Below are positions 1 through 64,000 of a stretch of DNA of 64,000 bases, piece after piece. The notes beneath the pieces are model-generated. The model worked only from the letters and a program-made list of their open reading frames with translations, did no database searches and was not told the origin of the DNA. Position 1 is the first letter of the stretch, and every line of letters starts with the position of its first letter. The position numbers were made by a program, and so were the translations under genes. Source of the DNA: Asterella californica (lineage: Eukaryota; Streptophyta; Marchantiopsida; Marchantiales; Aytoniaceae); assembly GCA_036924285.1 (NCBI GenBank), contig JAYKYS010000005.1:20620001-20684000 (forward strand). The letters run 5' to 3'.

Positions 1-490
1 GAGACTAGGTCTTCTGACCCGATTTACACGACTTTTACAAAGAAATCTATCTTCAAGGACCTGAGGAAGTTCTTGAAAGACCTACAGTACCTCGAGGGAT
101 TGGATGCCGAGCAGAAGGTTGTCTTCTTACACAAGGCATGCCCCTACGTCATCTTCCAGGGTATCTTGTTTAGGAAAGGACATGACGAGAAGCTGAAGAG
201 ATGTCTTGAGCCTCAAGAGATTAAGCCAGTGATCACGGATCTCCACTATGAAGATGCTGAGGGTCACTATGGACTGAAGACGACGGTGAAGAAGATGTTG
301 GACGTCGGTTACTGATGGTCAATCATGTACAGAGACACTTTTCAAGAGATCAGAAGATGTGATGCATGCCAAAGGGTGGGAAAACCGACAGCTACTACCA
401 AGTGGCCTCTTACTCCCATTTTATCTCTCTCTCCTTTTGAAAAGTGAGGGATCGACTTTGTTGGACCAATCGCTATAAGACATGTTTTAG
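1..490 (+). pseudogene. Ty3/gypsy integrase N-terminal fragment (D1)
   Basis: The frame open from base 1 reads as the zinc-binding (HHCC) end of a Ty3/gypsy integrase. It has a His pair in LHYEDAEGHYGLKTTV, a Cys pair in RRCDACQRVGK, then the start of the catalytic core (GIDFVGPIA) near 448-474. Two in-frame TGA codons, at 313-315 and 445-447, break it. The catalytic D,D,E region is missing because the fragment is replaced near 490 by reversed GE sequence. It differs from families B and C, so it is a third gypsy lineage. The junction is placed by loss of similarity and may be off by about 20 bases. Confidence 0.75.
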
Positions 491-663
491 GAAGACACTC
501 GTCTTCCGGCTCATGGATGAAGTTGATTTTTACCTCATCTTAAGTCCTTCTCCCGCTAAGCAGAGGGTAAACTTAAATAACAAAGTTAATTCAGTTATAT
601 ATACACAAAGTTAACTTAAAAAAATTGAAAAAATCCCAAAATGTGCAAGTTGTGAACAGCACA
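490..663 (-). mobile_element. GE element, 5' terminal fragment (GE-5)
   Basis: Read on the minus strand from 663 this begins TGTGCTGTTCACAACTTG and continues with the AT-rich leader seen at 63525 (minus), 3637 (plus) and 7103 (plus). It includes the 'cttaagat' block that follows the leader. Only the first 170 bases or so remain before the join to the integrase fragment. No coding sequence is left. Confidence 0.6.
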
Positions 664-1187
664 AAAAGCAACAAAATAAATCAAGAAGTGTTGACTTTAC
701 AATTTGGATGAGTAATCAATATACAATATGGTGGAAGACGTAGGCAGGCAACGAGTAAACATTATTGTGAGATAGAAATCTTTCAGTGACGAAAGAACTT
801 TGTATCGATCTAAGTTTCCGACGAGGTCGAAAGAAAAAAGATAAATCTTTCTATTTGTGAATTCTTGTTTTTCGCTTTTGTTAATTAATTGATTAGTTGT
901 AAAGTAAATAAGAAGAATAGGTAGTAGAAGATAAAAGATAAAAGTAGAATAGTGTAAATTAGAAGTTCAGTGAAGAAGATATGTTCTTGAAGAATCAATT
1001 GAAGTTGTGAAGTCAGCTTGGATGAAGTTCATCATGAATGGATTCTTTGGATGAAGTGTTTTCTAACGATATGTTGTGCGAGACAAACGGAATCCGAATG
1101 ACAAAGTTACAGACGACTGAAGTATCGATGAAGTCAGTGAGGAATGACTTCTTTGTACTTCAGCTGACGAAGAACTTTGGCAGAACT
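664..1187. other. AT-rich spacer, no recognised feature
   Basis: About 520 bases between a GE 5' end (663) and a GE 3' end (1188), both reversed. It is purine-rich with runs of 'aagataaaag'. No convincing ORF, RNA gene or copy elsewhere in the window was seen. It may be older host DNA that received both GE insertions, or a diverged element. Confidence 0.4.
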
Positions 1188-2045
1188 TGTAGTGTCTCAG
1201 GATTTCTCCTTTAGCCCATTTAGCATAAAAGATATCGTTCTCACAGGGGATTTGCACAAGTATCGCTGCTCTAAGTTCTAAGATCTGTTCAAACACACAA
1301 ACACACCGGTTTTATCTAGAAATCTCGTCTTCTCACAAAACCACACGACTTCCAGACCCTTCAGAAGATGCCCTGGATCCAAACAAACAACTACTACTTA
1401 AAATATCACACAACTATTCACTGGGAAACTCGGGAAGACGTCTCCTGCTGCACGGTCATGACTTCTGGTCTTCTCATGACAATCTTTTCGAAGCAATTCT
1501 CGACTTCTGGGTTCAATTCGGCTTCTCACACCTCTAGAAGACTGCTCCTGCTTTGTAGACATCAAATTACCACTATCTATCACACATTGCTCTTCCAATT
1601 TCCAACGGGGTTAGATCAATCACATGGTGTATGTCCCTTGTAACCTTCCCAGGCTTCTGCCTACGGAAACGGTCTTCTTGCAACACTACAACGACATTCA
1701 CCTTCACGGAAGCTCAATAGAAGTCTAGGAAGCTCACTAGAAGAAAATAAGAAGTTGGGAAGATGAGAGAAGATGGGGAAGAAGAGAAAATCCAAACAAG
1801 AGGAAACAAAATGAAAATGAGGAATTAAGACTCCGACAATCTTTTAGTCCGGATCTTGACTAACAAGCCATCCCTACTTGTAATAATTCGGAGAAAAAGA
1901 CCACAAATTGACTTACAATTACACAGTCTTCTACTCGAGGATGTCGTCTTCTGCTATGAGAAGAAGTCTTCTTTCTTCTTTTGTCGTTGCTCTGACTACT
2001 TTGTCGTCCGGGATCGCTTATCCATAGGACTGTTCGACGTGGATC
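1188..2045 (-). mobile_element. GE element, 3' terminal fragment (GE-4)
   Basis: Minus-strand copy of the GE 3' non-coding end, closely matching 21700-22538 and 24100-24919. On the minus strand it ends at 1188 with the CACTACA terminus preceded by 'cctgaga'. Shared blocks include the 'gactaacaagccatccct' segment near 1857-1876 and the stretch with 'gatctgttcaaacacacaaa' near 1283-1302. It is cut at 2045, inside the 'acgtggatc' block, by the family C LTR. That makes GE-4 older than C1. Short ORFs here are not conserved coding sequence. Confidence 0.7.
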
Positions 2046-2885
2046 TGTAAACCCTCCGCGGTCCTATCGATCAACTATCCTCCTCAATCTCTTAACCTCC
2101 ACGATAGTCATCGATGAATCTGCAACATGTCGAACATGTCTTTCACTCAAGGGTCACCTCTGATGGCTTTGAGGGAAGCACACCATGAACTTGAAGAGAA
2201 AAATGCTTAGTTCACTCATTCATACACTCATAAACTCATCAACTAAAATCCTCCATTCTAACGACATCTCTCAAGTTCTCACATGCTAAAATATCACACA
2301 CTCTCTATATTACTCAAGTTGTCATTACAACAATGTGAAAATAAAGATGAGGAGCTATTCTCTACTCCTCTATTTATACATTCTAGGTTTTTACTTGGAT
2401 ATTACTTAAGGTAAAAGCATTAATCACATGGACTTCTTACCTTTTCACATGGGTTTATTCCTTCAAAGTCAACAACTTCTAGAAGGATTTTGAAATATTC
2501 TCAAGGAATCTCGAATTTCCACCCCCTCTACACTAAGACCCACTAGAAAGGAGACATGTGGAATCTTTTCTTGTTTTTAATGCTCACAAAGTCCACAACT
2601 TTAATCCAACCACTAATATCAAGTCAAAAAAGAAATAAGGGATATTTTCCACCTCCTTTCCACCTTTTAGACAAGATGACAAGATAGTAGTGCTCACTCT
2701 TTAGCAAATATCTGATTTCTGCCCAATAGTACAACTAAGTTTAACCATAACTAATTTTAGCTAGTCATGACTAACTTGATATCTCCTTAAAGTACTTGGG
2801 CAGCAAATAAACATTCTCCACACTTAGCTATAACTAAACATCTTACTAATAGACAAACTTCTTATGTGTAACATAGGTGTTTACA
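2046..2885 (-). repeat. Family C LTR (3' LTR of C1)
   Basis: An 840-bp LTR with inverted ends TGTAAAC...GTTTACA. It is near-identical in long blocks to 43873-44742. It lies directly downstream, on the minus strand, of the C1 integrase and a purine-rich tract (the complement of 'ttttacccccgg' at 2886-2897). The left flank is the GE 3' end. The right-hand LTR of C1 is not in the window because C1 is cut at 25911. A target duplication therefore cannot be tested. Confidence 0.8.
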
Positions 2886-3636
2886 TTTTACCCCCGGACT
2901 AAATTTTCACTCCGTCCTCGGAGTGAAGAGAGAACTTTCGTCTATGAAATAACTTCAACTTGTCATGGTTGACACGATCAAATCTCCTTCCTCCCAGTTC
3001 TTGAAGGTCATATGTGAAGTTGCTCCACACCTTATCTACAGCAAAAGGACCAGAATATCTAGGAAGAAACTTCTTCCTAGCCCTCTTGAATCTGATAGCA
3101 TCATACAACATTACCCAGTCTCCGACTTGAAAAGGTTTTACCTCCCTCTTACCCAATCGTTTGTCGTAACTCTTCTTTTGATATGTTTGAGCTCGTTCCT
3201 TCCGGATCATTGCTACCGCTCGGGTCCTCTTCCAACTCCATGAGTTGCTCTCTTCTTGATCTGACCACGTCTTCTCTCCTCGACCTCTTCAACTTTCATT
3301 GAATAGTTTGAAAAGTATCCAATTCGAATTGGATCGGCAACTTGGACTCCATTCCATTAACCAGTTAAAATGGGGAGTACTCAGTAGAAGTCTTTGTTAT
3401 CTTTCGATACTCTATGTAGCATGTAGCCTCTTATCCCAAGTATGTTTCGTAGTCTCAACACCAGCATCTTTGACGAGCATCATACAAAGTGTAAGATTGG
3501 TCTTCTCCGCAAGATCATTAGCATTTGGTTTGTATGAGATAGTTACTTGTGACTTGATAGAAAAGTGTTGTAGCATAGCAGTAGTCATGCTCCCTACAAA
3601 CTCTCCTCCTCTATATGAGACCAACTCTTACAGACA
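2886..3636 (-). pseudogene. pol: Family C integrase, C-terminal half (C1, distal piece)
   Basis: Minus-strand remnants of the C1 integrase. At 2899-3210 the C-terminal domain contains VKPFQVGDWVMLYDAIRF and a GPF-type motif (RYSGPFAVDKVW), then HDKLKLFHRRKF. At 3412-3624 there is part of the catalytic core around SYRGGEF and SYKPNAN, where an aspartate expected near RGGEF is lost. Frames are shifted between these pieces. The integrase resumes at 24925, beyond the 21-kb GE-1 insertion. C2 at 44756-45500 is the closest relative in the window. Confidence 0.8.
3632..3636. repeat. Left target duplication of GE-1 (AGACA)
   Basis: AGACA precedes the GE-1 start, and GGACA at 24920-24924 follows its end. 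The related C2 site near 45490 reads 'acggacatcc', so GGACA is the likely original and the left copy carries one G to A change. Five bases. Confidence 0.7.
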
Positions 3637-5625
3637 TGTGGTGCCAACAAATTACAGGATTCACGAATTTTTGAAATTTTTGAGATTAATAACTTGTTTG
3701 TATAACTGAAGAAGCGTTGTTACTTAAGATTACTGCTTCCTTAGAAGATGATCTTATGAGCTGTTTGTAATAATAAGTTGACTTCTTCGGAAGACGACCG
3801 TCTTCCGGGAAGCGTCTTCTCAGTGATGTCTTCGGAAGAAGAAAGACGGCAGAAGACGGAAGACGGCGGAAGACACGCATCTTCCGGAAGACGGCAACCA
3901 CGGAAGCTTAACCACGTAAGGAGTAGGTGCACCTACCAGGTAGCACCGAACAGGTTAGGTAGGCCAGGAGTGTCGAAACCCCTAAACTGCGGGGAAGTCA
4001 ATGCAAGAAGAGCATTAGCACAGAAACCTACCTGCTTCCCGCATCGAGAGATTAGAGACTGAGAAGATCGATTTAGGCAGCGAGTTGATTTGGGTGAGGA
4101 AAGCAGCGAGCGAAATCGAGTGAGGACAAGATCGATTCGAAGTTAGAAGGAAGGCGAAATCGAACTACTGAGCGCAGGAAGCGTAGTGAACTGAATGCGA
4201 TTTCTATGAGCTCCCGGAAGCTGACATTGGAGGGTGGCTGAGAGGAATTGAAGATGGAATTGAGGCGTAGCCAGAAGCTGACAGCGGAAGCAACCTTGTG
4301 GGGTCGCATTGGAGCTGGAACCAGAGCCAGAAGCGCGCGGAAGATCGAGACAGCTCGGGAAGTCGACAGAAGACAGTAGAGGTTCTTCTCATGTTCTCTT
4401 CCCTTTCACACTGCTTCTCGCCTTTGCTTGGTATCCCCCGCGCTTCCCCCGGTTGTTTGCAGGCAGCCTGATCGATCAACCCCCCACCCCTATTTTCCTA
4501 TTGTGACATTGGGTGCGGAAGCGCTGCCCAATTTCTGTCAGACATCTTCTTGCTTCTTCTCAAGTTCAATTCGAGCTTCTCTACCCCTAGCCCTCAAATT
4601 GGAGGTCCCCGCTATCAATTTCCCTACCCTACCATCTCTCTACGCCCGAAACCTTGAACAAATGACGCTTCGGAAGATCTGAATATCTTCGGAAGACGCT
4701 TCTGAGATTGGAACATCTTCGGAAGCCTGACTGTCTTCAGAAGACCGACTGTATACAATTCGTATCAAGGGTGGATTTGCTTTGCTTTGGTATTAAGAGA
4801 GGCTTGGTACGAATCCTGAGTGGCGTGGTGAGTTGTTTTGTTATTTCGAGAGGGTGGAAGTCGGGAACTAGGCCTGTGCCTCCCGAACTTCCAAGCTTCT
4901 CCAATCCACATCTTCCTAGAGAGATTAGAAGACTGGAATGGCTAGCAAAATGCGCGAGAAGACGTGAGGGTCCATTTCGGATCTCTTCTGTCTGACCCAT
5001 AGCAGCCAATTCCTTCTTCTTCCCGAACTTAAGAGAGAGTCGTGAGAAGTCTTGCTGGCAGAATCTGGAGAGAATGTCTTCCCATCATGCAGCAAGCTTC
5101 TTCTGAGTGTGTATGAGAGGTGAGAAGTCAGAAGAACAGAGTGCAAATGTCTTGAGTCTGTTGTGAGGATAGATTGCGCGTAGGAAGAAGAAGACAGGTG
5201 AGACCAGTGAAGGGAAGCCTGACTTCAGGAGGTCTTCCGAGAAAGACATTGAATCGGAAGCTGTCCTGGGAGTCTTCCCAGAGGCCACTGTCACCGCAAG
5301 AGCCCGCAACCATCTTCTGAACCTGTTATGCACTCTATGTTTCGTGAATCTTGTATCCTTTGATAGGAAGTAGGATGTAATGCAAGGTGGGTTGTCTTCT
5401 TGGTAATCCATGCGAGGCCTTGCTTAGTTAGGATTGTTTAGATATAGCTTGGAAGACGAGAGCTATCTAGGAAGCACTGTTAGAATCCCGGAAGACGGAG
5501 TAGTTGTCTTCTGGAAGACTAATCTCGACTTCTGAGAAGTAGAAGTTAGACTGTGGGCACTTGGGAAGGACTGAGCCTTCAGCTCACAGTAAGTGCGTGT
5601 GCCTTAGTGCAATAGATCTTCCAGT
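3637..5625 (+). repeat. GE-1 leader: GAAGAC/GTCTTC-rich non-coding region
   Basis: About 2 kb with no convincing coding sequence. From about 3780 to 3895 the motifs GAAGAC, GTCTTC and CTTCCGGAAG are packed in both orientations. A MYB-type AC-element cluster with a 14-bp palindrome lies at about 3922-3960. The same leader recurs at 7103-8990 (plus) and at 61670-63525 (minus), which defines it as part of the element. It probably holds promoter and 5' UTR, because the Gag-like ORF starts at its end. No clear TATA box was assigned. Confidence 0.6.
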
Positions 5626-6187
5626 ATGTCGATGCATCCTCGAGGGTTGGTGTTACCGGCAGCAGAGTTGGCCGAGGCCACATCCTTTCTCAAGGAGTTG
5701 GGTCCCGACTTCTTCCTGTGGGATTGGAACCTCACCGACCAAGGGCTTCTAGAGGAGGTTTGGGCAGCATTACCGCCTCGCAACCGTGTACATGCGAGGA
5801 CAGGAGTAGCTCGAGGAAGACCATCTTCCTGGATTGAAGATTGGTGGCGTAGGACCTTCCACAGATCAAAATCCGAGGACCGAGGGTATTGGCTCGAGAA
5901 GAAGATCTTGCCCAGATCGTGAGTGAGTGGCATGTGCATGGGAGCACAACTTGCCTCTTCATGGAGGACAGGCAGCGCCGGAACGAGTGGAAGATCGAAT
6001 CTTACCGAGAACCGAAGAAGTGATTTTTGACGAAGCTGTTCCTGCATCTCTTCCCCAAGGGGAAAACGCAGAAGACGAGGTACCTTGGAGATCAGGACGT
6101 AGAGTTCCTGGAAGCAGTATGAGATGAAGGAGTGCCCGTCAACTGGGCTCATTCTTCCACATCTACGTACAGGCGGAGCTAGCGTAC
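5626..6187 (+). pseudogene. GE Gag-like ORF, N-terminal domain (GE-1)
   Basis: The ORF begins MSMHPRGLVLPAAELAEATS and contains WDWNLTDQGLLEEVWAALP and a tryptophan-rich block (EDWWRRTFHR). After a stop near 5920 the homology continues in other frames with RYLGDQDVEF. Copy GE-3 on the minus strand (61583 down to 61068) keeps the same order (HPRGLVLSQVELIG, EWWRRAFHR, LHLFPKGKTQKVRYLGD). This shows that one ancestral protein spanned the block. I do not recognise the domain by name. The spacing before an acidic and coiled-coil part suggests a structural, Gag-like protein. Several frameshifts and stops make this copy non-functional. Confidence 0.5.
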
Positions 6188-7102
6188 TTGGGTACCCCGG
6201 CGGGAGGACACTTGACAGCTTTTTTCTGCTACTTATACGTAGCTATGGGGGATCTCACGAAAAGGCAGTTGGTGAAGTATGGGCCAACCGGGCAACATGA
6301 GACGAAGGAGGAGACCTCGGAAGAAGATGACCGAGCAGCAGCCGCAACTCCTCCTCCCACTCTGATGCCGTAGCTGAAGTCCGCCTCTCATCAGAAGATG
6401 CTTCTGGCGAGGGAAGACGACTCCAGTGGGTCAGAAGACGTCACGCCTCTGAGGAAGATGGGCCCTAGAAGTGTACCTAGGAAGACCACCTTCCTCATAC
6501 ATTCGGGATCAGAGTCTGACTCGGAGGAAGAGCCGCTGAGTACCCGACCGGAGTAGAAGACCGCTTCTGCAACACCATGGAGTCTTCCAAAGACAAAGGA
6601 TGGATGGATACTCCTACTGCGATGCGAGGAAGCGCAGTGAAGAGGACCGCTTCTACCATGGGGAGAGATCTTCCACCTCGGAAGATGAAAAGAGTAGCTT
6701 CTTCCCATGTGCAGAAGATGAAGAGCATAGTGGTGGAAGAGGCATCCTTGCTCCTGTAAGACAAGGTCGACACCTCCGACCGAACTGTGGAGATGAACTT
6801 GTCTTCCGCAAGAAGAAGACTGGAAGAGTTCAGCGCCTTCTTCCACGCATAGATCCAGCCAGCTATGGAGTTGCTGGAGAAAAGAGCGAAGGCTCAGGAG
6901 AAGCCCTTGCAGCCTGGATTCGGTCTGCGCACCTTGATGCGTCAGGAATAAGGCCAGAAGAAGACAGAAGCGCTTGAAGCTAGTCCGCACCACGGAGAAG
7001 CTCGCAGCGAGGTACAAGGTGGAAGCAGCCGCTTCTGCCAATGAGCTGACCCAACTGAAGAAGGGCAACCAAGAGTTGCAGGCGCGTTTACAGCAGCGCG
7101 AT
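6188..7102 (+). pseudogene. GE Gag-like ORF, middle part, broken by GE-2
   Basis: Continues the GE protein: FFCYLYVAMGDLTKRQLVKY, then an acidic Ser/Asp/Glu tract (SGSESDSEEEPL near 6505-6540). A linker resembling a damaged zinc knuckle follows (YSYCDARKRSEEDRFYHG near 6610-6660). Then come MNLSSARRRLEEFSAFF and a coiled coil (ELTQLKKGNQELQARLQQRD). Stops occur at about 6554 and 6758, with others further on. The frame is cut at 7102 by insertion of GE-2, and the same sentence of protein resumes at 22544. In GE-3 the knuckle is a complete CX2CX4HX4C. Confidence 0.55.
7098..7102. repeat. Left target duplication of GE-2 (GCGAT)
   Basis: GCGAT precedes GE-2 and recurs at 22539-22543 after its end. 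The uninterrupted homologous site at 9830-9840 (acgcgaccaagagg) shows the sequence is contiguous without the insertion. Confidence 0.9.
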
Positions 7103-9000
7103 TGTGGTGCCCACAAATTACAAGATTCACAAATTTTTGAAATTTTTGAAATTAATAACTTATCAGTATAACTGAAGAAGCGTTGTTACTTAAGATTACG
7201 GCTTCCTTAGCAGGAAGATGATCTTAAGGGCTGTTTGTAATATTAAGTTGACTTCTTCAGAAGACGACCGTCTTCCAAAGAGCGTCTTCTCGGTGGTGTC
7301 TTCGGAAGATGGAAGACGGCGGAAGACACGCATCTTCCGGAAGACGGCAACCATGGAAGCTTAACCACGTAAGGAGTAGGTGCACCTACCAGGTAGCACC
7401 AAATCGGTTAGGTAGGTAAGGAGGGTCAAAACCCCTAAACTGCAGGGAAGATGCACAGGAAGCGCATTAGCACAGAAACCTACCTGCTTCCCGCATCGAG
7501 AGATTGGAGAACGAGAAGATCGATTCAGGCAGCGAGTTGATTCGAGTGAGGAAATCAGCGAGTGAAATCGAGTGAGATTAGGATCGATTCGAAGCTAGAA
7601 GAAAGACGAAGTCGAACTGCTGAGCGCAGAAGAGTGTCGAGCTGAAGACGGTTTTCTATGAGCTCCCGGAAGCAGCCTTGTGGGGTCGCATTGGAGCTGG
7701 AACCAGAGCTAGAAGCGCACGGAAGATCGAGATAGCTCGGGAAGTCGACAGAAGACAGTAGAGGTTCTTCCCATGTTCTTTTCCCTTTCCCATTGCTTCT
7801 CGCCTCTGCTTGGTATCCCCCGCGCTTCTCCGGTTGTTTGCAGGCAGCCTGATCGATCAATCCCTCACCCCTATTTTCCTATCGTGACATTGGGTGCGGA
7901 AGCGCTATCCAATTTCAGTCAGACATCTTCCTTCTTATTCCCGAGTTCAATTCGAGCTTCCCTACTCCTAGTCCTCAAATTGGAGGTCCCCGCTATCAAT
8001 TTCCCTACCCTACCATCTCTCTACCTCCGAAACCTTGAACAGAAGACGCTTCGGAAGATCTGAACATCTTTGGAAGACGCTTCTGAGATTGGAACATCTT
8101 CGGAAGCCTGACATCTTCGGAAGATTGTCTTCAGAAGTCGATTGTACACAATTCGTATCAAGAGTGGATTTGCTTGGGTTTTGTGTTAAGAGAGGCTTGG
8201 TACGAATCCTGAGTGGCGTGGTGAGTTGTTTTGTTATTCCGAGAAGTTGGAAATCGAGAACTAGGCCTGCCTCCCGATCTTCCAAGCTTCTCCAATCCAC
8301 ATCTTCCTATAGAGACTAAAAGACTAGAATGGCTCTGGCAAAATGCGCGAGAAGACGTGAGGGTCCATTTCAGATCTCTTCTGTCCGACCCATAGCAGCC
8401 CATTCCTTCTTCTACCCGAACTTAGGAGAGAGTTGTGAGAAGTCTTGCTGGTAAAATCTGGAGAGAATGGTCGAGGGTCATGTCTTCCCATCATGCAGCA
8501 AGCTTCTTCTGAGTGTGTATAAGAGGTGAGAAGTCAGAAGAACAAAGTGCAAATGTCTTGAGTCTGTTGTGAGGATAGATTGCGTGTAGGAAGAAGAAGA
8601 CAGGTGAGACCAGTGAAGGGAAGCCTGACTTCGGGAGGCTTCCGAGAAAGACATTGAATCGGAAGCTGTTCTGGGAGTCTTCCAGAGGCCACTGTTATGC
8701 ACTCTACGATTCGCGAATCTTGTATCTTCTGATAGGAAGTAGGATGTAATGCAAGGTGGGTTGTCTTCTTAGGAATCCATGCGAGGCCTTGCTTAGTTAG
8801 GATTGTTTAGATACAGCTCGGAAGACGAGAGCTATCTAGGAAGTACTGTTAGAATCCTGGAAGACGGAGTAGCTGTCTTCTGGAAGACTATTTTTGTCTT
8901 CTGAGAAGTAGAAGCTAGACTGTGGGCACTTGGGAAGGACTGAGCCTTCAGCTCACAGTAAGTGCGTGTGGCTTAGTGCAACAGATCTTCCAGTATGTCG
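7103..9000 (+). repeat. GE-2 leader, non-coding
   Basis: Homologous to 3637-5632 with small indels. It keeps the GAAGAC/GTCTTC cluster (7255-7345), the AC-element palindrome (about 7378-7391) and the conserved 'gggcacttgggaaggactgag' approach to the ORF. No independent coding sequence was seen. At 9000/9001 the leader is fused directly to the middle of the GE ORF by the internal deletion. Confidence 0.6.
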
Positions 9001-9690
9001 AAGGCAGTTGGTGAAGTATGGGCCAACCGGGCAACATGAGACGAAGGAGGAGACCTCGGAAGAAGATGACCGAGCAGCAGCCGCAACTCCCTCTCCCACT
9101 CTGATGCCGTAGCTGAGACCCGGCTCTCATCAGAAGACGCTTCTGGTGAGAGAAGACGACTCTAGTGGGTCGGAAGACGCTACGCCTATGAGGAAGATGG
9201 GCCCTAGAAGTGTACCTAGGAAGACCACCTTCCTCATACATTCGGGATCGGAGTCTGACTCGGAGGAAGAGCCGCTGAGTACCCGACCGGAGCAGAAGAC
9301 CGCTTCTGCAACACCAGGGAGTCTTTCGAAGACAAATGATGGATGGATACTCCTACTGCGATGCGAGGAAGCGCAGTGAAGAGGACCGCTTCTACCATGG
9401 AGAGAGATCTTCCACCCCGGAAGATGAAAAGAGTAGCTTCTTCCCGTGTGCAGAAGTTGAAGACCATTGTGGTGGATGCCTTGCCTCTGGAAGACAAGGT
9501 CAACACCTCCAACCGAACTGTGGAGATGAACCTGTCTTCCGCAGGAAGAATACTGGAAGAGTTCAGCGCCTTCTTCCACACAGATATCCAACCAGCTATG
9601 GAGTTGCTGGAGAAGAGAGCGAAGGCTCAGGAGAAGCCTTTGCAGCCTGGATTCGGTCTGCGCACCTTGATGCGTCAAGAAGAAGGCTAG
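9001..9690 (+). pseudogene. GE-2 Gag-like ORF, middle part
   Basis: Contains the GE block GQHETKEETSEEDDRAAAA, the acidic tract SGSESDSEEEPL, then the frame from 9343 with PRKMKRVASS, MNLSSAGRILEEFSAFF and QPAMELLEKRAKAQEKPLQ. A single TAG at 9688-9690 separates this from the coiled-coil ORF in the same frame. The frame is therefore nearly continuous from 9343 to 10257. The N-terminal domain is absent (internal deletion). The knuckle-like region lacks two of the four ligands seen in GE-3. Confidence 0.55.
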
Positions 9691-10257
9691 AAGAAGACAG
9701 AAGCGCTGGAAGCTAGTCTCCGCACCACGGAGAAGCTCGCAGCGAGGAGCAAGGCGGAAGCAGCCGCTTCTGCCAAGGAGCTGACCCAACTGAGGAAGAG
9801 CAACCAGGAGTTGCAAGCGCGTTTACAGCAACGCGACCAAGAGGTTCTCCGAGTGCGAGGGAAGATCACCGCCCTCGCAAAAGAGAGGACGACATGGAAG
9901 ACGCAGCGGGAAGCCGTAGAAGCACGAGTTGCAGCCAAGAAGATGCAGCGGGAAGCAGCGGAAGCTCGTGCGCAAGAGATGCTAGCACAGTCGGTGGAGA
10001 CACTTCGGAAGAAGTTCAACTTCACCGCGGGTAGGAAGTTGCTTACTCTGGCTAGAGACTGGGACGAGGAGTCCAGAGCGAGGTTGGTCGAGTGCAAGGA
10101 GAGCATGTTCAGGTATTTGGATCAGCAGATAGAGAGAGTGAAGACACTCTATGGTCTTCCCTTGACTCCGTCACCTGCAACCGCGTCTTCCCAAGCTCCA
10201 GCACCATCGACTGGATCCGGATTGGAGAAGGAGGAGTTCGACCTCGCTGTCCACTGA
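9691..10257 (+). CDS. GE coiled-coil protein segment
   Basis: Longest clean coiled-coil frame of the GE family. It starts after the TAG at 9688 and includes the 148-residue stretch from 9811. Heptad-like, Glu/Arg/Ala-rich sequence (TTEKLAARSKAEAAA, RKSNQELQARLQQRD, REAVEARVAAKKMQ, AAEARAQEMLAQSVETL) runs into a more globular part (KKFNFTAGRKLLTLARDW, CKESMFRYLDQQIERVKTLY). It ends in a Pro/Ser/Thr-rich tail. The TGA at 10255 corresponds to a sense codon in GE-1, so this copy is truncated. A self-assembly role is inferred from the coiled coil. No enzymatic motif is seen. Confidence 0.5.
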   Translation, partial: KKTEALEASLRTTEKLAARSKAEAAASAKELTQLRKSNQELQARLQQRDQEVLRVRGKITALAKERTTWKTQREAVEARVAAKKMQREAAEARAQEMLAQSVETLRKKFNFTAGRKLLTLARDWDEESRARLVECKESMFRYLDQQIERVKTLYGLPLTPSPATASSQAPAPSTGSGLEKEEFDLAVH

Positions 10258-10593
10258 GTAGTTACAGCGTTGGAAGCCGAGAAGACACCGGAAGATGCCC
10301 CGGAAGACAGGAAGAAGAATCATCTTCCCAAGTATTCCGCGTGGAGGAAACGACTTCCCCGGACCCCTATGAGGTCACCGTGGTCCCTAGTGCCGCACCA
10401 ATATCTCAGAAGAGCGAGGAAGCACTGCTCGACCCAGCTTCCCAGAAGACGCTTCCGTCTTTCGAAGCAGAAGCAGAAGCCAAGGAAGAAGCAGCAGCAG
10501 CGACAGCAGGGCCAGCACAAAACGATGAGGAGGAAGCCACCTCATTGACACCCGAGGTAATCGCAGGGCTTTCTAGCTTATCAGAAGCCGCGT
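10258..10593 (+). pseudogene. GE Gag-like ORF, acidic C-terminal part, cut by B1
   Basis: Homologous to 22984-23345 in GE-1. It encodes VEETTSPDPYEVTVVPSAA and a Glu/Ala-rich tract ending EVIAGLSSLSEAAL. B1 is inserted directly after GCCGCGT at 10593. The protein tail continues at 20987 in non-homologous, probably non-coding, sequence. Confidence 0.5.
10590..10593. repeat. Target duplication of B1 (GCGT), left copy
   Basis: GCGT at 10590-10593 is repeated at 20983-20986. The empty site survives in GE-1 at about 23334 (gccgcgttaag). A 5-bp GCGTT reading is possible if the LTR is taken to begin with G. The perfect inverted ends TGTCG/CGACA favour 4 bp. Confidence 0.85.
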
Positions 10594-12604
10594 TGTCGAG
10601 GAGAGTCCTTCTCAGGAAGGGCAAGCCTTCTGGCTGTGATAGATCGCGAGATAGAAGTAGAGATTGTATACCAAGACAAGAGCCAAGCAAGAGATTGCAA
10701 CAGCTGAAGTCACCCACAGTGACTATGACTATAGATCACTTACTAATCAACAGATCAAGTCTCAAGTCTCAGGAGACAGATCCACCTTCAGACACAACAG
10801 ATAGGAAAATACTGAACTCACGATGCTTTATTTCTCTTCCAAACACACTCAATAGTCCTCCACATATATCAATTTACAGTCTATCTCTACTCAACTCCTT
10901 ACGTTGATCACCGCAGATGTCAAACAGCCAATTCCCACTCAACTGGTCTTTTCTCCAGCAGATTTCTCTCCAGAACCTTCAACTGATGAAGATCTGAACT
11001 CCAACGCCTTGTATCCCCTCCAACGACAGCTTCAACACTGAAATTTCTCAGAAAAACCTGACCTTCTCAGTCTCAGTCCTCCTCCTCCGCTCAAATAATG
11101 CTCTCTTTCCACCAAATTCACCTCAACTCAAGCCTAATAGGTGAAATTTGGACACCAAACTCTTAATCCCCTCTCTGCGTCAACCTCTCAACTGAAAATT
11201 ATCAAGAATTTAATCCAACGTCAATCAAGAGTCCCTTGCAGATTATCAAAACGATCTCCTGAATAAAACTGCCTCCTGTCCGATCAGAAGAAATTCTGCC
11301 TCCAAACTGCTCTCAGTCCCCCAAATACTTGTCCGTCCCTCTGTCACGATCACCCAAATCCTCAATTCAGTTCTCTCCGGAAAAATTGATCTCCCTCAGC
11401 CTTCAAGCTTCTCCTTGCGCTTCAGCTCCCAGCTCTCTGTAAAAAAATCTCCTCAGAAAAGTGTCCCCGATCTTCAGCCGTCGCAGGTACTTGACCTAAA
11501 GGCTAAGGGCCCAGCTTAAGCTGCCCCCCTGCTGTCCTTATAAGCACAGTCGCTTATCACAAGCAGGCCCCCAGCTTAAGCTGCCCCCCTACTGTCCTTA
11601 CGTACAAAACTCTTCTTTCAGAACTGACTCTTTTTTAAATAAAAGTACACAGCTACCTCTGTAAAGCAGACTCCTTCACTGTAAAACATCACACTGCTTC
11701 CTTCGCCATTGCTAAACCGACTCGATGGATAAATAACAGATTGACAAAAGTTTCCCGTGCCCTTGATGTCATCTTGATGCCACCCTGAATATACTACAAG
11801 CCATCCAATGTAGACCGAAGCCCTAACACTTATGGGGCTGCCCCACAGGGCTTATAGCCCCCCCATATGCGCACCAGGTATCTCCCATAGTATATTCAGG
11901 ATGGCATGCGGAGGCTTAGGCCAGGAAGTTCACGATTAAGGGAGATATCGGTCTCCCGCCCCTAGATATGCAGGACATGGCTGCACACCCAACATAGACT
12001 CCCATCCGGGAGGCCAACATGCCGGAATAGGAACCAGAGGCCAGGAGGGATTGATCCTGAGACCACTTCCCTCCTAGGCAGGCGCCCTATCACTGGGATG
12101 GCCTTTGGTTCCGTTTAAAACAGTAAAATTCTCTGTACACATGCTTTTACTAAGAAATTTCTCTGTAAAGTCTTTACTAGCCTTTCCTACACTAACTTCA
12201 CTATACAACTCCGTTTTTAATGAATAAAGAGTCAAAATTATAGTACTTGTGAACACCTACACGCTCACGCTATCAGATTCTGAGTTTAAGCCACGAGCTA
12301 AAATCGACAGATTTCCCTCTTTCATACATTTCCCAGTCTAAAACCCGCACTAACTACTGCTTAAAACACTTTCTGTCGAAACTGGAAGCACGAAGTCGCT
12401 CTCCTCGCCGAGCTCTGCATTCTAATGCTCTTCGACTTCTTTCAATGTGATATTTCAGTCTAAGCTAGGGGGCAGCTTGTCAAGCATGGCCCCAGCTTAG
12501 CTCCTGCCCAGCTTGATAAGCTAGGGTGCAGCTTCTCGAACAAACGCAGGCCGAGTGTCTTCTGAAGTTCCATTTCCGCACCTTGAACGTCATGCACTAC
12601 GACA
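10594..12604 (-). repeat. B1 3' LTR
   Basis: A 2011-bp LTR with TGTCG...CGACA ends. It contains a tRNA-like segment (12044-12103), an inverted-repeat pair around 'gccaccctgaatatacta' (about 11778 and 11892), and two direct repeats of 'cagcttaagctgcccccct' near 11511 and 11571. Differences from the other LTR include positions near 10800, 10917, 11748, 11846, 11935 and 12193. The polypurine tract adjoins its inner edge. Confidence 0.93.
12044..12103 (-). ncRNA. tRNA-like segment with A and B boxes inside LTR
   Basis: On the minus strand the run CCCAGTGATAGGGCGC resembles a tRNA D-arm/A box. GGTCTCAGGATCAATCC, about 26 bases on, resembles the T-arm/B box. The spacing fits a tRNA. Homologous segments occur in the other B1 LTR (20422-20481) and, diverged, in B3 LTRs (53753-53812 and about 57717-57776, plus). 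It is always sense to the element. A tRNA-derived SINE head fixed in the LTR is the likeliest reading. A functional tRNA is unlikely because no good acceptor stem or CCA-proximal pairing is seen. Confidence 0.4.
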
Positions 12605-12621
12605 TTCACCCCCTCCAAACC
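12605..12621 (-). other. B1 polypurine tract
   Basis: Minus strand GGTTTGGAGGGGGTGAA lies directly before the 3' LTR start. It is the expected plus-strand primer. The adjacent 'cataccggaggatg' block is conserved beside all family B polypurine tracts (B2, B3, B4 and, diverged, B6). Confidence 0.85.
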
Positions 12622-12650
12622 TGCACATCCTCCGGTATGTGCCAACTTTT

Positions 12651-13190
12651 TCAGTAGTCTCCAAGGTTCTCTAAATCGTCGTCGTCTTCTTCAACGTCCC
12701 CTTCGTCTTCTTCGGATAGCAGATCTGCTTCGACATCCATCATCTGATCTGACTCTAGAAATTCACCTAGCTCAACGGATCCTCCCCTTCTTCTGAACAA
12801 CTTGATCCGCTTGCCAGCAACAGGAAGTCTTAGATGTGTACCATCAAGCTCCTTTAAAGAATAAGTAGCATTCTGATACACTTCTAAGACAACATACGGA
12901 CCAAACCACCTCCTAGAAAATTTCCGAACTGTAGAGTGCTGATTCTCTAATGTGCTGTCATACACCAAAACCCAATCTCCAGCATGTATGAGCTTCGGCC
13001 GGAGTTTATGGGTCTTGTCAAACCTGTCTTTGTTCTTGAGACGGGCCTCTTTCAGCTTCTGTTGTGCCTCTATAAGATCCTCCTCCCTATGTTCTAACTG
13101 TCTGATTCGAAGTGTCAGAAGTTGTACACGATCCGAAGTGTCAGAAGTTGTACATGATCCATTTCTTCCTCCCATGGTAAAGTAGCCCAT
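12651..13190 (-). CDS. pol: B1 integrase C-terminal region (frame-shifted)
   Basis: This 179-residue frame carries the end of the B1 integrase: HREEDLIEAQQKLKEARLKN, GDWVLVYDSTLENQHS, the GPY/F motif RRWFGPYVVLEVYQ, LPVAGKRIKLFRRRG, then a highly acidic tail (EEDEGDVEEDDDDLENLG). No chromodomain is visible. It is out of frame with the main pol ORF because of a 26-bp tandem duplication at 13108-13159. It would not be translated as part of the polyprotein without a further shift. In B2 and B3 the same region follows the integrase core. Confidence 0.8.
   Translation of the reverse strand: MGYFTMGGRNGSCTTSDTSDRVQLLTLRIRQLEHREEDLIEAQQKLKEARLKNKDRFDKTHKLRPKLIHAGDWVLVYDSTLENQHSTVRKFSRRWFGPYVVLEVYQNATYSLKELDGTHLRLPVAGKRIKLFRRRGGSVELGEFLESDQMMDVEADLLSEEDEGDVEEDDDDLENLGDY
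13108..13159 (-). repeat. 26-bp tandem duplication in B1 integrase
   Basis: Two copies of a 26-bp unit (13108-13133 and 13134-13159) differ at one base. B2 (near 37010) and B3 (near 52725) have a single unit. Because 26 is not a multiple of three, the duplication throws pol out of frame just before the C-terminal domain. Confidence 0.9.
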
Positions 13191-16100
13191 GTAGGAAAGT
13201 CCTCTTCTGCTGGCATAATCGGCTTCTGACCCAGCATCAGTTCAGTGGGCATGTACCCAGTAGTAGTGCAATGAGTCGACCTGTCAGCCCACAGAGCAAA
13301 AGGAAGCAACCTAGGCCACTGTCTATGCCTACCATCACATGCCTTTACCAGAGCTTGAACAATCGATGGATGCCCTCTCTCGCTCTTACCAATCCCTTTC
13401 GGATTCATAGCAGTAGTGAGTTTTAGTTTCACTCCGTGTTGGGCGAAGAACTCCTTTGCTTCCGTACCACGCAACTCTCCTCTGTCTGCACGCAATCTTC
13501 CTATAGATCCGTACCTACAGATAATATCTTCAAGAACAAACCTACATATTCCTTCTGTGGTCTTCGTCCTTAGGGCTCGTCCTTCCACAAAATTGGAGAG
13601 GTCTTCTCGAGCCAACACCAAGTACCTCATACCCCATGACCCAGGAGGCATTGCTACTAAATCAAGAACCCATTGAAAATGGATACTGGGCGGATAAGTT
13701 GGTACCAGACCATTCCTGTAACGTACCTTTGAATAAAATTGACAGTGTAGGCATGAGCTTACAAAGTCCACCACATCCTTATAAAGTCCTCTCCACCAAT
13801 ATCTCTCCTTCAGTTTTGTATAGGTAGCCCAAGCTCCTCGATGTCCGGCCCACAAGGTGTCATGAAACTCCTTCATCAGCCGTCGCTTGATCTGCTGATC
13901 GTCTATAACTCGCAAAAGTGCTCCATCTCTTCTCTTTGGACGTTTCCAAAGATATCCATCTCGCAACAAGTAATCGTATGCCTTTCTCCTTATCTCTCTG
14001 AACTCTACATCACTCAAACCCTCCTGTCTGTTCAAAGAACTCAGATAAAATCCAATGTCACGTAACCTTCCCGTGTAGAACTCCTCTTTGAATGGCAGTG
14101 GCTCCAGATCCGAAGTTTGCTGACTACACCAAACATCTCTCTTCTCTTCGTTCTCCACCTCTGCAAACATCTCATCCTCATCTATGTAGCGAGCCCTAGA
14201 CAGCATGTCTGCAACTGGATTCTCTTTCCCGGCAATGTGTTTAAGCTCAAGGTTCAAACTCCGGATGTAAGCAATCCATCTCAACATTGCTATGTCTGGA
14301 GTACTGCAGTTTGCTATCATACCGAGCAAGGGCAAACAATCTGTTTCTAAAATTACATGAGCACCTATCAAGAACTCCCGATCTACCTTCATAGCAGTAA
14401 CAGCTCCCCATAGCTCACGCTTTACTTGAGGATAGTTACGTTGTCTGTTTGTCAAAATCCGGGCTCCAAATCTAGAAACAAACCGCACACCATCTGCATT
14501 TTCTTGACCAACTGCCCATCCAATCGCCTTTGGACTCGTGTCTACAGTTAGTATCACAGGTCTTCCTCTCTGATAGTTAAGTCTCCTTAGTATGGGTGGA
14601 GACTTCAGAATCTCCTTCAGCCGTTCCATTGTCTCATGATGTTCTTGCCGCCAAGTAAACCTCTTCCCTTTTCTCAGAAGCGCATACAAAGGCTCGGCAA
14701 TGTGTGCATAATGAGGAATACTCACACGAAAGAACACACAAGCTCCCAAAAAACGTCGAACCTCAGTGATATTCGTACAGTCTGCTATCCTTGCTATAGC
14801 ATCTACCTTCTCTGGGTTCGGTCTTCTTCCAAATGTGCCACACAAATGACCAACCACCATAACCTCTGACATCCCAAAACGAGACTTAGTACCTGATAGA
14901 GTGAGGTGTACCTCCTCCAGACGTGTTAGAATCCTACCCACGTCATGAATATGATCAGCAATATACTTCCTGCAACCATTGGAAGTCACAGTCTCATCCT
15001 TGTCTTCCACCGGACAGCCTTTCATGGGAATGTCATCCAGAAATGGGATAGTGATCTCAGGTACAAATTCTCGCAACACCTTATGCATCGCGTTCTGCAT
15101 ATGTGCTACAGAGTTTGTTGCTCCCTGAGGAAGAGTGCACATCCGCATCAATCCCAAAGGCGTGCGCATGGTAGTCAAGTCTCTACTCTCCAAGGCAAGT
15201 TGAAACTGATCATAACCCGAAAACAAATCTCCAATAGAATAGACAGACCTTCCAGCAAACGCCTCAGCTACCTCATCAACCACAGGTCCTGTTTTCACGT
15301 TCCGAATCGTGATGTTGTTGGCAGGCTGCAAGTCTTGGATAAAGCGCAAAGCCCCTGACTTCTTAGGCACCGTGAACCATCGGCTGGAATACGGAGCCAT
15401 GGAAGGCTCGAGGATACCCATCTGCATCTTCTCCTTCAGTAGCTCAATGAGCTTTGGCAGCAAGGCACGAGGGACTGGAATCGGCTTCAAGTCCCAGGGC
15501 ACATGAGGTACAGTGAAGATAACCATCGGAGCTATCACACTAGGATCTACACAACCAATCTCTTCAGCTGAAAAAGAAAATGCTCTACCATGACTGACAA
15601 TCATCTGTTCAAAAATCTTCTTCTCTACTTCAGTCAAGAACCCACCCCCTCCTATCTGGAGTTGTTCGAGTGTTTCCTGAGTAAACTGATGCCCTATTCG
15701 TCCAGGATTTCTGAGTACAGGCTCAGTGGCGGCTGACTCCATCTGCTGTTGCGAATCAACAGGCAATTGGGTCGCCACAGGCTTCACCTTCCTTGCTACA
15801 GCTTTATATTTGGCGTGTACCTCTGCTTCCTGACGAGAGCCGCACCAGCAGACTGCATCCTTCCATTCATTCTCCAGTCTCGGATGAGGACGATATCGCA
15901 AGTACGAGACAATCTCTTCATAGACTTCAAGAAAATGGATGGGGATCACCACCCTACCTCCCAACTGTTCTTCCATCTTACCCACTTCATCTAGCCAACG
16001 AACAAAAGATTGTACACCGATAAACTCTTGATACACACCAGAAATCATTTCATTTTCTTCCAGAGCTCCTATACAGCACAGATCAGTTATACGTTTCTCC

Positions 16101-16276
16101 ACCTGCCTCCTACTCCTTTCAGTAAGATCTTCTACTCTTGTAAATTCACTCCAATCCTCACAACTCAAACTCAACAAACTAGATCTCCAACTTGGTACTC
16201 TATATACATTCTCAGAACCTCGAGCAGCCTCCTCATTAGTCTCATGTGATCCCTTGGGCTGCTCAAGCGGGATCAT
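13115..16276 (-). CDS. pol: B1 pol: reverse transcriptase, RNase H, integrase
   Basis: A 1053-residue open frame. RT (about residues 250-470) has PVPRALLPKL, KKSGALRFIQDLQPANN, IGDLFSGYDQFQLAL, LPQGATNSVAHMQNAMHK and the catalytic FLDDI. RNase H has LTVDTSPKAIGWA, KRELWGAVTAMK, ETDCLPLLG and HIAGKENPVADMLSR. Integrase has the HHCC zinc finger (HDTLWAGHRG...CLHCQFY) and a D,D,E core (VLDLVAMPP, LRADRGEL, SERGHPSIV). The ATG at 16276 may not be the true start: the frame is open back through the gag-protease stop at 16327. This fits entry by -1 frameshifting at 16330-16336. The C terminus is lost to the 26-bp duplication. Products would copy and integrate the element. Confidence 0.93.
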   Translation of the reverse strand: MIPLEQPKGSHETNEEAARGSENVYRVPSWRSSLLSLSCEDWSEFTRVEDLTERSRRQVEKRITDLCCIGALEENEMISGVYQEFIGVQSFVRWLDEVGKMEEQLGGRVVIPIHFLEVYEEIVSYLRYRPHPRLENEWKDAVCWCGSRQEAEVHAKYKAVARKVKPVATQLPVDSQQQMESAATEPVLRNPGRIGHQFTQETLEQLQIGGGGFLTEVEKKIFEQMIVSHGRAFSFSAEEIGCVDPSVIAPMVIFTVPHVPWDLKPIPVPRALLPKLIELLKEKMQMGILEPSMAPYSSRWFTVPKKSGALRFIQDLQPANNITIRNVKTGPVVDEVAEAFAGRSVYSIGDLFSGYDQFQLALESRDLTTMRTPLGLMRMCTLPQGATNSVAHMQNAMHKVLREFVPEITIPFLDDIPMKGCPVEDKDETVTSNGCRKYIADHIHDVGRILTRLEEVHLTLSGTKSRFGMSEVMVVGHLCGTFGRRPNPEKVDAIARIADCTNITEVRRFLGACVFFRVSIPHYAHIAEPLYALLRKGKRFTWRQEHHETMERLKEILKSPPILRRLNYQRGRPVILTVDTSPKAIGWAVGQENADGVRFVSRFGARILTNRQRNYPQVKRELWGAVTAMKVDREFLIGAHVILETDCLPLLGMIANCSTPDIAMLRWIAYIRSLNLELKHIAGKENPVADMLSRARYIDEDEMFAEVENEEKRDVWCSQQTSDLEPLPFKEEFYTGRLRDIGFYLSSLNRQEGLSDVEFREIRRKAYDYLLRDGYLWKRPKRRDGALLRVIDDQQIKRRLMKEFHDTLWAGHRGAWATYTKLKERYWWRGLYKDVVDFVSSCLHCQFYSKVRYRNGLVPTYPPSIHFQWVLDLVAMPPGSWGMRYLVLAREDLSNFVEGRALRTKTTEGICRFVLEDIICRYGSIGRLRADRGELRGTEAKEFFAQHGVKLKLTTAMNPKGIGKSERGHPSIVQALVKACDGRHRQWPRLLPFALWADRSTHCTTTGYMPTELMLGQKPIMPAEEDFPTWATLPWEEEMDHVQLLTLRIVYNF

Positions 16277-16336
16277 AGTAGTCTTTGATCCTTCACTCTT
16301 GTCTTCCCGCTCTACAAGAGTGGGTTCTAAAAACCC
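16266..16336 (-). promoter_or_regulatory. B1 programmed -1 frameshift signal (putative)
   Basis: On the minus strand, protease-frame codons AAG GGT TTT TAG give the slippery heptamer G GGT TTT (16336-16330), directly before the stop. A 7-nt spacer (16329-16323) leads to a perfect 9-bp stem, CACTCTTGT (16322-16314) with ACAAGAGTG (16302-16294), closing an 11-nt loop AGAGCGGGAAG. The loop's AGCGGGA is complementary to TCCCGCT at 16272-16266, which would make a pseudoknot. A -1 shift enters the pol frame exactly. The same geometry occurs in B3 and B2. Known -1 sites have this design; activity here is inferred. Confidence 0.8.
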
Positions 16337-17331
16337 TTACCTCTACAAATAGGGGAGTCCCTCAAGGTCTGTCTGTTTCGCTCGTGGTTTGACCGAACAG
16401 TCAGAAATTGAACAGAATGTTTATCATCAGGACTACGGATCCTAGCAAAGTGTGACCCATCGTCCATCACTTTGGTCTCCATGCGCACTGCAGTGATATA
16501 GGGTTGACCAAGAATGACTGGATACGAAGCAGAAGATTGCACAAAAAAGTGCTGATCTACTTCTGCATCACCTATTCTTACTCTCACGTTAGGACAAGCT
16601 CCGTACAACTCTCCCTTCTGGTTGTTAGTAGCACGCAGCACCCATCCATGATTCAGCTCGATAGGCCACAATCCTCTCTCATATATCTCTCGTGACATGA
16701 TATTGATTTCGGATCCATGGTCAACTAAAGCAGCAATAGGTTTAGGCAAACTTCCAAGACGTACCCGTGTAGCAGTTGTAGCACGAGCCCAATGCCTCTT
16801 CTTGAAGTCACTGTCAACAATTGGGCTCTCCCCATCAGCTTCATCATCATCAGCTTCAGTAGTGCTAGTTCTAGCAACTAACGCCTCCTGCTGGTACCTC
16901 TTGTCACAAGTCTCCTGAAAATGTACCTTCCCAAACTCCACATCATTTACAGAAGCTCCTATCACATCTATCATTTGGCTCTCTACCTGCTCAGATATGA
17001 CTTGCCTCTTTCGCTTGATGACATCAATAATCAACTCATGAAACTCTCTCTTTGCGATACCAAGAACTTCTCGAAGCGAAAACTCAACCCGTGCATCTAA
17101 TATCCTCTGCTCCAGAATGCTTTTAAGATCGGTGGAGGTCTCAATATCTGCAGCCAGCTTGTAAGCAGGCCCTTTCCCCTTCTCTTGAGCAGTGAACCTT
17201 CTGCCAGCAGTCGTTGGTTCCTGCTGTTGTCTCTGTACGTCCTCCATTGGACCTGGAGCAGGTGGTGGAGTCTGTGAGGTAGACGGAACATCCTCTGGAG
17301 GAGCTGCACGTCTTCTAGTGACCCTCCGTCC
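16327..17331 (-). CDS. B1 aspartic protease region of gag-PR
   Basis: Open from just after the TAG at 17332-17334 to the TAG at 16327. The ATG at 17247 is the first Met (306 residues). The segment LREVLGIAKREFHELIIDVI is conserved in B2 and B6. The retropepsin core is IAALVDHGSEINIMSREIY with D-H-G-S where D-T/S-G is usual. LYGACPNVRVRIGD, YPVILGQPYITAVRMETKV and a final SNHERNRQTLRD follow. It is in the same frame as gag, and the pol frame is -1. Protease activity is inferred from position and fold-like motifs. The His in the active-site loop is unusual but conserved in B2 and B5. Confidence 0.85.
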   Translation of the reverse strand, partial: GRRVTRRRAAPPEDVPSTSQTPPPAPGPMEDVQRQQQEPTTAGRRFTAQEKGKGPAYKLAADIETSTDLKSILEQRILDARVEFSLREVLGIAKREFHELIIDVIKRKRQVISEQVESQMIDVIGASVNDVEFGKVHFQETCDKRYQQEALVARTSTTEADDDEADGESPIVDSDFKKRHWARATTATRVRLGSLPKPIAALVDHGSEINIMSREIYERGLWPIELNHGWVLRATNNQKGELYGACPNVRVRIGDAEVDQHFFVQSSASYPVILGQPYITAVRMETKVMDDGSHFARIRSPDDKHSVQFLTVRSNHERNRQTLRDSPICRGKGF

Positions 17332-17334
17332 CTA
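17332..17334 (-). other. In-frame TAG between gag and protease in B1
   Basis: A single amber codon separates gag (17335-18498) from the protease frame. B5 and B2 lack a stop at the matching place, so it is probably a copy-specific lesion. Readthrough cannot be excluded. Confidence 0.8.
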
Positions 17335-18498
17335 TCCCTCTCTAGTCTCCTCTGGATTCCCAGTTTCGAGCTCAGAGGCATCTCGTCGCCTCTTCTCCTC
17401 TACAGAAGCGTCATGCCAATGAACATGCTTATCTACGTCCAAGAAAGCTTTAATGGACGCTGTATCTACGGGATCTTTCCACCCTATGACTCTATGGATA
17501 GTTTCTGCTCCTCTTTTCAACACCTCAGAAGGAACCTCAGTACTGTTCTTATCAAGAGACCTATCCAGCAAAGTAGGGCTAGAAGAAACTTTAATATGCC
17601 CAGCATACACATCAAGATTCATCGGCGGTATTGTTACTGTAGTTACTGTTGCAGTTGCAGCGACTTGAGGTAGACTCCTCATACCTCCTCGTCCAAACTG
17701 CGTGTTTAATGGCTCTCCGGTAGAAACAAGGTGCAGTCTACCATTTTGATAGCGAACCACACCATCTCGTAGAGCAGTTGTAAGCTCTTGGCAATCTCCT
17801 CGAAGATGATCTGGACTGTCACACCAGATACACCTACGGATAGGAGCACCCCCTGGACGAGCAGCACCAGGCGTTGGTGGGAGCTCCCTATGTAAACCAG
17901 CCAGCTCTACTTTCAATTCACGCATCTGTCGGATCAACTCCTCAATTTGATTGTGCTGACCCTGGTTCTCAACCACCCTCTGAACAGGTACCCTCTGTGC
18001 AGGAACTGGCACAACTGGCACTGGAGGCGCTTCTACAGGAATAACAGGTCTAGGAGCAAGAGCCGGGGGCTGTTGTACCTGAGGAACATAAGGTTGATGG
18101 ATCACCTCTGCAAGCGGTCGTCCTCCTATGGCCACTCTCCCTCGCCGCTGTCTTGTTAAAACGGCCACAGCATCTTCCACTCTTCCCCAATCCATAGTAA
18201 CACCTCCTTCAGCTGATCGATCTGCTAACATGAAGCATAATCGATCTGCTGTAGCCTCATCGGTGGCTTGCAAGAAGAGCTCTGTCCTTCTAGCATCCAA
18301 AGTTATTCGTTCGAGCGTCGAAAGCTGTCGGTATCTTCGATCGAACTCTCTTAGCAACTCATTCAACCCCATCCTATGGCCAGGTTGCTGCTCAATCCAA
18401 TCCAAAAAAGTCCTCCTAGTAACTCTCTCAGAATCCTCCTCCAGGAATTCCTCTCGGAGAGCTCGCCCAAACCCCAAGATTGCCCAAAACTTGCCCAA
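17335..18498 (-). CDS. gag: B1 gag: capsid to nucleocapsid part
   Basis: A 388-residue frame. The capsid-like part includes REEFLEEDSERVTRRTFLDW, LNELLREFDRRYRQLSTLER and FLQATDEATADRLCFMLADR. A Pro/Val-rich linker follows, then a CCHC knuckle with exact CX2CX4HX4C spacing (CIWCDSPDHLRGDC), then AETIHRVIGWKDPVDTASIK. The first ten or so residues are out of register: the real N-terminus lies in the preceding frame (18363-18887), separated by the 28-bp duplication. Homologues are B2 31572-33324 and B5 41900-43872. Confidence 0.85.
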
Positions 18499-18887
18499 AC
18501 CCCAAGATTTCTCCTCTGTACATCTCTGACTTGATCTCTCAACTTAGGAATCACAGCCAACTCAAAACTTCCAATCATCTCTGCATCGGTCACCCTCACA
18601 AGCTCCATCTCTCCTCTGTACTCACGAAGATATCTGGAAATATCCCTGCCTTCAAATCTTCCACACCTATTTACAATCGCCTGCAAAGCTTTTGTAGATT
18701 TCAACTCACCCCCTCCGACGATCGGATGTTGTTGAACCAAAGCTGCAAGCGTCTTCAATATCTCAATAGTATCCAGGCCTGATGCTGCAGTGGCTGCTGA
18801 AGACATAGGTGTAGCCGAAGGTGCAGCAGTAGACGTCGATGCTCCAGCCGTAGAGGCAGTAGCACCACTCCCGCTCTTGCGATCCAT
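18363..18887 (-). CDS. gag: B1 gag N-terminal part (frame-shifted)
   Basis: From the ATG at 18887 (MDRKSGSGATASTAGASTST) a low-complexity Ala/Ser/Thr leader runs into the capsid N-terminal region: LKTLAALVQQHPIVGGGELK, RCGRFEGRDISRYLREYRGE and ELAVIPKLRDQVRDVQRRNL. It then meets the 28-bp duplication and continues out of frame as missense. The ATG is chosen because it begins the block aligned with B2's MSGDEKGDGDG start. An upstream Met in the same frame is not conserved. Confidence 0.8.
   Translation of the reverse strand: MDRKSGSGATASTAGASTSTAAPSATPMSSAATAASGLDTIEILKTLAALVQQHPIVGGGELKSTKALQAIVNRCGRFEGRDISRYLREYRGEMELVRVTDAEMIGSFELAVIPKLRDQVRDVQRRNLGVWASFGQSWGLGELSERNSWRRILRELLGGLFWIGLSSNLAIGWG
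18465..18510 (-). repeat. 28-bp insertion/duplication in B1 gag
   Basis: The block 'gcccaaaccccaagatt' appears at 18465 and again at 18493, spaced 28 bp, with a partial third 'gcccaaaac' between. B5 at about 43690-43715 has a single block and an open frame. 28 is not a multiple of three, so gag is frameshifted. Confidence 0.88.
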
Positions 18888-18945
18888 CTTCCCTTGATAT
18901 GCAAATCTCAACCTCAGCAACCTCAGCGATTAATCACCCCAAGAT

Positions 18946-18965
18946 GACTCTCAGTGGAAGCACCA
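18946..18965 (-). other. B1 primer binding site, tRNA-Thr-like
   Basis: Minus strand TGGTGCTTCCACTGAGAGTC starts six bases inside the 5' LTR. Its complement would be a tRNA 3' end with CCA and an acceptor strand TGGAAGC. From memory this resembles plant tRNA-Thr, whose 5' end is GCTTYCA. The same TGGTGCTTCCACT occurs after the B3 LTR at 54942. Confidence 0.75.
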
Positions 18966-18971
18966 GATTTA

Positions 18972-20982
18972 TGTCGAGGAGAGTCCTTCTCAGGAAGGGC
19001 AAGCCTTCTGGCTGTGATAGATCGCGAGATAGAAGTAGAGATTGTATACCAAGACAAGAGCCAAGCAAGAGATTGCAACAGCTGAAGTCACCCACAGTGA
19101 CTATGACTATAGATCACTTACTAATCAACAGATCAAGTCTCAAGTCTCAGGAGACAGATCCACCTTCAGACACAACATATAGGAAAATACTGAACTCACG
19201 ATGCTTTATTTCTCTTCCAAACACACTCAATAGTCCTCCACATATATCAATTTACAGTCTATCTCTACTCAACTCCTTACGTTGATCACCGCAGATGCCA
19301 AACAGCCAATTCCCACTCAACTGGTCTTTTCTCCAGCAGATTTCTCTCCAGAACCTTCAACTGATGAAGATCTGAACTCCAACGCCTTGTATCCCCTCCA
19401 ACGACAGCTTCAACACTGAAATTTCTCAGAAAAACCTGACCTTCTCAGTCTCAGTCCTCCTCCTCCGCTCAAATAATGCTCTCTTTCCACCAAATTCACC
19501 TCAACTCAAGCCTAATAGGTGAAATTTGGACACCAAACTCTTAATCCCCTCTCTGCGTCAACCTCTCAACTGAAAATTATCAAGAATTTAATCCAACGTC
19601 AATCAAGAGTCCCTTGCAGATTATCAAAACGATCTCCTGAATAAAACTGCCTCCTGTCCGATCAGAAGAAATTCTGCCTCCAAACTGCTCTCAGTCCCCC
19701 AAATACTTGTCCGTCCCTCTGTCACGATCACCCAAATCCTCAATTCAGTTCTCTCCGGAAAAATTGATCTCCCTCAGCCTTCAAGCTTCTCCTTGCGCTT
19801 CAGCTCCCAGCTCTCTGTAAAAAAATCTCCTCAGAAAAGTGTCCCCGATCTTCAGCCGTCGCAGGTACTTGACCTAAAGGCTAAGGGCCCAGCTTAAGCT
19901 GCCCCCCTGCTGTCCTTATAAGCACAGTCGCTTATCACAAGCAGGCCCCCAGCTTAAGCTGCCCCCCTACTGTCCTTACGTACAAAACTCTTCTTTCAGA
20001 ACTGACTCTTTTTTAAATAAAAGTACACAGCTACCTCTGTAAAGCAGACTCCTTCACTGTAAAACATCACACTGCTTCCTTCGCCATTGCTAAACCGACT
20101 CGATGGATAAATAACAGATTGACAAAAGTTTTCCGTGCCCTTGATGCCATCTTGATGCCACCCTGAATATACTACAAGCCATCCAATGTAGACCGAAGCC
20201 CTAACACTTATGGGGCTGCCCCACAGGGCTTACAGCCCTCCCATATGCGCACCAGGTATCTCCCATAGTATATTCAGGATGGCATGCGGAGGCTTAGGCC
20301 AGGAAGCCCACGATTAAGGGAGATACCGGTCTCCCGCCCCTAGATATGCAGGACATGGCTGCACACCCAACATAGACTCCCATCCGGGAGGCCAACATGC
20401 CGGAATAGGAACCAGAGGCCAGGAGGGATTGATCCTGAGACCACTTCCCTCCTAGGCAGGCGCCCTATCACTGGGATGGCCTTTGGTTCCGTTTAAAACA
20501 GTAAAATTCTCTGTACACATGCTTTTACTAAGAAATTTCTCTGTAAAGTCTTTACTAGCCTTTCCTACGCTAACTTCACTATACAACTCCGTTTTTAATG
20601 AATAAAGAGTCAAAATTATAGTACTTGTGAACACCTACACGCTCACGCTATCAGATTCTGAGTTTAAGCCACGAGCTAAAATCGACAGATTTCCCTCTTT
20701 CATACATTTCCCAGTCTAAAACCCGCACTAACTACTGCTTAAAACACTTTCTGTCGAAACTGGAAGCACGAAGTCGCTCTCCTCGCCGAGCTCTGCATTC
20801 TAATGCTCTTCGACTTCTTTCAATGTGATATTTCAGTCTAAGCTAGGGGGCAGCTTGTCAAGCATGGCCCCAGCTTAGCTCCTGCCCAGCTTGATAAGCT
20901 AGGGTGCAGCTTCTCGAACAAACGCAGGCCGAGTGTCTTCTGAAGTTCCATTTCCGCACCTTGAACGTCATGCACTACGACA
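18972..20982 (-). repeat. B1 5' LTR
   Basis: A 2011-bp LTR, same length as 10594-12604. On the minus strand this is the promoter-bearing copy. It contains the second tRNA-like segment (20422-20481) and the same internal repeats. Flanked outside by GCGT (20983-20986). Confidence 0.93.
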
Positions 20983-20986
20983 GCGT

Positions 20987-22538
20987 TAGGAGATCTGTTA
21001 GAGACAGATCAGGTAGAGATTGCCACCGAGCAATCAGAGTAGATAGTAACCGAAGTTGATAATTCTAGATTTAGTAGGAACCGAACATACTATCTTAAGG
21101 GTGGCAGTTTTTAGTGTAAAATTAGTTAGGCAGCCATGTGGCAGAGTAGGAAGCGCAAGAATAGGAAAGGGAAACCGTTTGCATGTGAGGGGCAGCTTTT
21201 CTCTCCCTGGTGGTGGTTCCTTCTGTTCTCTTGTGGTGGATGCATAAGTAGGATCGAAGAGTAAGAAATATAGTTCGTTAGTGACAGACACTACACCCGA
21301 TGTTAGAGATACGAATAGTCGAGGATTATACAGGAGGGGTCTGCATGCTTGTTACCAACAGTGGTTCGAGGATGTAGATAGAGGTAGTGGACAGTTTAGG
21401 AACAGGGACGACATCCTCGTGCAGTCCTGTTGGCTAGACTGTTGTGTCGAGGAGTAGGCGCAGGAAGTAGAGGGAGTGAGCTTCCCAATGTCAATGTGAC
21501 ATCTTCTCGGAGAATGGATTGCTGATTTGAGTGCAGAAGCTTAATTCGTGTCTTCTGGGTGGTGGGTTGCTTGAATTTACTCCCAATTGTGCATGGGAAG
21601 TGTTCTTCTTGAGTGGCGGTGACTATCAGCAGTGGTGGAAGTGCAGCTTGGCTCGTTCAGTGGAGCACTTAGGATCCACGTACGGATCGTCTTATGGGTA
21701 AGGGATCCCAGATGACAGAGTAGTTGGAGCAGCGAAGAGAAGAAGAAAGAAGCCTTCTTCCCACCACAAAAGACGACATCCTCAAGTAGAAGACGGTGCA
21801 ACTGTACGTACGTTTGTTGTCTTCCTCCCCAAAATATTACAAGCAGGGATGGCTTGTTAGTCATGATCCGGACTAGAAGCATGTCAGAATCTTAATTTAT
21901 CCTTTTCATCTTGTTTTTCTCTTGTTTGGATTTTTCCTTCTTCCCCATATTCCCTCTTCTTCCCCATCTTCTTACCTTCTTCTAGTGAGGTTCCGAGATT
22001 TCTATTGAGCTTCCGTGAAGGTGAATGTCGTTGTAGTGCTACAGGAAGACCATTTTCGTAGGCAGAAGCTTGGGAAGGCTATAGGGGGCATACACCATGT
22101 GATTAATCTAACCCGTTGGAATGTGAGTGCGAGAATAAGGTGTAACAGCCGTACTAGTTGACTTCTGCGAAGCAGGACAGTCTTCTGGAGGTACGAGAAG
22201 CCGAGTTGAACCTCCAGAAGCCGAGAATTGCTTCGGGAAGACGGTGCTGAGAAGACCGGAAGAAGTGACCTGGAAGCAGGAAGAGCGTCTTCCCGAACTT
22301 CTCTGTGAATAGTTGTGTGATATTTTAGTTAGTAGTTGTTTGTTTAGTTCCAGAGCACCTTTTGGCGTGTCTGGAAGACGTGTGGTTTTGTGAGAAGACG
22401 GGATTTCCAGGCAAAACCCGTGTGTTTGTGTGTTTGAACAGATCTTAGAACTTAGAGCAGCGTTACTTGTGCAAATCCTCTGTGGGAACGATATCTTGTA
22501 TACTAAATGGGCAAAAGGAGTAATCCTGCGACACTACA
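20987..22538 (+). repeat. GE-2 tail, non-coding
   Basis: About 1.55 kb homologous to 23340-24919 and, reversed, to 1188-2045. Includes 'gtgtaaaattagttaggcagccatg', a 'ctccctggtggtggttcc' block, and the terminal GCGACACTACA. Short ORFs are not conserved between copies. It may hold the 3' UTR. No terminal repeat of the leader is present. Confidence 0.6.
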
Positions 22539-22543
22539 GCGAT

Positions 22544-23409
22544 CAAGAGGTTCTCTGAGTGCGGGGGAAGATCACCGCCCTCGCACGAAGGAAGATCACC
22601 ACCCTCGCAGAGGAGAAGACCACATGGAAGACGCAGCGGGAAGCCGTAGAAGCGCGAGTTGCAGCCGAGAAGATGCAGCGGGACGCAGCGGAAGCTCGTG
22701 CGCAGGAGATGCTAGCACAGTCGGTGGAAGCGCTTCGAAAGAAGTTCAACTTCACCGCGGGTATGAAGTTACTTACCTTGGCTAGAGAGTGGGACAATGA
22801 GTCCAAGGAGATGTTGGTAGAGTGTAAGGAGAGTATGTTCAGGTATTTGGATCGGCAGATAGAGAGAGTGAAGACACTCTATGGTCTTCCCTTGACTCCG
22901 CCACCAGTAATTGCATCTTCTCAAGCTCCAGCACCATCGACTGGATCTGAATTGGAGAAGGAGGAGTTCGACCTCGCTGTCCACTTGGTAGTGACAGCGT
23001 TGGAAGCCGAGAAGACACCGGAAGGAGCCCCGGAAGACAGGAAGAAGAACCGTCTTCCCAGGTATTCCGCGTGGAAGAAGTGACTTCCCCGGATCCCTAT
23101 GAGGTCGCCATGGTCCCTAGTGCCGCACCAATATCTCAGAAGAGCGAGGAAGCACCACTCGACCCAGCTTCCCAGAAGACGCTTCCGTCTTCCGAAGCAG
23201 AAGTAGAAGCAGAAGCCGAGGAAGAAGCAACAGCAGCAACAGCAGCGATAGCAAGGCCAGCACAGAACGATGAGGAGGAAGCCACCTCAGCGACACCCGA
23301 GGTAATCGCAGGGCTTTCTAGCTTATCAGAAGCCGCGTTAAGAGCTCCGATAGGGGCAGATCATGTAGATTTCCATCGAGCAATCAGAGTAGATAGTAAC
23401 CGACGTTGA
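22544..23409 (+). pseudogene. GE-1 Gag-like ORF, coiled-coil and acidic tail
   Basis: Resumes the ORF broken at 7102. After a TGA near 22558, a 174-residue frame (22559-23083) gives KITALARRKITTLAEEKTTW, EAVEARVAAEKMQRDAAEAR, KKFNFTAGMKLLTLAREWDN and RYLDRQIERVKTLYGLPLTP. It then passes to the frame from 23071 with VTSPDPYEVAMVPSAAPISQ and a Glu/Ala-rich acidic tract. A short direct duplication of 'gaagatcacc.ccctcgca' near 22566-22605 adds KITxLA repeats not in GE-2. Strong coiled-coil character and no catalytic motif. Confidence 0.55.
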
Positions 23410-24919
23410 CACTCCAGATTTAGTAGGAACCGCACATGCTATCTGAAGGATGGCAGTTTTCAGTGTAAAATTAGTTAGGCAGCCATGGGGCAGAGTAGGA
23501 AGCGCAAGAACAGGAAGGGGAAACCATTTGCATGTGGAGGGGTAGCTTTTCTCTCCCTGGTGGTGGTTCCTTCTGTTTCCTTGTGATAGAAGGCATAAGT
23601 AGGATCGAAGAGTACGAACTCGGGAGGCTGCACGCCCATACACATTTTTCAGTGTAGATAGAGACACATGAGTGAGTTAGTTCCACACACTACACCCAAT
23701 GTTAGAGACATACGAATAGTCAAGGATTATACCGGAGGGGTCTGCATGCTCGTTCCCAGCAGTGGTTCAAGGATGTAGATAGAGGTAGTGGACAGTTTAG
23801 GAACAGGGAACGTCATCCTCGTGCAGTTCTGTTGGCTAGACTGCTGTGTCGAGGAGTAGGCGCAGAAAGTAGAGGGAGTGAGCTTCCCAATGCCAATGTG
23901 ACATCTTCTCGGGGAATAGATTGCTGGTTTGAGTGCAGAAGCTTAATCCGTGTCTTCTAGGTGGTGGGTTTCCTTGAATTCGCTCCCGATTGTGCATGGG
24001 AAGTATTATTCTTTAGTGGCGGTGATTGTCAGTAGTTGTGGAATTGCAGCTTGACTCGTCTAGTAGAGCACTTAGGATCTACGTACGGATGGTCTGATGG
24101 GTAAGGGATCTCAGAAGATAGAGTAGTCGGAGCAGCGAAGAGAAGAAGAAAGAAGCCTTCTTCCCATAGCAGAAGACGACATCCTCAAGTAGAAGACGGT
24201 GCAACTTTACGCACGTTTGTTGTCTTCCTCCCCAAACTATTACAAGAAGGGATGGCTTGTTAGTCAGGATCCGGACTAAAAGCCTGTCGGAATCTTAATT
24301 TCTCCTTTTTATCTTGTTTTCTCTTGTTTGGATTTTCTCTTCTTCCCCTTCTTCTCTCATCTTCCCCATCTTCTTACCTTCTTCTAGTGAGCTTCCGAGA
24401 CTTCTATCGAGCTTCCGTGAAGATGAATGTCGTTGTAGTGCTGCAAGAAGACCATTTCCGTAGGCAGAAGCCTATCAAGGCTACAGGGGGTATACATCCT
24501 GTGATTTATCTAATCCGTTGGAATGTGGAAAAGTAAGGTGTGACAGCAGTTGATAGTCAACTTCTGCGAAGCAGGGATAGTCTTTTGGAGGTGTGAGAAG
24601 CCGAGTTGAATCCCCAGAAGCCGAGACGGTACTGAGAAGATCGGAAGAAGTGACCTGGGAGCAGGAAGCGCGTCTTCCCGAGCTTCTCTGTGAATAGTTG
24701 TGTGATATTTTAGTTAGTAGTTGTTTGTTTAGGTCCAGAGCACCTTTTGGCGAGTCTGGAAGACGTGTGGTTTTGTGAGAAGACAGGATTTCTAGGCAAA
24801 ACCCGTGTGCATGTGTGTTTGAACAGATCTTAGAAATTAGAGCAGCGTACTTGTGCAAATCTGTGAGAACAATATCTTGTATACTAAATGGGCAAAAAGA
24901 GTAATCCTGCGACACTACA
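23410..24919 (+). repeat. GE-1 tail, non-coding
   Basis: Homologous to 20987-22538. It has a block (about 23620-23690) missing from GE-2 and otherwise only small differences. Ends GCGACACTACA. The GTCTTC/GAAGAC motif is again frequent near 24150-24200 and 24600-24680. Confidence 0.6.
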
Positions 24920-24924
24920 GGACA

Positions 24925-25911
24925 CCCAAATCTTGTGATGATCCTCTCTCATAGGAATCTACCGACTTCTGTTTCATTAGTCTCTCTCAAAGGTCTAACC
25001 TCTACCCACTTGGTACAATAGTCAATGACGACTACAGTGTATCTATTGCCTCGAGTGTCTTATTAAGAGGACCTACAAAGTCAATACCTCACTTCTCAAA
25101 TGGTCCTAACACGTGAATTGATCTTAACGGAGGTGTTCTAGTAGACTTCAGAGCAAATGCTTGACATACGTCGCAAGTTTTCCAATAGTCTAGACACTCT
25201 TTGAAAATCCCTCTCCAGTGATAACCCGCATCCAAAATCTTGAAGGCTGTTATCTTATCGGTAAAGTGACTTCTGCAAACAGTTCCGTCGTGAAACTCGT
25301 GCATTAGCTTGAACGCCTGCTTCTGACCAACTGCTCTCCTTAGTAACCCATCTGATCCTTGATGAAACAGAATTCTCTCCACCATGGTGTAAGGTTTGCA
25401 TCTCTTGATCAACGCGTTACATTCTCGGGTATGCATACCTTCTGGAAAAGAGCCATCTGCAAGAAAACTCCAGATTTCCTTGTACTCATCAAGTATCTCC
25501 TCAATGCTTGCGATGATCATCAGATGCTCGTCTGAAAATGAATCATCAAACGGTTCTTCTCCCTCATCATCATAAGCCCTCGACAAAATATCAACATTCG
25601 CTTACTTTTTCCCTGGTCTATCTTCGATCACGTAATCGGATTCTTCCAACAAACAATACGACCTTCGACATTAAGCTTATTAAGATATACTTTAAAGCCT
25701 TGTGATCTGTGACTATGGAAAATTTCCCTCCTAGCAAGTAGTGTCAAGATTTCTTCAATCCAAAGATCACCGCTAATCCTTACTCGTTCATTCACGGAGT
25801 AATTCTTCTCTGCTGGAACCATTTGCCTACTAGCATAAGCTATAGGATGATCATGTCCATATCCATCTAATGACTTAATGTACAACCGATTGCTACATTG
25901 GAGGCATCCGT
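24925..25911 (-). pseudogene. pol: Family C integrase/RNase H, proximal piece of C1
   Basis: Minus-strand continuation of C1. The integrase zinc finger at 25089-25586 has EFHDGTVCRSHFTDK and a Cys pair in WKTCDVCQAF, preceded by MIIASIEEILDEYKEIWSFL. The RNase H end lies at 25628-25885 (YGHDHPIAYASRQMVPAEKN). Frames are interrupted, for instance in 24925-25088. C1 stops at 25911, where the B6 LTR begins after the CCGT shared with family B target sites. The rest of C1 (RT, protease, gag, 5' LTR) is missing. Confidence 0.8.
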
Positions 25912-27009
25912 TATCATATCAGATTTTGCGTGAAGAATGTCCAAGAAAACACGAGGTTCCTGGATGTGGAGATGTTGTGTGCTGAAACAGAGACAAGACA
26001 GAGAAAAACAACCACGAAAACAAACGCTGCCATATATACCAACTTCAAATGTATGTTTACTGCCGGTTCTTTCTCTTAAGAGCACAGAACTGAAAAACAG
26101 ACCAGAGCGGTCTGTAACCTGCTTCAAAGCCCCTAAAAACAACCACTGATTCTCAATCGTGACCCAAAAACACCGAAGCGTAGCTCAAAGCAAGAGAAAC
26201 TTCCCTTTGCTAACAAGCAGAGCCACAACAGTATCACACGATCCAAACCCAAGTCCAAATCACATCCATGTACAAGTTTTTAGCTAAAGCTAGTCGAACC
26301 ATCCGTTGATAGATCGTAAGCGCAAGCTACCTCCTAAGCTGCCCCCTTGTCACAGTCTCTGTACGTACGAAGTTCTCTCATAATAATAATGAAGCAGGCC
26401 CCTTGCGTCTTTGATATAGCGTCTGAAGCCTCAAATACCCAATCAGCAAGTAAACTAGGGTCTAGCTTGATTTTACCTTCTTTCGAGTCGCATAACTTCT
26501 TCACTAGACGTCCAGACAAAGTAAACAAAGTGCCTATGAAAAGCTTGAGCTCTACCCATTGATGCGATGAAAGTGGAGATCCGAAATTGTGCCAAAAGTC
26601 CGTAAGCTGGAGCCTAGCTTGTTTTCTCCATCTTTCGAGTCTTGTAACTCCTCCACTAGGCGTCCAAACGAAGTAGACGAAGTGCCTATGGAGTGCTGAC
26701 AAAGAGCTCTGTCCACTGATGCGATGAAAGCGAAGATCCGAAGTTGTGCCAAAAGTCCGTAAGCTGGGACTTAGCTTGTTTTCTCCATCTTTCGGGTCAT
26801 GTAACTTCTCCACTAGGTGTCCAAACGAAGTAGACGAAGTACCTATGGAAAGCTGACAAGGTGCTCTACCCATGTGTGCGATGAAAATGAGATCTGAAAT
26901 GGCACCAAAAGCTCATAAGTAGGGGCCTAGCTTGTCTTCTCATGAGTGTCTTTGGAGCGACAAGCATCGAAAATTTAATTTCAAGTAGGAGCCGGTCCAC
27001 GACACGACA
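25912..27009 (-). repeat. B6 3' LTR, internally deleted
   Basis: Minus-strand LTR related to the B2 LTR, 1098 bp instead of about 2015. It keeps the start (TGTCGTGTCGTGGACCGG, read from 27009), the tandem units of about 157 bp (26450-26900) and the U5 end, but lacks about 900 bp in the middle. The terminus reads TATCATATC on the plus strand, decayed from TGTCGTGTCG. CCGT immediately to the left fits the family's target pattern. Confidence 0.75.
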
Positions 27010-27026
27010 TCCACCTCCTCCAAACT
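27010..27026 (-). other. B6 polypurine tract
   Basis: Minus strand GTTTGGAGGAGGTGGA adjoins the LTR start, with the conserved 'ggaggatg' block just upstream. It shows that 25912-27009 is a 3' LTR attached to an interior. Confidence 0.75.
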
Positions 27027-27678
27027 TGTGCATCCTCCGATATGCACCAAAGATACCAACCAAGGAGTGGACCGGCACGCACTTCGTCAGTCTCATCTTG
27101 TCATCCTGCCTCCCATCTCAGTCAACCTCATCCTCAAGTCCACAACTTGAAGTTGCTATCCTGCCATGATCCTCCCTAGATCCATGCTCATCGACCTTCA
27201 CCTCGAACCTCTTATTCTACACAGCTTCAATATGCGAAGACATAGAAAGAATAACCCATCATACCAAAGAAATATCTTCCATCTGCCCTGTAGAACCTCA
27301 CCGTCGAGGTTTGTGACCCAAGTGGCGTAGTAGACATCATCCGCCAACGCAATCATCACCATATATCTGACTGTAACCCTCAACATCAAATCTATACATG
27401 TCATCGTACCTAATCCTCTCTTCTCTTTTGTTTTTCTGAAAAAAAGAACCACACTGCTGCAAGTAAAATCCTCAACCGCAACCATCATTATCTCACTGTA
27501 CAATGGTATCCTCCTCAACCATCATCCTCCTTGATCTCTTCTTCTGAAAATCTTTACAACCTCTCAAGCATCATTCTCTCAACCTTCTTCTGAAAATTTT
27601 TACAACCTCCCCAAGCATCATCCTCCCATCGTAATCATCTTCAGCAATGGCTTCTCCCTTGTAAGCCATCCTTACCCA
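27027..27678 (-). other. B6 interior without pol: unrecognised sequence
   Basis: About 650 bp between the gag remnant and the polypurine tract. It matches none of the pol sequences in the window. It contains a 106-codon minus frame (27198-27518) with ADDVYYATWVTNLDGEVLQG and a two-copy repeat near 27540-27625 around 'tctgaaaatttttacaacct'. It could be captured host DNA or a non-autonomous element's own segment. I cannot assign a function. Confidence 0.45.
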
Positions 27679-28400
27679 TCATCCTATACCCGTAGCCTCG
27701 AGAGCATCCATCCACTCTCCTTCATCCTCAACATGTCGTTCGTCCTTGATGATGTCAATGGTGACATCATGGACTTCTCTTGTAGTTGCACCCAAGACCT
27801 CCCGTGATAAGAACCCAACCTTGGTATCTCGAATGCGCTCATTCCAACCTCCCTTCACATCCATCGTCATCATCTCAATATCTGGTTGTTGTTTGCATGC
27901 AACCAGATCAACCACATCCATCACTGTATCAATATCTGGTTGTTGTATGTCTGCAACCATATCAACCATATCTATTGTCTGTATCCCAACCATCTCCCCC
28001 GGTTGTGAAAGATCGCCCTCCATTGCCAATCCAGGAAGAATAGTTTCCTGTTGAATCTTATCCTTCCCAGCTTGCTTCTCTGAAGAAATCTCTTCTTGTT
28101 CTTTCTTCTCGCTCTGCATCGTAGATGCAGTATCCAACTTGAGCTCGTTTGGATCCATGTGCTCACCCAAATCATCCATATGGAGATCATGCTCAATCTC
28201 TTCCACCCTAGCACCATAACTTGTAGCTTCGATAGCTACAACTGCATGTGCCGCAAAGTAATCATCCACCGATCTCTTCATCCCTCCTTTACCAACGTTG
28301 GCTTGAAGGAGAGTATCCGAACTTCTGAATGCTATCTTTCCATCCTCCCAAGAAATAACCTCACGTTGCAAAGACTCTGCAAAGTCGATGCAATCATCTC
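27679..28400 (-). pseudogene. gag: B6 gag remnant
   Basis: The minus frame keeps the gag order after the zinc knuckle: FAESLQREVISWEDGKIAFR, LLQANVGKGGMKRSVDDYFA, YGARVEEIEHDLHMDD. A long diverged linker with a repeated QQPDI motif follows, then LSREVLGATTREVHDVTIDI, which aligns with B1 and B2 just before the protease. There is no protease core after it. The upstream part is replaced at about 28401 by plus-strand B4. The apparent extension of this frame to 28521 is antisense RT of B4 and should be ignored. Confidence 0.7.
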
Positions 28401-29476
28401 GCATGCGAATGGGTATTCTTGAACCATCTATGGCTCCGTACTCTAGCCGATGGTTCACAGTACCTAAGAAGAAAGGAGCGTTACACTTCATCCAAGACTT
28501 ACAGCCTGCAAACAACATCACGATTCGAAATGTTGGAACAGGACCTGTGGTTGATGAAGTAGCCGAGGCATTTGCTGGAAGATCTATCTATTCTATTGGA
28601 GATCTGTTTTCAAGTTATGATCAGTTTCAGCTTGCTTTGGAGAGTAGAGACTTGACTACCATGCGTACACCTTTGGGATTGATGCGGATGTGTATTCTTC
28701 CTCAGGGTGCGACAAACTCAGTAGCCCATATGCAGAATGCGATGCATAAGGTATTACGAGAGTTTGTACCTGAGGTCACTATCCTGTTTTTGGATGATAT
28801 TCTCATTAAAGGCTGTCTGGTGGAAGACAAAGACGAAGCTGTGACTTCTGATAGGTGTAGAAAGTTCGTTGCAGATCACATTCGAGATGTGGAGAAGATT
28901 TCTGATGTGTTTGGAGGAGGTACACCTCACTCTGTCAGGTACCAAATCTCGCTTTGGGATGTCACAGATTGTGGTGGTAGGTCATCTGTGTGGTACTTTT
29001 GGAAGACGTTCGAACCTAGAGAAGGTAGACGCTATAGCATGGATAGCTGATTGCACCAACATCACTGAGGTTCGACGGTTCTTAGGAGCTTGTGTGTTCT
29101 TTCGTGTGAGTATTCCTCATTATGCACACATTGCCGAGTCTCTGTATCCACTTCTGAGAAAGGAACAGGAGGTTTACTTGGCGGCAAGAACATCACGAGA
29201 TGATGGAGCAGCTGAAGGAGATTCTGAAGTCTCCACCTATACTAAGGAGGCTTAACTACGAGAGCGGAAGACCTGTGGTACCGACTGTTGATACGAGTCC
29301 AAAGGCGATTGGATGGGCGATTGGTCAAGAAGCTGCAGAAGGTGTGCAGTTTGTTTCAAGGTTTGGAGCTCGGATCTTAACAGATAGACAACGATAACTA
29401 TCCTCATGTGAAGCGTGAGTTGTGGAGAGCTGTTACTTTTATGAAGGTAGATCGAGAGTTCTTGGTAGGAGGCCGT
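28401..29476 (+). pseudogene. pol: B4 reverse transcriptase and RNase H, split by B2
   Basis: Plus-strand RT starting abruptly at RMGILEPSMAPYSSRWFTVP. It continues through FIQDLQPANNITIRNVGTGP, IGDLFSSYDQFQLALE and catalytic FLDDI (LFLDDILIKG). Frameshifts follow near 28890 and 29190. RNase H begins VPTVDTSPKAIGWAIGQ and KRELWRAVTFMKVDREFLVG. It is cut at 29476 by B2; the RNase H motif ETDCLSLLG resumes at 39560. The 5' part of the element is lost at the join with B6. Confidence 0.85.
29473..29476. repeat. Target duplication of B2 (CCGT / CTGT)
   Basis: CCGT precedes the B2 LTR and CTGT (39547-39550) follows it. The single difference is a C to T change that could have destroyed a CpG. The flanking RNase H frames join correctly when B2 is removed. 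Confidence 0.75.
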
Positions 29477-29560
29477 TGTCGTGTCGTGGACCGGCTCCTA
29501 CCTGAAATTCAAACTTCGATGCTTGTCGCTCCAAAGACACTCATGAGAAGACAAGTTAGG

Positions 29561-30040
29561 CCCCAGCTTACGGATTTTGGCACAATCTCAGATCTCCATT
29601 TTCATCGCATAGATGGATAGAGCTCGTTGTCAGCTTTTCATAGGCATCTTGTCTACTTCGTTTGGGCGCCTAGTGGAGAAGTTACAAGACTCGAAAGATG
29701 GAGAAAATAAGCTCGGCCCCAACTTACGGGTTTTTGGCACCACTTCGGATCTTCGTTTTTATCGCACCAGTGGACAGAGCTCCTTGTCAGCATTTCATAG
29801 ACACTTTGTCTACTTCGTTTGGACGCATAGTGAAGAAGTTACAGGACTCGAAAGATGGAGAAAACAAGCTAGGCCCCAGCTTACGAGCTTTTGGCGCAAC
29901 TTCGGATCTTTACTTTTATCGCATAGATGGATAGAGCTTGTTGTCAGCTTTCCATGGGCATCTTCTTTATTTTGTTTGGACATCCATGGAAGAAGTTATG
30001 TGATTCGAAAAAAGGCAAAATCAAGCTAGACTCCTAGTTA
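29561..30040 (+). repeat. Tandem ~157-bp units in B2 LTR
   Basis: The block 'ggccccagcttacg' or a variant recurs at about 29559, 29715, 29872 and, diverged, 30029, at 156-157 bp spacing. Each unit also has 'tttggcac.actt.ggatct' and 'acttcgtttgga'. The array is present in the 3' LTR and in solo LTR 55108-57122. Being in U3, it may act as repeated enhancer or silencer sequence. Confidence 0.8.
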
Positions 30041-31368
30041 CTTGCTGACTGGGTATTTAGGGCTTCAGGCATTATATCAAAGACGCAAGGGGCCTGCTTC
30101 TTATTATTCAGGGGAAAACTGTACGTACAGAGACTGTTGCAAGGGGGGTGCTTAAGGGGTTAGCTTGCGTCTACGACCTGTCAACGAACGGTTCGGGAGA
30201 TTTAGGAGTCCAATGCAAGCGCGCAAGGCGTCGTTGGGTTTAGATCTGTGCAGGCTACGCACTGGTTCAAACGGTTTTGGAAGAGACGGATCGGGGAGTG
30301 CGTATTGAGTGAAATTGAGACGGAGGAGGCAGATTTGGAGTTTTCAGTTACCTGTGAAGGAGAGTTGGACCGTTCGGGCCGTTCCGGAGTCCAAACTTGT
30401 TGTCCTTGGATCCCTCGGGATCAGAACAACGAGTTCTTCAGGAAATTGAAGACGATACCAGTTTTCATCGGACGGTTTGGGAGTTGTGAGTGAAATTGGT
30501 TCACAGGGAAGCGCTTGCGTCAAGTTTTTCATCTCCTGCGACCTGAGATTGGATTGTTCTTCGCGATCGGTGAGCCAAGCTCTTCGTTCTTGGTGCCTAC
30601 GCGATCAGGGAGTCCTCATGTACGCATAGGAGAAGACTGTAAGTGAATTGGATTGTTGGTTTGGGTGTGGTGAGCGAATTTGAGCCGTAGGGAGCCGATT
30701 TACGTCAGTTTTTTGCAACCTGCGACCAAATTTCTCGAGTGGTTTTGCAAAGGGAACTCCAAACGGCTTGTTTGGAGTCTTGTTGGGTTCAGGGTAGCCA
30801 GATCTACCTACCAGCGAAGACGGATATCAGTTTAGACGATCCGTTTGTGCGGTGTGAGCGGTTTTAAGCCACAGGGAGGAGCTTTTGGAAGTTCGGTCAC
30901 CTGCGACCGAAAATCACCGATATCTCGACTATCGGGAGTCGGATCTGAAGGTTTCTTGAGCCAAAGGAGTCAAGGAAGGAGACCCTATCGACATTTGAAG
31001 ATCGTTTAGCGAAAAGAGGAAGTCCACAGATAGGCTTTTTTCGGTTTCTTCGCTACGGGTTTTGCTCTTTTGAGTTCGTTAGAGTTCTGGTTGGCTGTAT
31101 ACAGCTTGTGGTAGCTAGCTTTAGCTAAGAGCTTATACATGGATGTGGTTTGGACTTGAGTTTGAATCGCGTGATATTGTTGTAGCTCTGTTTGTTAGCA
31201 AAGAGAAGTTTCTCTTGCTTTGAGCTACGCTTCGGTGATTCTGGGTCAGGGTTGTGATTCAAGGGTTGCTTTTAGGGGCTTTTGAAGCAGGTTATAGACT
31301 GCTCTGGTCTGGTTCTCAGTTCTATGCTCTTAGAAGAAAGAATCGACAATGTACATACATTTGGAGTG

Positions 31369-31375
31369 TATATAT
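31369..31375 (+). promoter_or_regulatory. Candidate TATA box of B2 LTR
   Basis: TATATAT sits about 120 bases before the LTR end. The same place has TATATAT at 39420-39426 and TATATAT at 56995-57001. Position and conservation fit a U3/R promoter. No transcript evidence. Confidence 0.45.
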
Positions 31376-31571
31376 CGCAGCGTTTGTTTTCGTGGTTGTT
31401 TTTCTCTGTCTCGTCTCTGTTTCAGCACACAACATCTCCACAGCCAGGAACCTCGCGCTTTCCTGGACATCCTTCACGCAATATCCGACACGATACGGTG
31501 ATGAACTCGACGTGAAGGTCTGGGGTGGAGATTTCTTCTGTGTGTGAACTTTGAAGAAGAGATTGACAGTC

Positions 31572-32144
31572 ATGAGTGGGGATGAGAAAGGTGATGGAGA
31601 TGGAGCTAGTGGTTCAAGTGGGTTACCGAAGGTGCAGTTGGATCCGGCGACTGCATCGATGTTCCAAGCTTTCACTATGTTCTTACGGCAGCAACAGTCT
31701 GATGAGCGGAAGGAAGCTTTGGCAACAAAGGCGCTACAAGCGGTGGTCAGCAGGATTGACCAGTTTGATGGAAGAGATGTCTCAAGGTATCTGAGACATT
31801 ATGTGAAGGAGATGGAGCTGAACCGGGTCTCAGAAGATGAGATGATTGAGACGTTTGAGTTGGCAGCAGCTCCAGAGATTAAGGATCGTGTTAAAATGCT
31901 AACGAAGCATTTTAACAAGGATTGGGAGACTTTTGCTCGTGCCTTGATGGATGAGTACTTATTGGAAGACTCTGATCGAATCACCAAGAAGTCATTCTTG
32001 GAGTGGGTTGAGCAACCAAGGAAGGGTTTACAAGCTACTGAGTTGCTCAGAGAGTTTGAGAAGCAGTTTTCACGGCTGACCAAGATGGAGAAGTTGACGT
32101 TGCAGTCCAACAAGACAAAGCTATTTCTTTCGGGCTGCAGATGA
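31572..32144 (+). CDS. gag: B2 gag, N-terminal part
   Basis: From ATG 31572 (MSGDEKGDGDGASGSSGLPK) through FTMFLRQQQSDERKEALATK, VSRIDQFDGRDVSRYLRHYV, FELAAAPEIKDRVKMLTKHF and SDRITKKSFLEWVEQPRKGL. This is a capsid-like helical domain matching B1. The frame ends at 32142 through a one-base gain in the G run at about 32132-32134; gag continues in the next frame. The ATG is supported by its position after the leader and its alignment with B1. Confidence 0.85.
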   Translation: MSGDEKGDGDGASGSSGLPKVQLDPATASMFQAFTMFLRQQQSDERKEALATKALQAVVSRIDQFDGRDVSRYLRHYVKEMELNRVSEDEMIETFELAAAPEIKDRVKMLTKHFNKDWETFARALMDEYLLEDSDRITKKSFLEWVEQPRKGLQATELLREFEKQFSRLTKMEKLTLQSNKTKLFLSGCR

Positions 32145-33324
32145 GAAGTTGCAGGAGAAGCTAGAGGTACTTCTGGAAGACCGGGAGGAGGACGATGGAT
32201 TGACCAGCAGCTGGAAGAAGGTTGAAGAAGCTGTTGGTCTGCTTACCAAGAGGGAGCGGAGACGAGAGAAAGTTGCTGTTAGGAGACTGGCACCAACACC
32301 TACAGCTGTAACACCTGTTCCTGTAGTCCGATCAGTTCCCGTTGCTAGACAAGTAGTACCAGTTGCTCCAGCTGTTCCTGTTGTTCCTGTTGTTCAGGCA
32401 CCCATGGTATCTCCGAAGAAGGATGACTCAAACCTTGAGGAGATATTGCATGGAATGCGAGATCTGCAGATCAAGCTCACCAGATTGGAAGAGAAAGGAT
32501 CTACAAGTGGAGTAAGACCGGTTGAGAAGCAAGGCTGGATCCAGCGGTGTATCTGGTGCGATGGTATTGATCATCCGCGCAGAGATTGCAAGGAGTTCAC
32601 AGATATTCTGCAGCAAGGAGTGATCTTCTGGAAGGATGGGAAGGTAGCGCTTAGGGATACTGGTGCGCTTCTTCAGACCAACTTTGGTAGGGGAGGGATG
32701 AAGAAGTTGGTTGAGGACCACCTATCAGCGCAAGCAGTTGCAATGGTGGAAGCTGGAACTTATGGCACAAGGGTTGAGGATCAAGCTGAAAGGAGTTTCA
32801 ACAAGGAGGTTGAGCCAAGTGGATTGTGGTCATCTGCCATCTCCATGAAACAAAAAGGGAAGATGGCACGTGAAACATTGATGAGGACAGCTGCTACGAT
32901 CAGAAGGGATACTGGATGGGAGGATCCGATAGAAACTCTATCGGTGCATGCTTACATCACCAAGAACCAACACGAAGCGTTGTTGGAAGAGAAGAGAAGG
33001 CGAGATTCAGAGGATGCAGGGGAAGGAACTTCTTCCAAGAGACAGACTCGAGGGGAGAAGGTTCGCCAAGAGCTTCGGGATGCAGGAGCTCAAGACCTAC
33101 CGATGGACGATGCTCCTTCTTCATCGAAGGAGAAATCTCAGAAGGAGAAGGGTAAGCCGGCTGCGTACAAGCTACAGTCGGATATCGAGGCGTCAACAGA
33201 CTTGGAGGGAGTCTTGGAAGATCGCATTCTGAATGTGAAGGTGGAGTTTACTTTGAGAGAAGTGTTAGGCATCGCCAAGCGTGAGTTTCATGATGTCATC
33301 ATCGATGTCATCAAACGAAAATGA
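32145..33324 (+). CDS. gag: B2 gag, C-terminal part with zinc knuckle
   Basis: A long frame whose first in-frame codons restore gag after the shift (DEKLQEKLEVLLEDREEDDG). A Val/Pro-rich linker follows, then LRDLQ-type coiled coil, then the knuckle CIWCDGIDHPRRDC with exact CX2CX4HX4C spacing. After that come LLQTNFGRGGMKKLVEDHLS and FTLREVLGIAKREFHDVIID. It stops at 33322 with TGA followed by TAA where B1 reads Arg-Gln. Both are single C to T changes, so the ancestral frame ran on into protease. Confidence 0.85.
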
Positions 33325-33327
33325 TAA

Positions 33328-33990
33328 ATTACGGGTGAGACTGGGTTATCACATGCTTTGGATACTAGGATGTCAGTGGATGAGGAGAGAGAGTTTGCAA
33401 GGTGCAGTGTCTATTCTCCAGAGGAAGAAAGAGATCGAAGGCGCAGGGTGCATTTCGAGGATGAAGAGGAGGATGGGAAGTGGAGCTCAAGTCATTACAG
33501 CCACAGTCACTGGGCTCGAGCTACGATGGAGACGTTGGTGAGGATCGAGGACTTGGATGAGCCGGTGGTTGCTCTGATCGATCATGGATCAGAAATCAAC
33601 ATCATGTCGAAGGAGCTGTACAAGAGGAAGAAGTGGCCGATCGACACAAAGCATGGATGGGTCATAAGAGCAGCCAACAACACGAGAGGAGACTTGTATG
33701 GAGCTTGTCCAGACATCAGAGTGCGCGTAGGTGATGTTGCTATCGAGCAAAACTTCTTTGTTCAGGAAGCAACATCATACCCACTCATTCTGGGCCAACC
33801 TTTCATCATAGCAACCCGGATGGAGACAAAGGTACTGGACGACGGATCTGCGTATGCTAGGATCCGAAGTCAAGATGGGAAGAGAGCGGTACAGTTCCTG
33901 ACTGTACCGTCCAACCACGAGCGCAACCGAGATCGTTTGAGAGAGAAGTCGCTTCCAAGAGTGAGTGAAGAGTTCAAGGATTTTCGTTGA
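33328..33990 (+). CDS. B2 aspartic protease region
   Basis: Same frame as gag after the double stop; first ATG at 33358. Core VVALIDHGSEINIMSKELYK shows D-H-G-S. Further conserved blocks are WPIDTKHGWVIRAANNTRGD, LYGACPDIRVRVGD, YPLILGQPFIIATRMETKVL and SNHERNRDRLRE. It ends at TGA 33988-33990. The last codons, AAG GAT TTT CGT, mark the decayed frameshift heptamer, and pol lies in the -1 frame. Confidence 0.85.
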   Translation: MTGETGLSHALDTRMSVDEEREFARCSVYSPEEERDRRRRVHFEDEEEDGKWSSSHYSHSHWARATMETLVRIEDLDEPVVALIDHGSEINIMSKELYKRKKWPIDTKHGWVIRAANNTRGDLYGACPDIRVRVGDVAIEQNFFVQEATSYPLILGQPFIIATRMETKVLDDGSAYARIRSQDGKRAVQFLTVPSNHERNRDRLREKSLPRVSEEFKDFR

Positions 33991-34042
33991 GTATCACTAT
34001 AGAGCGGGATTGTGGTGGTGCGCAAGAGAAGGTACTCTCGCT
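33978..34042 (+). promoter_or_regulatory. B2 frameshift signal, heptamer decayed
   Basis: G GAT TTT (33978-33984) differs by one G to A from the B1/B3 heptamer. The 7-nt spacer (33985-33991), 9-nt arms (33992-34000 and 34012-34020) and 11-nt loop AGAGCGGGATT keep exactly the B1 geometry. The arms TATCACTAT and GTGGTGGTG differ widely from B1 yet pair fully (five Watson-Crick, four G-U). TCTCGCT at 34036-34042 can pair with the loop's AGCGGGA. Confidence 0.7.
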
Positions 34043-34103
34043 TGATGGAGATAGTGCCTTTTGTATAGGATTTATTGGATTTTCAGAGTGAGGGATTGCT
34101 ATC

Positions 34104-34680
34104 TACAAGAAGGTAGAAGAACTGAGAAGAAAAGAACAAAAACATTTGCGTGATGTTGAGTTGATGATGAGAGAGTTGGGTGAACTAGAAAGAGATGAAT
34201 GGATTTCTGGTGTTTATGAAGAGGATGGGTTGGAGGATCCTTTGCGAGAGATCATGTCTATTGGATGGGGGGATATGGATAAAGTTGTGCATATTCATTC
34301 AAGGGAGGTCTATTTGGTGATCGAATCATTCCGTGCACCTGAGGTTCAAGTTGAGACGAAGTACAAGACCGTGGACAAGAAGATAAAGCCAGTTGCTGGT
34401 CCTTTGCCGGAAGACACTAACCAACAGATGGATCGAGCGTCAAGGGAGAAGAGTTTGAGAGATCCTGCAATGATAGGACACAAGTTCACAGAGAAGACCC
34501 TTGAAGAGCTGAAGATTGGATCTGATGAGTCTCTTCTACCAGAAGAGAGGATGTGCTTCAAAGAGATGCTTTCACGACATGGGAAAGCATTTGCTTTTGA
34601 GCCACATGAGATTGGGTGTGTAGATCCGTACGTTGTTATCCCGATGGTTATTTTCACAGTACCGCATGTGTCATGGGCTG
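34104..34680 (+). CDS. pol: B2 pol, region before RT
   Basis: The -1 frame relative to protease, broken by a TGA near 34100. From 34146 it gives ELGELERDEWISGVYEED, VHIHSREVYLVIESF, KYKTVDKKIKPVAGPLPEDT, IGHKFTEKTLEELKIGSDES and IGCVDPYVVIPMVIFTVPHV, all aligned with B1 pol residues of about 80-250. A two-base loss in the Trp-Asp-Leu codons near 34677 throws the frame before RT. Confidence 0.8.
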
Positions 34681-36234
34681 AGACCAATTCCAGTACCGCG
34701 GGCTCACTTGCCCAAACTAGTGGAATTGCTGAAGGAGAAGATGCGGATGAAGATCTTGGAGCCGTCGTTTGCACCGTATTCGAGCAGATGGTTTACAGTA
34801 CCAAAGAAGAATGGGTCGCTGTGGTTCATCCAAGACATGCAGCCGGTGAACGCAGTAACAATCAGAAATGCTGAAGTGGGACCGATTGTGGATGAGTTTG
34901 CAGAAGCATTTGCAGGAAGAGCGATTTACTCGATGGGAGATCTTTACTCAGGGTATGATCAGTTTCAACTAGCGGAGGAGAGCAGAAGCTTCACGACAAT
35001 GAGGACACCTTTGGGGTTGGTTAGGATGTGTACTTTACCGCATGGAGCTACCAACTCGGTAGCACACATGATGAACGGGATAAATCGAGTTCTAAGAGAC
35101 TTCATTCTTGAAAAGACGATGCCGTTCTTGGATGACATCCCCATTAAAGGATGTGTGGAAGATGAGAAGGATGAAGCATTAGATCAGAGGGGGTGTCGGC
35201 GATACGTCACTGATCACATCGCAGACTGTGAGAAGATCTTATCTCGACTTGAGGAAGTTCATCTTACGCTGTCAGGTGCGAAGTCTACATTTGGAGTTAG
35301 AGAGGTTTTGATCGTTGGTCATTTGTGTGGATCGTTTGGTCGGAAGCCAGATCCGAACAAGGTGGATGCGATTGGAAGGATGAAGGAGGTTTGCAACTCG
35401 CTGACAGAAGTAAGAAGATTTTTGGGTGCTTGTGTATTCTACCACATTTGGATTCCTCATTATGCGCATGTGGCGGATCCGTTGTATGGATTGTTGCGTA
35501 AGGGTCATAAGTTCAGATGGGAGAAAGAGCATACTGATGCGGTAAGGAAGTTGAAGTCTTTACTATCATCTCCTCCAGTTCTGGGAAGGATTGATTACAA
35601 GGGTGCTAGGCCGGTGATTCTTACTGTGGATACAAGTCCAGTTGCAATTGGATGGGTTGTCGGACAGGATGATGAGAATGGAGACAGGTTTGCGGTTAGG
35701 TTCGGAGCGAAGGTGTTAAGTGCTCGACAACGTGCTTACCCGCAAGTGAAGAGAGAACTGTGGGGTATTGTTTCAGCTATGAAAGCTGAGAAAGAGTATT
35801 TGATTGGAGCAGTAGTGGTGGTTGAAACTGATTGCTTGCCGTTGTTAGGGATGATCATGAATTGTTCAACCCCTGATATTGCGATGTTACGATGGATCGC
35901 ATATATCAAGTCGTTGAACCCGGAGTTTAGACATATTGCAGAGAAGGATAATCTGATGACGGATATGTTATCTCGAGCTCGATATGATGGGGAGGATGAG
36001 ATGGTAGAAGACATTGACGACGTGGGTACAGAGTTCTATTCGATTGCACAGACAGGAAGGGAAGATGAGTTATTTGTTGAAGGGTTGTATGATGGTGATT
36101 TACTTGATATCGGGAAGTACCTTAGTACGATGGTTAAGCAGACAGGTTGGACGGATGAGAGATTTTGGAGAGTTCGAAGGAAGGCCTACAACTTCATGTT
36201 GCAGGATGGGTTTCTTTGGAAGCGACCGAAGTAG
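34680..36234 (+). CDS. pol: B2 reverse transcriptase and RNase H
   Basis: Open frame (listed start 34633, homology from about 34680). RT has PIPVPRAHLPKLVELLKEKM, KKNGSLWFIQDMQPVNAVTI, MGDLYSGYDQFQLAEES, LPHGATNSVAHMMNGINR and catalytic FLDDIPIKG. RNase H has LTVDTSPVAIGWVVGQ, KRELWGIVSAMKAEKEY, ETDCLPLLG and HIAEKDNLMTDMLSRA. It ends at TAG 36232 inside FLWKRPK, where B1 and B4 continue, so this is a nonsense change. The next ORF is in the same frame. Confidence 0.9.
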
Positions 36235-37194
36235 AAAGGTGGGATACCGCTACGGGTGATTTGCAACAAGGAAGATCAGCAGAAGTTGCTCAAGGTGTTC
36301 CATGAGAGTCTTTGGGCTGGACATCGAGGGATTTGGGCCACTTTTACAAAGATGAAAGAGCGGTATTGGTGGAAGAACATGTACAGGGATGTTATATCTT
36401 TTGTGGAGTCTTGTTTGACATGTCAGATGTATTCGAATATCCGACATCATGACGGATTACATCCGACTTATTCGTTGGCGATTCACTTCAAGTGGGTGGT
36501 AGACTTGGTGATTATGCCGGTTGGATTATGGCAGATGAGATATTTGGTACTTGCTAGAGAGGATCTTTCAAATCAAGTCAAGGGTAGGGCGCTTCGGACG
36601 AAGACAACTGAAGGGGTATGTAGATTTCTCTTGGAAGAGGTTGTTTGTCGGTATGGATGTGTGGGAAAGATCACTGCAGATCGGAGAGAGCTAGATGCAC
36701 ATGAGGCTCGTGAATTCTTTGCAAGGTGTGGGATGAGGTTGTCACTGACAACTGCTTACAACCCCGAAGGGAATGCCAAGAGTGAACGTGGTCATCCACC
36801 CATTGTGAAGGCTTTGGTGAAAGCTTGCAACGGAAGGGTGCGCGAGTGGCCTCGGCTCTTACCATTTGCGTTATGGGCAGATAGAACGACGCACAGCTCG
36901 GTGATAGGTTACATGCCGGTGGAACTCATCACAGGTCAGAAGCCTATCATGCCGATTGAAGAACATGTTCTGACATGGAGTGTGTTACCTTGGGAGGACA
37001 ATTTGACTAGAGAAGAGCTTCTTGCTATTCGAATTAGGCAGTTAGAGAGAAGACCAGAGGATATCCAAACTGCTTTGGATAGACTGCGAGAAGCACGGTT
37101 GAAGAACAAGGTCAGATTTGATCAGCGACATCGTTTGAGACCTAGGGAAATTAAGGAAGGTGATTGGGTGTTATGGTCTATGACAATAGTCTAG
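36235..37194 (+). CDS. pol: B2 integrase, zinc finger and catalytic core
   Basis: Same frame as the RT ORF after the TAG. Zinc finger FHESLWAGHRGIWATFTKMK and a Cys pair in VESCLTCQMYSN. Catalytic residues D (VVDLVIMPVG), D (ITADRREL) and E (KSERGHPPIV). A helical segment RQLERRPEDIQTALDRLREA follows. A frame change near 37172 truncates it at GDWVL; the C-terminal domain is in 37164-37457. Confidence 0.88.
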   Translation, partial: KGGIPLRVICNKEDQQKLLKVFHESLWAGHRGIWATFTKMKERYWWKNMYRDVISFVESCLTCQMYSNIRHHDGLHPTYSLAIHFKWVVDLVIMPVGLWQMRYLVLAREDLSNQVKGRALRTKTTEGVCRFLLEEVVCRYGCVGKITADRRELDAHEAREFFARCGMRLSLTTAYNPEGNAKSERGHPPIVKALVKACNGRVREWPRLLPFALWADRTTHSSVIGYMPVELITGQKPIMPIEEHVLTWSVLPWEDNLTREELLAIRIRQLERRPEDIQTALDRLREARLKNKVRFDQRHRLRPREIKEGDWVLWSMTIV

Positions 37195-37457
37195 ACAACC
37201 AGCATAGTGCACTCCGGAAGTTTTCCAGAAGATGGTTTGGTCCGTATGTGGTGAAGAAGGTTTATGACAACGCAACTTACGTCCTGCAAGAGTTGGATGG
37301 AACGAGCTTGAAGGTACCAGTGGCAGGTAAACGTGTCAAGATTTTCAAAAAGAGAGATGAGGAGGTCGATCTAGCAGATATCTTGACGGAGTTTCAGTTT
37401 GAGGATGAGGATTATGCAGCAGATCTTGAAGGTGAGGTTGGTTACGATGGGAAGTAG
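37164..37457 (+). CDS. pol: B2 integrase C-terminal domain
   Basis: Carries DNSLDNQHSALRKFSRRWFG with GPYVVKKVYDNATYVLQEL (GPY/F motif), then LKVPVAGKRVKIFKKRDEEV and an acidic tail (EDEDYAADLEGEVGYDG). It follows the core by a short frameshift. No chromodomain. Ends 59 bases before the polypurine tract. Confidence 0.85.
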   Translation: MGVMVYDNSLDNQHSALRKFSRRWFGPYVVKKVYDNATYVLQELDGTSLKVPVAGKRVKIFKKRDEEVDLADILTEFQFEDEDYAADLEGEVGYDGK

Positions 37458-37515
37458 GACGATAAGCCGGTCCACTCCTTGGTTGGTATCTCTGGTGCAT
37501 ACCGGAGGATGCACA

Positions 37516-37532
37516 GGTTCAGAGAGGATGGA
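37516..37532 (+). other. B2 polypurine tract
   Basis: GGTTCAGAGAGGATGGA directly precedes the 3' LTR. 'cataccggaggatg' upstream matches the other family B copies. The tract carries several substitutions compared with the G-run form in B1 and B4. Confidence 0.8.
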
Positions 37533-39546
37533 TGTCGTGTTGTGGACCGGCTCCTACATGAAATTCAAACTTCGATGCTTGTCGCTCCAAAGACACTCAT
37601 GAGAAGACAAGCTAGGCCCCAGCTTACAGATTTTGGCACAATCTCAAATCTCCATTTTCATCGCATAGATGGATAGAGCTCGTTGTCAGCTTTTCATAGG
37701 CATCTTGTCTACTTCGTTTGGGCGCCTAGTGGAGAAGTTACAAGACTCGAAAGATGGAGAAAATAAGCTCGGCCCCAACTTACGGGTTTTTGCCACCACT
37801 TCGGATCTTCGTTTTTATCGCACCAGTGGATAGAGCTCCTTGTCAGCATTTCATAGACACTTTGTCTACTTCGTTTGGACGCATAGTGAAGAAGTTACAG
37901 GATTCGAAAGATGGAGAAAACAAGCTAGGCCCCAGCTTACGAGCTTTTGGCGCAACTTCGGATCTTTACTTTTATCGCATAGATGGATAGAGCTCGTTGT
38001 CAGCTTTCCATGGGCATCTTCTTTATTTCGTTTGGACATCCATGGAAGAAGTTATGTGATTCAAAAAAAGATAAAATCAAGCTAGACTCCTAGTTACTTG
38101 CTGACTGGGTATTTAGAGCTTCAGGCGTTATATCAAAGACGCAAGGGGCCTGCTTCTTATTATTCAGGGGAAAACTGTACGTACAGAGACTGTTGCAAGG
38201 GGGGTGCTTAAGGGGTTAGCTTGCGTCTGCGACTTGTCAACGAACGGTTCGGGAGATTTAGGAGTCCAATGCAAGCGCGCAAGGCGTCGTTGGGTTTAGA
38301 TCTGTGCAGGCTACGCACTGGTTCAAACGGTTTTGGAAGAGACGGATCGGGGAGTGCGTATTGAGTGAAATTGAGACGCAGGAGGCAGATTTGGAGTTTT
38401 CAGTTACCTGTGAAGGAGAGTTGGACCGTTCGAGCCGTTCCGGAGTCCAAACTTGCTGTCCTTGGATCCCTCGGGATCAGAACAACGAGTTCTTCAGGAA
38501 ATTCAAGACGATACCAGTTTTCATCGGGCGGTTTGGGAGTTGTGAGTGAAATTGGTCCGCAGGGAAGCGCTTGCGTCAAGTTTTTCATCGCCTGCGACCT
38601 GAGATTGGATTGTTCTTCGCGATCGGTGAGCCAAGCTCTTCGTTCTTGGTGCCTACGCGATCAGGGAGTCCTCATGTACGCATAGGAGAAGACTGTAAGT
38701 GAATTGGATTGTTGGTTTGGGTGTGGTGAGCGAATTTGAGCCGTAGGGAGCCGATTTACGTCAGTTTTTTGCAACCTGCGACCAAATTTCTCGAGTGGTT
38801 TTGCAAAGGGAACTCCAAACGGCTTGTTTGGAGTCTTGTTGGGTTCAGGGTAGCCAGATCTACCTACCAGCGAAGACGGATATCAGTTTAGACGATCCGT
38901 TTGTGCGGTGTGAGCGGTTTTAAGCCGCAGGGAGGAGCTTTTGGAAGTTCGGTCACCTGCGACCAAAAATCACCGATATCTCGACTATCGGGAGTCGGAT
39001 CTGAAGGTTTCTTGAGCCAAAGGAGTCAAGGAAGGAGACCCTATCGACATTTGAAGATCGTTTAGCGAAAAGAGGAAGTCCACAGATAGGCTTTTTTCGG
39101 TTTCTTCGCTACGGGTTTTGCTCTTTTGAGTTCGTTAGAGTTCTGGTTGGTTCAGCTTGTGGTAGCTAGCTTTAGCTAAGAGCTTATACATGGATGTGGT
39201 TTGGACTTGAGTTTGAATCTCGTGATATTGTTGTGGCTCTGTTTGTTAGCAAAGAGAAGTTTCTCTTGCTTTGAGCTACGCTTCGGTGATTCTGGGTCAG
39301 GGTTGTGATTCAAGGGTTGCTTTTAGGGGCTTTTGAAGCAGGTTACAGACTGCTCTGGTCTGGTTCTCAATTCTATGCTCTTAGAAGAAAGCATCGATAG
39401 TGTACATACATTTGGAGTGTATATATCGCAACGTTTGTTTTCGTGGTTGTTTTTCTCTGTCTCGTCTCTGTTTTAGCACACAACATCTCCACAGCCAGGA
39501 ACCTCGCGTTTTCCTGGACATCCTTCACACAATATCCGACACGATA
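37533..39546 (+). repeat. B2 3' LTR
   Basis: A 2014-bp LTR, roughly 98% identical to the 5' copy by eye. It contains the ~157-bp units (from about 37617) and TATATAT at 39420-39426. Followed by CTGT and the resumed B4 RNase H. Confidence 0.9.
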
Positions 39547-39550
39547 CTGT

Positions 39551-41258
39551 GTGATATTAGAAACAGATTGTTTGTCTTTGTTGGGTATGATAGCGAACTG
39601 CAATACACCAGATATAGCAATGCTGCGATGGATTGCTTATGTCCGGAGTCTGAATCCTGAGCTAAAGCATATAGCAGGGAAAGACAATCCAGTTGTAGAT
39701 ATGTTGTCTAGGGCTCGTTATCCAGATGAGGATGAGATGTTTGCAGAGGTGAAGAATGAAGAGAAGAGAGACGTTTGGTGCCAAGTTGGTCAGTAGACTT
39801 CAGACTTGGAACCACTGCCGTTCAATGAGGAGTTCTACTCAGAAAAGTTCCGCGATATTGGATTTTATCTGAGTTCGTTATGCAGAAGAGAATGATGGAG
39901 TGATGCAGAGTTCAAAGAGATCAGACGAAATGCGTACAGTTGTATTCTACGTGAGGGTTATCTGTGGAAACGTCCGAAGAGAAGATATGTGATGCTTGCT
40001 AGAGTGGTGGATGATCAACCGACAAAGCTTAATCTGCTGAAGGAGTTTCATGATACCTTGTGGGCTGGACATCGTGGAGTATGGGCTACTTACACGAAGA
40101 TGAAGGAGCGTTACTGGTGGAAGGGGTTGTATCAAGACGTGGTGGACTTTGTTGGGTCGTGTCTGCACTGTCAGTTCTACTCTAAGGTCCGTTACAGATA
40201 TGGACTTGTACCTACTTATCCACCTAGTATCCATTTTCAGTGGGTTCTTGATCTTGTGATGATGCCACCGGGATTATGAAGGATGCGTTATTTGGTGTTA
40301 GCTCGAGAGGATCTTTTCAACTATGTAGAAGGACGAGCGCTACGGACGAAGAGTACAGAGAACATATGCAGGTTCGTGCTCGAAGACATCATCTGTCGCT
40401 ATGGATCTGTTGGAAGGTTACGTGCAGATAGAGGCGAGTTGAGAGACGCAGAGGTGAGGGAGTTCTTTGCTCGTTATGGAGTAAAGCTTCAGCTTACTAC
40501 TGCTATGAATCTAGAGGGCATTAGTAAGACTGAACGAGGACACCCTTCTATTGTTCACGCTTTAGTGAAAGCATGTGATGGTAGGCCTAGAGAATGACCG
40601 AGACTATTCTGTTTGCTTTGTGGGCTGATAGAACTACACACTGTACTACGACTGGCTATATGCCAGTTGAGCTTATGTTGGGTCAGAAACCGATCATGCC
40701 TGCTGAGGAGTACTTTCTTACGTGAGCCACGCTATTGCGGGTAGATGGTATAGATCGTGCTTCACTCCTAAATTTACGTATTAGGCAGTTGGAGCAAAGG
40801 GAGGAGGATCTTGCTGATGCGCAGGAGAGGTTGAAGGTGGCTCGAGTCAGAAACAAGGAACGTTTTGACAAGACTCACCGACTATGACCAAAGCCAATAC
40901 ATGTTGGTGACTGGGTTCTGGTTTATGATAGCACGTTGGAGAATCAGCATTCTACACTTTGTAAGTTCTCTCGAAGATGGTTCGGACGTTATGTTGTGCT
41001 AGATGTGTATGAGAATGTCACTTATAGTCAGCGTGAGTTGGATGGTACTCCTTTGAAGCTATCTTGGCTGGCAAACATGTGAAACTGTTCAAGAGACGTC
41101 GGAGGGTTAGTTGAGTTATTCAACTTTTTGGAGTCAAAGCTAAAGACAACAAGAGACGGAGACGTCCCAGTGTCTGATGAGGCTGAGGCGGAGGAGAGCG
41201 ATGATGATGAAGATCAAACAGAAGACTGAGGAGATTGACACATACCGGAGGATGTGCA
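39551..41258 (+). pseudogene. pol: B4 RNase H end and integrase
   Basis: After B2, B4 resumes with ETDCLSLLGMIANCNTPDIA and HIAGKDNPVVDMLSRARY. The integrase finger is at 39989-40279 (FHDTLWAGHRGVWATYTKMK, CLHCQFYSK). The core is in 40283-40597 (LRADRGELRDAEVREFFARY, KTERGHPSIVHALVK). C-terminal pieces to 41240 include RRWFGRYVVLDVYENVTYS, where GPY is changed to GRY. Stops include TAG near 39796, TGA at 40279 (Trp in B1), TGA near 40597 and others. Most are explained by C to T or G to A changes. Confidence 0.85.
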
Positions 41259-41275
41259 GGTTCAGAGGGGGTGGA
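41259..41275 (+). other. B4 polypurine tract
   Basis: GGTTCAGAGGGGGTGGA before the LTR start TGTCGTGATGTG at 41276, preceded by 'cataccggaggatgtgca'. Confidence 0.8.
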
Positions 41276-41650
41276 TGTCGTGATGTGAATCATTTGACAT
41301 AGTAAATGATTCCCTGATCACTGTTGTCGCGTTACTTGACGCATGTTACTTCTACTCCGACACTTGAAGTTTAGTAGCCTTAGAAGTTAGCTCTGTACTG
41401 TTCTTAATCTTTTATGCCTATGGTTGACACCTTTTGTATATGGTGTTAACTCTGTCATTTATTTTGAGTCCTAGTAGGTTGGTAGTATGCTATTTATCTT
41501 AATCAAGCACTCGTGCGCTTGTGCAAGTGAATTCATACTTATCTATGATATTCAATGTACATGACTTAGATTTATCATGTAGATAGGGTTTAAGCTCGTG
41601 GGTTGTACTTACATGTTGCCCATGCACGCTTTTAGTTGATTTTAAGTTTA
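41276..41650 (+). repeat. B4 3' LTR, truncated
   Basis: Starts TGTCGTGATGTGAATCATTT and matches, in reverse, the solo LTR 59659-60978 ('catagtaaatgattc', 'aagctcgtgggttgta', 'gcccatgcacgct'). It is cut after about 375 bp near 41650 and joined to minus-strand B5 protease. No coding sequence. Confidence 0.75.
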
Positions 41651-41655
41651 CTTTC

Positions 41656-43872
41656 AGAAACTGCACAAAACGTCTATCATCTAGACTACGAATCCTAGCA
41701 TAATGAGATCCGTCATCCATCACCTTGGTCTCCATTCGAACTGCAGTAATATAAGGCTGACCAAGAATCATAAGATATGAAGCAGAAGACTACACAAAGA
41801 AGTGTTGATCTACCTCCACATCTCACAGCTTCACCCTCACGTTAGGACAAGCGCCGTATAACTCACCCTATGGTTATTTGCAGCTCATAGCACCCAACCA
41901 TGGTTCAGTTCAATAGGCCACTGACCTCTTTCATACACCTCCCGTGATATGATGTTAATCCCAAAACCGTGATCAACTAAAGCAGCAACAGGTTTAAGAC
42001 TCCCAAGGCAAACTCGTGTAGCAGTCATAACACGAGCCCAATGTCTTTTCCTGAAATGACTATCAGTAGCTGGACTCCCATCGCCAGCTTCGTCTATCAT
42101 CAAACTCAGCAGTGTTGGTCCTAGCAACCAACGTTTCTTGCTGGTATTCGGTGTCATCAACCTCTTGAAAATGCACCTTTCAGAATTCTGCATCATTCAT
42201 TCAAGCTCCTATCACACCTATCATCTGACTTCCTACTTGCTCATACATCACCTATCTCTTCCGCTTAATAATGTCGATGATCAGTTCGTGAAACTCCCTC
42301 TTCGCAATACCAAGAACCTCTCGTGCATCCAGTATCATCTACTCCAAGATGCTCTTGAGATAAGTAGAAGTTTCGATATCAGCTGCCAACTTGTAAGTCG
42401 GTCCCTTCCTCTTCTATTGGGCAGTAAATCGCCTTCTAGCAGTCGTTGGTTCCTACTGAGATCTTTGTACGTCCTCCATCGGACTTGGTGCAAGTGGAGG
42501 AGCTTGAGAAGTAGACGGGACATCCTCAGGAGGAGCTGCTCGTCTCCTGGTGACTCTCCGTCTATCTCCATTCTCCTCTAGAACTCCAGTATCAAGTTCA
42601 GAGGCTTCTCGCCGCCTCTTCTCCTCCACAGAAGCATCTAGTCAATGAACATGTCTATCCACGTCCAAGAATGCTTTGATAAACATAGCGTCAACTAGAT
42701 CTCCTCACCCTGTGACCCTACGGATAGATTCAGCTCATCTCTTCAGTACTTCAAAAGGAACTTGAGTATTATTCTTCTCAATAGTTGTATCTAGCAACGT
42801 AGGACTAGAAAAAACTTCAAGATGTCCAGCATATACGTCAGAATTTACCGATGGTGTCATCAACGCATTAATTGTTGCAACCACAACAATCTGAGGTAGA
42901 CTTCTCATGCCTCCTCGCTCAAACTACGTGTTCAACGGCTCTCCGGTCGAAGAAAGAAGCAGCCTATCATTTTGGTAGCGAACCACACCATCTCGCAAAG
43001 CAGCCGTAAGCTCTTGACAGTCTCCTCGAAAATGATCTAGACTGTCACATCAGATACATCTACGAACAAGAGCACCTCCTAGACATGCAGCAGCAAGCAC
43101 CGGCGGCTGCTCTCTCTACAAGCCAGTTAGCTCTACCTTCAGTTCTCACATTTGTCGAATTAGATCTTCGATTTGGTTTTGTTGACCATGGTTCTCCGCA
43201 TGTCTCTGAACATGTGTTCTTTGTGCAGGAACTGACACAACTGGCAACAAAGGAACTGCAGCCGGACAACATGTCTGGGAGCAGGAGCCGGAGGTTGCTG
43301 TACTTGAGGAGCAGCACGAGGTTCAGAGACCACTTTTGCAAGAGGAGGCCCACTCTTCCACGTCTCTGTCTTTAGTACAGCAACAGCATCCTCGACTCTT
43401 CCCCAGTCAGTAGTAACTCCTTCTTCAGCTGATCATTCAGCCAACATGAAGCACAACCGATCTATCGTAGCATCATCGGTAGTTTGCAAAAAAATCTTTG
43501 TCTTTCTAGCATCTAAAGTTATGCGCTCTAGAGTTGAAAGTTGTTGGTATCTCTGATCAAACTCTCTCGAAAACTCATTCAGGCCCATCATACCACCAGG
43601 TTGTTGCTCAACCCAATCCAAAAACTTCTCTTGGTAACTCTTTTATTGAATATTCTTCAAGAAACTCTTCTCTCATAGCTCTCTCGAAACTCATCCAGAC
43701 ACCTAGATTTCTTCTTTGTACATCCCTAACTTGGTCTTGCAACTCAAGAATTACAACTAACTCAAAACTGGTTATCATTTCTATATCAGTAACTCTAACC
43801 AGCTCCATTTCTCTTCTATACTCGCGCAGATATCTAAAAATATCTCTACCATCAAACATTCCACATCTGTTC
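41656..43872 (-). pseudogene. gag: B5: gag and protease remnant
   Basis: Minus-strand, both ends missing. From the right: capsid part (MFDGRDIFRYLREYRREMEL at 43608-43901, then LNEFSREFDQRYQQLSTLER at 43433-43621), a degraded linker, and the zinc knuckle region near 43010-43060 (CX2C and DHFRGDC). The protease has ALVDHGFGINIISREVYERG near 41940-42000 and ILGQPYITAVRMETKVMDDG near 41700-41771. Many frameshifts and stops. It lacks the B1 duplication in gag. Left it meets the B4 LTR, right the C2 LTR, which is inserted in the gag N-terminal region. Confidence 0.8.
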
Positions 43873-44742
43873 TGTAAACACTCCGTGGTCTTATCGATCA
43901 ACTACCCCCCAAATCTCAACCTCCACGATAGTCATCGATGAATCTGCAACATGTCGGGTCTGTCTCTCACTCAGGGGTGAAGAGAAAAATGCTAAGTTCA
44001 CTCATTCATACACCCATAGACTCACCAACTAAAATTCTCCATAAACTCATCAACTAAAATCCTCCATTCTAACGACGTCTCTCAAGTTCTCACATGCTAA
44101 ATATCACACACTATCTATATTACTCAAGTTGTTATTACGACGATGTGAAAACAAGCATGAGGAGCTCTTCTTTACTCCTCTATTTATACATTCAAGGTTT
44201 TTACTTTGGTATCCCTAGTAACTCAGCCGTAACTATTTTTACCGAGTTTTACTAAGATATTACTTAAGATAAAAGCATTAATCACATGGACTTTTTACTT
44301 TTTCACATGGGCTTATTCCTTCAAAGTCAACAACTTCTAGAAGGATTTTAGAATATTCTCAAGGAATCTCGAATTTCCACCCCCTCTACACTAGGACCCA
44401 CTAAAAAAGAGACATGTGGAATCTCTTTGTGTTTTTAATGCCCACAAAGTCCACAACTTTAATCCAACCACTAATATCAAGTAAAAAAGGAGTATGGGAT
44501 ATTTTCCACCTCCTTTCTACTTTTTAGACAAGATGACAAGATAGTAGTGCTCCCTCTTTAGCAAATATCTGATTTCTGTCCAAAAGTACAGCTAAGTTTC
44601 ACCATAACTAATGTTAGCTAGTCATGACTAACTTGATATCTCCTTAAAGTACTTGGGCAGCAAATAAACATTCTCCACACTTAACTATAACTAAACACCT
44701 TACTAATAGACAAACTTCTTATGTGTAACATAGGTCGTTATA
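43873..44742 (-). repeat. Family C LTR (3' LTR of C2)
   Basis: 870-bp LTR beginning TGTAAACA on the plus strand and ending at 44742 before 'ttttacccccgg', the complement of the polypurine tract. It shares long blocks with 2046-2885. It contains a short local duplication of 'actcatcaactaaaatcctcca' (about 44014-44065). Inserted in B5 gag. Confidence 0.82.
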
Positions 44743-44755
44743 TTTTACCCCCGGA

Positions 44756-45990
44756 CTAAATTTTTGCTCCGTCCTCGAGGTGAAGAGAGAACTTTCGTCG
44801 ATGAAACAACTTCAACTTGTCATGATTTACCCGATCGAATCTCCTTCCTCCCAGCTCCTGAAGGTCATATGTGAAGTTGCTCCACACCTTATCTACAACA
44901 AAAGGACCAAAATATCTAGGAAGAAACTTCTTCCTAGCCCTCTTGAATCTGATAGCATCATACAACATTACCCAATCTCCGACTTGAAAAGGTTTTACCT
45001 CCCTCTTGCCCAATCGTTTGTCGTAACTCTTCTTTTGAAACGCCTGAGCTCGTTCCATCCGGATTATTGCTACCGCTCGGGTCTCTTCCAACTCTATGAG
45101 TTGCTCTCTTCTTGACCTGACCACGTCTTCTCTCCTCGACCTCTTCAACTTTCGTTGAATAGTTTGAAAAATATCCAATTCGAATTGGATCGGCAACTTG
45201 GACTCCACTCCATAAACCAATCGAAATGGGGAGTACCCAGTAGAAGTCTTTGTTGTTGTTCGATACTCTCATAAGATGGCATGTAACCTCTTATCCCAAG
45301 TATGTTTCACAGTCTCAACACCAGCATCTTTGACGAGCATCATACAAAGTATAAGATTGATCTCTCCGCAAGACCATTAGCATTTGGTTTGTATGAGGTA
45401 GTTACTCGTGGCTTGATAGAAAGGTGTTGTAGCATAGCAGTAGTCATGCTCTCTATAAACTCTCCTCCTCTATTTGAGGCCAACTCTAACGGACATCCAA
45501 ATCTTATGATGATCTTCTCTCGTAGGAATCTACCGACTTCTGTTTCATTAGTCCTCTCAAAGGTCTAGCCTCTACCCACTTGGTACAATAGTCAGTGACG
45601 ACTACAATGTATCTATTACCTCGAGGTGTCTTATTAAGAGGACCTACAAAGTCAATACCCCACTTCTCAAATGATCCTAACACGGGAATTGATCTTAATG
45701 GAGGTGTTCTAGTAGACTTCAGAGCAAATGCTTGACATACGTCGCAAGTTTTGCAATAGTCTAGACACTCTTTAAAAATCCCTCTCTAGTGATAACCCGC
45801 ATCCAAAATCTTGAAGGCTGTTATCTTACCGGTAAAGTGACCTCCACAAATAGTTCCGTCGTGAAACTCGTGCATTAGCTTGAACGCCTCCTTCTGACCA
45901 ACTGTTCTCCTTAGTAACCCATATGATCCTTGATGAAATAGAATTCTCTCCACCATGGTGTAAGGTTTGCATCGCTTGATCAACGCGTTA
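44756..45990 (-). pseudogene. pol: C2 integrase
   Basis: Minus strand. C-terminal part 44756-45220: VYGVESKLPIQFELDIFQTI, a helical KLKRSRREDVVRSRREQLIE, VKPFQVGDWVMLYDAIRFKR, a GPF motif (RYFGPFVVDKVW) and HDKLKLFHRRKF. The catalytic core near 45250-45660 is broken; ASNRGGEF marks the second acidic position, now Asn. The zinc finger lies near 45690-45983 (EFHDGTICGGHFTGKITAFK, with a Cys pair in KTCDVCQAF). Several frameshifts. No chromodomain seen after the GPF motif. Confidence 0.82.
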
Positions 45991-45995
45991 CGTTC

Positions 45996-46502
45996 TCAAG
46001 TATGCATACCTTCTGGAAAAGAACCATCTGCAAGGAAACTCCAGATTTCTTTGGACTCGTCCGGTGTCTCCTCAATGCTTGTGATGGTCATCAGATGCTC
46101 GTCTAGAAATGAATCATCAAACGGTTCTGCTCCCTCGTCATCATAAGCCCTCGACAAAATATCAACATTCGCATGCTTTTTCTCTGATCTATCTTCCATG
46201 ACGCAATCATATTATGTTAGAAGGATCTTTCAACGAGCAATACGACCTTCGGCATTAGGCTTATTAAAGATATACTTTAAAGCCTTGTGATCTGTGACTA
46301 TGGAGAATTTCTCTCCTAGCAAGTAGTGTCGAAATTTCTTCAATCCAAAGATCATCGCTAATCCTTCTCGTTCAGTCACGGAGTAATTCTTCTCCGCTGG
46401 AACCATCTGTCTACTAGCATAAGCTATAGGATGATCATGCCCATCTCCATCTAACTGACTTAATGTACATCCGATTGCTATATTGGAGGCATCCGTATAC
46501 AA
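45996..46502 (-). pseudogene. pol: C2 RNase H and linker to integrase
   Basis: The RNase H core at 46230-46502 has YTDASNIAIGCTLSQ, PIAYASRQMVPAEKNYSVTE, REGLAMIFGLKKFRHYLLGE and VTDHKALKYIFNKP, so the D, E and second D positions are visible. A TAG near 46516 separates it from RT where PEWSKAF is expected, a G to A change of Trp. The linker 45996-46199 reads HANVDILSRAYDDEG. Confidence 0.85.
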
Positions 46503-46517
46503 AATAAATGCTTTACT

Positions 46518-47057
46518 CTACTCAGGTTTAGTAAGTATAGGAGCTATCACCAATGCCTTTTTCAGCTCTTCAAATGCTTCTTTTGCCTTCTGATCATGCA
46601 CTATCAAGTCAAAATCAACTCCCTTCTTCATGTACATAGTCAAAGCTATTGCTTTGTTTGAGAAGGAAAAGACAAACCTACGATAATATCCAACCATGCC
46701 AAGAAACTGCCTCAACTTTGTCAAGTTGATCGGAAATGGAAGATCCACAATCTTCTTCACCTTCTCAGGATCTATCGCAATCCCATTCTTGGAAATGATG
46801 TGCCCTAACAGCAGACCTTCGCAGCCAAAGATGCACTTCTTTGGATTTAGAGAAGCGTTGGCTTGCTCCAACCGCTGCAAAACTTTGATCACATGATCAA
46901 AGTGGTCCTCTTTTCTTCCGTACACACAGAAATCGTCAATGAAATCACGAACAAACTTCCCTATGAATGGTTCAAACACCTTCTTCATGAACCTCTGAAA
47001 CGTGGCTGGAGCATTACACAGTCCGAACGGCATCACCCGAAATGCAAATGTTCTCAA
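46518..47057 (-). CDS. pol: C2 reverse transcriptase, palm and thumb part
   Basis: 179 codons: TFAFRVMPFGLCNAPATFQR, the catalytic FIDDFCVYG, LNPKKCIFGCEGLLLGHIIS, INLTKLRQFLGMVGYYRRFV, then AFEELKKALVIAPIL. It follows the 47054-47587 frame with a one-base loss and a stop at the expected Trp-Gly-Thr. It is typical Ty3/gypsy RT and clearly different from family B. Confidence 0.9.
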   Translation of the reverse strand: MRTFAFRVMPFGLCNAPATFQRFMKKVFEPFIGKFVRDFIDDFCVYGRKEDHFDHVIKVLQRLEQANASLNPKKCIFGCEGLLLGHIISKNGIAIDPEKVKKIVDLPFPINLTKLRQFLGMVGYYRRFVFSFSNKAIALTMYMKKGVDFDLIVHDQKAKEAFEELKKALVIAPILTKPE

Positions 47058-47587
47058 GGAGTAGTGAAAGTAGTCAACTGCTGGTACTCTTGTGCTATCT
47101 TGACATGGTTATACCCACTATAACCATCACCAGAGCTGTACCACTCATGACCAACAACTTCCTCCAAAATCTCATCTATAAATGGTAGAGGATAATAATC
47201 CTTCTTGGTAACTGCATTCAGCTTCTTATAGTCTATGCACACTCGTAGCTTACCATTCTTCTTCTTGACAATCACAATGGGTGAAATCCATTCTGAGTTC
47301 TCCACCTCGTAGATGAAACTTGCCTCCTTCAACTTGTCTATCTGCTCCTTGACCATCATTGCCGTTGTAGGATTGACTCTTCTCTGCTTCTGTCGGAATG
47401 ATCTTGCATTTTCCTCCAATTCGATCCGATGAGTCTCTAGAGTCACCTCCTTCAAATCCTTGTAACTGAAAGCAAACACATGGATATATTTCCGAAATAT
47501 ATCTAGAAATCTATTTTTCTCATCTTGAGTGACATTGATCCCAAACTTCAGGGTAGAGAGTCTCCTCACGGTCTCTGCCTCACTCAA
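47054..47587 (-). CDS. pol: C2 reverse transcriptase, N-terminal part
   Basis: 177 codons: VTLETHRIELEENARSFRQK, QRRVNPTTAMMVKEQIDKLK, WISPIVIVKKKNGKLRVCID, YKKLNAVTKKDYYPLPFIDE and SGDGYSGYNHVKIAQE. SGYN contains the spot where D-G-Y-S-G-Y is normal in plant gypsy RTs. It ends at TTFTTP by the lesion shared with the next ORF. Confidence 0.9.
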   Translation of the reverse strand: MSEAETVRRLSTLKFGINVTQDEKNRFLDIFRKYIHVFAFSYKDLKEVTLETHRIELEENARSFRQKQRRVNPTTAMMVKEQIDKLKEASFIYEVENSEWISPIVIVKKKNGKLRVCIDYKKLNAVTKKDYYPLPFIDEILEEVVGHEWYSSGDGYSGYNHVKIAQEYQQLTTFTTP

Positions 47588-48152
47588 CTCCTCTTTGTCA
47601 GGGTCTTCTCCACTGCTGGTCGAGGCAACAAGTCAATAGCACTAAGCTGATGTAATGATTCATCTCGACCAAATCCTTCGTCATCAGACGAGGATTCTTG
47701 ATCATAAGAATCTCCCGTATCTACTTCTAAGACACTCCGGCCTCCGTATCAGATTCTCAATAGTTATTGGTGGGTCTGTCAAAATCAGAAGTCACAACTC
47801 CAACATCCGAGAGAGATACTATCACTCTGTGATCTCTAGACCCAATCCGTAAATATCCTTTGTGTCACCTATCAATGGTGCGCACAGCTCTCAACCAAGG
47901 TCTACCTAAGAGCAAATCATAACTAGAGTCCTTTAACACTTGAAAGGACATCAATGTTTGAACTCCCATCATAGACACAACCACCTTCTCTAACACACCA
48001 AGAGGTCTTACCCGTTGCTTGTTAGTCATTCCCACGACAATGCTAGCCGAGCGAGTTGATTCCATCCTCAACTTCTTCATCAACCTCTCTGATATGACAT
48101 TTACAGCCGACCCTCCATCCACCAATACGTTAGAGACGTAGTGACCATTCAA
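47588..48152 (-). pseudogene. C2 aspartic protease
   Basis: The 47865-48152 frame has SNVLVDGGSAVNVISERLMK, a D-G-G-S active site as in some plant gypsy lineages, then VGMTNKQRVRPLGVLEKVVV and SYDLLLGRPWLRAVRTI. The stretch 47588-47864 to the RT is degraded. It is in the expected place between gag and RT. Confidence 0.8.
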
Positions 48153-49160
48153 TCAAACTTCAATCTTTGAAGTCTTAGTGCATACTTCTAAAGCATACAC
48201 ATCCACCACACCAACTCCCACAGATTTTGATGTCTTACTCTTGGGTTTCTTCTTCTTTCTTCTCTTAGAACTCAGTCCTCCTATGAGTTCCCTTCGTAAA
48301 CTAGGGTTGAGTGCAATCAGTTGCCCAACCGTGATGTTGGTTTTTTGAGCACCTACATCTTCAACCACATCATATCTCGCTTGAGAAGATGAGATGGTGA
48401 AATCCGCCATCCCTAACTTCCTTCTTGGCTCCCTTGGTGCACTCCAAACAGTACTCGAGCGAGTACTTCTACTTGGTGACTCTTTCATGAAAACTGGTTC
48501 ATCAGAAAATCGAGTTCGTTTTCTTTCTTGAGCTAAAAGCTCCACCGGTGCATGAGATGAGTTTGAGCTCTCTCTCTTCTCATAGATGAGATCTCGCACT
48601 ACATCGATAGTAGTCACTCCCTTGTCTCGTGCTTGTGATGAATTTCCTCCACCAACGTTCATTTTGACAACTTCAACACCCCTTGCTCCGTTGTTAGGAC
48701 AGTTTCATTGGAAATGAGAACCTCCACAAGTCCAGCATATGATTCCTCCAAAGTTACCTGGGTTGCCTCCAAAGTTACCTTGATTTCCTCGGTTGGGATT
48801 GTTGTAGTAACCTCTTTGACCTCCTCCTCTACCTTTGTTCCTCCATTCTCGTAACAGCACCACGTTTATCTTGAGATCTGCAAGAGTATCGGTGATGCTC
48901 TTCAACTCAGCATGGAAATCAGAGGTGGCAGTAGACATCGCTGTATGGACAAATGGTCTTGGTACCACCGTTGAAGTAGGAGCTGACGTTGAAGCGATCA
49001 CCAATTGTGATAATGCAGATGCTATCGTTGTGGTTAAACCAAGAGTCGGAGCGGCATGATGAGATTGGATGATATCCTCTTCATCCAAACTCTCTTCCAT
49101 ATTTGTCGTAATCTTGATGGCCTCTGCTTTGGTTGTTGGCTTCTCGTACCTCGGAGCTTG
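48153..49160 (-). pseudogene. gag: C2 gag C-terminal part with zinc knuckle, truncated
   Basis: 49166-48705 gives a gag-like frame with APRYEKPTTKAEAIKITTNM, a Ser/Thr-rich linker, HAELKSITDTLADLKINVVL and a Gly/Asn-rich RGYYNNPNRGNQGNFGGNPG stretch. It ends in CWTCGGSHFQ, a TGA and NC, a CX2CX3HX4C knuckle with a stop in it. 48662-48153 continues with basic KKKPKSKTSK and others. The N-terminal half is missing: at about 49157 the sequence switches to plus-strand B3 protease. Confidence 0.75.
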
Positions 49161-49443
49161 TCCCAATATGCGTGTAAGGATTGAAGATGTAGAAGTTGAT
49201 CAGCATTTCTTTGTACAATCATCTGCCTCCTATCCTGTCATACTAGGCCAACCATACATCACCGCTGTTCGAATGGAGACAAAGGTGATGAACGATCGGT
49301 CTCATTATGCCAGAGTTTGGAGTCCTGATGGCAGGTACTCAGTACAATTTTTAACGATTCGTTCAAGACATGAGCGGAACCGACAAACCCTTAGAGATTC
49401 TCATACGAAGAGATGTAAGGGTTTTTGCAGTCCACTCCTGTAG
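49145..49443 (+). pseudogene. B3 protease C-terminal piece
   Basis: Begins inside the protease at ACPNMRVRIEDVEVDQHFFV and continues YPVILGQPYITAVRMETKVM and SRHERNRQTLRD. It ends five codons after the slippery heptamer at TAG 49441-49443. Gag, the active-site half of protease and the 5' LTR are absent because of the join with C2. The -1 frame from 49425 leads into pol. Confidence 0.8.
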
Positions 49444-49483
49444 AGCGGGAAGACAGGGGTGTAGAACCTACTGTTGAGATCCC
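49419..49483 (+). promoter_or_regulatory. B3 programmed -1 frameshift signal (putative)
   Basis: Slippery G GGT TTT (49419-49425), 7-nt spacer (49426-49432), 9-nt arms CACTCCTGT (49433-49441) and ACAGGGGTG (49453-49461), 11-nt loop AGAGCGGGAAG identical to B1. Compared with B1, one T-A pair has become C-G and one T-A has become T-G, so pairing is kept. Shifting -1 at the heptamer enters the pol frame exactly (TTG CAG TCC ACT). The distal pseudoknot partner is weaker (TCCC at 49480-49483). Confidence 0.8.
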
Positions 49484-50360
49484 ATCAGAGTTAGAAGCGA
49501 GACATGTACAAAGGTCTGAGGACATGTGTAGTGTACAGAGTTGGCAGTCTGGATTGCTGATGTTTGAGACAGATGGGTGGAGTCGATTTACAAGAGTTGA
49601 AGATATGGGAGAAAATACAAAAAGGTGGATGGTGAAACAGATGTCAGATTTATGGCGTGTAGGGGTTCTGATTGAAGACGAAGTGGTTTCTGGCTTGTTT
49701 GAAGAGTTCACTTTTTTGATAAAGACCATCTCACGGCAAAGGTAAGGCCTTCGAAAGCCTGGCCCCGAATCATAGGGTTTTCATGCGAATTTCAATTAAT
49801 GGTTTGACCCCGATCCAAGGGAAGTCGTTGTTTGTACAATCAGTTGTTGGTTGGTTAAGCAATGTGAGTAGATTGATGGAAGGAAAAGATAGTATGACGG
49901 TGATCCTTATCCACTCTCGACGCATATATGAGGAGGTTGTTACATACATGCAGTTCTTTTCTCATCCGATGCAAAATGGTGAGGGAAGAGAAGCCATTTG
50001 TTGGTGTACACTCCCTCAGGAAGCAGACGTCCATACGAAGTACAAATATGTATTGAAAAAGGTGAGACCGATAGCAGCTCAACTATCTGTTAACTCTCTG
50101 CAGCAAGTACAATTAGTAGGGACTGTGCCTATATTGCGTGATCATAGACGAGTAGGACATCAATTTACTGAGGAGACGTTGAAAGAGCTTCAAATAGGAG
50201 GGGGTGATTTCTTGACTGAGGTTGAGAAGACAGTGTTTGAGCAGATGATAATGGATCATGGTAAAGCATTCTCTTTTTCAGCTGAGGAGATAGGTTGTGT
50301 GGACCCAAAGATTATAGCGCCTATGGTTATATTCACAATCTCTCATGTGCCTTGGATCTG
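49425..50360 (+). pseudogene. pol: B3 pol, region before RT
   Basis: The -1 frame (49425-49745) gives STPVEREDRGVEPTVEIPSE and WSRFTRVEDMGENTKRWMVK. An insertion of about 110 bp without counterpart in B1 follows (about 49712-49825). Homology returns with FVQSVVGWLSNVSRLMEG, HPMQNGEGREAICWCTLPQE, GHQFTEETLKELQIGGGDFL and IGCVDPKIIAPMVIFTISHV. A one-base loss at the Trp-Asp-Leu codons near 50356 breaks the frame before RT. Confidence 0.78.
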
Positions 50361-51410
50361 AAACCGATTCCAGTTTCTCGTGCTTTGTTGCCTAAACTCA
50401 TCGAGTTGTTGAAAGAGAAGGTCTTGATGGGGATACTTGAGCCGTCTATGGGACCATATTCTAGCAGGTGGTTCATTGTACCCAAGAAGTCAGGAGCTTT
50501 GCGTTTTATTCAAGACCTACAGCTTGCGAATAACGTAATCATTCGTAACGTTGGGACGGGTCCTGTGATTGAGGAAGTAGCGGAGGCATTTACATGGAGA
50601 GCTATCTATTCGATAGGAGATCTACATTCTGGTTATGATCAGTTTCAGCTGGCTGTAGAGAGTATAGATCTAACTATCATGCACACGCCCCTAGGATTGA
50701 TGCGGATGTGTACTCTTCCACAAGGAGCGACGAACTCAGTGGCTCATATGCAGAATGTGATGCATAAGGTATTGAGGGAATTTGTGTTTGATGTTATCAT
50801 TCCATTTCTAGATGATATTCCTCTAAAAGGTTGCGCGGTTGAAGACAAGGATGAAGCAGTACTTGCGAATGGATGTAGGAGGTTTGTTGCAAATCATATC
50901 AGGGATGTAGAACGTATCTTAACTCGTTTGGAGGAGGTACATCTTACCCTTTTGGAGCTAAGTCCAAGTTTGGTGTGTTTGAGATTTTAGTGGTTGGACA
51001 TCTGTGTGGTGCTTTTGGAAGGCAACCAAATCCGGAGAAGGTTGAAGCCATAGCTAGGATGGCAGACTGTAAGAATATCATGGAGGTTCGACGTTTTCTA
51101 GGTGCTTGTGTATTTTATCGTTTATCTATTCCTCATTATGCTCATGTTGTTGAGTCTTTGTATGCATTATTGAGGAAGGATAAGAGGTTTGTATGGACCT
51201 CAGTCCATCGAGAAGCTATGAATAGGCTGAAGGAGGCTCTACAGTCTTCACCTGTTTTGAGAAGAGTAGACTACGGGTGCGGGAGACATGTCACTGTCAC
51301 AGTAGATACTAGTCCAAAGACGATTGGTTGGGCGATAGGTCAAGATGATGCGGATGGTATGCGGCTTACCTCTAGGTTTGGAGCTAGGATCTTGACGGAC
51401 ATGCAATGAG
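50340..51410 (+). pseudogene. pol: B3 reverse transcriptase
   Basis: 50295-50990: PIPVSRALLPKLIELLKEKV, KKSGALRFIQDLQLANNVII, IGDLHSGYDQFQLAVES, LPQGATNSVAHMQNVMHK and catalytic FLDDIPLKG. A frameshift near 50955 follows. 50975-51409 continues with VVGHLCGAFGRQPNPEKVEA, RRFLGACVFYRLSIPHYAHV and the RNase H start VTVDTSPKTIGWAIGQD, ending at a TGA (51407-51409) where B1 has Arg. Confidence 0.88.
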
Positions 51411-51950
51411 ATTATCCTCAGGTGAAGCATGAGTTGTGGGGAGCGATGACAGCGATGAAGACAGACCATGAGTTTCTGATTGGTGCTCATGTAGTCTTAG
51501 AAACGGATTGTCTATCTCTACTATGCATGATATCTAACTGTAACACGTCAGACATAGCGATGTTACGTTGGATTGCTTATATTAGAAGCTTGAATCCAGA
51601 GCTGAAGCATATAAAAAGAAAGAGAATGTGATCGCAGATATGTTGTCAAGAGCTCGATTTGTAGATGAGGATGTCATGTTTTCAGAAGCTGAGGAAGAGG
51701 AGAGAAAGGATGCTCAGTGTAAGGTTAATCAACGGATTACAGACTTGGAGCCATTCAGAGAGGAGTTCTACTCGGGAAGGTTACGTGACATTGGATTCTT
51801 TCTGAGTTTTTTAAACAGGCGAGAGGGTTTGAGTGATGCAGAGTTCAGAGAGGTAAGAAGGAAGGCATATGATTACTTATTGCGAGATGGCTCTGACTGC
51901 TGCAACTAGATAGTAACTTCTCTTCTCTTTGGAAGCGTCCAAAGAGAAGA
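51411..51950 (+). pseudogene. pol: B3 RNase H end and linker
   Basis: KHELWGAMTAMKTDHEFLIG, ETDCLSLLCMISNCNTSDIA and LNPELKHIKRKRM (51422-51631), where the expected HIAGK motif has lost bases. Then ADMLSRARFVDEDVMFSEAE and LRDIGFFLSFLNRREGLSDA (51628-51909). A short imperfect duplication around 'cttctcttc/gaagcgtccaaagaga' near 51915-51950 interrupts the linker. Confidence 0.82.
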
Positions 51951-53197
51951 AATGGAGCACTTTTGCGAGTTATAGATGATCCGCAGACCAAGCAACAGTT
52001 GATGAAGGAGTTTCATGACACCTTGTGGGCCGGACATCGAGGAGCTTGGGCTACCTATACAAAATTGAAGGAGAGATACTGGTGGAGAGGACTTTATCAA
52101 GATGTGGTGAACTTTGTGAGTTCATGCTTGCACTATCAATTTTATTCAAAGGTACGTTACAAGGATGGTCTGGTGCCAACCTATCCGCCTAGTATCCATT
52201 TTCAATGGGTTCTTGATTTGGTAGCAATGCCTCTCGGGTTATGAGGTATGAGGTACTTGGTGTTGGCTCCAGAAGATCTCTCCAACTTTGTGGAAGGATG
52301 AGCTCTGAGGACGAAGACCACAGAAGAGATATGTAGGTTTGTTCTTGAAGATATTATCTGTAGGTACGGATCTATAGAGAGATTGCGTGCAGACAGAGGA
52401 GAGTTGCGTGGTACGGAAGTGAAGGAGTTTTTCGCCCAACACGGAGTGAAACTCAAACTCACTACTGCTATGAATCCGGAAGGGACTGGTAAGAGCGAGA
52501 GAGGACATCCGTCGATTGTTCAAGCTCTAGTAAAGACATGCGATGGTATGCATAGACAGTGGCCTAGGTTGCTCTCTTTTGCTCTATGGACTGACAGATC
52601 GACTCACTGCACTACTACTGGGTACATGCTTATTAAACTGATGCTGGGTCAAAAACCGATTATGTCGGCAGAGGAGGACTTTCCTACATGGGCTACTTTA
52701 CCGTGGGAAGATGAAATGGATCATGTACAACTTCTTGTATTTCGAATCAGGTAGTTGGAACATAGAGAGGAGGATCTTATAGAGGCTCAACAGAAACTGA
52801 AAGAGGCCCGTCTCAAGAACAAGGACATGTTTGACAAGACCCACAGGCTCCGACCGAAGCTCATACATGATGGAGATTGGGTTTTGATGTATGACAGTAC
52901 GTTAGAGAATCAGCACTCTACGGTTAAGAAATTTTCTAGGAGGTGGTTTGGTCCGTATGTTGTCTTAGAAGTGCATCAGAATGCTACTTACTCTTTACGG
53001 AAGCTCGATGGTACACCTCTAAGACTTCCTGTTGCTGGTAAGAGTATCAAGTTGTTTAGAAGAAGGGGAGAATCCATTCAGCTCGATGAATTTTTGGAGT
53101 CAGATCAGATGATGGATGCAGACGTAGATCTGATATCAGAAGAAGACGTAGAGGACGTTGAAGAGGACGATGGCAATTTAGAGAACCTTGGAGACTA
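51950..53197 (+). pseudogene. pol: B3 integrase
   Basis: Zinc finger in 51963-52244 (FHDTLWAGHRGAWATYTKLK with Cys-Leu-His-Tyr, so one Cys is lost). Core in 52250-52754 (LRADRGELRGTEVKEFFAQH, KSERGHPSIVQALVKTC). C-terminal part 52755-53198 has GDWVLMYDSTLENQHSTVKK, RRWFGPYVVLEVHQNATYSL and an acidic tail. Nonsense changes: TGA near 52241 (Trp), TGA near 52298 (Arg) and TAG at 52752 (Gln). Directly followed by the polypurine tract. Confidence 0.85.
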
Positions 53198-53230
53198 GTG
53201 GAAAGGTTGGCACATACCGGAGGATGTGCA

Positions 53231-53247
53231 GGTTTGGAGGGGGTGAA
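53231..53247 (+). other. B3 polypurine tract (first)
   Basis: GGTTTGGAGGGGGTGAA, identical to B1's tract, precedes LTR 53248-54939. Confidence 0.88.
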
Positions 53248-54939
53248 TGTCGTAGTACGTGACGTTCAAGATGATGAAACGGAGCTTCAGACGACACTCA
53301 ACCAGCATTTGTTCAGGAAGCTGCACCCTAGCTTATCAAGCTGGGCAGGAGCTAAGCTAGAGTCATGCTTGGCAAGCTGCCCCCTAGCTTGGATTGGAAT
53401 ATCATCCTAAAGGGATCGAAAGGCATCAGAATGAAGAGCTCGACGAGGAGGGCGACTTCATACTTCCAGTTTTGACAGAAAGTGTTTTAAGTAATAGTTA
53501 GCACGAGTTTTAGACTAAGAAATATGCGAAAGAAGGAAATCCGTCGATTCTGGCTTGTGACTTTAACTCTAAATTTGATAGCGTGAGTGTGTAGGTGTTC
53601 ATGAATACTATAGTTTTGACTCCTTATTCATTAAAAACGGAGTTGTATAGAGAAGTTAGCATAGGAAAAGCTAGTAAAGACTTCTACATAAAATCTTCTT
53701 CATTAAAAGCATGTGTACATAATATTTAACCTTTTAGAACGAACCAAAGGCCATCCCAATGATAGGGCGCCTACCTAAGGAGAAAGTGGTCTCAGGATCA
53801 ATTCCTCCTGGTCTCTGGTTTCTATTTTGGCATGTTGACCTCCTGGAAGGGAGTCTATGTTGGATATGCAGCCACGTCCTGCATATCTAGGGACGGGAGA
53901 CGATATCTCCCTTAATCGTGAGCTTTCTGGCCTAAGCCTCCGCATATCTCCTAGTGCGCATATGGGGGGGCTGTAAGTTCTGTGGGGCAGTCTCATAAGT
54001 GTTGGGGCTTCGGCCTACATTGGATGGCTTGTAGTATATTAAAGGTGGCATCAAGAGCACGGGAAACTTTCGTTAATCAGCTAATTAATCATCGAGTCAG
54101 CTTAGCAATGACAATGAAAGCTGTGAGACCTTTAGTAATGAAGGGGTCTGCTTTGTAAAGACAGCTGTGAAGCTTTTATTAAAAAAGGAGCTGGTTTAGT
54201 AATTAAGGTTCTCTACGTAAAGACATCAAGGGGACAGCTTAGCTGGAGACTTACCTTTTAGGTTAATTAACATGCGGTTGCGGGAGAGGAAGGACTTTTT
54301 GACAAAGAGCAGAAGGAAAAGCCATCGAGACGCGCAAAAAAAGCTTGGGAGCAGGATAGATCAAATTTCTGAGAAATCTGAATTGGGAGGTCGTCCCGAG
54401 GAGAGGGGCGAGTGTTTTAAAGCTTGAGCTTTGTCTAATAAACTTTTTTGGAGATAAATTATTTTCAGGAGGTAGTCTATTGAAGGCATATCAGTTTGAT
54501 GATCTGTGAGAGATTTTGATCTTCGCTGAATCAAATCTCTGAGTTTTTCAGTTGGAAAGTTGACGCAATGAGAGGTATAAGAGTTAGGGGTCTAAATTTT
54601 ACCTACTGGATCAAGTTTGAGTTGAATTTGACGATATTTTGACAGAGAACTGAGAGACAGAGGGAGAGACGCACAAGAGAGGAAGAGAGAGAGAGATTTT
54701 TTTCTACAGTTGAAGAAATTGATGGTGCAGCCGACACTGAAATAAAGTTATTTTGAATCCTGAGAGACTTGTTTGTGTACATGAGTACTTGTTGAGTGTT
54801 TGTTTTGTAATCGGTGGACGCAAGAAGTCGGATTTTGAGATCTCATCGTCAGCAGCAATTTGTTTTCCCTTTGGGTCGTTTCTCTGATCAATCACAGTCA
54901 GGAGGTCCGTCCTCCCCAAGAAAGACTTTCACCACGACA
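53248..54939 (+). repeat. B3 middle LTR
   Basis: 1692 bp, TGTCGTAGTACGTGACG...CACGACA. Same subfamily as B1's LTR in its first 150 bp. It contains the tRNA-like segment (about 53753-53812) and a GA-rich tract (54645-54700). It follows a complete integrase plus polypurine tract, so it is a 3' LTR for the left interior. It is also followed by a primer site, so it is a 5' LTR for the right remnant. Confidence 0.85.
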
Positions 54940-54941
54940 TC

Positions 54942-54954
54942 TGGTGCTTCCACT
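54942..54954 (+). other. Truncated primer binding site after B3 LTR
   Basis: TGGTGCTTCCACT matches the first 13 bases of the B1 primer site, two bases after the LTR. It is then fused directly to integrase C-terminal sequence ('cgatggtacacc'), which marks an internal deletion. Confidence 0.85.
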
Positions 54955-55107
54955 CGATGGTACACCTCTAAGACTTCCTGTTGCTGGTAAGCGTATCAAG
55001 TTGTTTAGAAGAAGGGGAGAATCCATTGAGCTAGATGAATTTTTGGAGTCAGATCAGATGATGGATGTAGACGCAGATCTGGTATCAAAAGAAGACGTAG
55101 AGAACGT
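54955..55107 (+). pseudogene. Integrase C-terminal fragment in deleted B3 interior
   Basis: DGTPLRLPVAGKRIKLFRRR, GESIELDEFLESDQMMDVDA and part of the acidic tail. All of gag to integrase core is missing between the primer site and this piece. It is interrupted at 55107 by a solo LTR and completed at 57127-57167 (EEDDGNLENLGD). Confidence 0.85.
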
Positions 55108-57122
55108 TGTCGTGTCGTGGACCGGCTCCTATCTGAAATTCAGACTCCGATGCTTGTCGCTCCAAAGACACTCATGAGAAAGACAAGCTAGACCCTAACT
55201 TACGGGCTTTTGGTATCATTTTGGATCTCCATTTTCATCGCATAGATGGGTAGAGCTCATTGTCAGCTTTCCATAGACACTTTGTCTACTTCGTTTGGAC
55301 GCCTAGTGGAGAAGTTACAAGACTCGAAAGATGGAGAAAACAAGCTAGGCCCCAACTTACGGACTTTTGGCACAACTTCAGATCATCGTTTTTATCACAA
55401 CAGTGGATAGAGCTCCTTGTCAGCTTTCCATAGGCACTTTGTCTACTTCGTTTGGAATTCTAATGGAGAAGTTACAGGACTCGAAAGATGGAGAAAACAA
55501 GCTAGGCCTCAGCTTACGGGCTTTTGGCACAATTTCGGATCTCCCCATCGATGGGTAGAGTTCATTGTCAGCTTTCCATGGGCATCTTGTATACTTCGTT
55601 TGGACATCTAGTGATGAAGTTATGCGACTCGAAAGAAGATAAAATCAAGCTAGGTCCTAGTTACTTGCTGATTGGGTATTTGAGGCTTCAAGCGTTATAT
55701 CAAAGACGCAAGCGGCCTGCTTCATTTATTATTATGAGAGAACTTCGTACGTACAGAGACTGTGACAAGGGGGCAGCTTAAGGGCTAGCTTGCGTCTGCG
55801 ACCTGTCAACGAACGGTTTGAGAGATTTAGGAGTCCAATGCAAGCGCGCAAGACGTCGTTGGGTTCAGATTTGTGCAGGCTACGCACTGGTTCAAACGGT
55901 TTGGGAAGAGACGGATCGGGGAGTGCGTACTGAGATAAATTGAGATGCAAGAAGTAGATTTGGATTTTTCAGTTACTTGTGAAGGAGAGTTGGACCGTTC
56001 GGCCTGTTCCGGAGTCCAAACTTGCTGTACTTGGATCCATCGGGATTAGAACAACGAGTTCTACAGGAAACTGAAGACGATACGAGTTTTCATCGAACGG
56101 TTTGGGAGTTTTGAGTGAAATTGGCTCGCAAGGAAGCGCTTGCGTCAAGTTTTTCATCGTCTGTGACCTCAAATTGGATTGTTCTTCGCGACCGATGTGC
56201 CAAGCTCTTCGTTCTTGGTGCCTACGCGACCAGGAAGTCTTCATCTATGCATAGGAGAAGACTGTACGTGAATTGGATTGTTGGTTTGGGTGTGGTGGGT
56301 GAGTTTGAGCCGCAGGGAGTCGATTTACATCAGTTTTTTACAACCTGCGATCAAATTTCTCGTGTGATTTTGCAAGGGGAACTCCAAACGGCTTGTTTGG
56401 AGTCTTGTTGGATTCATGGTAGCTAGATCTACCTGCCAGAGAAGACGGATATCAGTTTGGACGATCCGTTTGTGCGGTGTGTGCGGTTTTAAGCCGCAGG
56501 GAGGAGTTTTTGAAGGTTCGGTCACCTGCGATCGAAAATCAACGATACCTCGGCTATCAGGAGTCGGATCTGAAGGTTCCTTGGGTTTAACGGAGTCAGC
56601 AGAGGAGACCCTATCGACCTCTGAAGTCCGTTCGACGGAAGAAGGAAGTTCTCAAATAGGCCTTTTTCTGTTTTTTCGCTATGGGTTTTGCTCTTTTGAG
56701 TTTGTTAGAGTTCTGGTTGGCTATATACAGCTTGTGGTAGCTAGCTTTAGCAAAGAACTTGTACATGGATGTGGTTTGGACTTGGGTTTGGATCGCGTGA
56801 TACTGCTGTGGCTATGCTTGTTAGCAAAGGGAAGTTTCTCTTGCTTTGAGCTACGCTTCGGTGTTTTTGGGTCAGGGTTGTGATTCAAGGGTTGTTTTTA
56901 AGGCTTTGAAGCAGGTTACAGACCGCTCTGATCTGTTTTTCAGTTTTGTGCTCTTAGGAGAAAGAACCTGCAGTGTACATACATTTGGAGTTGGTATATA
57001 TCATAACGTTCATTTTCGTGGTTGTTTTTCTCTGTCTTGTCTCTGTTTCAACACACAACATCTCCACAGCCAAAAACCTTGCGTTTTCCTGGACATCCTT
57101 CACGCAATACGTCGACACGACA
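55108..57122 (+). repeat. Solo LTR of B2 type
   Basis: 2015 bp, TGTCGTGTCGTGGACCGG...GACACGACA, flanked by ACGT on both sides (55104-55107 and 57123-57126). Homologous over its whole length to the B2 LTRs. It has the ~157-bp units from about 55190 and TATATAT at 56995. No interior is present, so it arose by LTR-LTR recombination or is a single-LTR relic. Confidence 0.88.
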
Positions 57123-57198
57123 ACGTTGAAGAGGACGATGGCAATTTAGAGAACCTTGGAGACTAGTTGAACGGTTGGCACATACCGGAGGATGTGCA

Positions 57199-57215
57199 GG
57201 TTTGGAAGGGGTGAA
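57199..57215 (+). other. Polypurine tract of deleted B3 unit
   Basis: GGTTTGGAAGGGGTGAA, one substitution from the first B3 tract, before LTR 57216-58988. Confidence 0.85.
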
Positions 57216-58988
57216 TGTCGTAGTACGTGACGTTCAAGATGATGAAACGGAGCTTCAGACGACACTCAACCAGCATTTGTTCAGGAAGCTGCACCCTAGC
57301 TTATCAAGATGGGTAGGAGCTAAGCCGGGGCTATGCTTGGCAAGCTGCCCCCTAGCTTGGATTGGAATATCATCCTAAAGGGATCGAAAGGCATCAGAAT
57401 GTAGAGCTCGACGAGGAGGGCGACTTCATACTTCCAATTTTGACAGAAAATGTTTTAAGTAATAGTTAGCACGGGTTTTAGATTGAGAAATATGCGAAAG
57501 AGGGAAATCTATCAATTCTGGCTCGATACTCCAACTCTGAATATGATAGCGTGAGTGTGTAGGTGTTCATGAATACTATAGTTTTGACTCCTTATTCATT
57601 AAAAACGGAGTTGTATAGAGAAGTTAGCATAGGAAAAGCTAGTAAAGACTTCTATAGAAAATCTTCTTCAGTAAAAGCATATGTACAGAATTTTTAACCT
57701 TTTAGAACTGAACCAAAGGCCATCCCAGTGATAGGACACCTGCCTAAGGAGAAAGTGGTCTCATGATCAATTCCCCTTGGCCTCTGGTTCTTATTCCGAC
57801 AGGTTGACCTCCTGGAAGGGAGTCTATGTTGGATATGCAACCACGTCCTACATATCTAGGGGCGGGAGACCGATATCTCTCTTAATCGTGAGCTTCCTGA
57901 CCTAAGCCTCCACATGCCATCTTGAATATACTATGGGAGATACCTTGTGTGCATATGGGGGCTGTAAGCCCTGTGGGGCAGCCTCATAAGTGTTGGGACT
58001 TCGGCCTACATTGGATGACTTGTAGTATATTCAGGGTGGCATCAAGAGCACGGGAAACTTTTGTTAATCAGCTAATTAATCATTGAGTCAGCTTAGCAAT
58101 GACAATGAAAGTTGTGAGACCTTTAGTAATGAAGGGGTCTGCTTTGTAAAGACAACTGTGAAGCCTTTATTAAAAAAGGAGCTGGTTTAGTAATTAAGGT
58201 TCTGTACGTAAGGACAGCAGGGGAGTAGCTTAGCTAGGGGCCTGCTTGTGATAAGTAGTTCTGCTTATAAGGACAGCAGGGGGTAGCTTAGCTGGAGACT
58301 TACCTTTTAGGTTAATTAACATGCGGCCGTGAGAGAAGGAGGACTTTTTGACAGAGAGCAGAAGGAGAAGCCATCGAGACGCGCAGAAAAAACTTGGGAG
58401 CAGGATAGATCAAATTTTTGAGAAATCTGAATTGGGAGGTCGTCGCGAGGAGAGGGGCAAGTGTTTTAAAGCTTGAGCTTTGTCTAATAAACTGTTTTGG
58501 AGATAAATTACTTTCAGGAGGTAGTCTATTGAAGGCAGATCAGTTTGATGATCTGTGAGAGATTTTGATCGTCGCTGAATCAAATCTCTGAGTTTTTCAG
58601 TTGAGAAGTTGACGCAAGGAGAGGTACAAGAGTTAGGGGTCTAAATTTTACCTACTAGATCGGGCTTGAGTTGAATTTGACGATATTTTGACAGAGAACT
58701 GAGAGACAGAGGGAGAGACGCACAAGAGAGGAAGAGAGAGAGAGATTTTTTTCTACAGTTGAAGAAATTGATGGTGCAGCCGACATTGAAATAAAGTTAT
58801 TTTGAATCTTGAGAGACCTGTTTGTGTACTTGAGTACTTGTTGAGTGTTTGTTTTGTAATCGGTGGACGCAAGAAGCTGGATTTTGAGATCTCATCGCCA
58901 GCAGCAATTTGTTTTCCCTTTGGGTCGTTCCTCTGATCAATCACAGTCAGGAGGTCCGCCCTCCCCAAGAAAGACTCTCACCACGACA
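57216..58988 (+). repeat. B3 right LTR
   Basis: 1773 bp, TGTCGTAGTACGTGACG...CACGACA, very similar to 53248-54939. It keeps two stretches the middle LTR has lost (about 57910-57950 and 58205-58290). Contains a tRNA-like segment near 57717-57776. The right flank is minus-strand GE-3 starting CCGC. No matching left flank is visible in the window. Confidence 0.85.
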
Positions 58989-59314
58989 CCGCGCTTCTCC
59001 ACCAACTCCATCGCTGGTTGGATCTCCGAACTGAAGAAGGCACTGAACTCATCCAATCGTCTTCTTGCAGAAGACAAGTTCATGCCCACAAATCGATCTG
59101 AGGCAGCTTCCCTGTCTTCTAGAGACATGGGTACCTCTTCCACCACAATGATCTTCTCCTTCAGATCTCTCACCCCGAAAGACATACACTCAATGTCTTT
59201 CGGGGTGAGAGATCTCTTCCAACCGTAGAAGCAGTCCTCTTCTATGTGCTTCCTCCGGTGGCAGTCGGAACATTGACCCAGGTCTTGGCTTCTGGAGTCT
59301 TCGGAAGACTCCAT
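58989..59314 (-). pseudogene. GE-3 Gag-like ORF, zinc-knuckle segment
   Basis: The minus frame from 59314 reads MESSEDSRSQDLGQ, then CSDCHRRKHIEEDC, a perfect CX2CX4HX4C. DCFYGWKRSLTPKD, IIVVEEVPMSLEDREAASDR and MNLSSARRRLDEFSAFF follow. The frame is ended by the B3 LTR. The knuckle supports a Gag-like role. GE-1 and GE-2 have two of its ligands changed. The segment includes the 53-bp palindrome at 59163-59215, absent from the other copies. Confidence 0.55.
59163..59215. repeat. Perfect 23-bp inverted repeat with 7-nt loop
   Basis: Arms 59163-59185 and 59193-59215 are exact reverse complements, loop ACACTCA. The matching place in GE-1 (about 6657-6710) and GE-2 has no such palindrome. It lies within an open frame. 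Confidence 0.95.
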
Positions 59315-59658
59315 GTGATCATAGAAGTTGTCTTCCTTACGATATTGGTGCTGGGCGTGTCTTCTTGCGAATCTGACTCGGATCTAGAGTGAATGGTAAG
59401 AAAGAATGTGCTCTTCCTATGAACGCTCCTAGGTCTTATTCTTCAAGGTGACGACTCATCTTTCGTGTCGTTGGAATCATCTTTCCACACTGTAATCGTC
59501 TTCTGATGAGTGTCTGGTCCCTCGAGACACTAGAGTGGGAAGGGAAGATAAAACAGCTGCCCGGTCTTCTTCCTCTAGGGTCTCTTCTTTCATCTCTCGC
59601 TGCCTCGCTGGCCCATACTTGATCAACTAGTTCTCCTTCAGGTCCCCCTTGGACACGT
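59315..59658 (-). pseudogene. GE-3 ORF, acidic segment
   Basis: Degraded counterpart of GE-1 6290-6560: the acidic Ser/Asp/Glu tract (near 59350-59400) and the KYGP/GQH-type block near 59600-59640. Frames are interrupted and no long ORF survives. Adjoins the solo LTR at ACGT 59655-59658. Confidence 0.5.
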
Positions 59659-60978
59659 TGTAGAGTTGAGAATTTTCCTCGGGAAGGGCGGAACCTTCTG
59701 CATGTGATATGAGCTTGAAGGCTGTGTTCAGTCTACTTAGAGAAGCACTAGACTCCTGGCTGTGGCTGGTTTGCTCAAAGGATAGGCTTCAGGTTACAAG
59801 GTGATACTGAAAAACGCTCATACAAGTCTCTTGGCTCTTCCGATATGTTCAAGAAGCAAAGTTCAGGCTGAACTAGCAACAATAAGATTCGACGGTCAAC
59901 TTTGACACCCAGGATTGAGAAATATGTGAAGGTTTAGACTTCAGAACTTCTCCTACATGTCAATGAGGTCCTACTGGATACACATACGAAGTTTCCGCTT
60001 GAGATCATTTCAGAGCACCAAGATATGAGTAGAAACTTTCTGAACAGAGAAATTATGACAATTTCTGGTACCCAGCCAGCTATTTCGACCTATAACAGGA
60101 GATTGGCTCGATCAATTTCGAAGTTTCTTACAGGATTTGCAGTACACAGCTTGCTGAACACTCCTTTGAAGTTGGACCTCTTGATTGTACACAGAACTCC
60201 AGATTTCTTTCTCTGAAGTTGCTGCTCTAGATTGCGAGCTTTACAGACCCCCTCTGCTTCAGCGGCCGCCCTAAATTACTCAGTAACTCAAATCACTTGA
60301 AACTTTTTTGACAGTCGTAGCCCGGCTGACAATGAACACAACCACGAAGGTTTGAAGCGATTTCCTCAATTCTGCTGCAATTGACACTCAAAACCCCAAA
60401 TTAAACAGAAGTGCTGCAATTCTGACACAAATCGAACTTCAATCAGCCATAACTCCTTCTTTATTCCTCCAAATCGATCAAACTTTTCGCTGATAGTGCT
60501 TGGCACGACGAGCTCTATCTCCTTGTGCTCTCAGATTTTGCAGTACCCTTACCAATTGCTCGAAATCCACTCTAGAGCTCTGTTTTTAAACTTAGAGTTA
60601 TACAAAAGACAAAAATGGACCAATGGGAGTTCATAGCTCCACTTGACTGTCCTTTTGTGCCTTAAACTACCTGGTAACTTATCTACACTCATAGGCTACC
60701 ACGTCAAGCCCCCTAGAGTGCTAGCGTAAAACTTAAACTACCTAAAATGACACGCAGCCCCGAAAAATAACTTAAATCAGCTAGAAAGCGTGCATGGGCA
60801 ACACGCAAATACAACCCATGAGCTTAAACCTTATCAACATGATAATCAACCTACTAAGACTCAAAATATATAACATCTTCAAAAAATGGACTTCTCTAAG
60901 GTCTTAACTTCACTCGGAGAGACTAACGCCTGACAGAGAGTGAATCATTTACTATGTGAAATGATTCACATCACGACA
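59659..60978 (-). repeat. Solo LTR of B4 type
   Basis: 1320 bp. On the minus strand it begins TGTCGTGATGTGAATCATTT and ends ...CAACTCTACA. ACGT flanks both sides (59655-59658, 60979-60982). Removing it restores GE sequence comparable to 6230-6250 of GE-1. The first 260 bp or so matches the truncated B4 LTR at 41276. Short ORFs inside are not conserved coding sequence. Confidence 0.85.
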
Positions 60979-60982
60979 ACGT

Positions 60983-61583
60983 ACATATAGCAAAAGAAGG
61001 GGGTGAGATGCCCTCCTGTTGGAGTGCCCAACTCGGCATGGAAGAAGACGCCCCAGTTGACGACCTCTCATGTCCAAACCATTTCCAAGAACTCTACATC
61101 ATGGTCTCCAAGATATCTAACCTTCTGAGTCTTTCCCTTGGGGAAAAGGTGAAGGTACAGCTTCTTCATAAGACGCTTCTTCAGCTCCCGGTAGGCTTCC
61201 ACCTTCCACATGTTCCTCCCATGTCTGTCCTCGAAGAAGAGGCATGTAGTACTTCCCATCATGATCTCAAGAAAATTCGCATCATTTTCCTGAGTTCATG
61301 ATGGGAATTCTTCTCTTCTCGAGCTCATACCGCGATTCTCTGCTTCCGGTCGGTGAAAAGCTCTACGCCACCACTCCACCGTCCACAACGATGATATTCC
61401 TCGAGCGACCCCTGCCTTGACAGGTACACGGTTGCGAGTAGGCAATGCTGCCCAGACCTCTTCTAGAATATCTTGGTCCACGAGATTCCAGTCCCATGTG
61501 AAAAAGTCGAGGCCCAACTCCTTGATGAAAGGTTTGGCCCCGATTAACTCTACTTGCGATAACACCAACCCTCGAGGATGCAT
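60983..61583 (-). pseudogene. GE-3 Gag-like ORF, N-terminal domain
   Basis: 61583-61296 minus: MHPRGLVLSQVELIGAKPFI, ELGLDFFTWDWNLVDQDILE, EVWAALPTRNRVPVKAGVAR and EWWRRAFHRPEAENRG. After a frame break, 61262-61068 gives MMGSTTCLFFEDRHGRNMWK, VEAYRELKKRLMKKLYLHLF and PKGKTQKVRYLGDHDVEFLE. It is the best-preserved version of this domain in the window. Basic second half, Trp-rich first half. I do not recognise a named family. Confidence 0.55.
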
Positions 61584-63525
61584 AGATATTTTGAGCTTCT
61601 GTTACATTAAACCACACATACTTGTTGTGAGCCTCATGCTCAGTCCTTATCATGTCCTCACAGTCTAGCTTCCACTCTCATAAGATGAATTTAGTCGTCC
61701 AGAAGATAGCTATTCTGTCTTCCAGAATCTAATAGTGCTTCCTAAGTACATAACGTCTTTCGAGCTATATCTAAGCAATCCTAACTAAGCAAGGCATCGT
61801 ATAGATTCCTAAGAAGACAATCCACCTTACAATTCATCCTACTTCTTAATAGAATATGAGAAGATACGTGAGAAGCGAAGTCTACGAATGGATCATAAGA
61901 AGACTGAGGACTCCTGCGATGACAGTGGTCTCCAAGAAGACTCTCGGGATAGCTTCTGATTAACTGACATCTTCAGAAGACTTCTCGCAGCCAGGCTTCT
62001 CATCACTGGTCTCACTTGTCTTCGACTTCCTACACGTAATCTAGTCTCGTAACAGACACAGATCATTCACACTCTGTCTTTCGACTCCTCACCTCGCATA
62101 CACTCTCAGAAGAAGCTTGTTGCGTAACGGAAAGACATGACCTTTGATCATTCTCTCCAGATTCTGCCAGCAAGGCTTCTCACATATCTCTTCTAAAGTT
62201 CGGGAAGAAGAATGAACATGCTACTATGAGTCAAACAGAAGAGACCTGAAAATGACTCTCACGTCTTCTTGCGCATTCTGCCTGCCTTTCTAATCTTCTA
62301 GTTCTCTAGGAAGATGTGGATTTGAGAAGTCATGAAGCTTGGGAGACACATGCCTGATTCTCAATTTCTTGCTTCTCGAAACAAAAATCAACTCTGAAGT
62401 TCACTCTGGATTCACATCAAGCTTCTCACAACTCCAATTCCAATCCAATCCAACTACTTGATGTGAATTGCAAACATTCGGCTTCTCGAAATGTCCAAAC
62501 ATTCATACAAGTCTTTTGTCCACAGATTCTAGGACAGAAGTGCAGTAGGGTAGGAAAATTGATAGTCAGACCATCGAATTTTGGAATGAGAAGAAGGAGA
62601 AGCTCAATTTTGATTCGGGAAGAGGTTGGGGAAGATGGTGACAAAAATTAGTAGCACTTTAGCGTCTTATTTTCTCAAAGAAAATTCAAGAGAGGAGAAG
62701 GATCGATATGTCTCCTGCAAATAATCGATGAAGCGTGGGAGACATAAAAACAGAGGACGGAAGCGATGGAGAAGGGAGAAGAAACGGAAAGAACCTCAGT
62801 ACTGCTTCCAATGTGCTACGCTTCTGGTCGCTTCTTCGGTCTTCTGCACACTTCAAGATTTCGATTTCATCTTCAATGTCTTACCACGATCCTTCTTTTG
62901 TCTCGAATCTTGAGCTACTGTAACATTGCTTCCACAATCGAGCTCGATCTACTGCAATTCGAAGCTCCCACTCTCGATTTCTTCCTCGACCCTCAATTTA
63001 TAATCTTCTAGTCCTATGAGGATTCCCAACTCTTCTAACTTGAGTGCGCTTCTTGCCGAAAGAAGTCCTCTCTTACTTGCTTACTGTAATTTTGCTTCTG
63101 TGTGTTTCCAATGTCCTCTCCAATTCCCAAATCGAGAAATAGCAAAGAGAGTTATGGTGCGGATGCGCCTCTGCTTCCTTGCCTTCTCTTCGTGATTAGA
63201 TAATGGCTCAATTATCCTAGACCTATCTACTATGATGGTGACTGTACGTTAGGTATACTTATCTTTATCTAGTCGGTGCATGGTTGATACTTCTCGTGGT
63301 TGTAGTCACTGTCTTCTCCGAAGCGACTTCCGGCTTCCAACTTCCAACTTCCATAAGACGTCTTCACGGAAGAAGTCGACTTCTTCTCATGAATTCACCT
63401 TAAGATCATCTTCTTGCTAAGCAGGGTGTAATCTTAAGTAATAAGGTTATTTCAATTATATAGACAAGTCATTAATTCAAAATTTTATAAAAAAATCTCC
63501 AATCTTGCAAATTGTGGACACCACA
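61584..63525 (-). repeat. GE-3 leader, non-coding
   Basis: About 1.9 kb, diverged from 3637-5625 but with matching blocks ('aggattgtttagatatagct' type near 61770, reversed). It also shares GAAGAC/GTCTTC runs near 63330-63400 and the 5' terminal AT-rich block. I see no coding sequence that other copies support. Confidence 0.55.
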
Positions 63526-63652
63526 CTCCACAATGTTTTCAGTGATGTTTGGAGGTTTCTAGAGCCCATTCGAGCAAAAAGAGACTCGTTGGAAAGATGT
63601 TGACTAAGGCTACAATCAAGGTTGAAGAATCAAGTGATTCATAGAGGATTGA
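63526..63652. other. Short spacer between two reversed GE ends
   Basis: 127 bp between the GE-3 5' end and the 3' end of another reversed GE copy. No feature recognised. It does not resemble the 664-1187 spacer. Confidence 0.4.
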
Positions 63653-64000
63653 TGTAATGTCTCAAGATTTCTCATTTACATTGTAGCATACAAGATTTCG
63701 TTCCCCATGAAGATTTACACTAGTTACACTGTTCCAAGTTCTAAGATCTGCTCAAACTCATAAACACACTAGTTTTGCCCAGAAGTCTCTTCTAATCACA
63801 CAACCACGCAGCTTCCATATCCTTCAAGAGGTGCTCTAGATCATAACACACAACTACTACTTCAAATACAACACAAATGTACATTGAGAAGACATAGAAG
63901 ACGATTACTAATATCTTACCAAGGCTTCTAGTCTTCTCACGTCGGCTTTCAAAAATAAATCTTATCTTTTGGTGGTTCAATTCGGCTTCTGACACCTCTA
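63653..64000 (-). mobile_element. GE element 3' end (GE-6), runs off the window
   Basis: Minus strand ends at 63653 with CATTACA (CACTACA in others). It matches 1188-1560 and the complement of 22180-22538 ('agatctgctcaaactcataaacacac'). The remainder lies beyond 64000. Confidence 0.6.

Follow-up and report, generated by a model that had tools for sequence, protein, structure and literature searches.

The boundary between protease and pol in a group of Ty3/gypsy retrotransposons of the liverwort Asterella californica is very probably a programmed -1 ribosomal frameshift signal, leading from Gag-PR to Gag-PR-Pol. The signal was recognized from sequence in a stretch of 64,000 nucleotides (the window), which holds three copies, B1, B2 and B3, of a single type of Ty3/gypsy element, as well as further fragments. 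Ribosomes on the gag-protease frame (frame 0) would arrive at G_GGU_UUU or G_GAU_UUU shortly ahead of the gag-PR stop, and a stem with a second helix, an H-type pseudoknot starting 3-11 nt past the heptamer, would hold them there. A minority of them would slip one base back and then read pol. We infer both this slippage and its outcome, a product ratio with much Gag-PR and little Gag-PR-Pol.

The three junctions in the window

B1 lies on the minus strand, and B2 and B3 were read on the plus strand. Their features are as follows.

10594-20982, minus strand: whole B1 element, delimited by LTR pairing and target duplication
17335-18543, minus strand: gag part of the B1 gag-PR frame, 403 codons, with a CCHC motif recognized by eye only
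16327-17331, minus strand: end portion of the B1 gag-protease frame, 334 codons long and preceded by an in-frame TGA (17332-17334)
16330-16336, minus strand: B1 heptamer G GGT TTT, read directly, adjoined by the gag-PR stop TAG (16329-16327)
13115-16336, minus strand: B1 pol in the -1 frame, 1073 codons, with RT, RNase H and integrase (Pfam)
16314-16322, minus strand: 5' arm of B1 stem 1, 9 nt, behind a 7-nt spacer
16303-16313, minus strand: B1 loop AGAGCGGGAAG, 11 nt, of which 16312-16305 are the 5' arm of stem 2
16294-16302, minus strand: 3' arm of B1 stem 1, read directly
16265-16272, minus strand: 3' arm of B1 stem 2, 8 bp with the loop, completing a putative H-type pseudoknot
about 29477-39551, plus strand: B2 element, a Ty3/gypsy copy
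33978-33984, plus strand: B2 heptamer G GAT TTT, read directly; frame-0 stop TGA at 33988-33990
33991-34021, plus strand: B2 stem 1 and loop, 10 bp (33991-34000 with 34012-34021) around an 11-nt loop (34001-34011)
34036-34043, plus strand: 3' arm of B2 stem 2, 8 bp with loop bases 34002-34009
49419-49425, plus strand: B3 heptamer G GGT TTT, read directly; frame-0 stop TAG at 49441-49443
49433-49461, plus strand: B3 stem 1 and loop, 9 bp (49433-49441 with 49453-49461) around an 11-nt loop (49442-49452)
49480-49483, plus strand: possible 3' arm of B3 stem 2, only 4 bp with 49447-49450, weak

The LTRs of B1 (10594-12604 and 18972-20982) are 2011 bp each and 99.5% identical, and a GCGT target duplication flanks the element on both sides. 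Pfam found no family in its gag part, and DUF4100 (E 2.1e-6) in its gag-protease frame; some relatives carry a peptidase A2 annotation. PDB sequences compared with the PR frame gave no match at E 1. RT, RNase H and integrase are the Pfam families found in pol of the window elements. In-frame stops interrupt the gag-PR frame of B1 (17332-17334) and B2 (33325-33327), and the same frame is open over about 810-863 codons in many relatives within this genome. A 157-nt tandem unit occurs in the B2 LTRs (29477-30041 and 37533-38097) and in a related stretch at 55110-55665.

At the junction, frame 0 of B1 reads AAG GGT TTT TAG, and that of B2 reads AAG GAT TTT CGT TGA. The -1 frame of B1 is open from the heptamer as far as 13115, and the C-terminal part of pol runs on in a different frame from about 13157. 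The -1 frame of B2 is closed by TGA 34089-34091, which marks this copy as damaged there.

A preliminary description had given the three junctions one layout, with a 7-nt spacer, nine-pair stems and 11-nt loops. The stems, loops and spacer are as claimed, and B2 also pairs one position further out than B1 and B3, so that its spacer can be counted as 6 nt and its stem as 10 bp. The heptamers, too, are those named, each in phase, with pol in the -1 frame at all three places. In B1 and B3, TAA (16339-16337 in B1) immediately precedes the heptamer in the -1 frame; the -1 frame of B2 opens three codons upstream, behind TGA 33966-33968. The proposed pairing of the loop with downstream bases was recovered as 8 bp in each of B1 and B2 and amounts to just 4 bp in B3.

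Within the window the stem is confined to these places. All nine pairs in this register occur at three of 68 GGRTTTY or AAATTTT sites on both strands, namely B1, B2 and B3, and the next best of the 68 heptamer-like sites has 6 pairs. The background rate of nine pairs over all 127,880 window positions is 2.8e-4. That the three sites with the stem are exactly the three PR-pol junctions counts in favor of a frameshift signal. The pattern GGGTTTTN{8,30}AGAGCGGG was found at two places in the window and in none of 100 shuffles. Model R1, which was built with B1, B3 and a sister of B2 included, finds the three junctions at E about 1e-8, the next match being at 0.78; Rfam gave no window match at gathering scores.

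The energy of B1 stem 1 was matched by 2 of 4000 dinucleotide shuffles; when the part downstream was shuffled, 3 of 4000 versions matched its stem 2. The corresponding figure for stem 2 of B3 is 1338 of 4000. Folded alone, the hairpin has z <= -2.41 in seven of the eight junctions tested. The exception is B3 (z -1.15), whose minimum-energy fold is a different one and for which 28 of 200 shuffles fold equally well.

Copies in the genome and relatives elsewhere

The assembly of the same genome (516.7 Mb, 773 contigs) was searched for further junctions, which were located by protein similarity. A loose search gave 11,779 candidate places with the B1 protease end and 11,811 with that of B2, and 150 of each were scored. 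The best 30 B1-family and best 30 B2-family junctions were read, along with 20 of the 103 copies listed for a family C, found with the Riccia fluitans protein P0134 as query. In all, 100 junctions were read in this genome, B1 and B2 included, and 8 more in plant-like contigs of bacterial assemblies.

The heptamer is GGGTTTT in 30 of 30 B1-family copies and GGATTTT in 30 of 30 B2-family copies, in both of which it was partly selected because the queries ended in heptamer-encoded residues. No such selection applies to family C, in which all 20 copies have GGATTTT: P0134 aligned only up to residue 396-399 of 405, and its own end, SF, fits no heptamer. A frame-0 stop lies within 9 nt of the heptamer in 79 of these 80 copies, the exception being the interrupted L066. 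The -1 frame is open through all the fetched DNA in 15 of 30 B1-family, 19 of 30 B2-family and 19 of 20 C-family copies. Twenty further B1-family copies, picked by hand from the candidate list, all have GGGTTTT; stem 1 has nine pairs in 13 of them and eight in 7.

Some copies differ by paired changes. In L112, L114 and L117 of the B1 family a U-A pair of stem 1 is replaced by C-G, and in L034 a G-C pair of stem 2 has become A-U, the loop G and its downstream partner C being altered together. L051 and L130 have the loop change of L034 without the change in the partner, and L101 and L108 have another unpaired loop change.

Three copies were rejected as broken: L066 has a different sequence after the heptamer, and L039 and L044, of the B1 family, carry an LTR inserted in the loop. 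The inserted LTRs start with TGTCG and sit at GCGG within the frameshift loop, which fits an NCGN target preference; these elements are able to destroy their own frameshift signal.

The top match of pol belongs to the liverwort Riccia sorocarpa (74% identity), and the remainder are from Riccia and metagenomes (120 of 214 listed). Among the matches listed, those closest to pol that carry a species name are from Riccia, which points to a liverwort, and not a seed plant, as host. Besides Riccia, the moss Physcomitrium patens and the fern Adiantum nelumboides are represented among the protease matches (120 of 253 listed). When bacterial genome contigs were scanned with a pol alignment, 10 loci came up, of which nine (L001-L008 and L010) are relatives with 53-65% identity in cyanobacterial assemblies and one, L009, is distant. 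Plant-type LTR retrotransposons in cyanobacterial assemblies (contigs CAKZGI and CADCWO) are probably contamination from a plant, host or neighbor. Viral contigs searched with pol, the pol alignment and the PR alignment held no relatives.

Eight junctions could be read in seven of the nine relative contigs; L006 and L008 gave no PR match. The heptamer is GGATTTT in L001, L003, L005 and L007, GGATTTC in both L002 copies and in L010, and GGTTTTT in L004. In L001 an open gag-PR of 2169 nt precedes an open pol of 3513 nt in the -1 frame; the corresponding lengths in L003 are 2082 nt and 3453 nt, likewise with pol in -1. L010 is decayed, and the pol frames of L002 end after 174 and 702 nt. L009, in a Beijerinckia contig that is itself probably contamination, has 33% pol identity and its own -1 overlap of gag-PR and pol (3260-3295), with an in-phase GGGAAAC immediately ahead of TGA.

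The arrangement of L004 is different. Its open gag-PR (2274 nt upstream) is followed by a pol that is open for 3300 nt and lies in the -2/+1 frame. The junction (2490-2520) reads CAG GTT TTT TAC TAG, with G_GTT_TTT in place of GGATTTT, and the family stem and pseudoknot are kept at a distance from the site one base less than in the relatives. The protein P0151 (4 members, tail DQVFY) matches the gag-PR side, and P0064 (6 members, start MIRFFTRTIANEGC) the pol side. P0064 differs in sequence from L004, which makes a single assembly error unlikely. A -2 shift is the favored reading of L004, a +1 shift or a recent defect being possible. The subfamily of L004, P0151 and P0064 may have moved from -1 to -2 frameshifting, a tentative proposal in which the direction of change is itself conjectural. 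G_GUU_UUU is the -2/-1 frameshift site of arteriviruses, as reported in PMC6675879, and L004 likewise combines G_GTT_TTT with an open pol frame at -2 (equally +1). In arteriviruses a C-rich motif and protein cofactors take part (PMC6675879), whereas L004 has the family stem and pseudoknot. If the proposal is true, a retroelement would here gain access to pol through a -2 shift, and the evolutionary change from -1 would still be visible.

The site can also be sought in the ends of related proteases. Of the 120 listed among 253 protease matches, 92 have the end-of-PR motif, 76 of these have a tail of at most 45 residues, and 62 tails are distinct. DF, GF or NF occurs within the last ten residues of 53 of the 62 and not in the other 9. 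It is C-terminal in 41, five codons earlier in 10, three in P0166 and six in P0176. In all 53 the residue before it has a codon able to complete GGATTTT, GGGTTTT or AAATTTT, a count in which the nucleotides are deduced from protein and the tails are related rather than independent events. The fitting tails include those of Physcomitrium (P0136, P0138), Adiantum (P0128, P0132, P0176) and Riccia sorocarpa (P0197). The motif filter removed 28 tails, of which P0183, P0218 and P0221 end in DF, in favor of the site, and P0134 ends in RSF, against it. The tails suggest that moss and fern relatives have the same frameshift site, and that the signal belongs to a group of elements common to liverworts, mosses and ferns.

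Covariation and the alternatives to frameshifting

Twelve divergent junctions were aligned with MAFFT by sequence only. L028, in which PR is present and the sequence diverges just past a degenerate site, and L009, whose sole homolog is its own cluster, were left out. The alignment gives a single register for stem 1 and contains one gap, in L004. The downstream frame is -1 in 11 of the 12 junctions (in L010 judged by local frames) and -2/+1 in L004. Stem 1 is paired in 90.0% of 120 cells, with both sides changed in 8 of 10 pairs, and the second helix in 76.2%, with both sides changed in 6 of 7 pairs; together the two helices are paired in 84.3% of 204 cells. The covariation of stem 1 is 0.668, compared to 0.325 +/- 0.045 in shuffled and at most 0.188 in slid controls, over which the structure has an advantage because it was derived from the same sequences. 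None of 500 shuffles reached the covariation of stem 1 or of both helices by any measure; the elements are related, and the search ranges were chosen after the junctions had been seen. The covariation foreseen for a larger alignment thus stands above its controls.

When 3' arms were swapped among 11 elements, none of 20000 permutations equalled stem 1 and 2 of 20000 equalled stem 2. In 9 of 11 elements at most 1 of 300 dinucleotide shuffles equalled both helices jointly; the number was 7 in L007 and 5 in L010, where stem 1 is weak unless a bulge or mismatch is allowed. Considered on its own, stem 2 stands out clearly in B1, B2, L003 and L004 (3 to 29 of 4000 shuffles equal) and not in B3, L001, L002a, L002b, L005, L007 and L010 (430 to 2196 of 4000). 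The pseudoknot that had been suspected, formed by the loop and a downstream tract and of the H type, is therefore supported over the set, and element by element in those four of the 11 only.

The conserved loop also codes for (V/I)ER(E/D) in pol, and protein constraint must contribute to its conservation. It could be argued that the block is just a conserved piece of pol protein ((V/I)ER(E/D) ... IP) and that the change of frame reflects the decay of old copies, many of which are indeed damaged. This is very unlikely. When codons of the -1 frame were resampled synonymously, stem 1 was equalled in at most 45 of 4000 trials at 8 of 11 loci, the exceptions being L005 (106), L007 (550) and L010 (369). 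Where L115-type and L112-type copies differ, a synonymous 5'-arm change is compensated in the 3' arm by a change of amino acid (AAG to GAG). Intact elements, moreover, retain the two-frame arrangement, as the preliminary description would have it: gag-PR and pol are kept apart by -1 in L001 and L003 and by -2/+1 in L004. Since the two frames of the intact L001 and L003 join at the heptamer, decay does not account for this arrangement.

An intron between PR and pol, similar to that of Ogre, in which splicing takes place between gag-PR and RT (PMC6317226), would make the T-run and AG a 3' splice site and the hairpin incidental. The Riccia sorocarpa gene models P0007, P0109 and P0117 do connect PR straight to the -1 frame before (T)PVERD, and GGGTTTTTAG, as well as TTTCAG in L002a, look acceptor-like. 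Splicing is nevertheless improbable, because the proposed introns would delete the end of PR, no AG directly follows the T-run in B2, L001 and L002b, and the phase of the heptamer, the fixed register of the stem and the covariation are left unexplained. The jumps in P0007, P0109 and P0117 look like introns predicted so as to bridge the frameshift. Independent production of pol, by re-initiation or internal entry past the gag-PR stop, might be read from the metagenome gene callers, which give pol as a separate protein with varying start codons. It is extremely unlikely, since in the elements read the pol frame opens merely 0 to 18 codons upstream of the heptamer, and since it leaves the slippery site without a role. 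Readthrough of the stop codon was rejected, as pol is in another frame.

It also speaks against the -1 frameshift itself that on GGATTTT only the A-site tRNA re-pairs fully, and that the pol of L004 is not in -1. GGGTTTT of B1 and B3 has the form X_XXY_YYZ, whereas the GGATTTT or GGATTTC of B2, family C and the other -1 relatives read is an exception of the PEMV type.

Comparison with known signals and significance

The heptamers have close counterparts in plant RNA viruses. According to PMC4737148, BYDV uses GGGUUUU, PEMV2 and other umbraviruses GGAUUUU, and GRV AAAUUUU. The BYDV, PEMV and GRV sites described there share with the present ones the heptamers, a stop at the site or 3 nt past it, a short spacer and a downstream structure. 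When GGAUUUU of PEMV was changed to GGGUUUU, frameshifting in wheat germ extract was 112% of wild type (PMC4737148). The unusual heptamer of B2 is therefore no ground for doubt. The structure in PEMV is, by the same account, a large stem-loop with bulges that pairs over a long distance with the 3' end, whereas that proposed here is a compact H-type pseudoknot at the PR-pol junction of a retroelement.

In Rous sarcoma virus, a vertebrate retrovirus, the protease lies at the end of the gag frame, the heptamer is a different one and the pseudoknot has a third stem. Its pol is entered via a -1 frameshift near the end of gag, as would be the case here (PMC5009743). Among the animal LTR elements surveyed in 2003 in the same source, pol is in -1, as in the present elements of other hosts, in 28 of 51, many of them with a classical heptamer. 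Plant LTR elements with separate frames had, as far as that account of 2003 goes, pol in +1. The sirevirus-type plant elements resemble the present ones in their separate gag and pol frames and conserved covarying stem (PMC5009743), but have a +1 frame, an 11-bp stem and a 4-nt loop, whereas here the frame is -1 with a heptamer and a pseudoknot. A large plant survey lists one frame in most groups and two in some (PMC6317226).

Phygy, a Ty3/gypsy lineage of Physcomitrella, is described as non-chromovirus; it prefers NCGN targets, and its duplications are mostly 4 bp long (PMC6317226, PMC6911290). The GCGT duplication of B1 fits NCGN, and moss proteins are among the PR relatives. In the few copies with readable flanks, B1 has GCGT on both sides, two further insertions are in GCGG, and B2 has CCGT on the left and a different right flank. 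Pol of B1 is cut short and the chromodomain was therefore sought in relatives; no chromodomain family was found in P0001 or the pol of L003 at E 0.001. The passages of PMC6317226 on Phygy describe no frameshift signal, and no description of the present signal was found in the open-access literature, searched mostly at the depth of listings.

Taken together, the junctions offer natural variants with which frameshift assays could be run in plant cells, and the heptamers shared with plant RNA viruses make both comparable in the same translation systems. Some of the gene models for such elements contain doubtful introns, which the signal may account for. In elements of liverworts, mosses and ferns, a -1 site combined with an H-type pseudoknot would add a route of Gag:Pol control to those of plant retrotransposons, one that would have been kept over deep divergence or spread horizontally.
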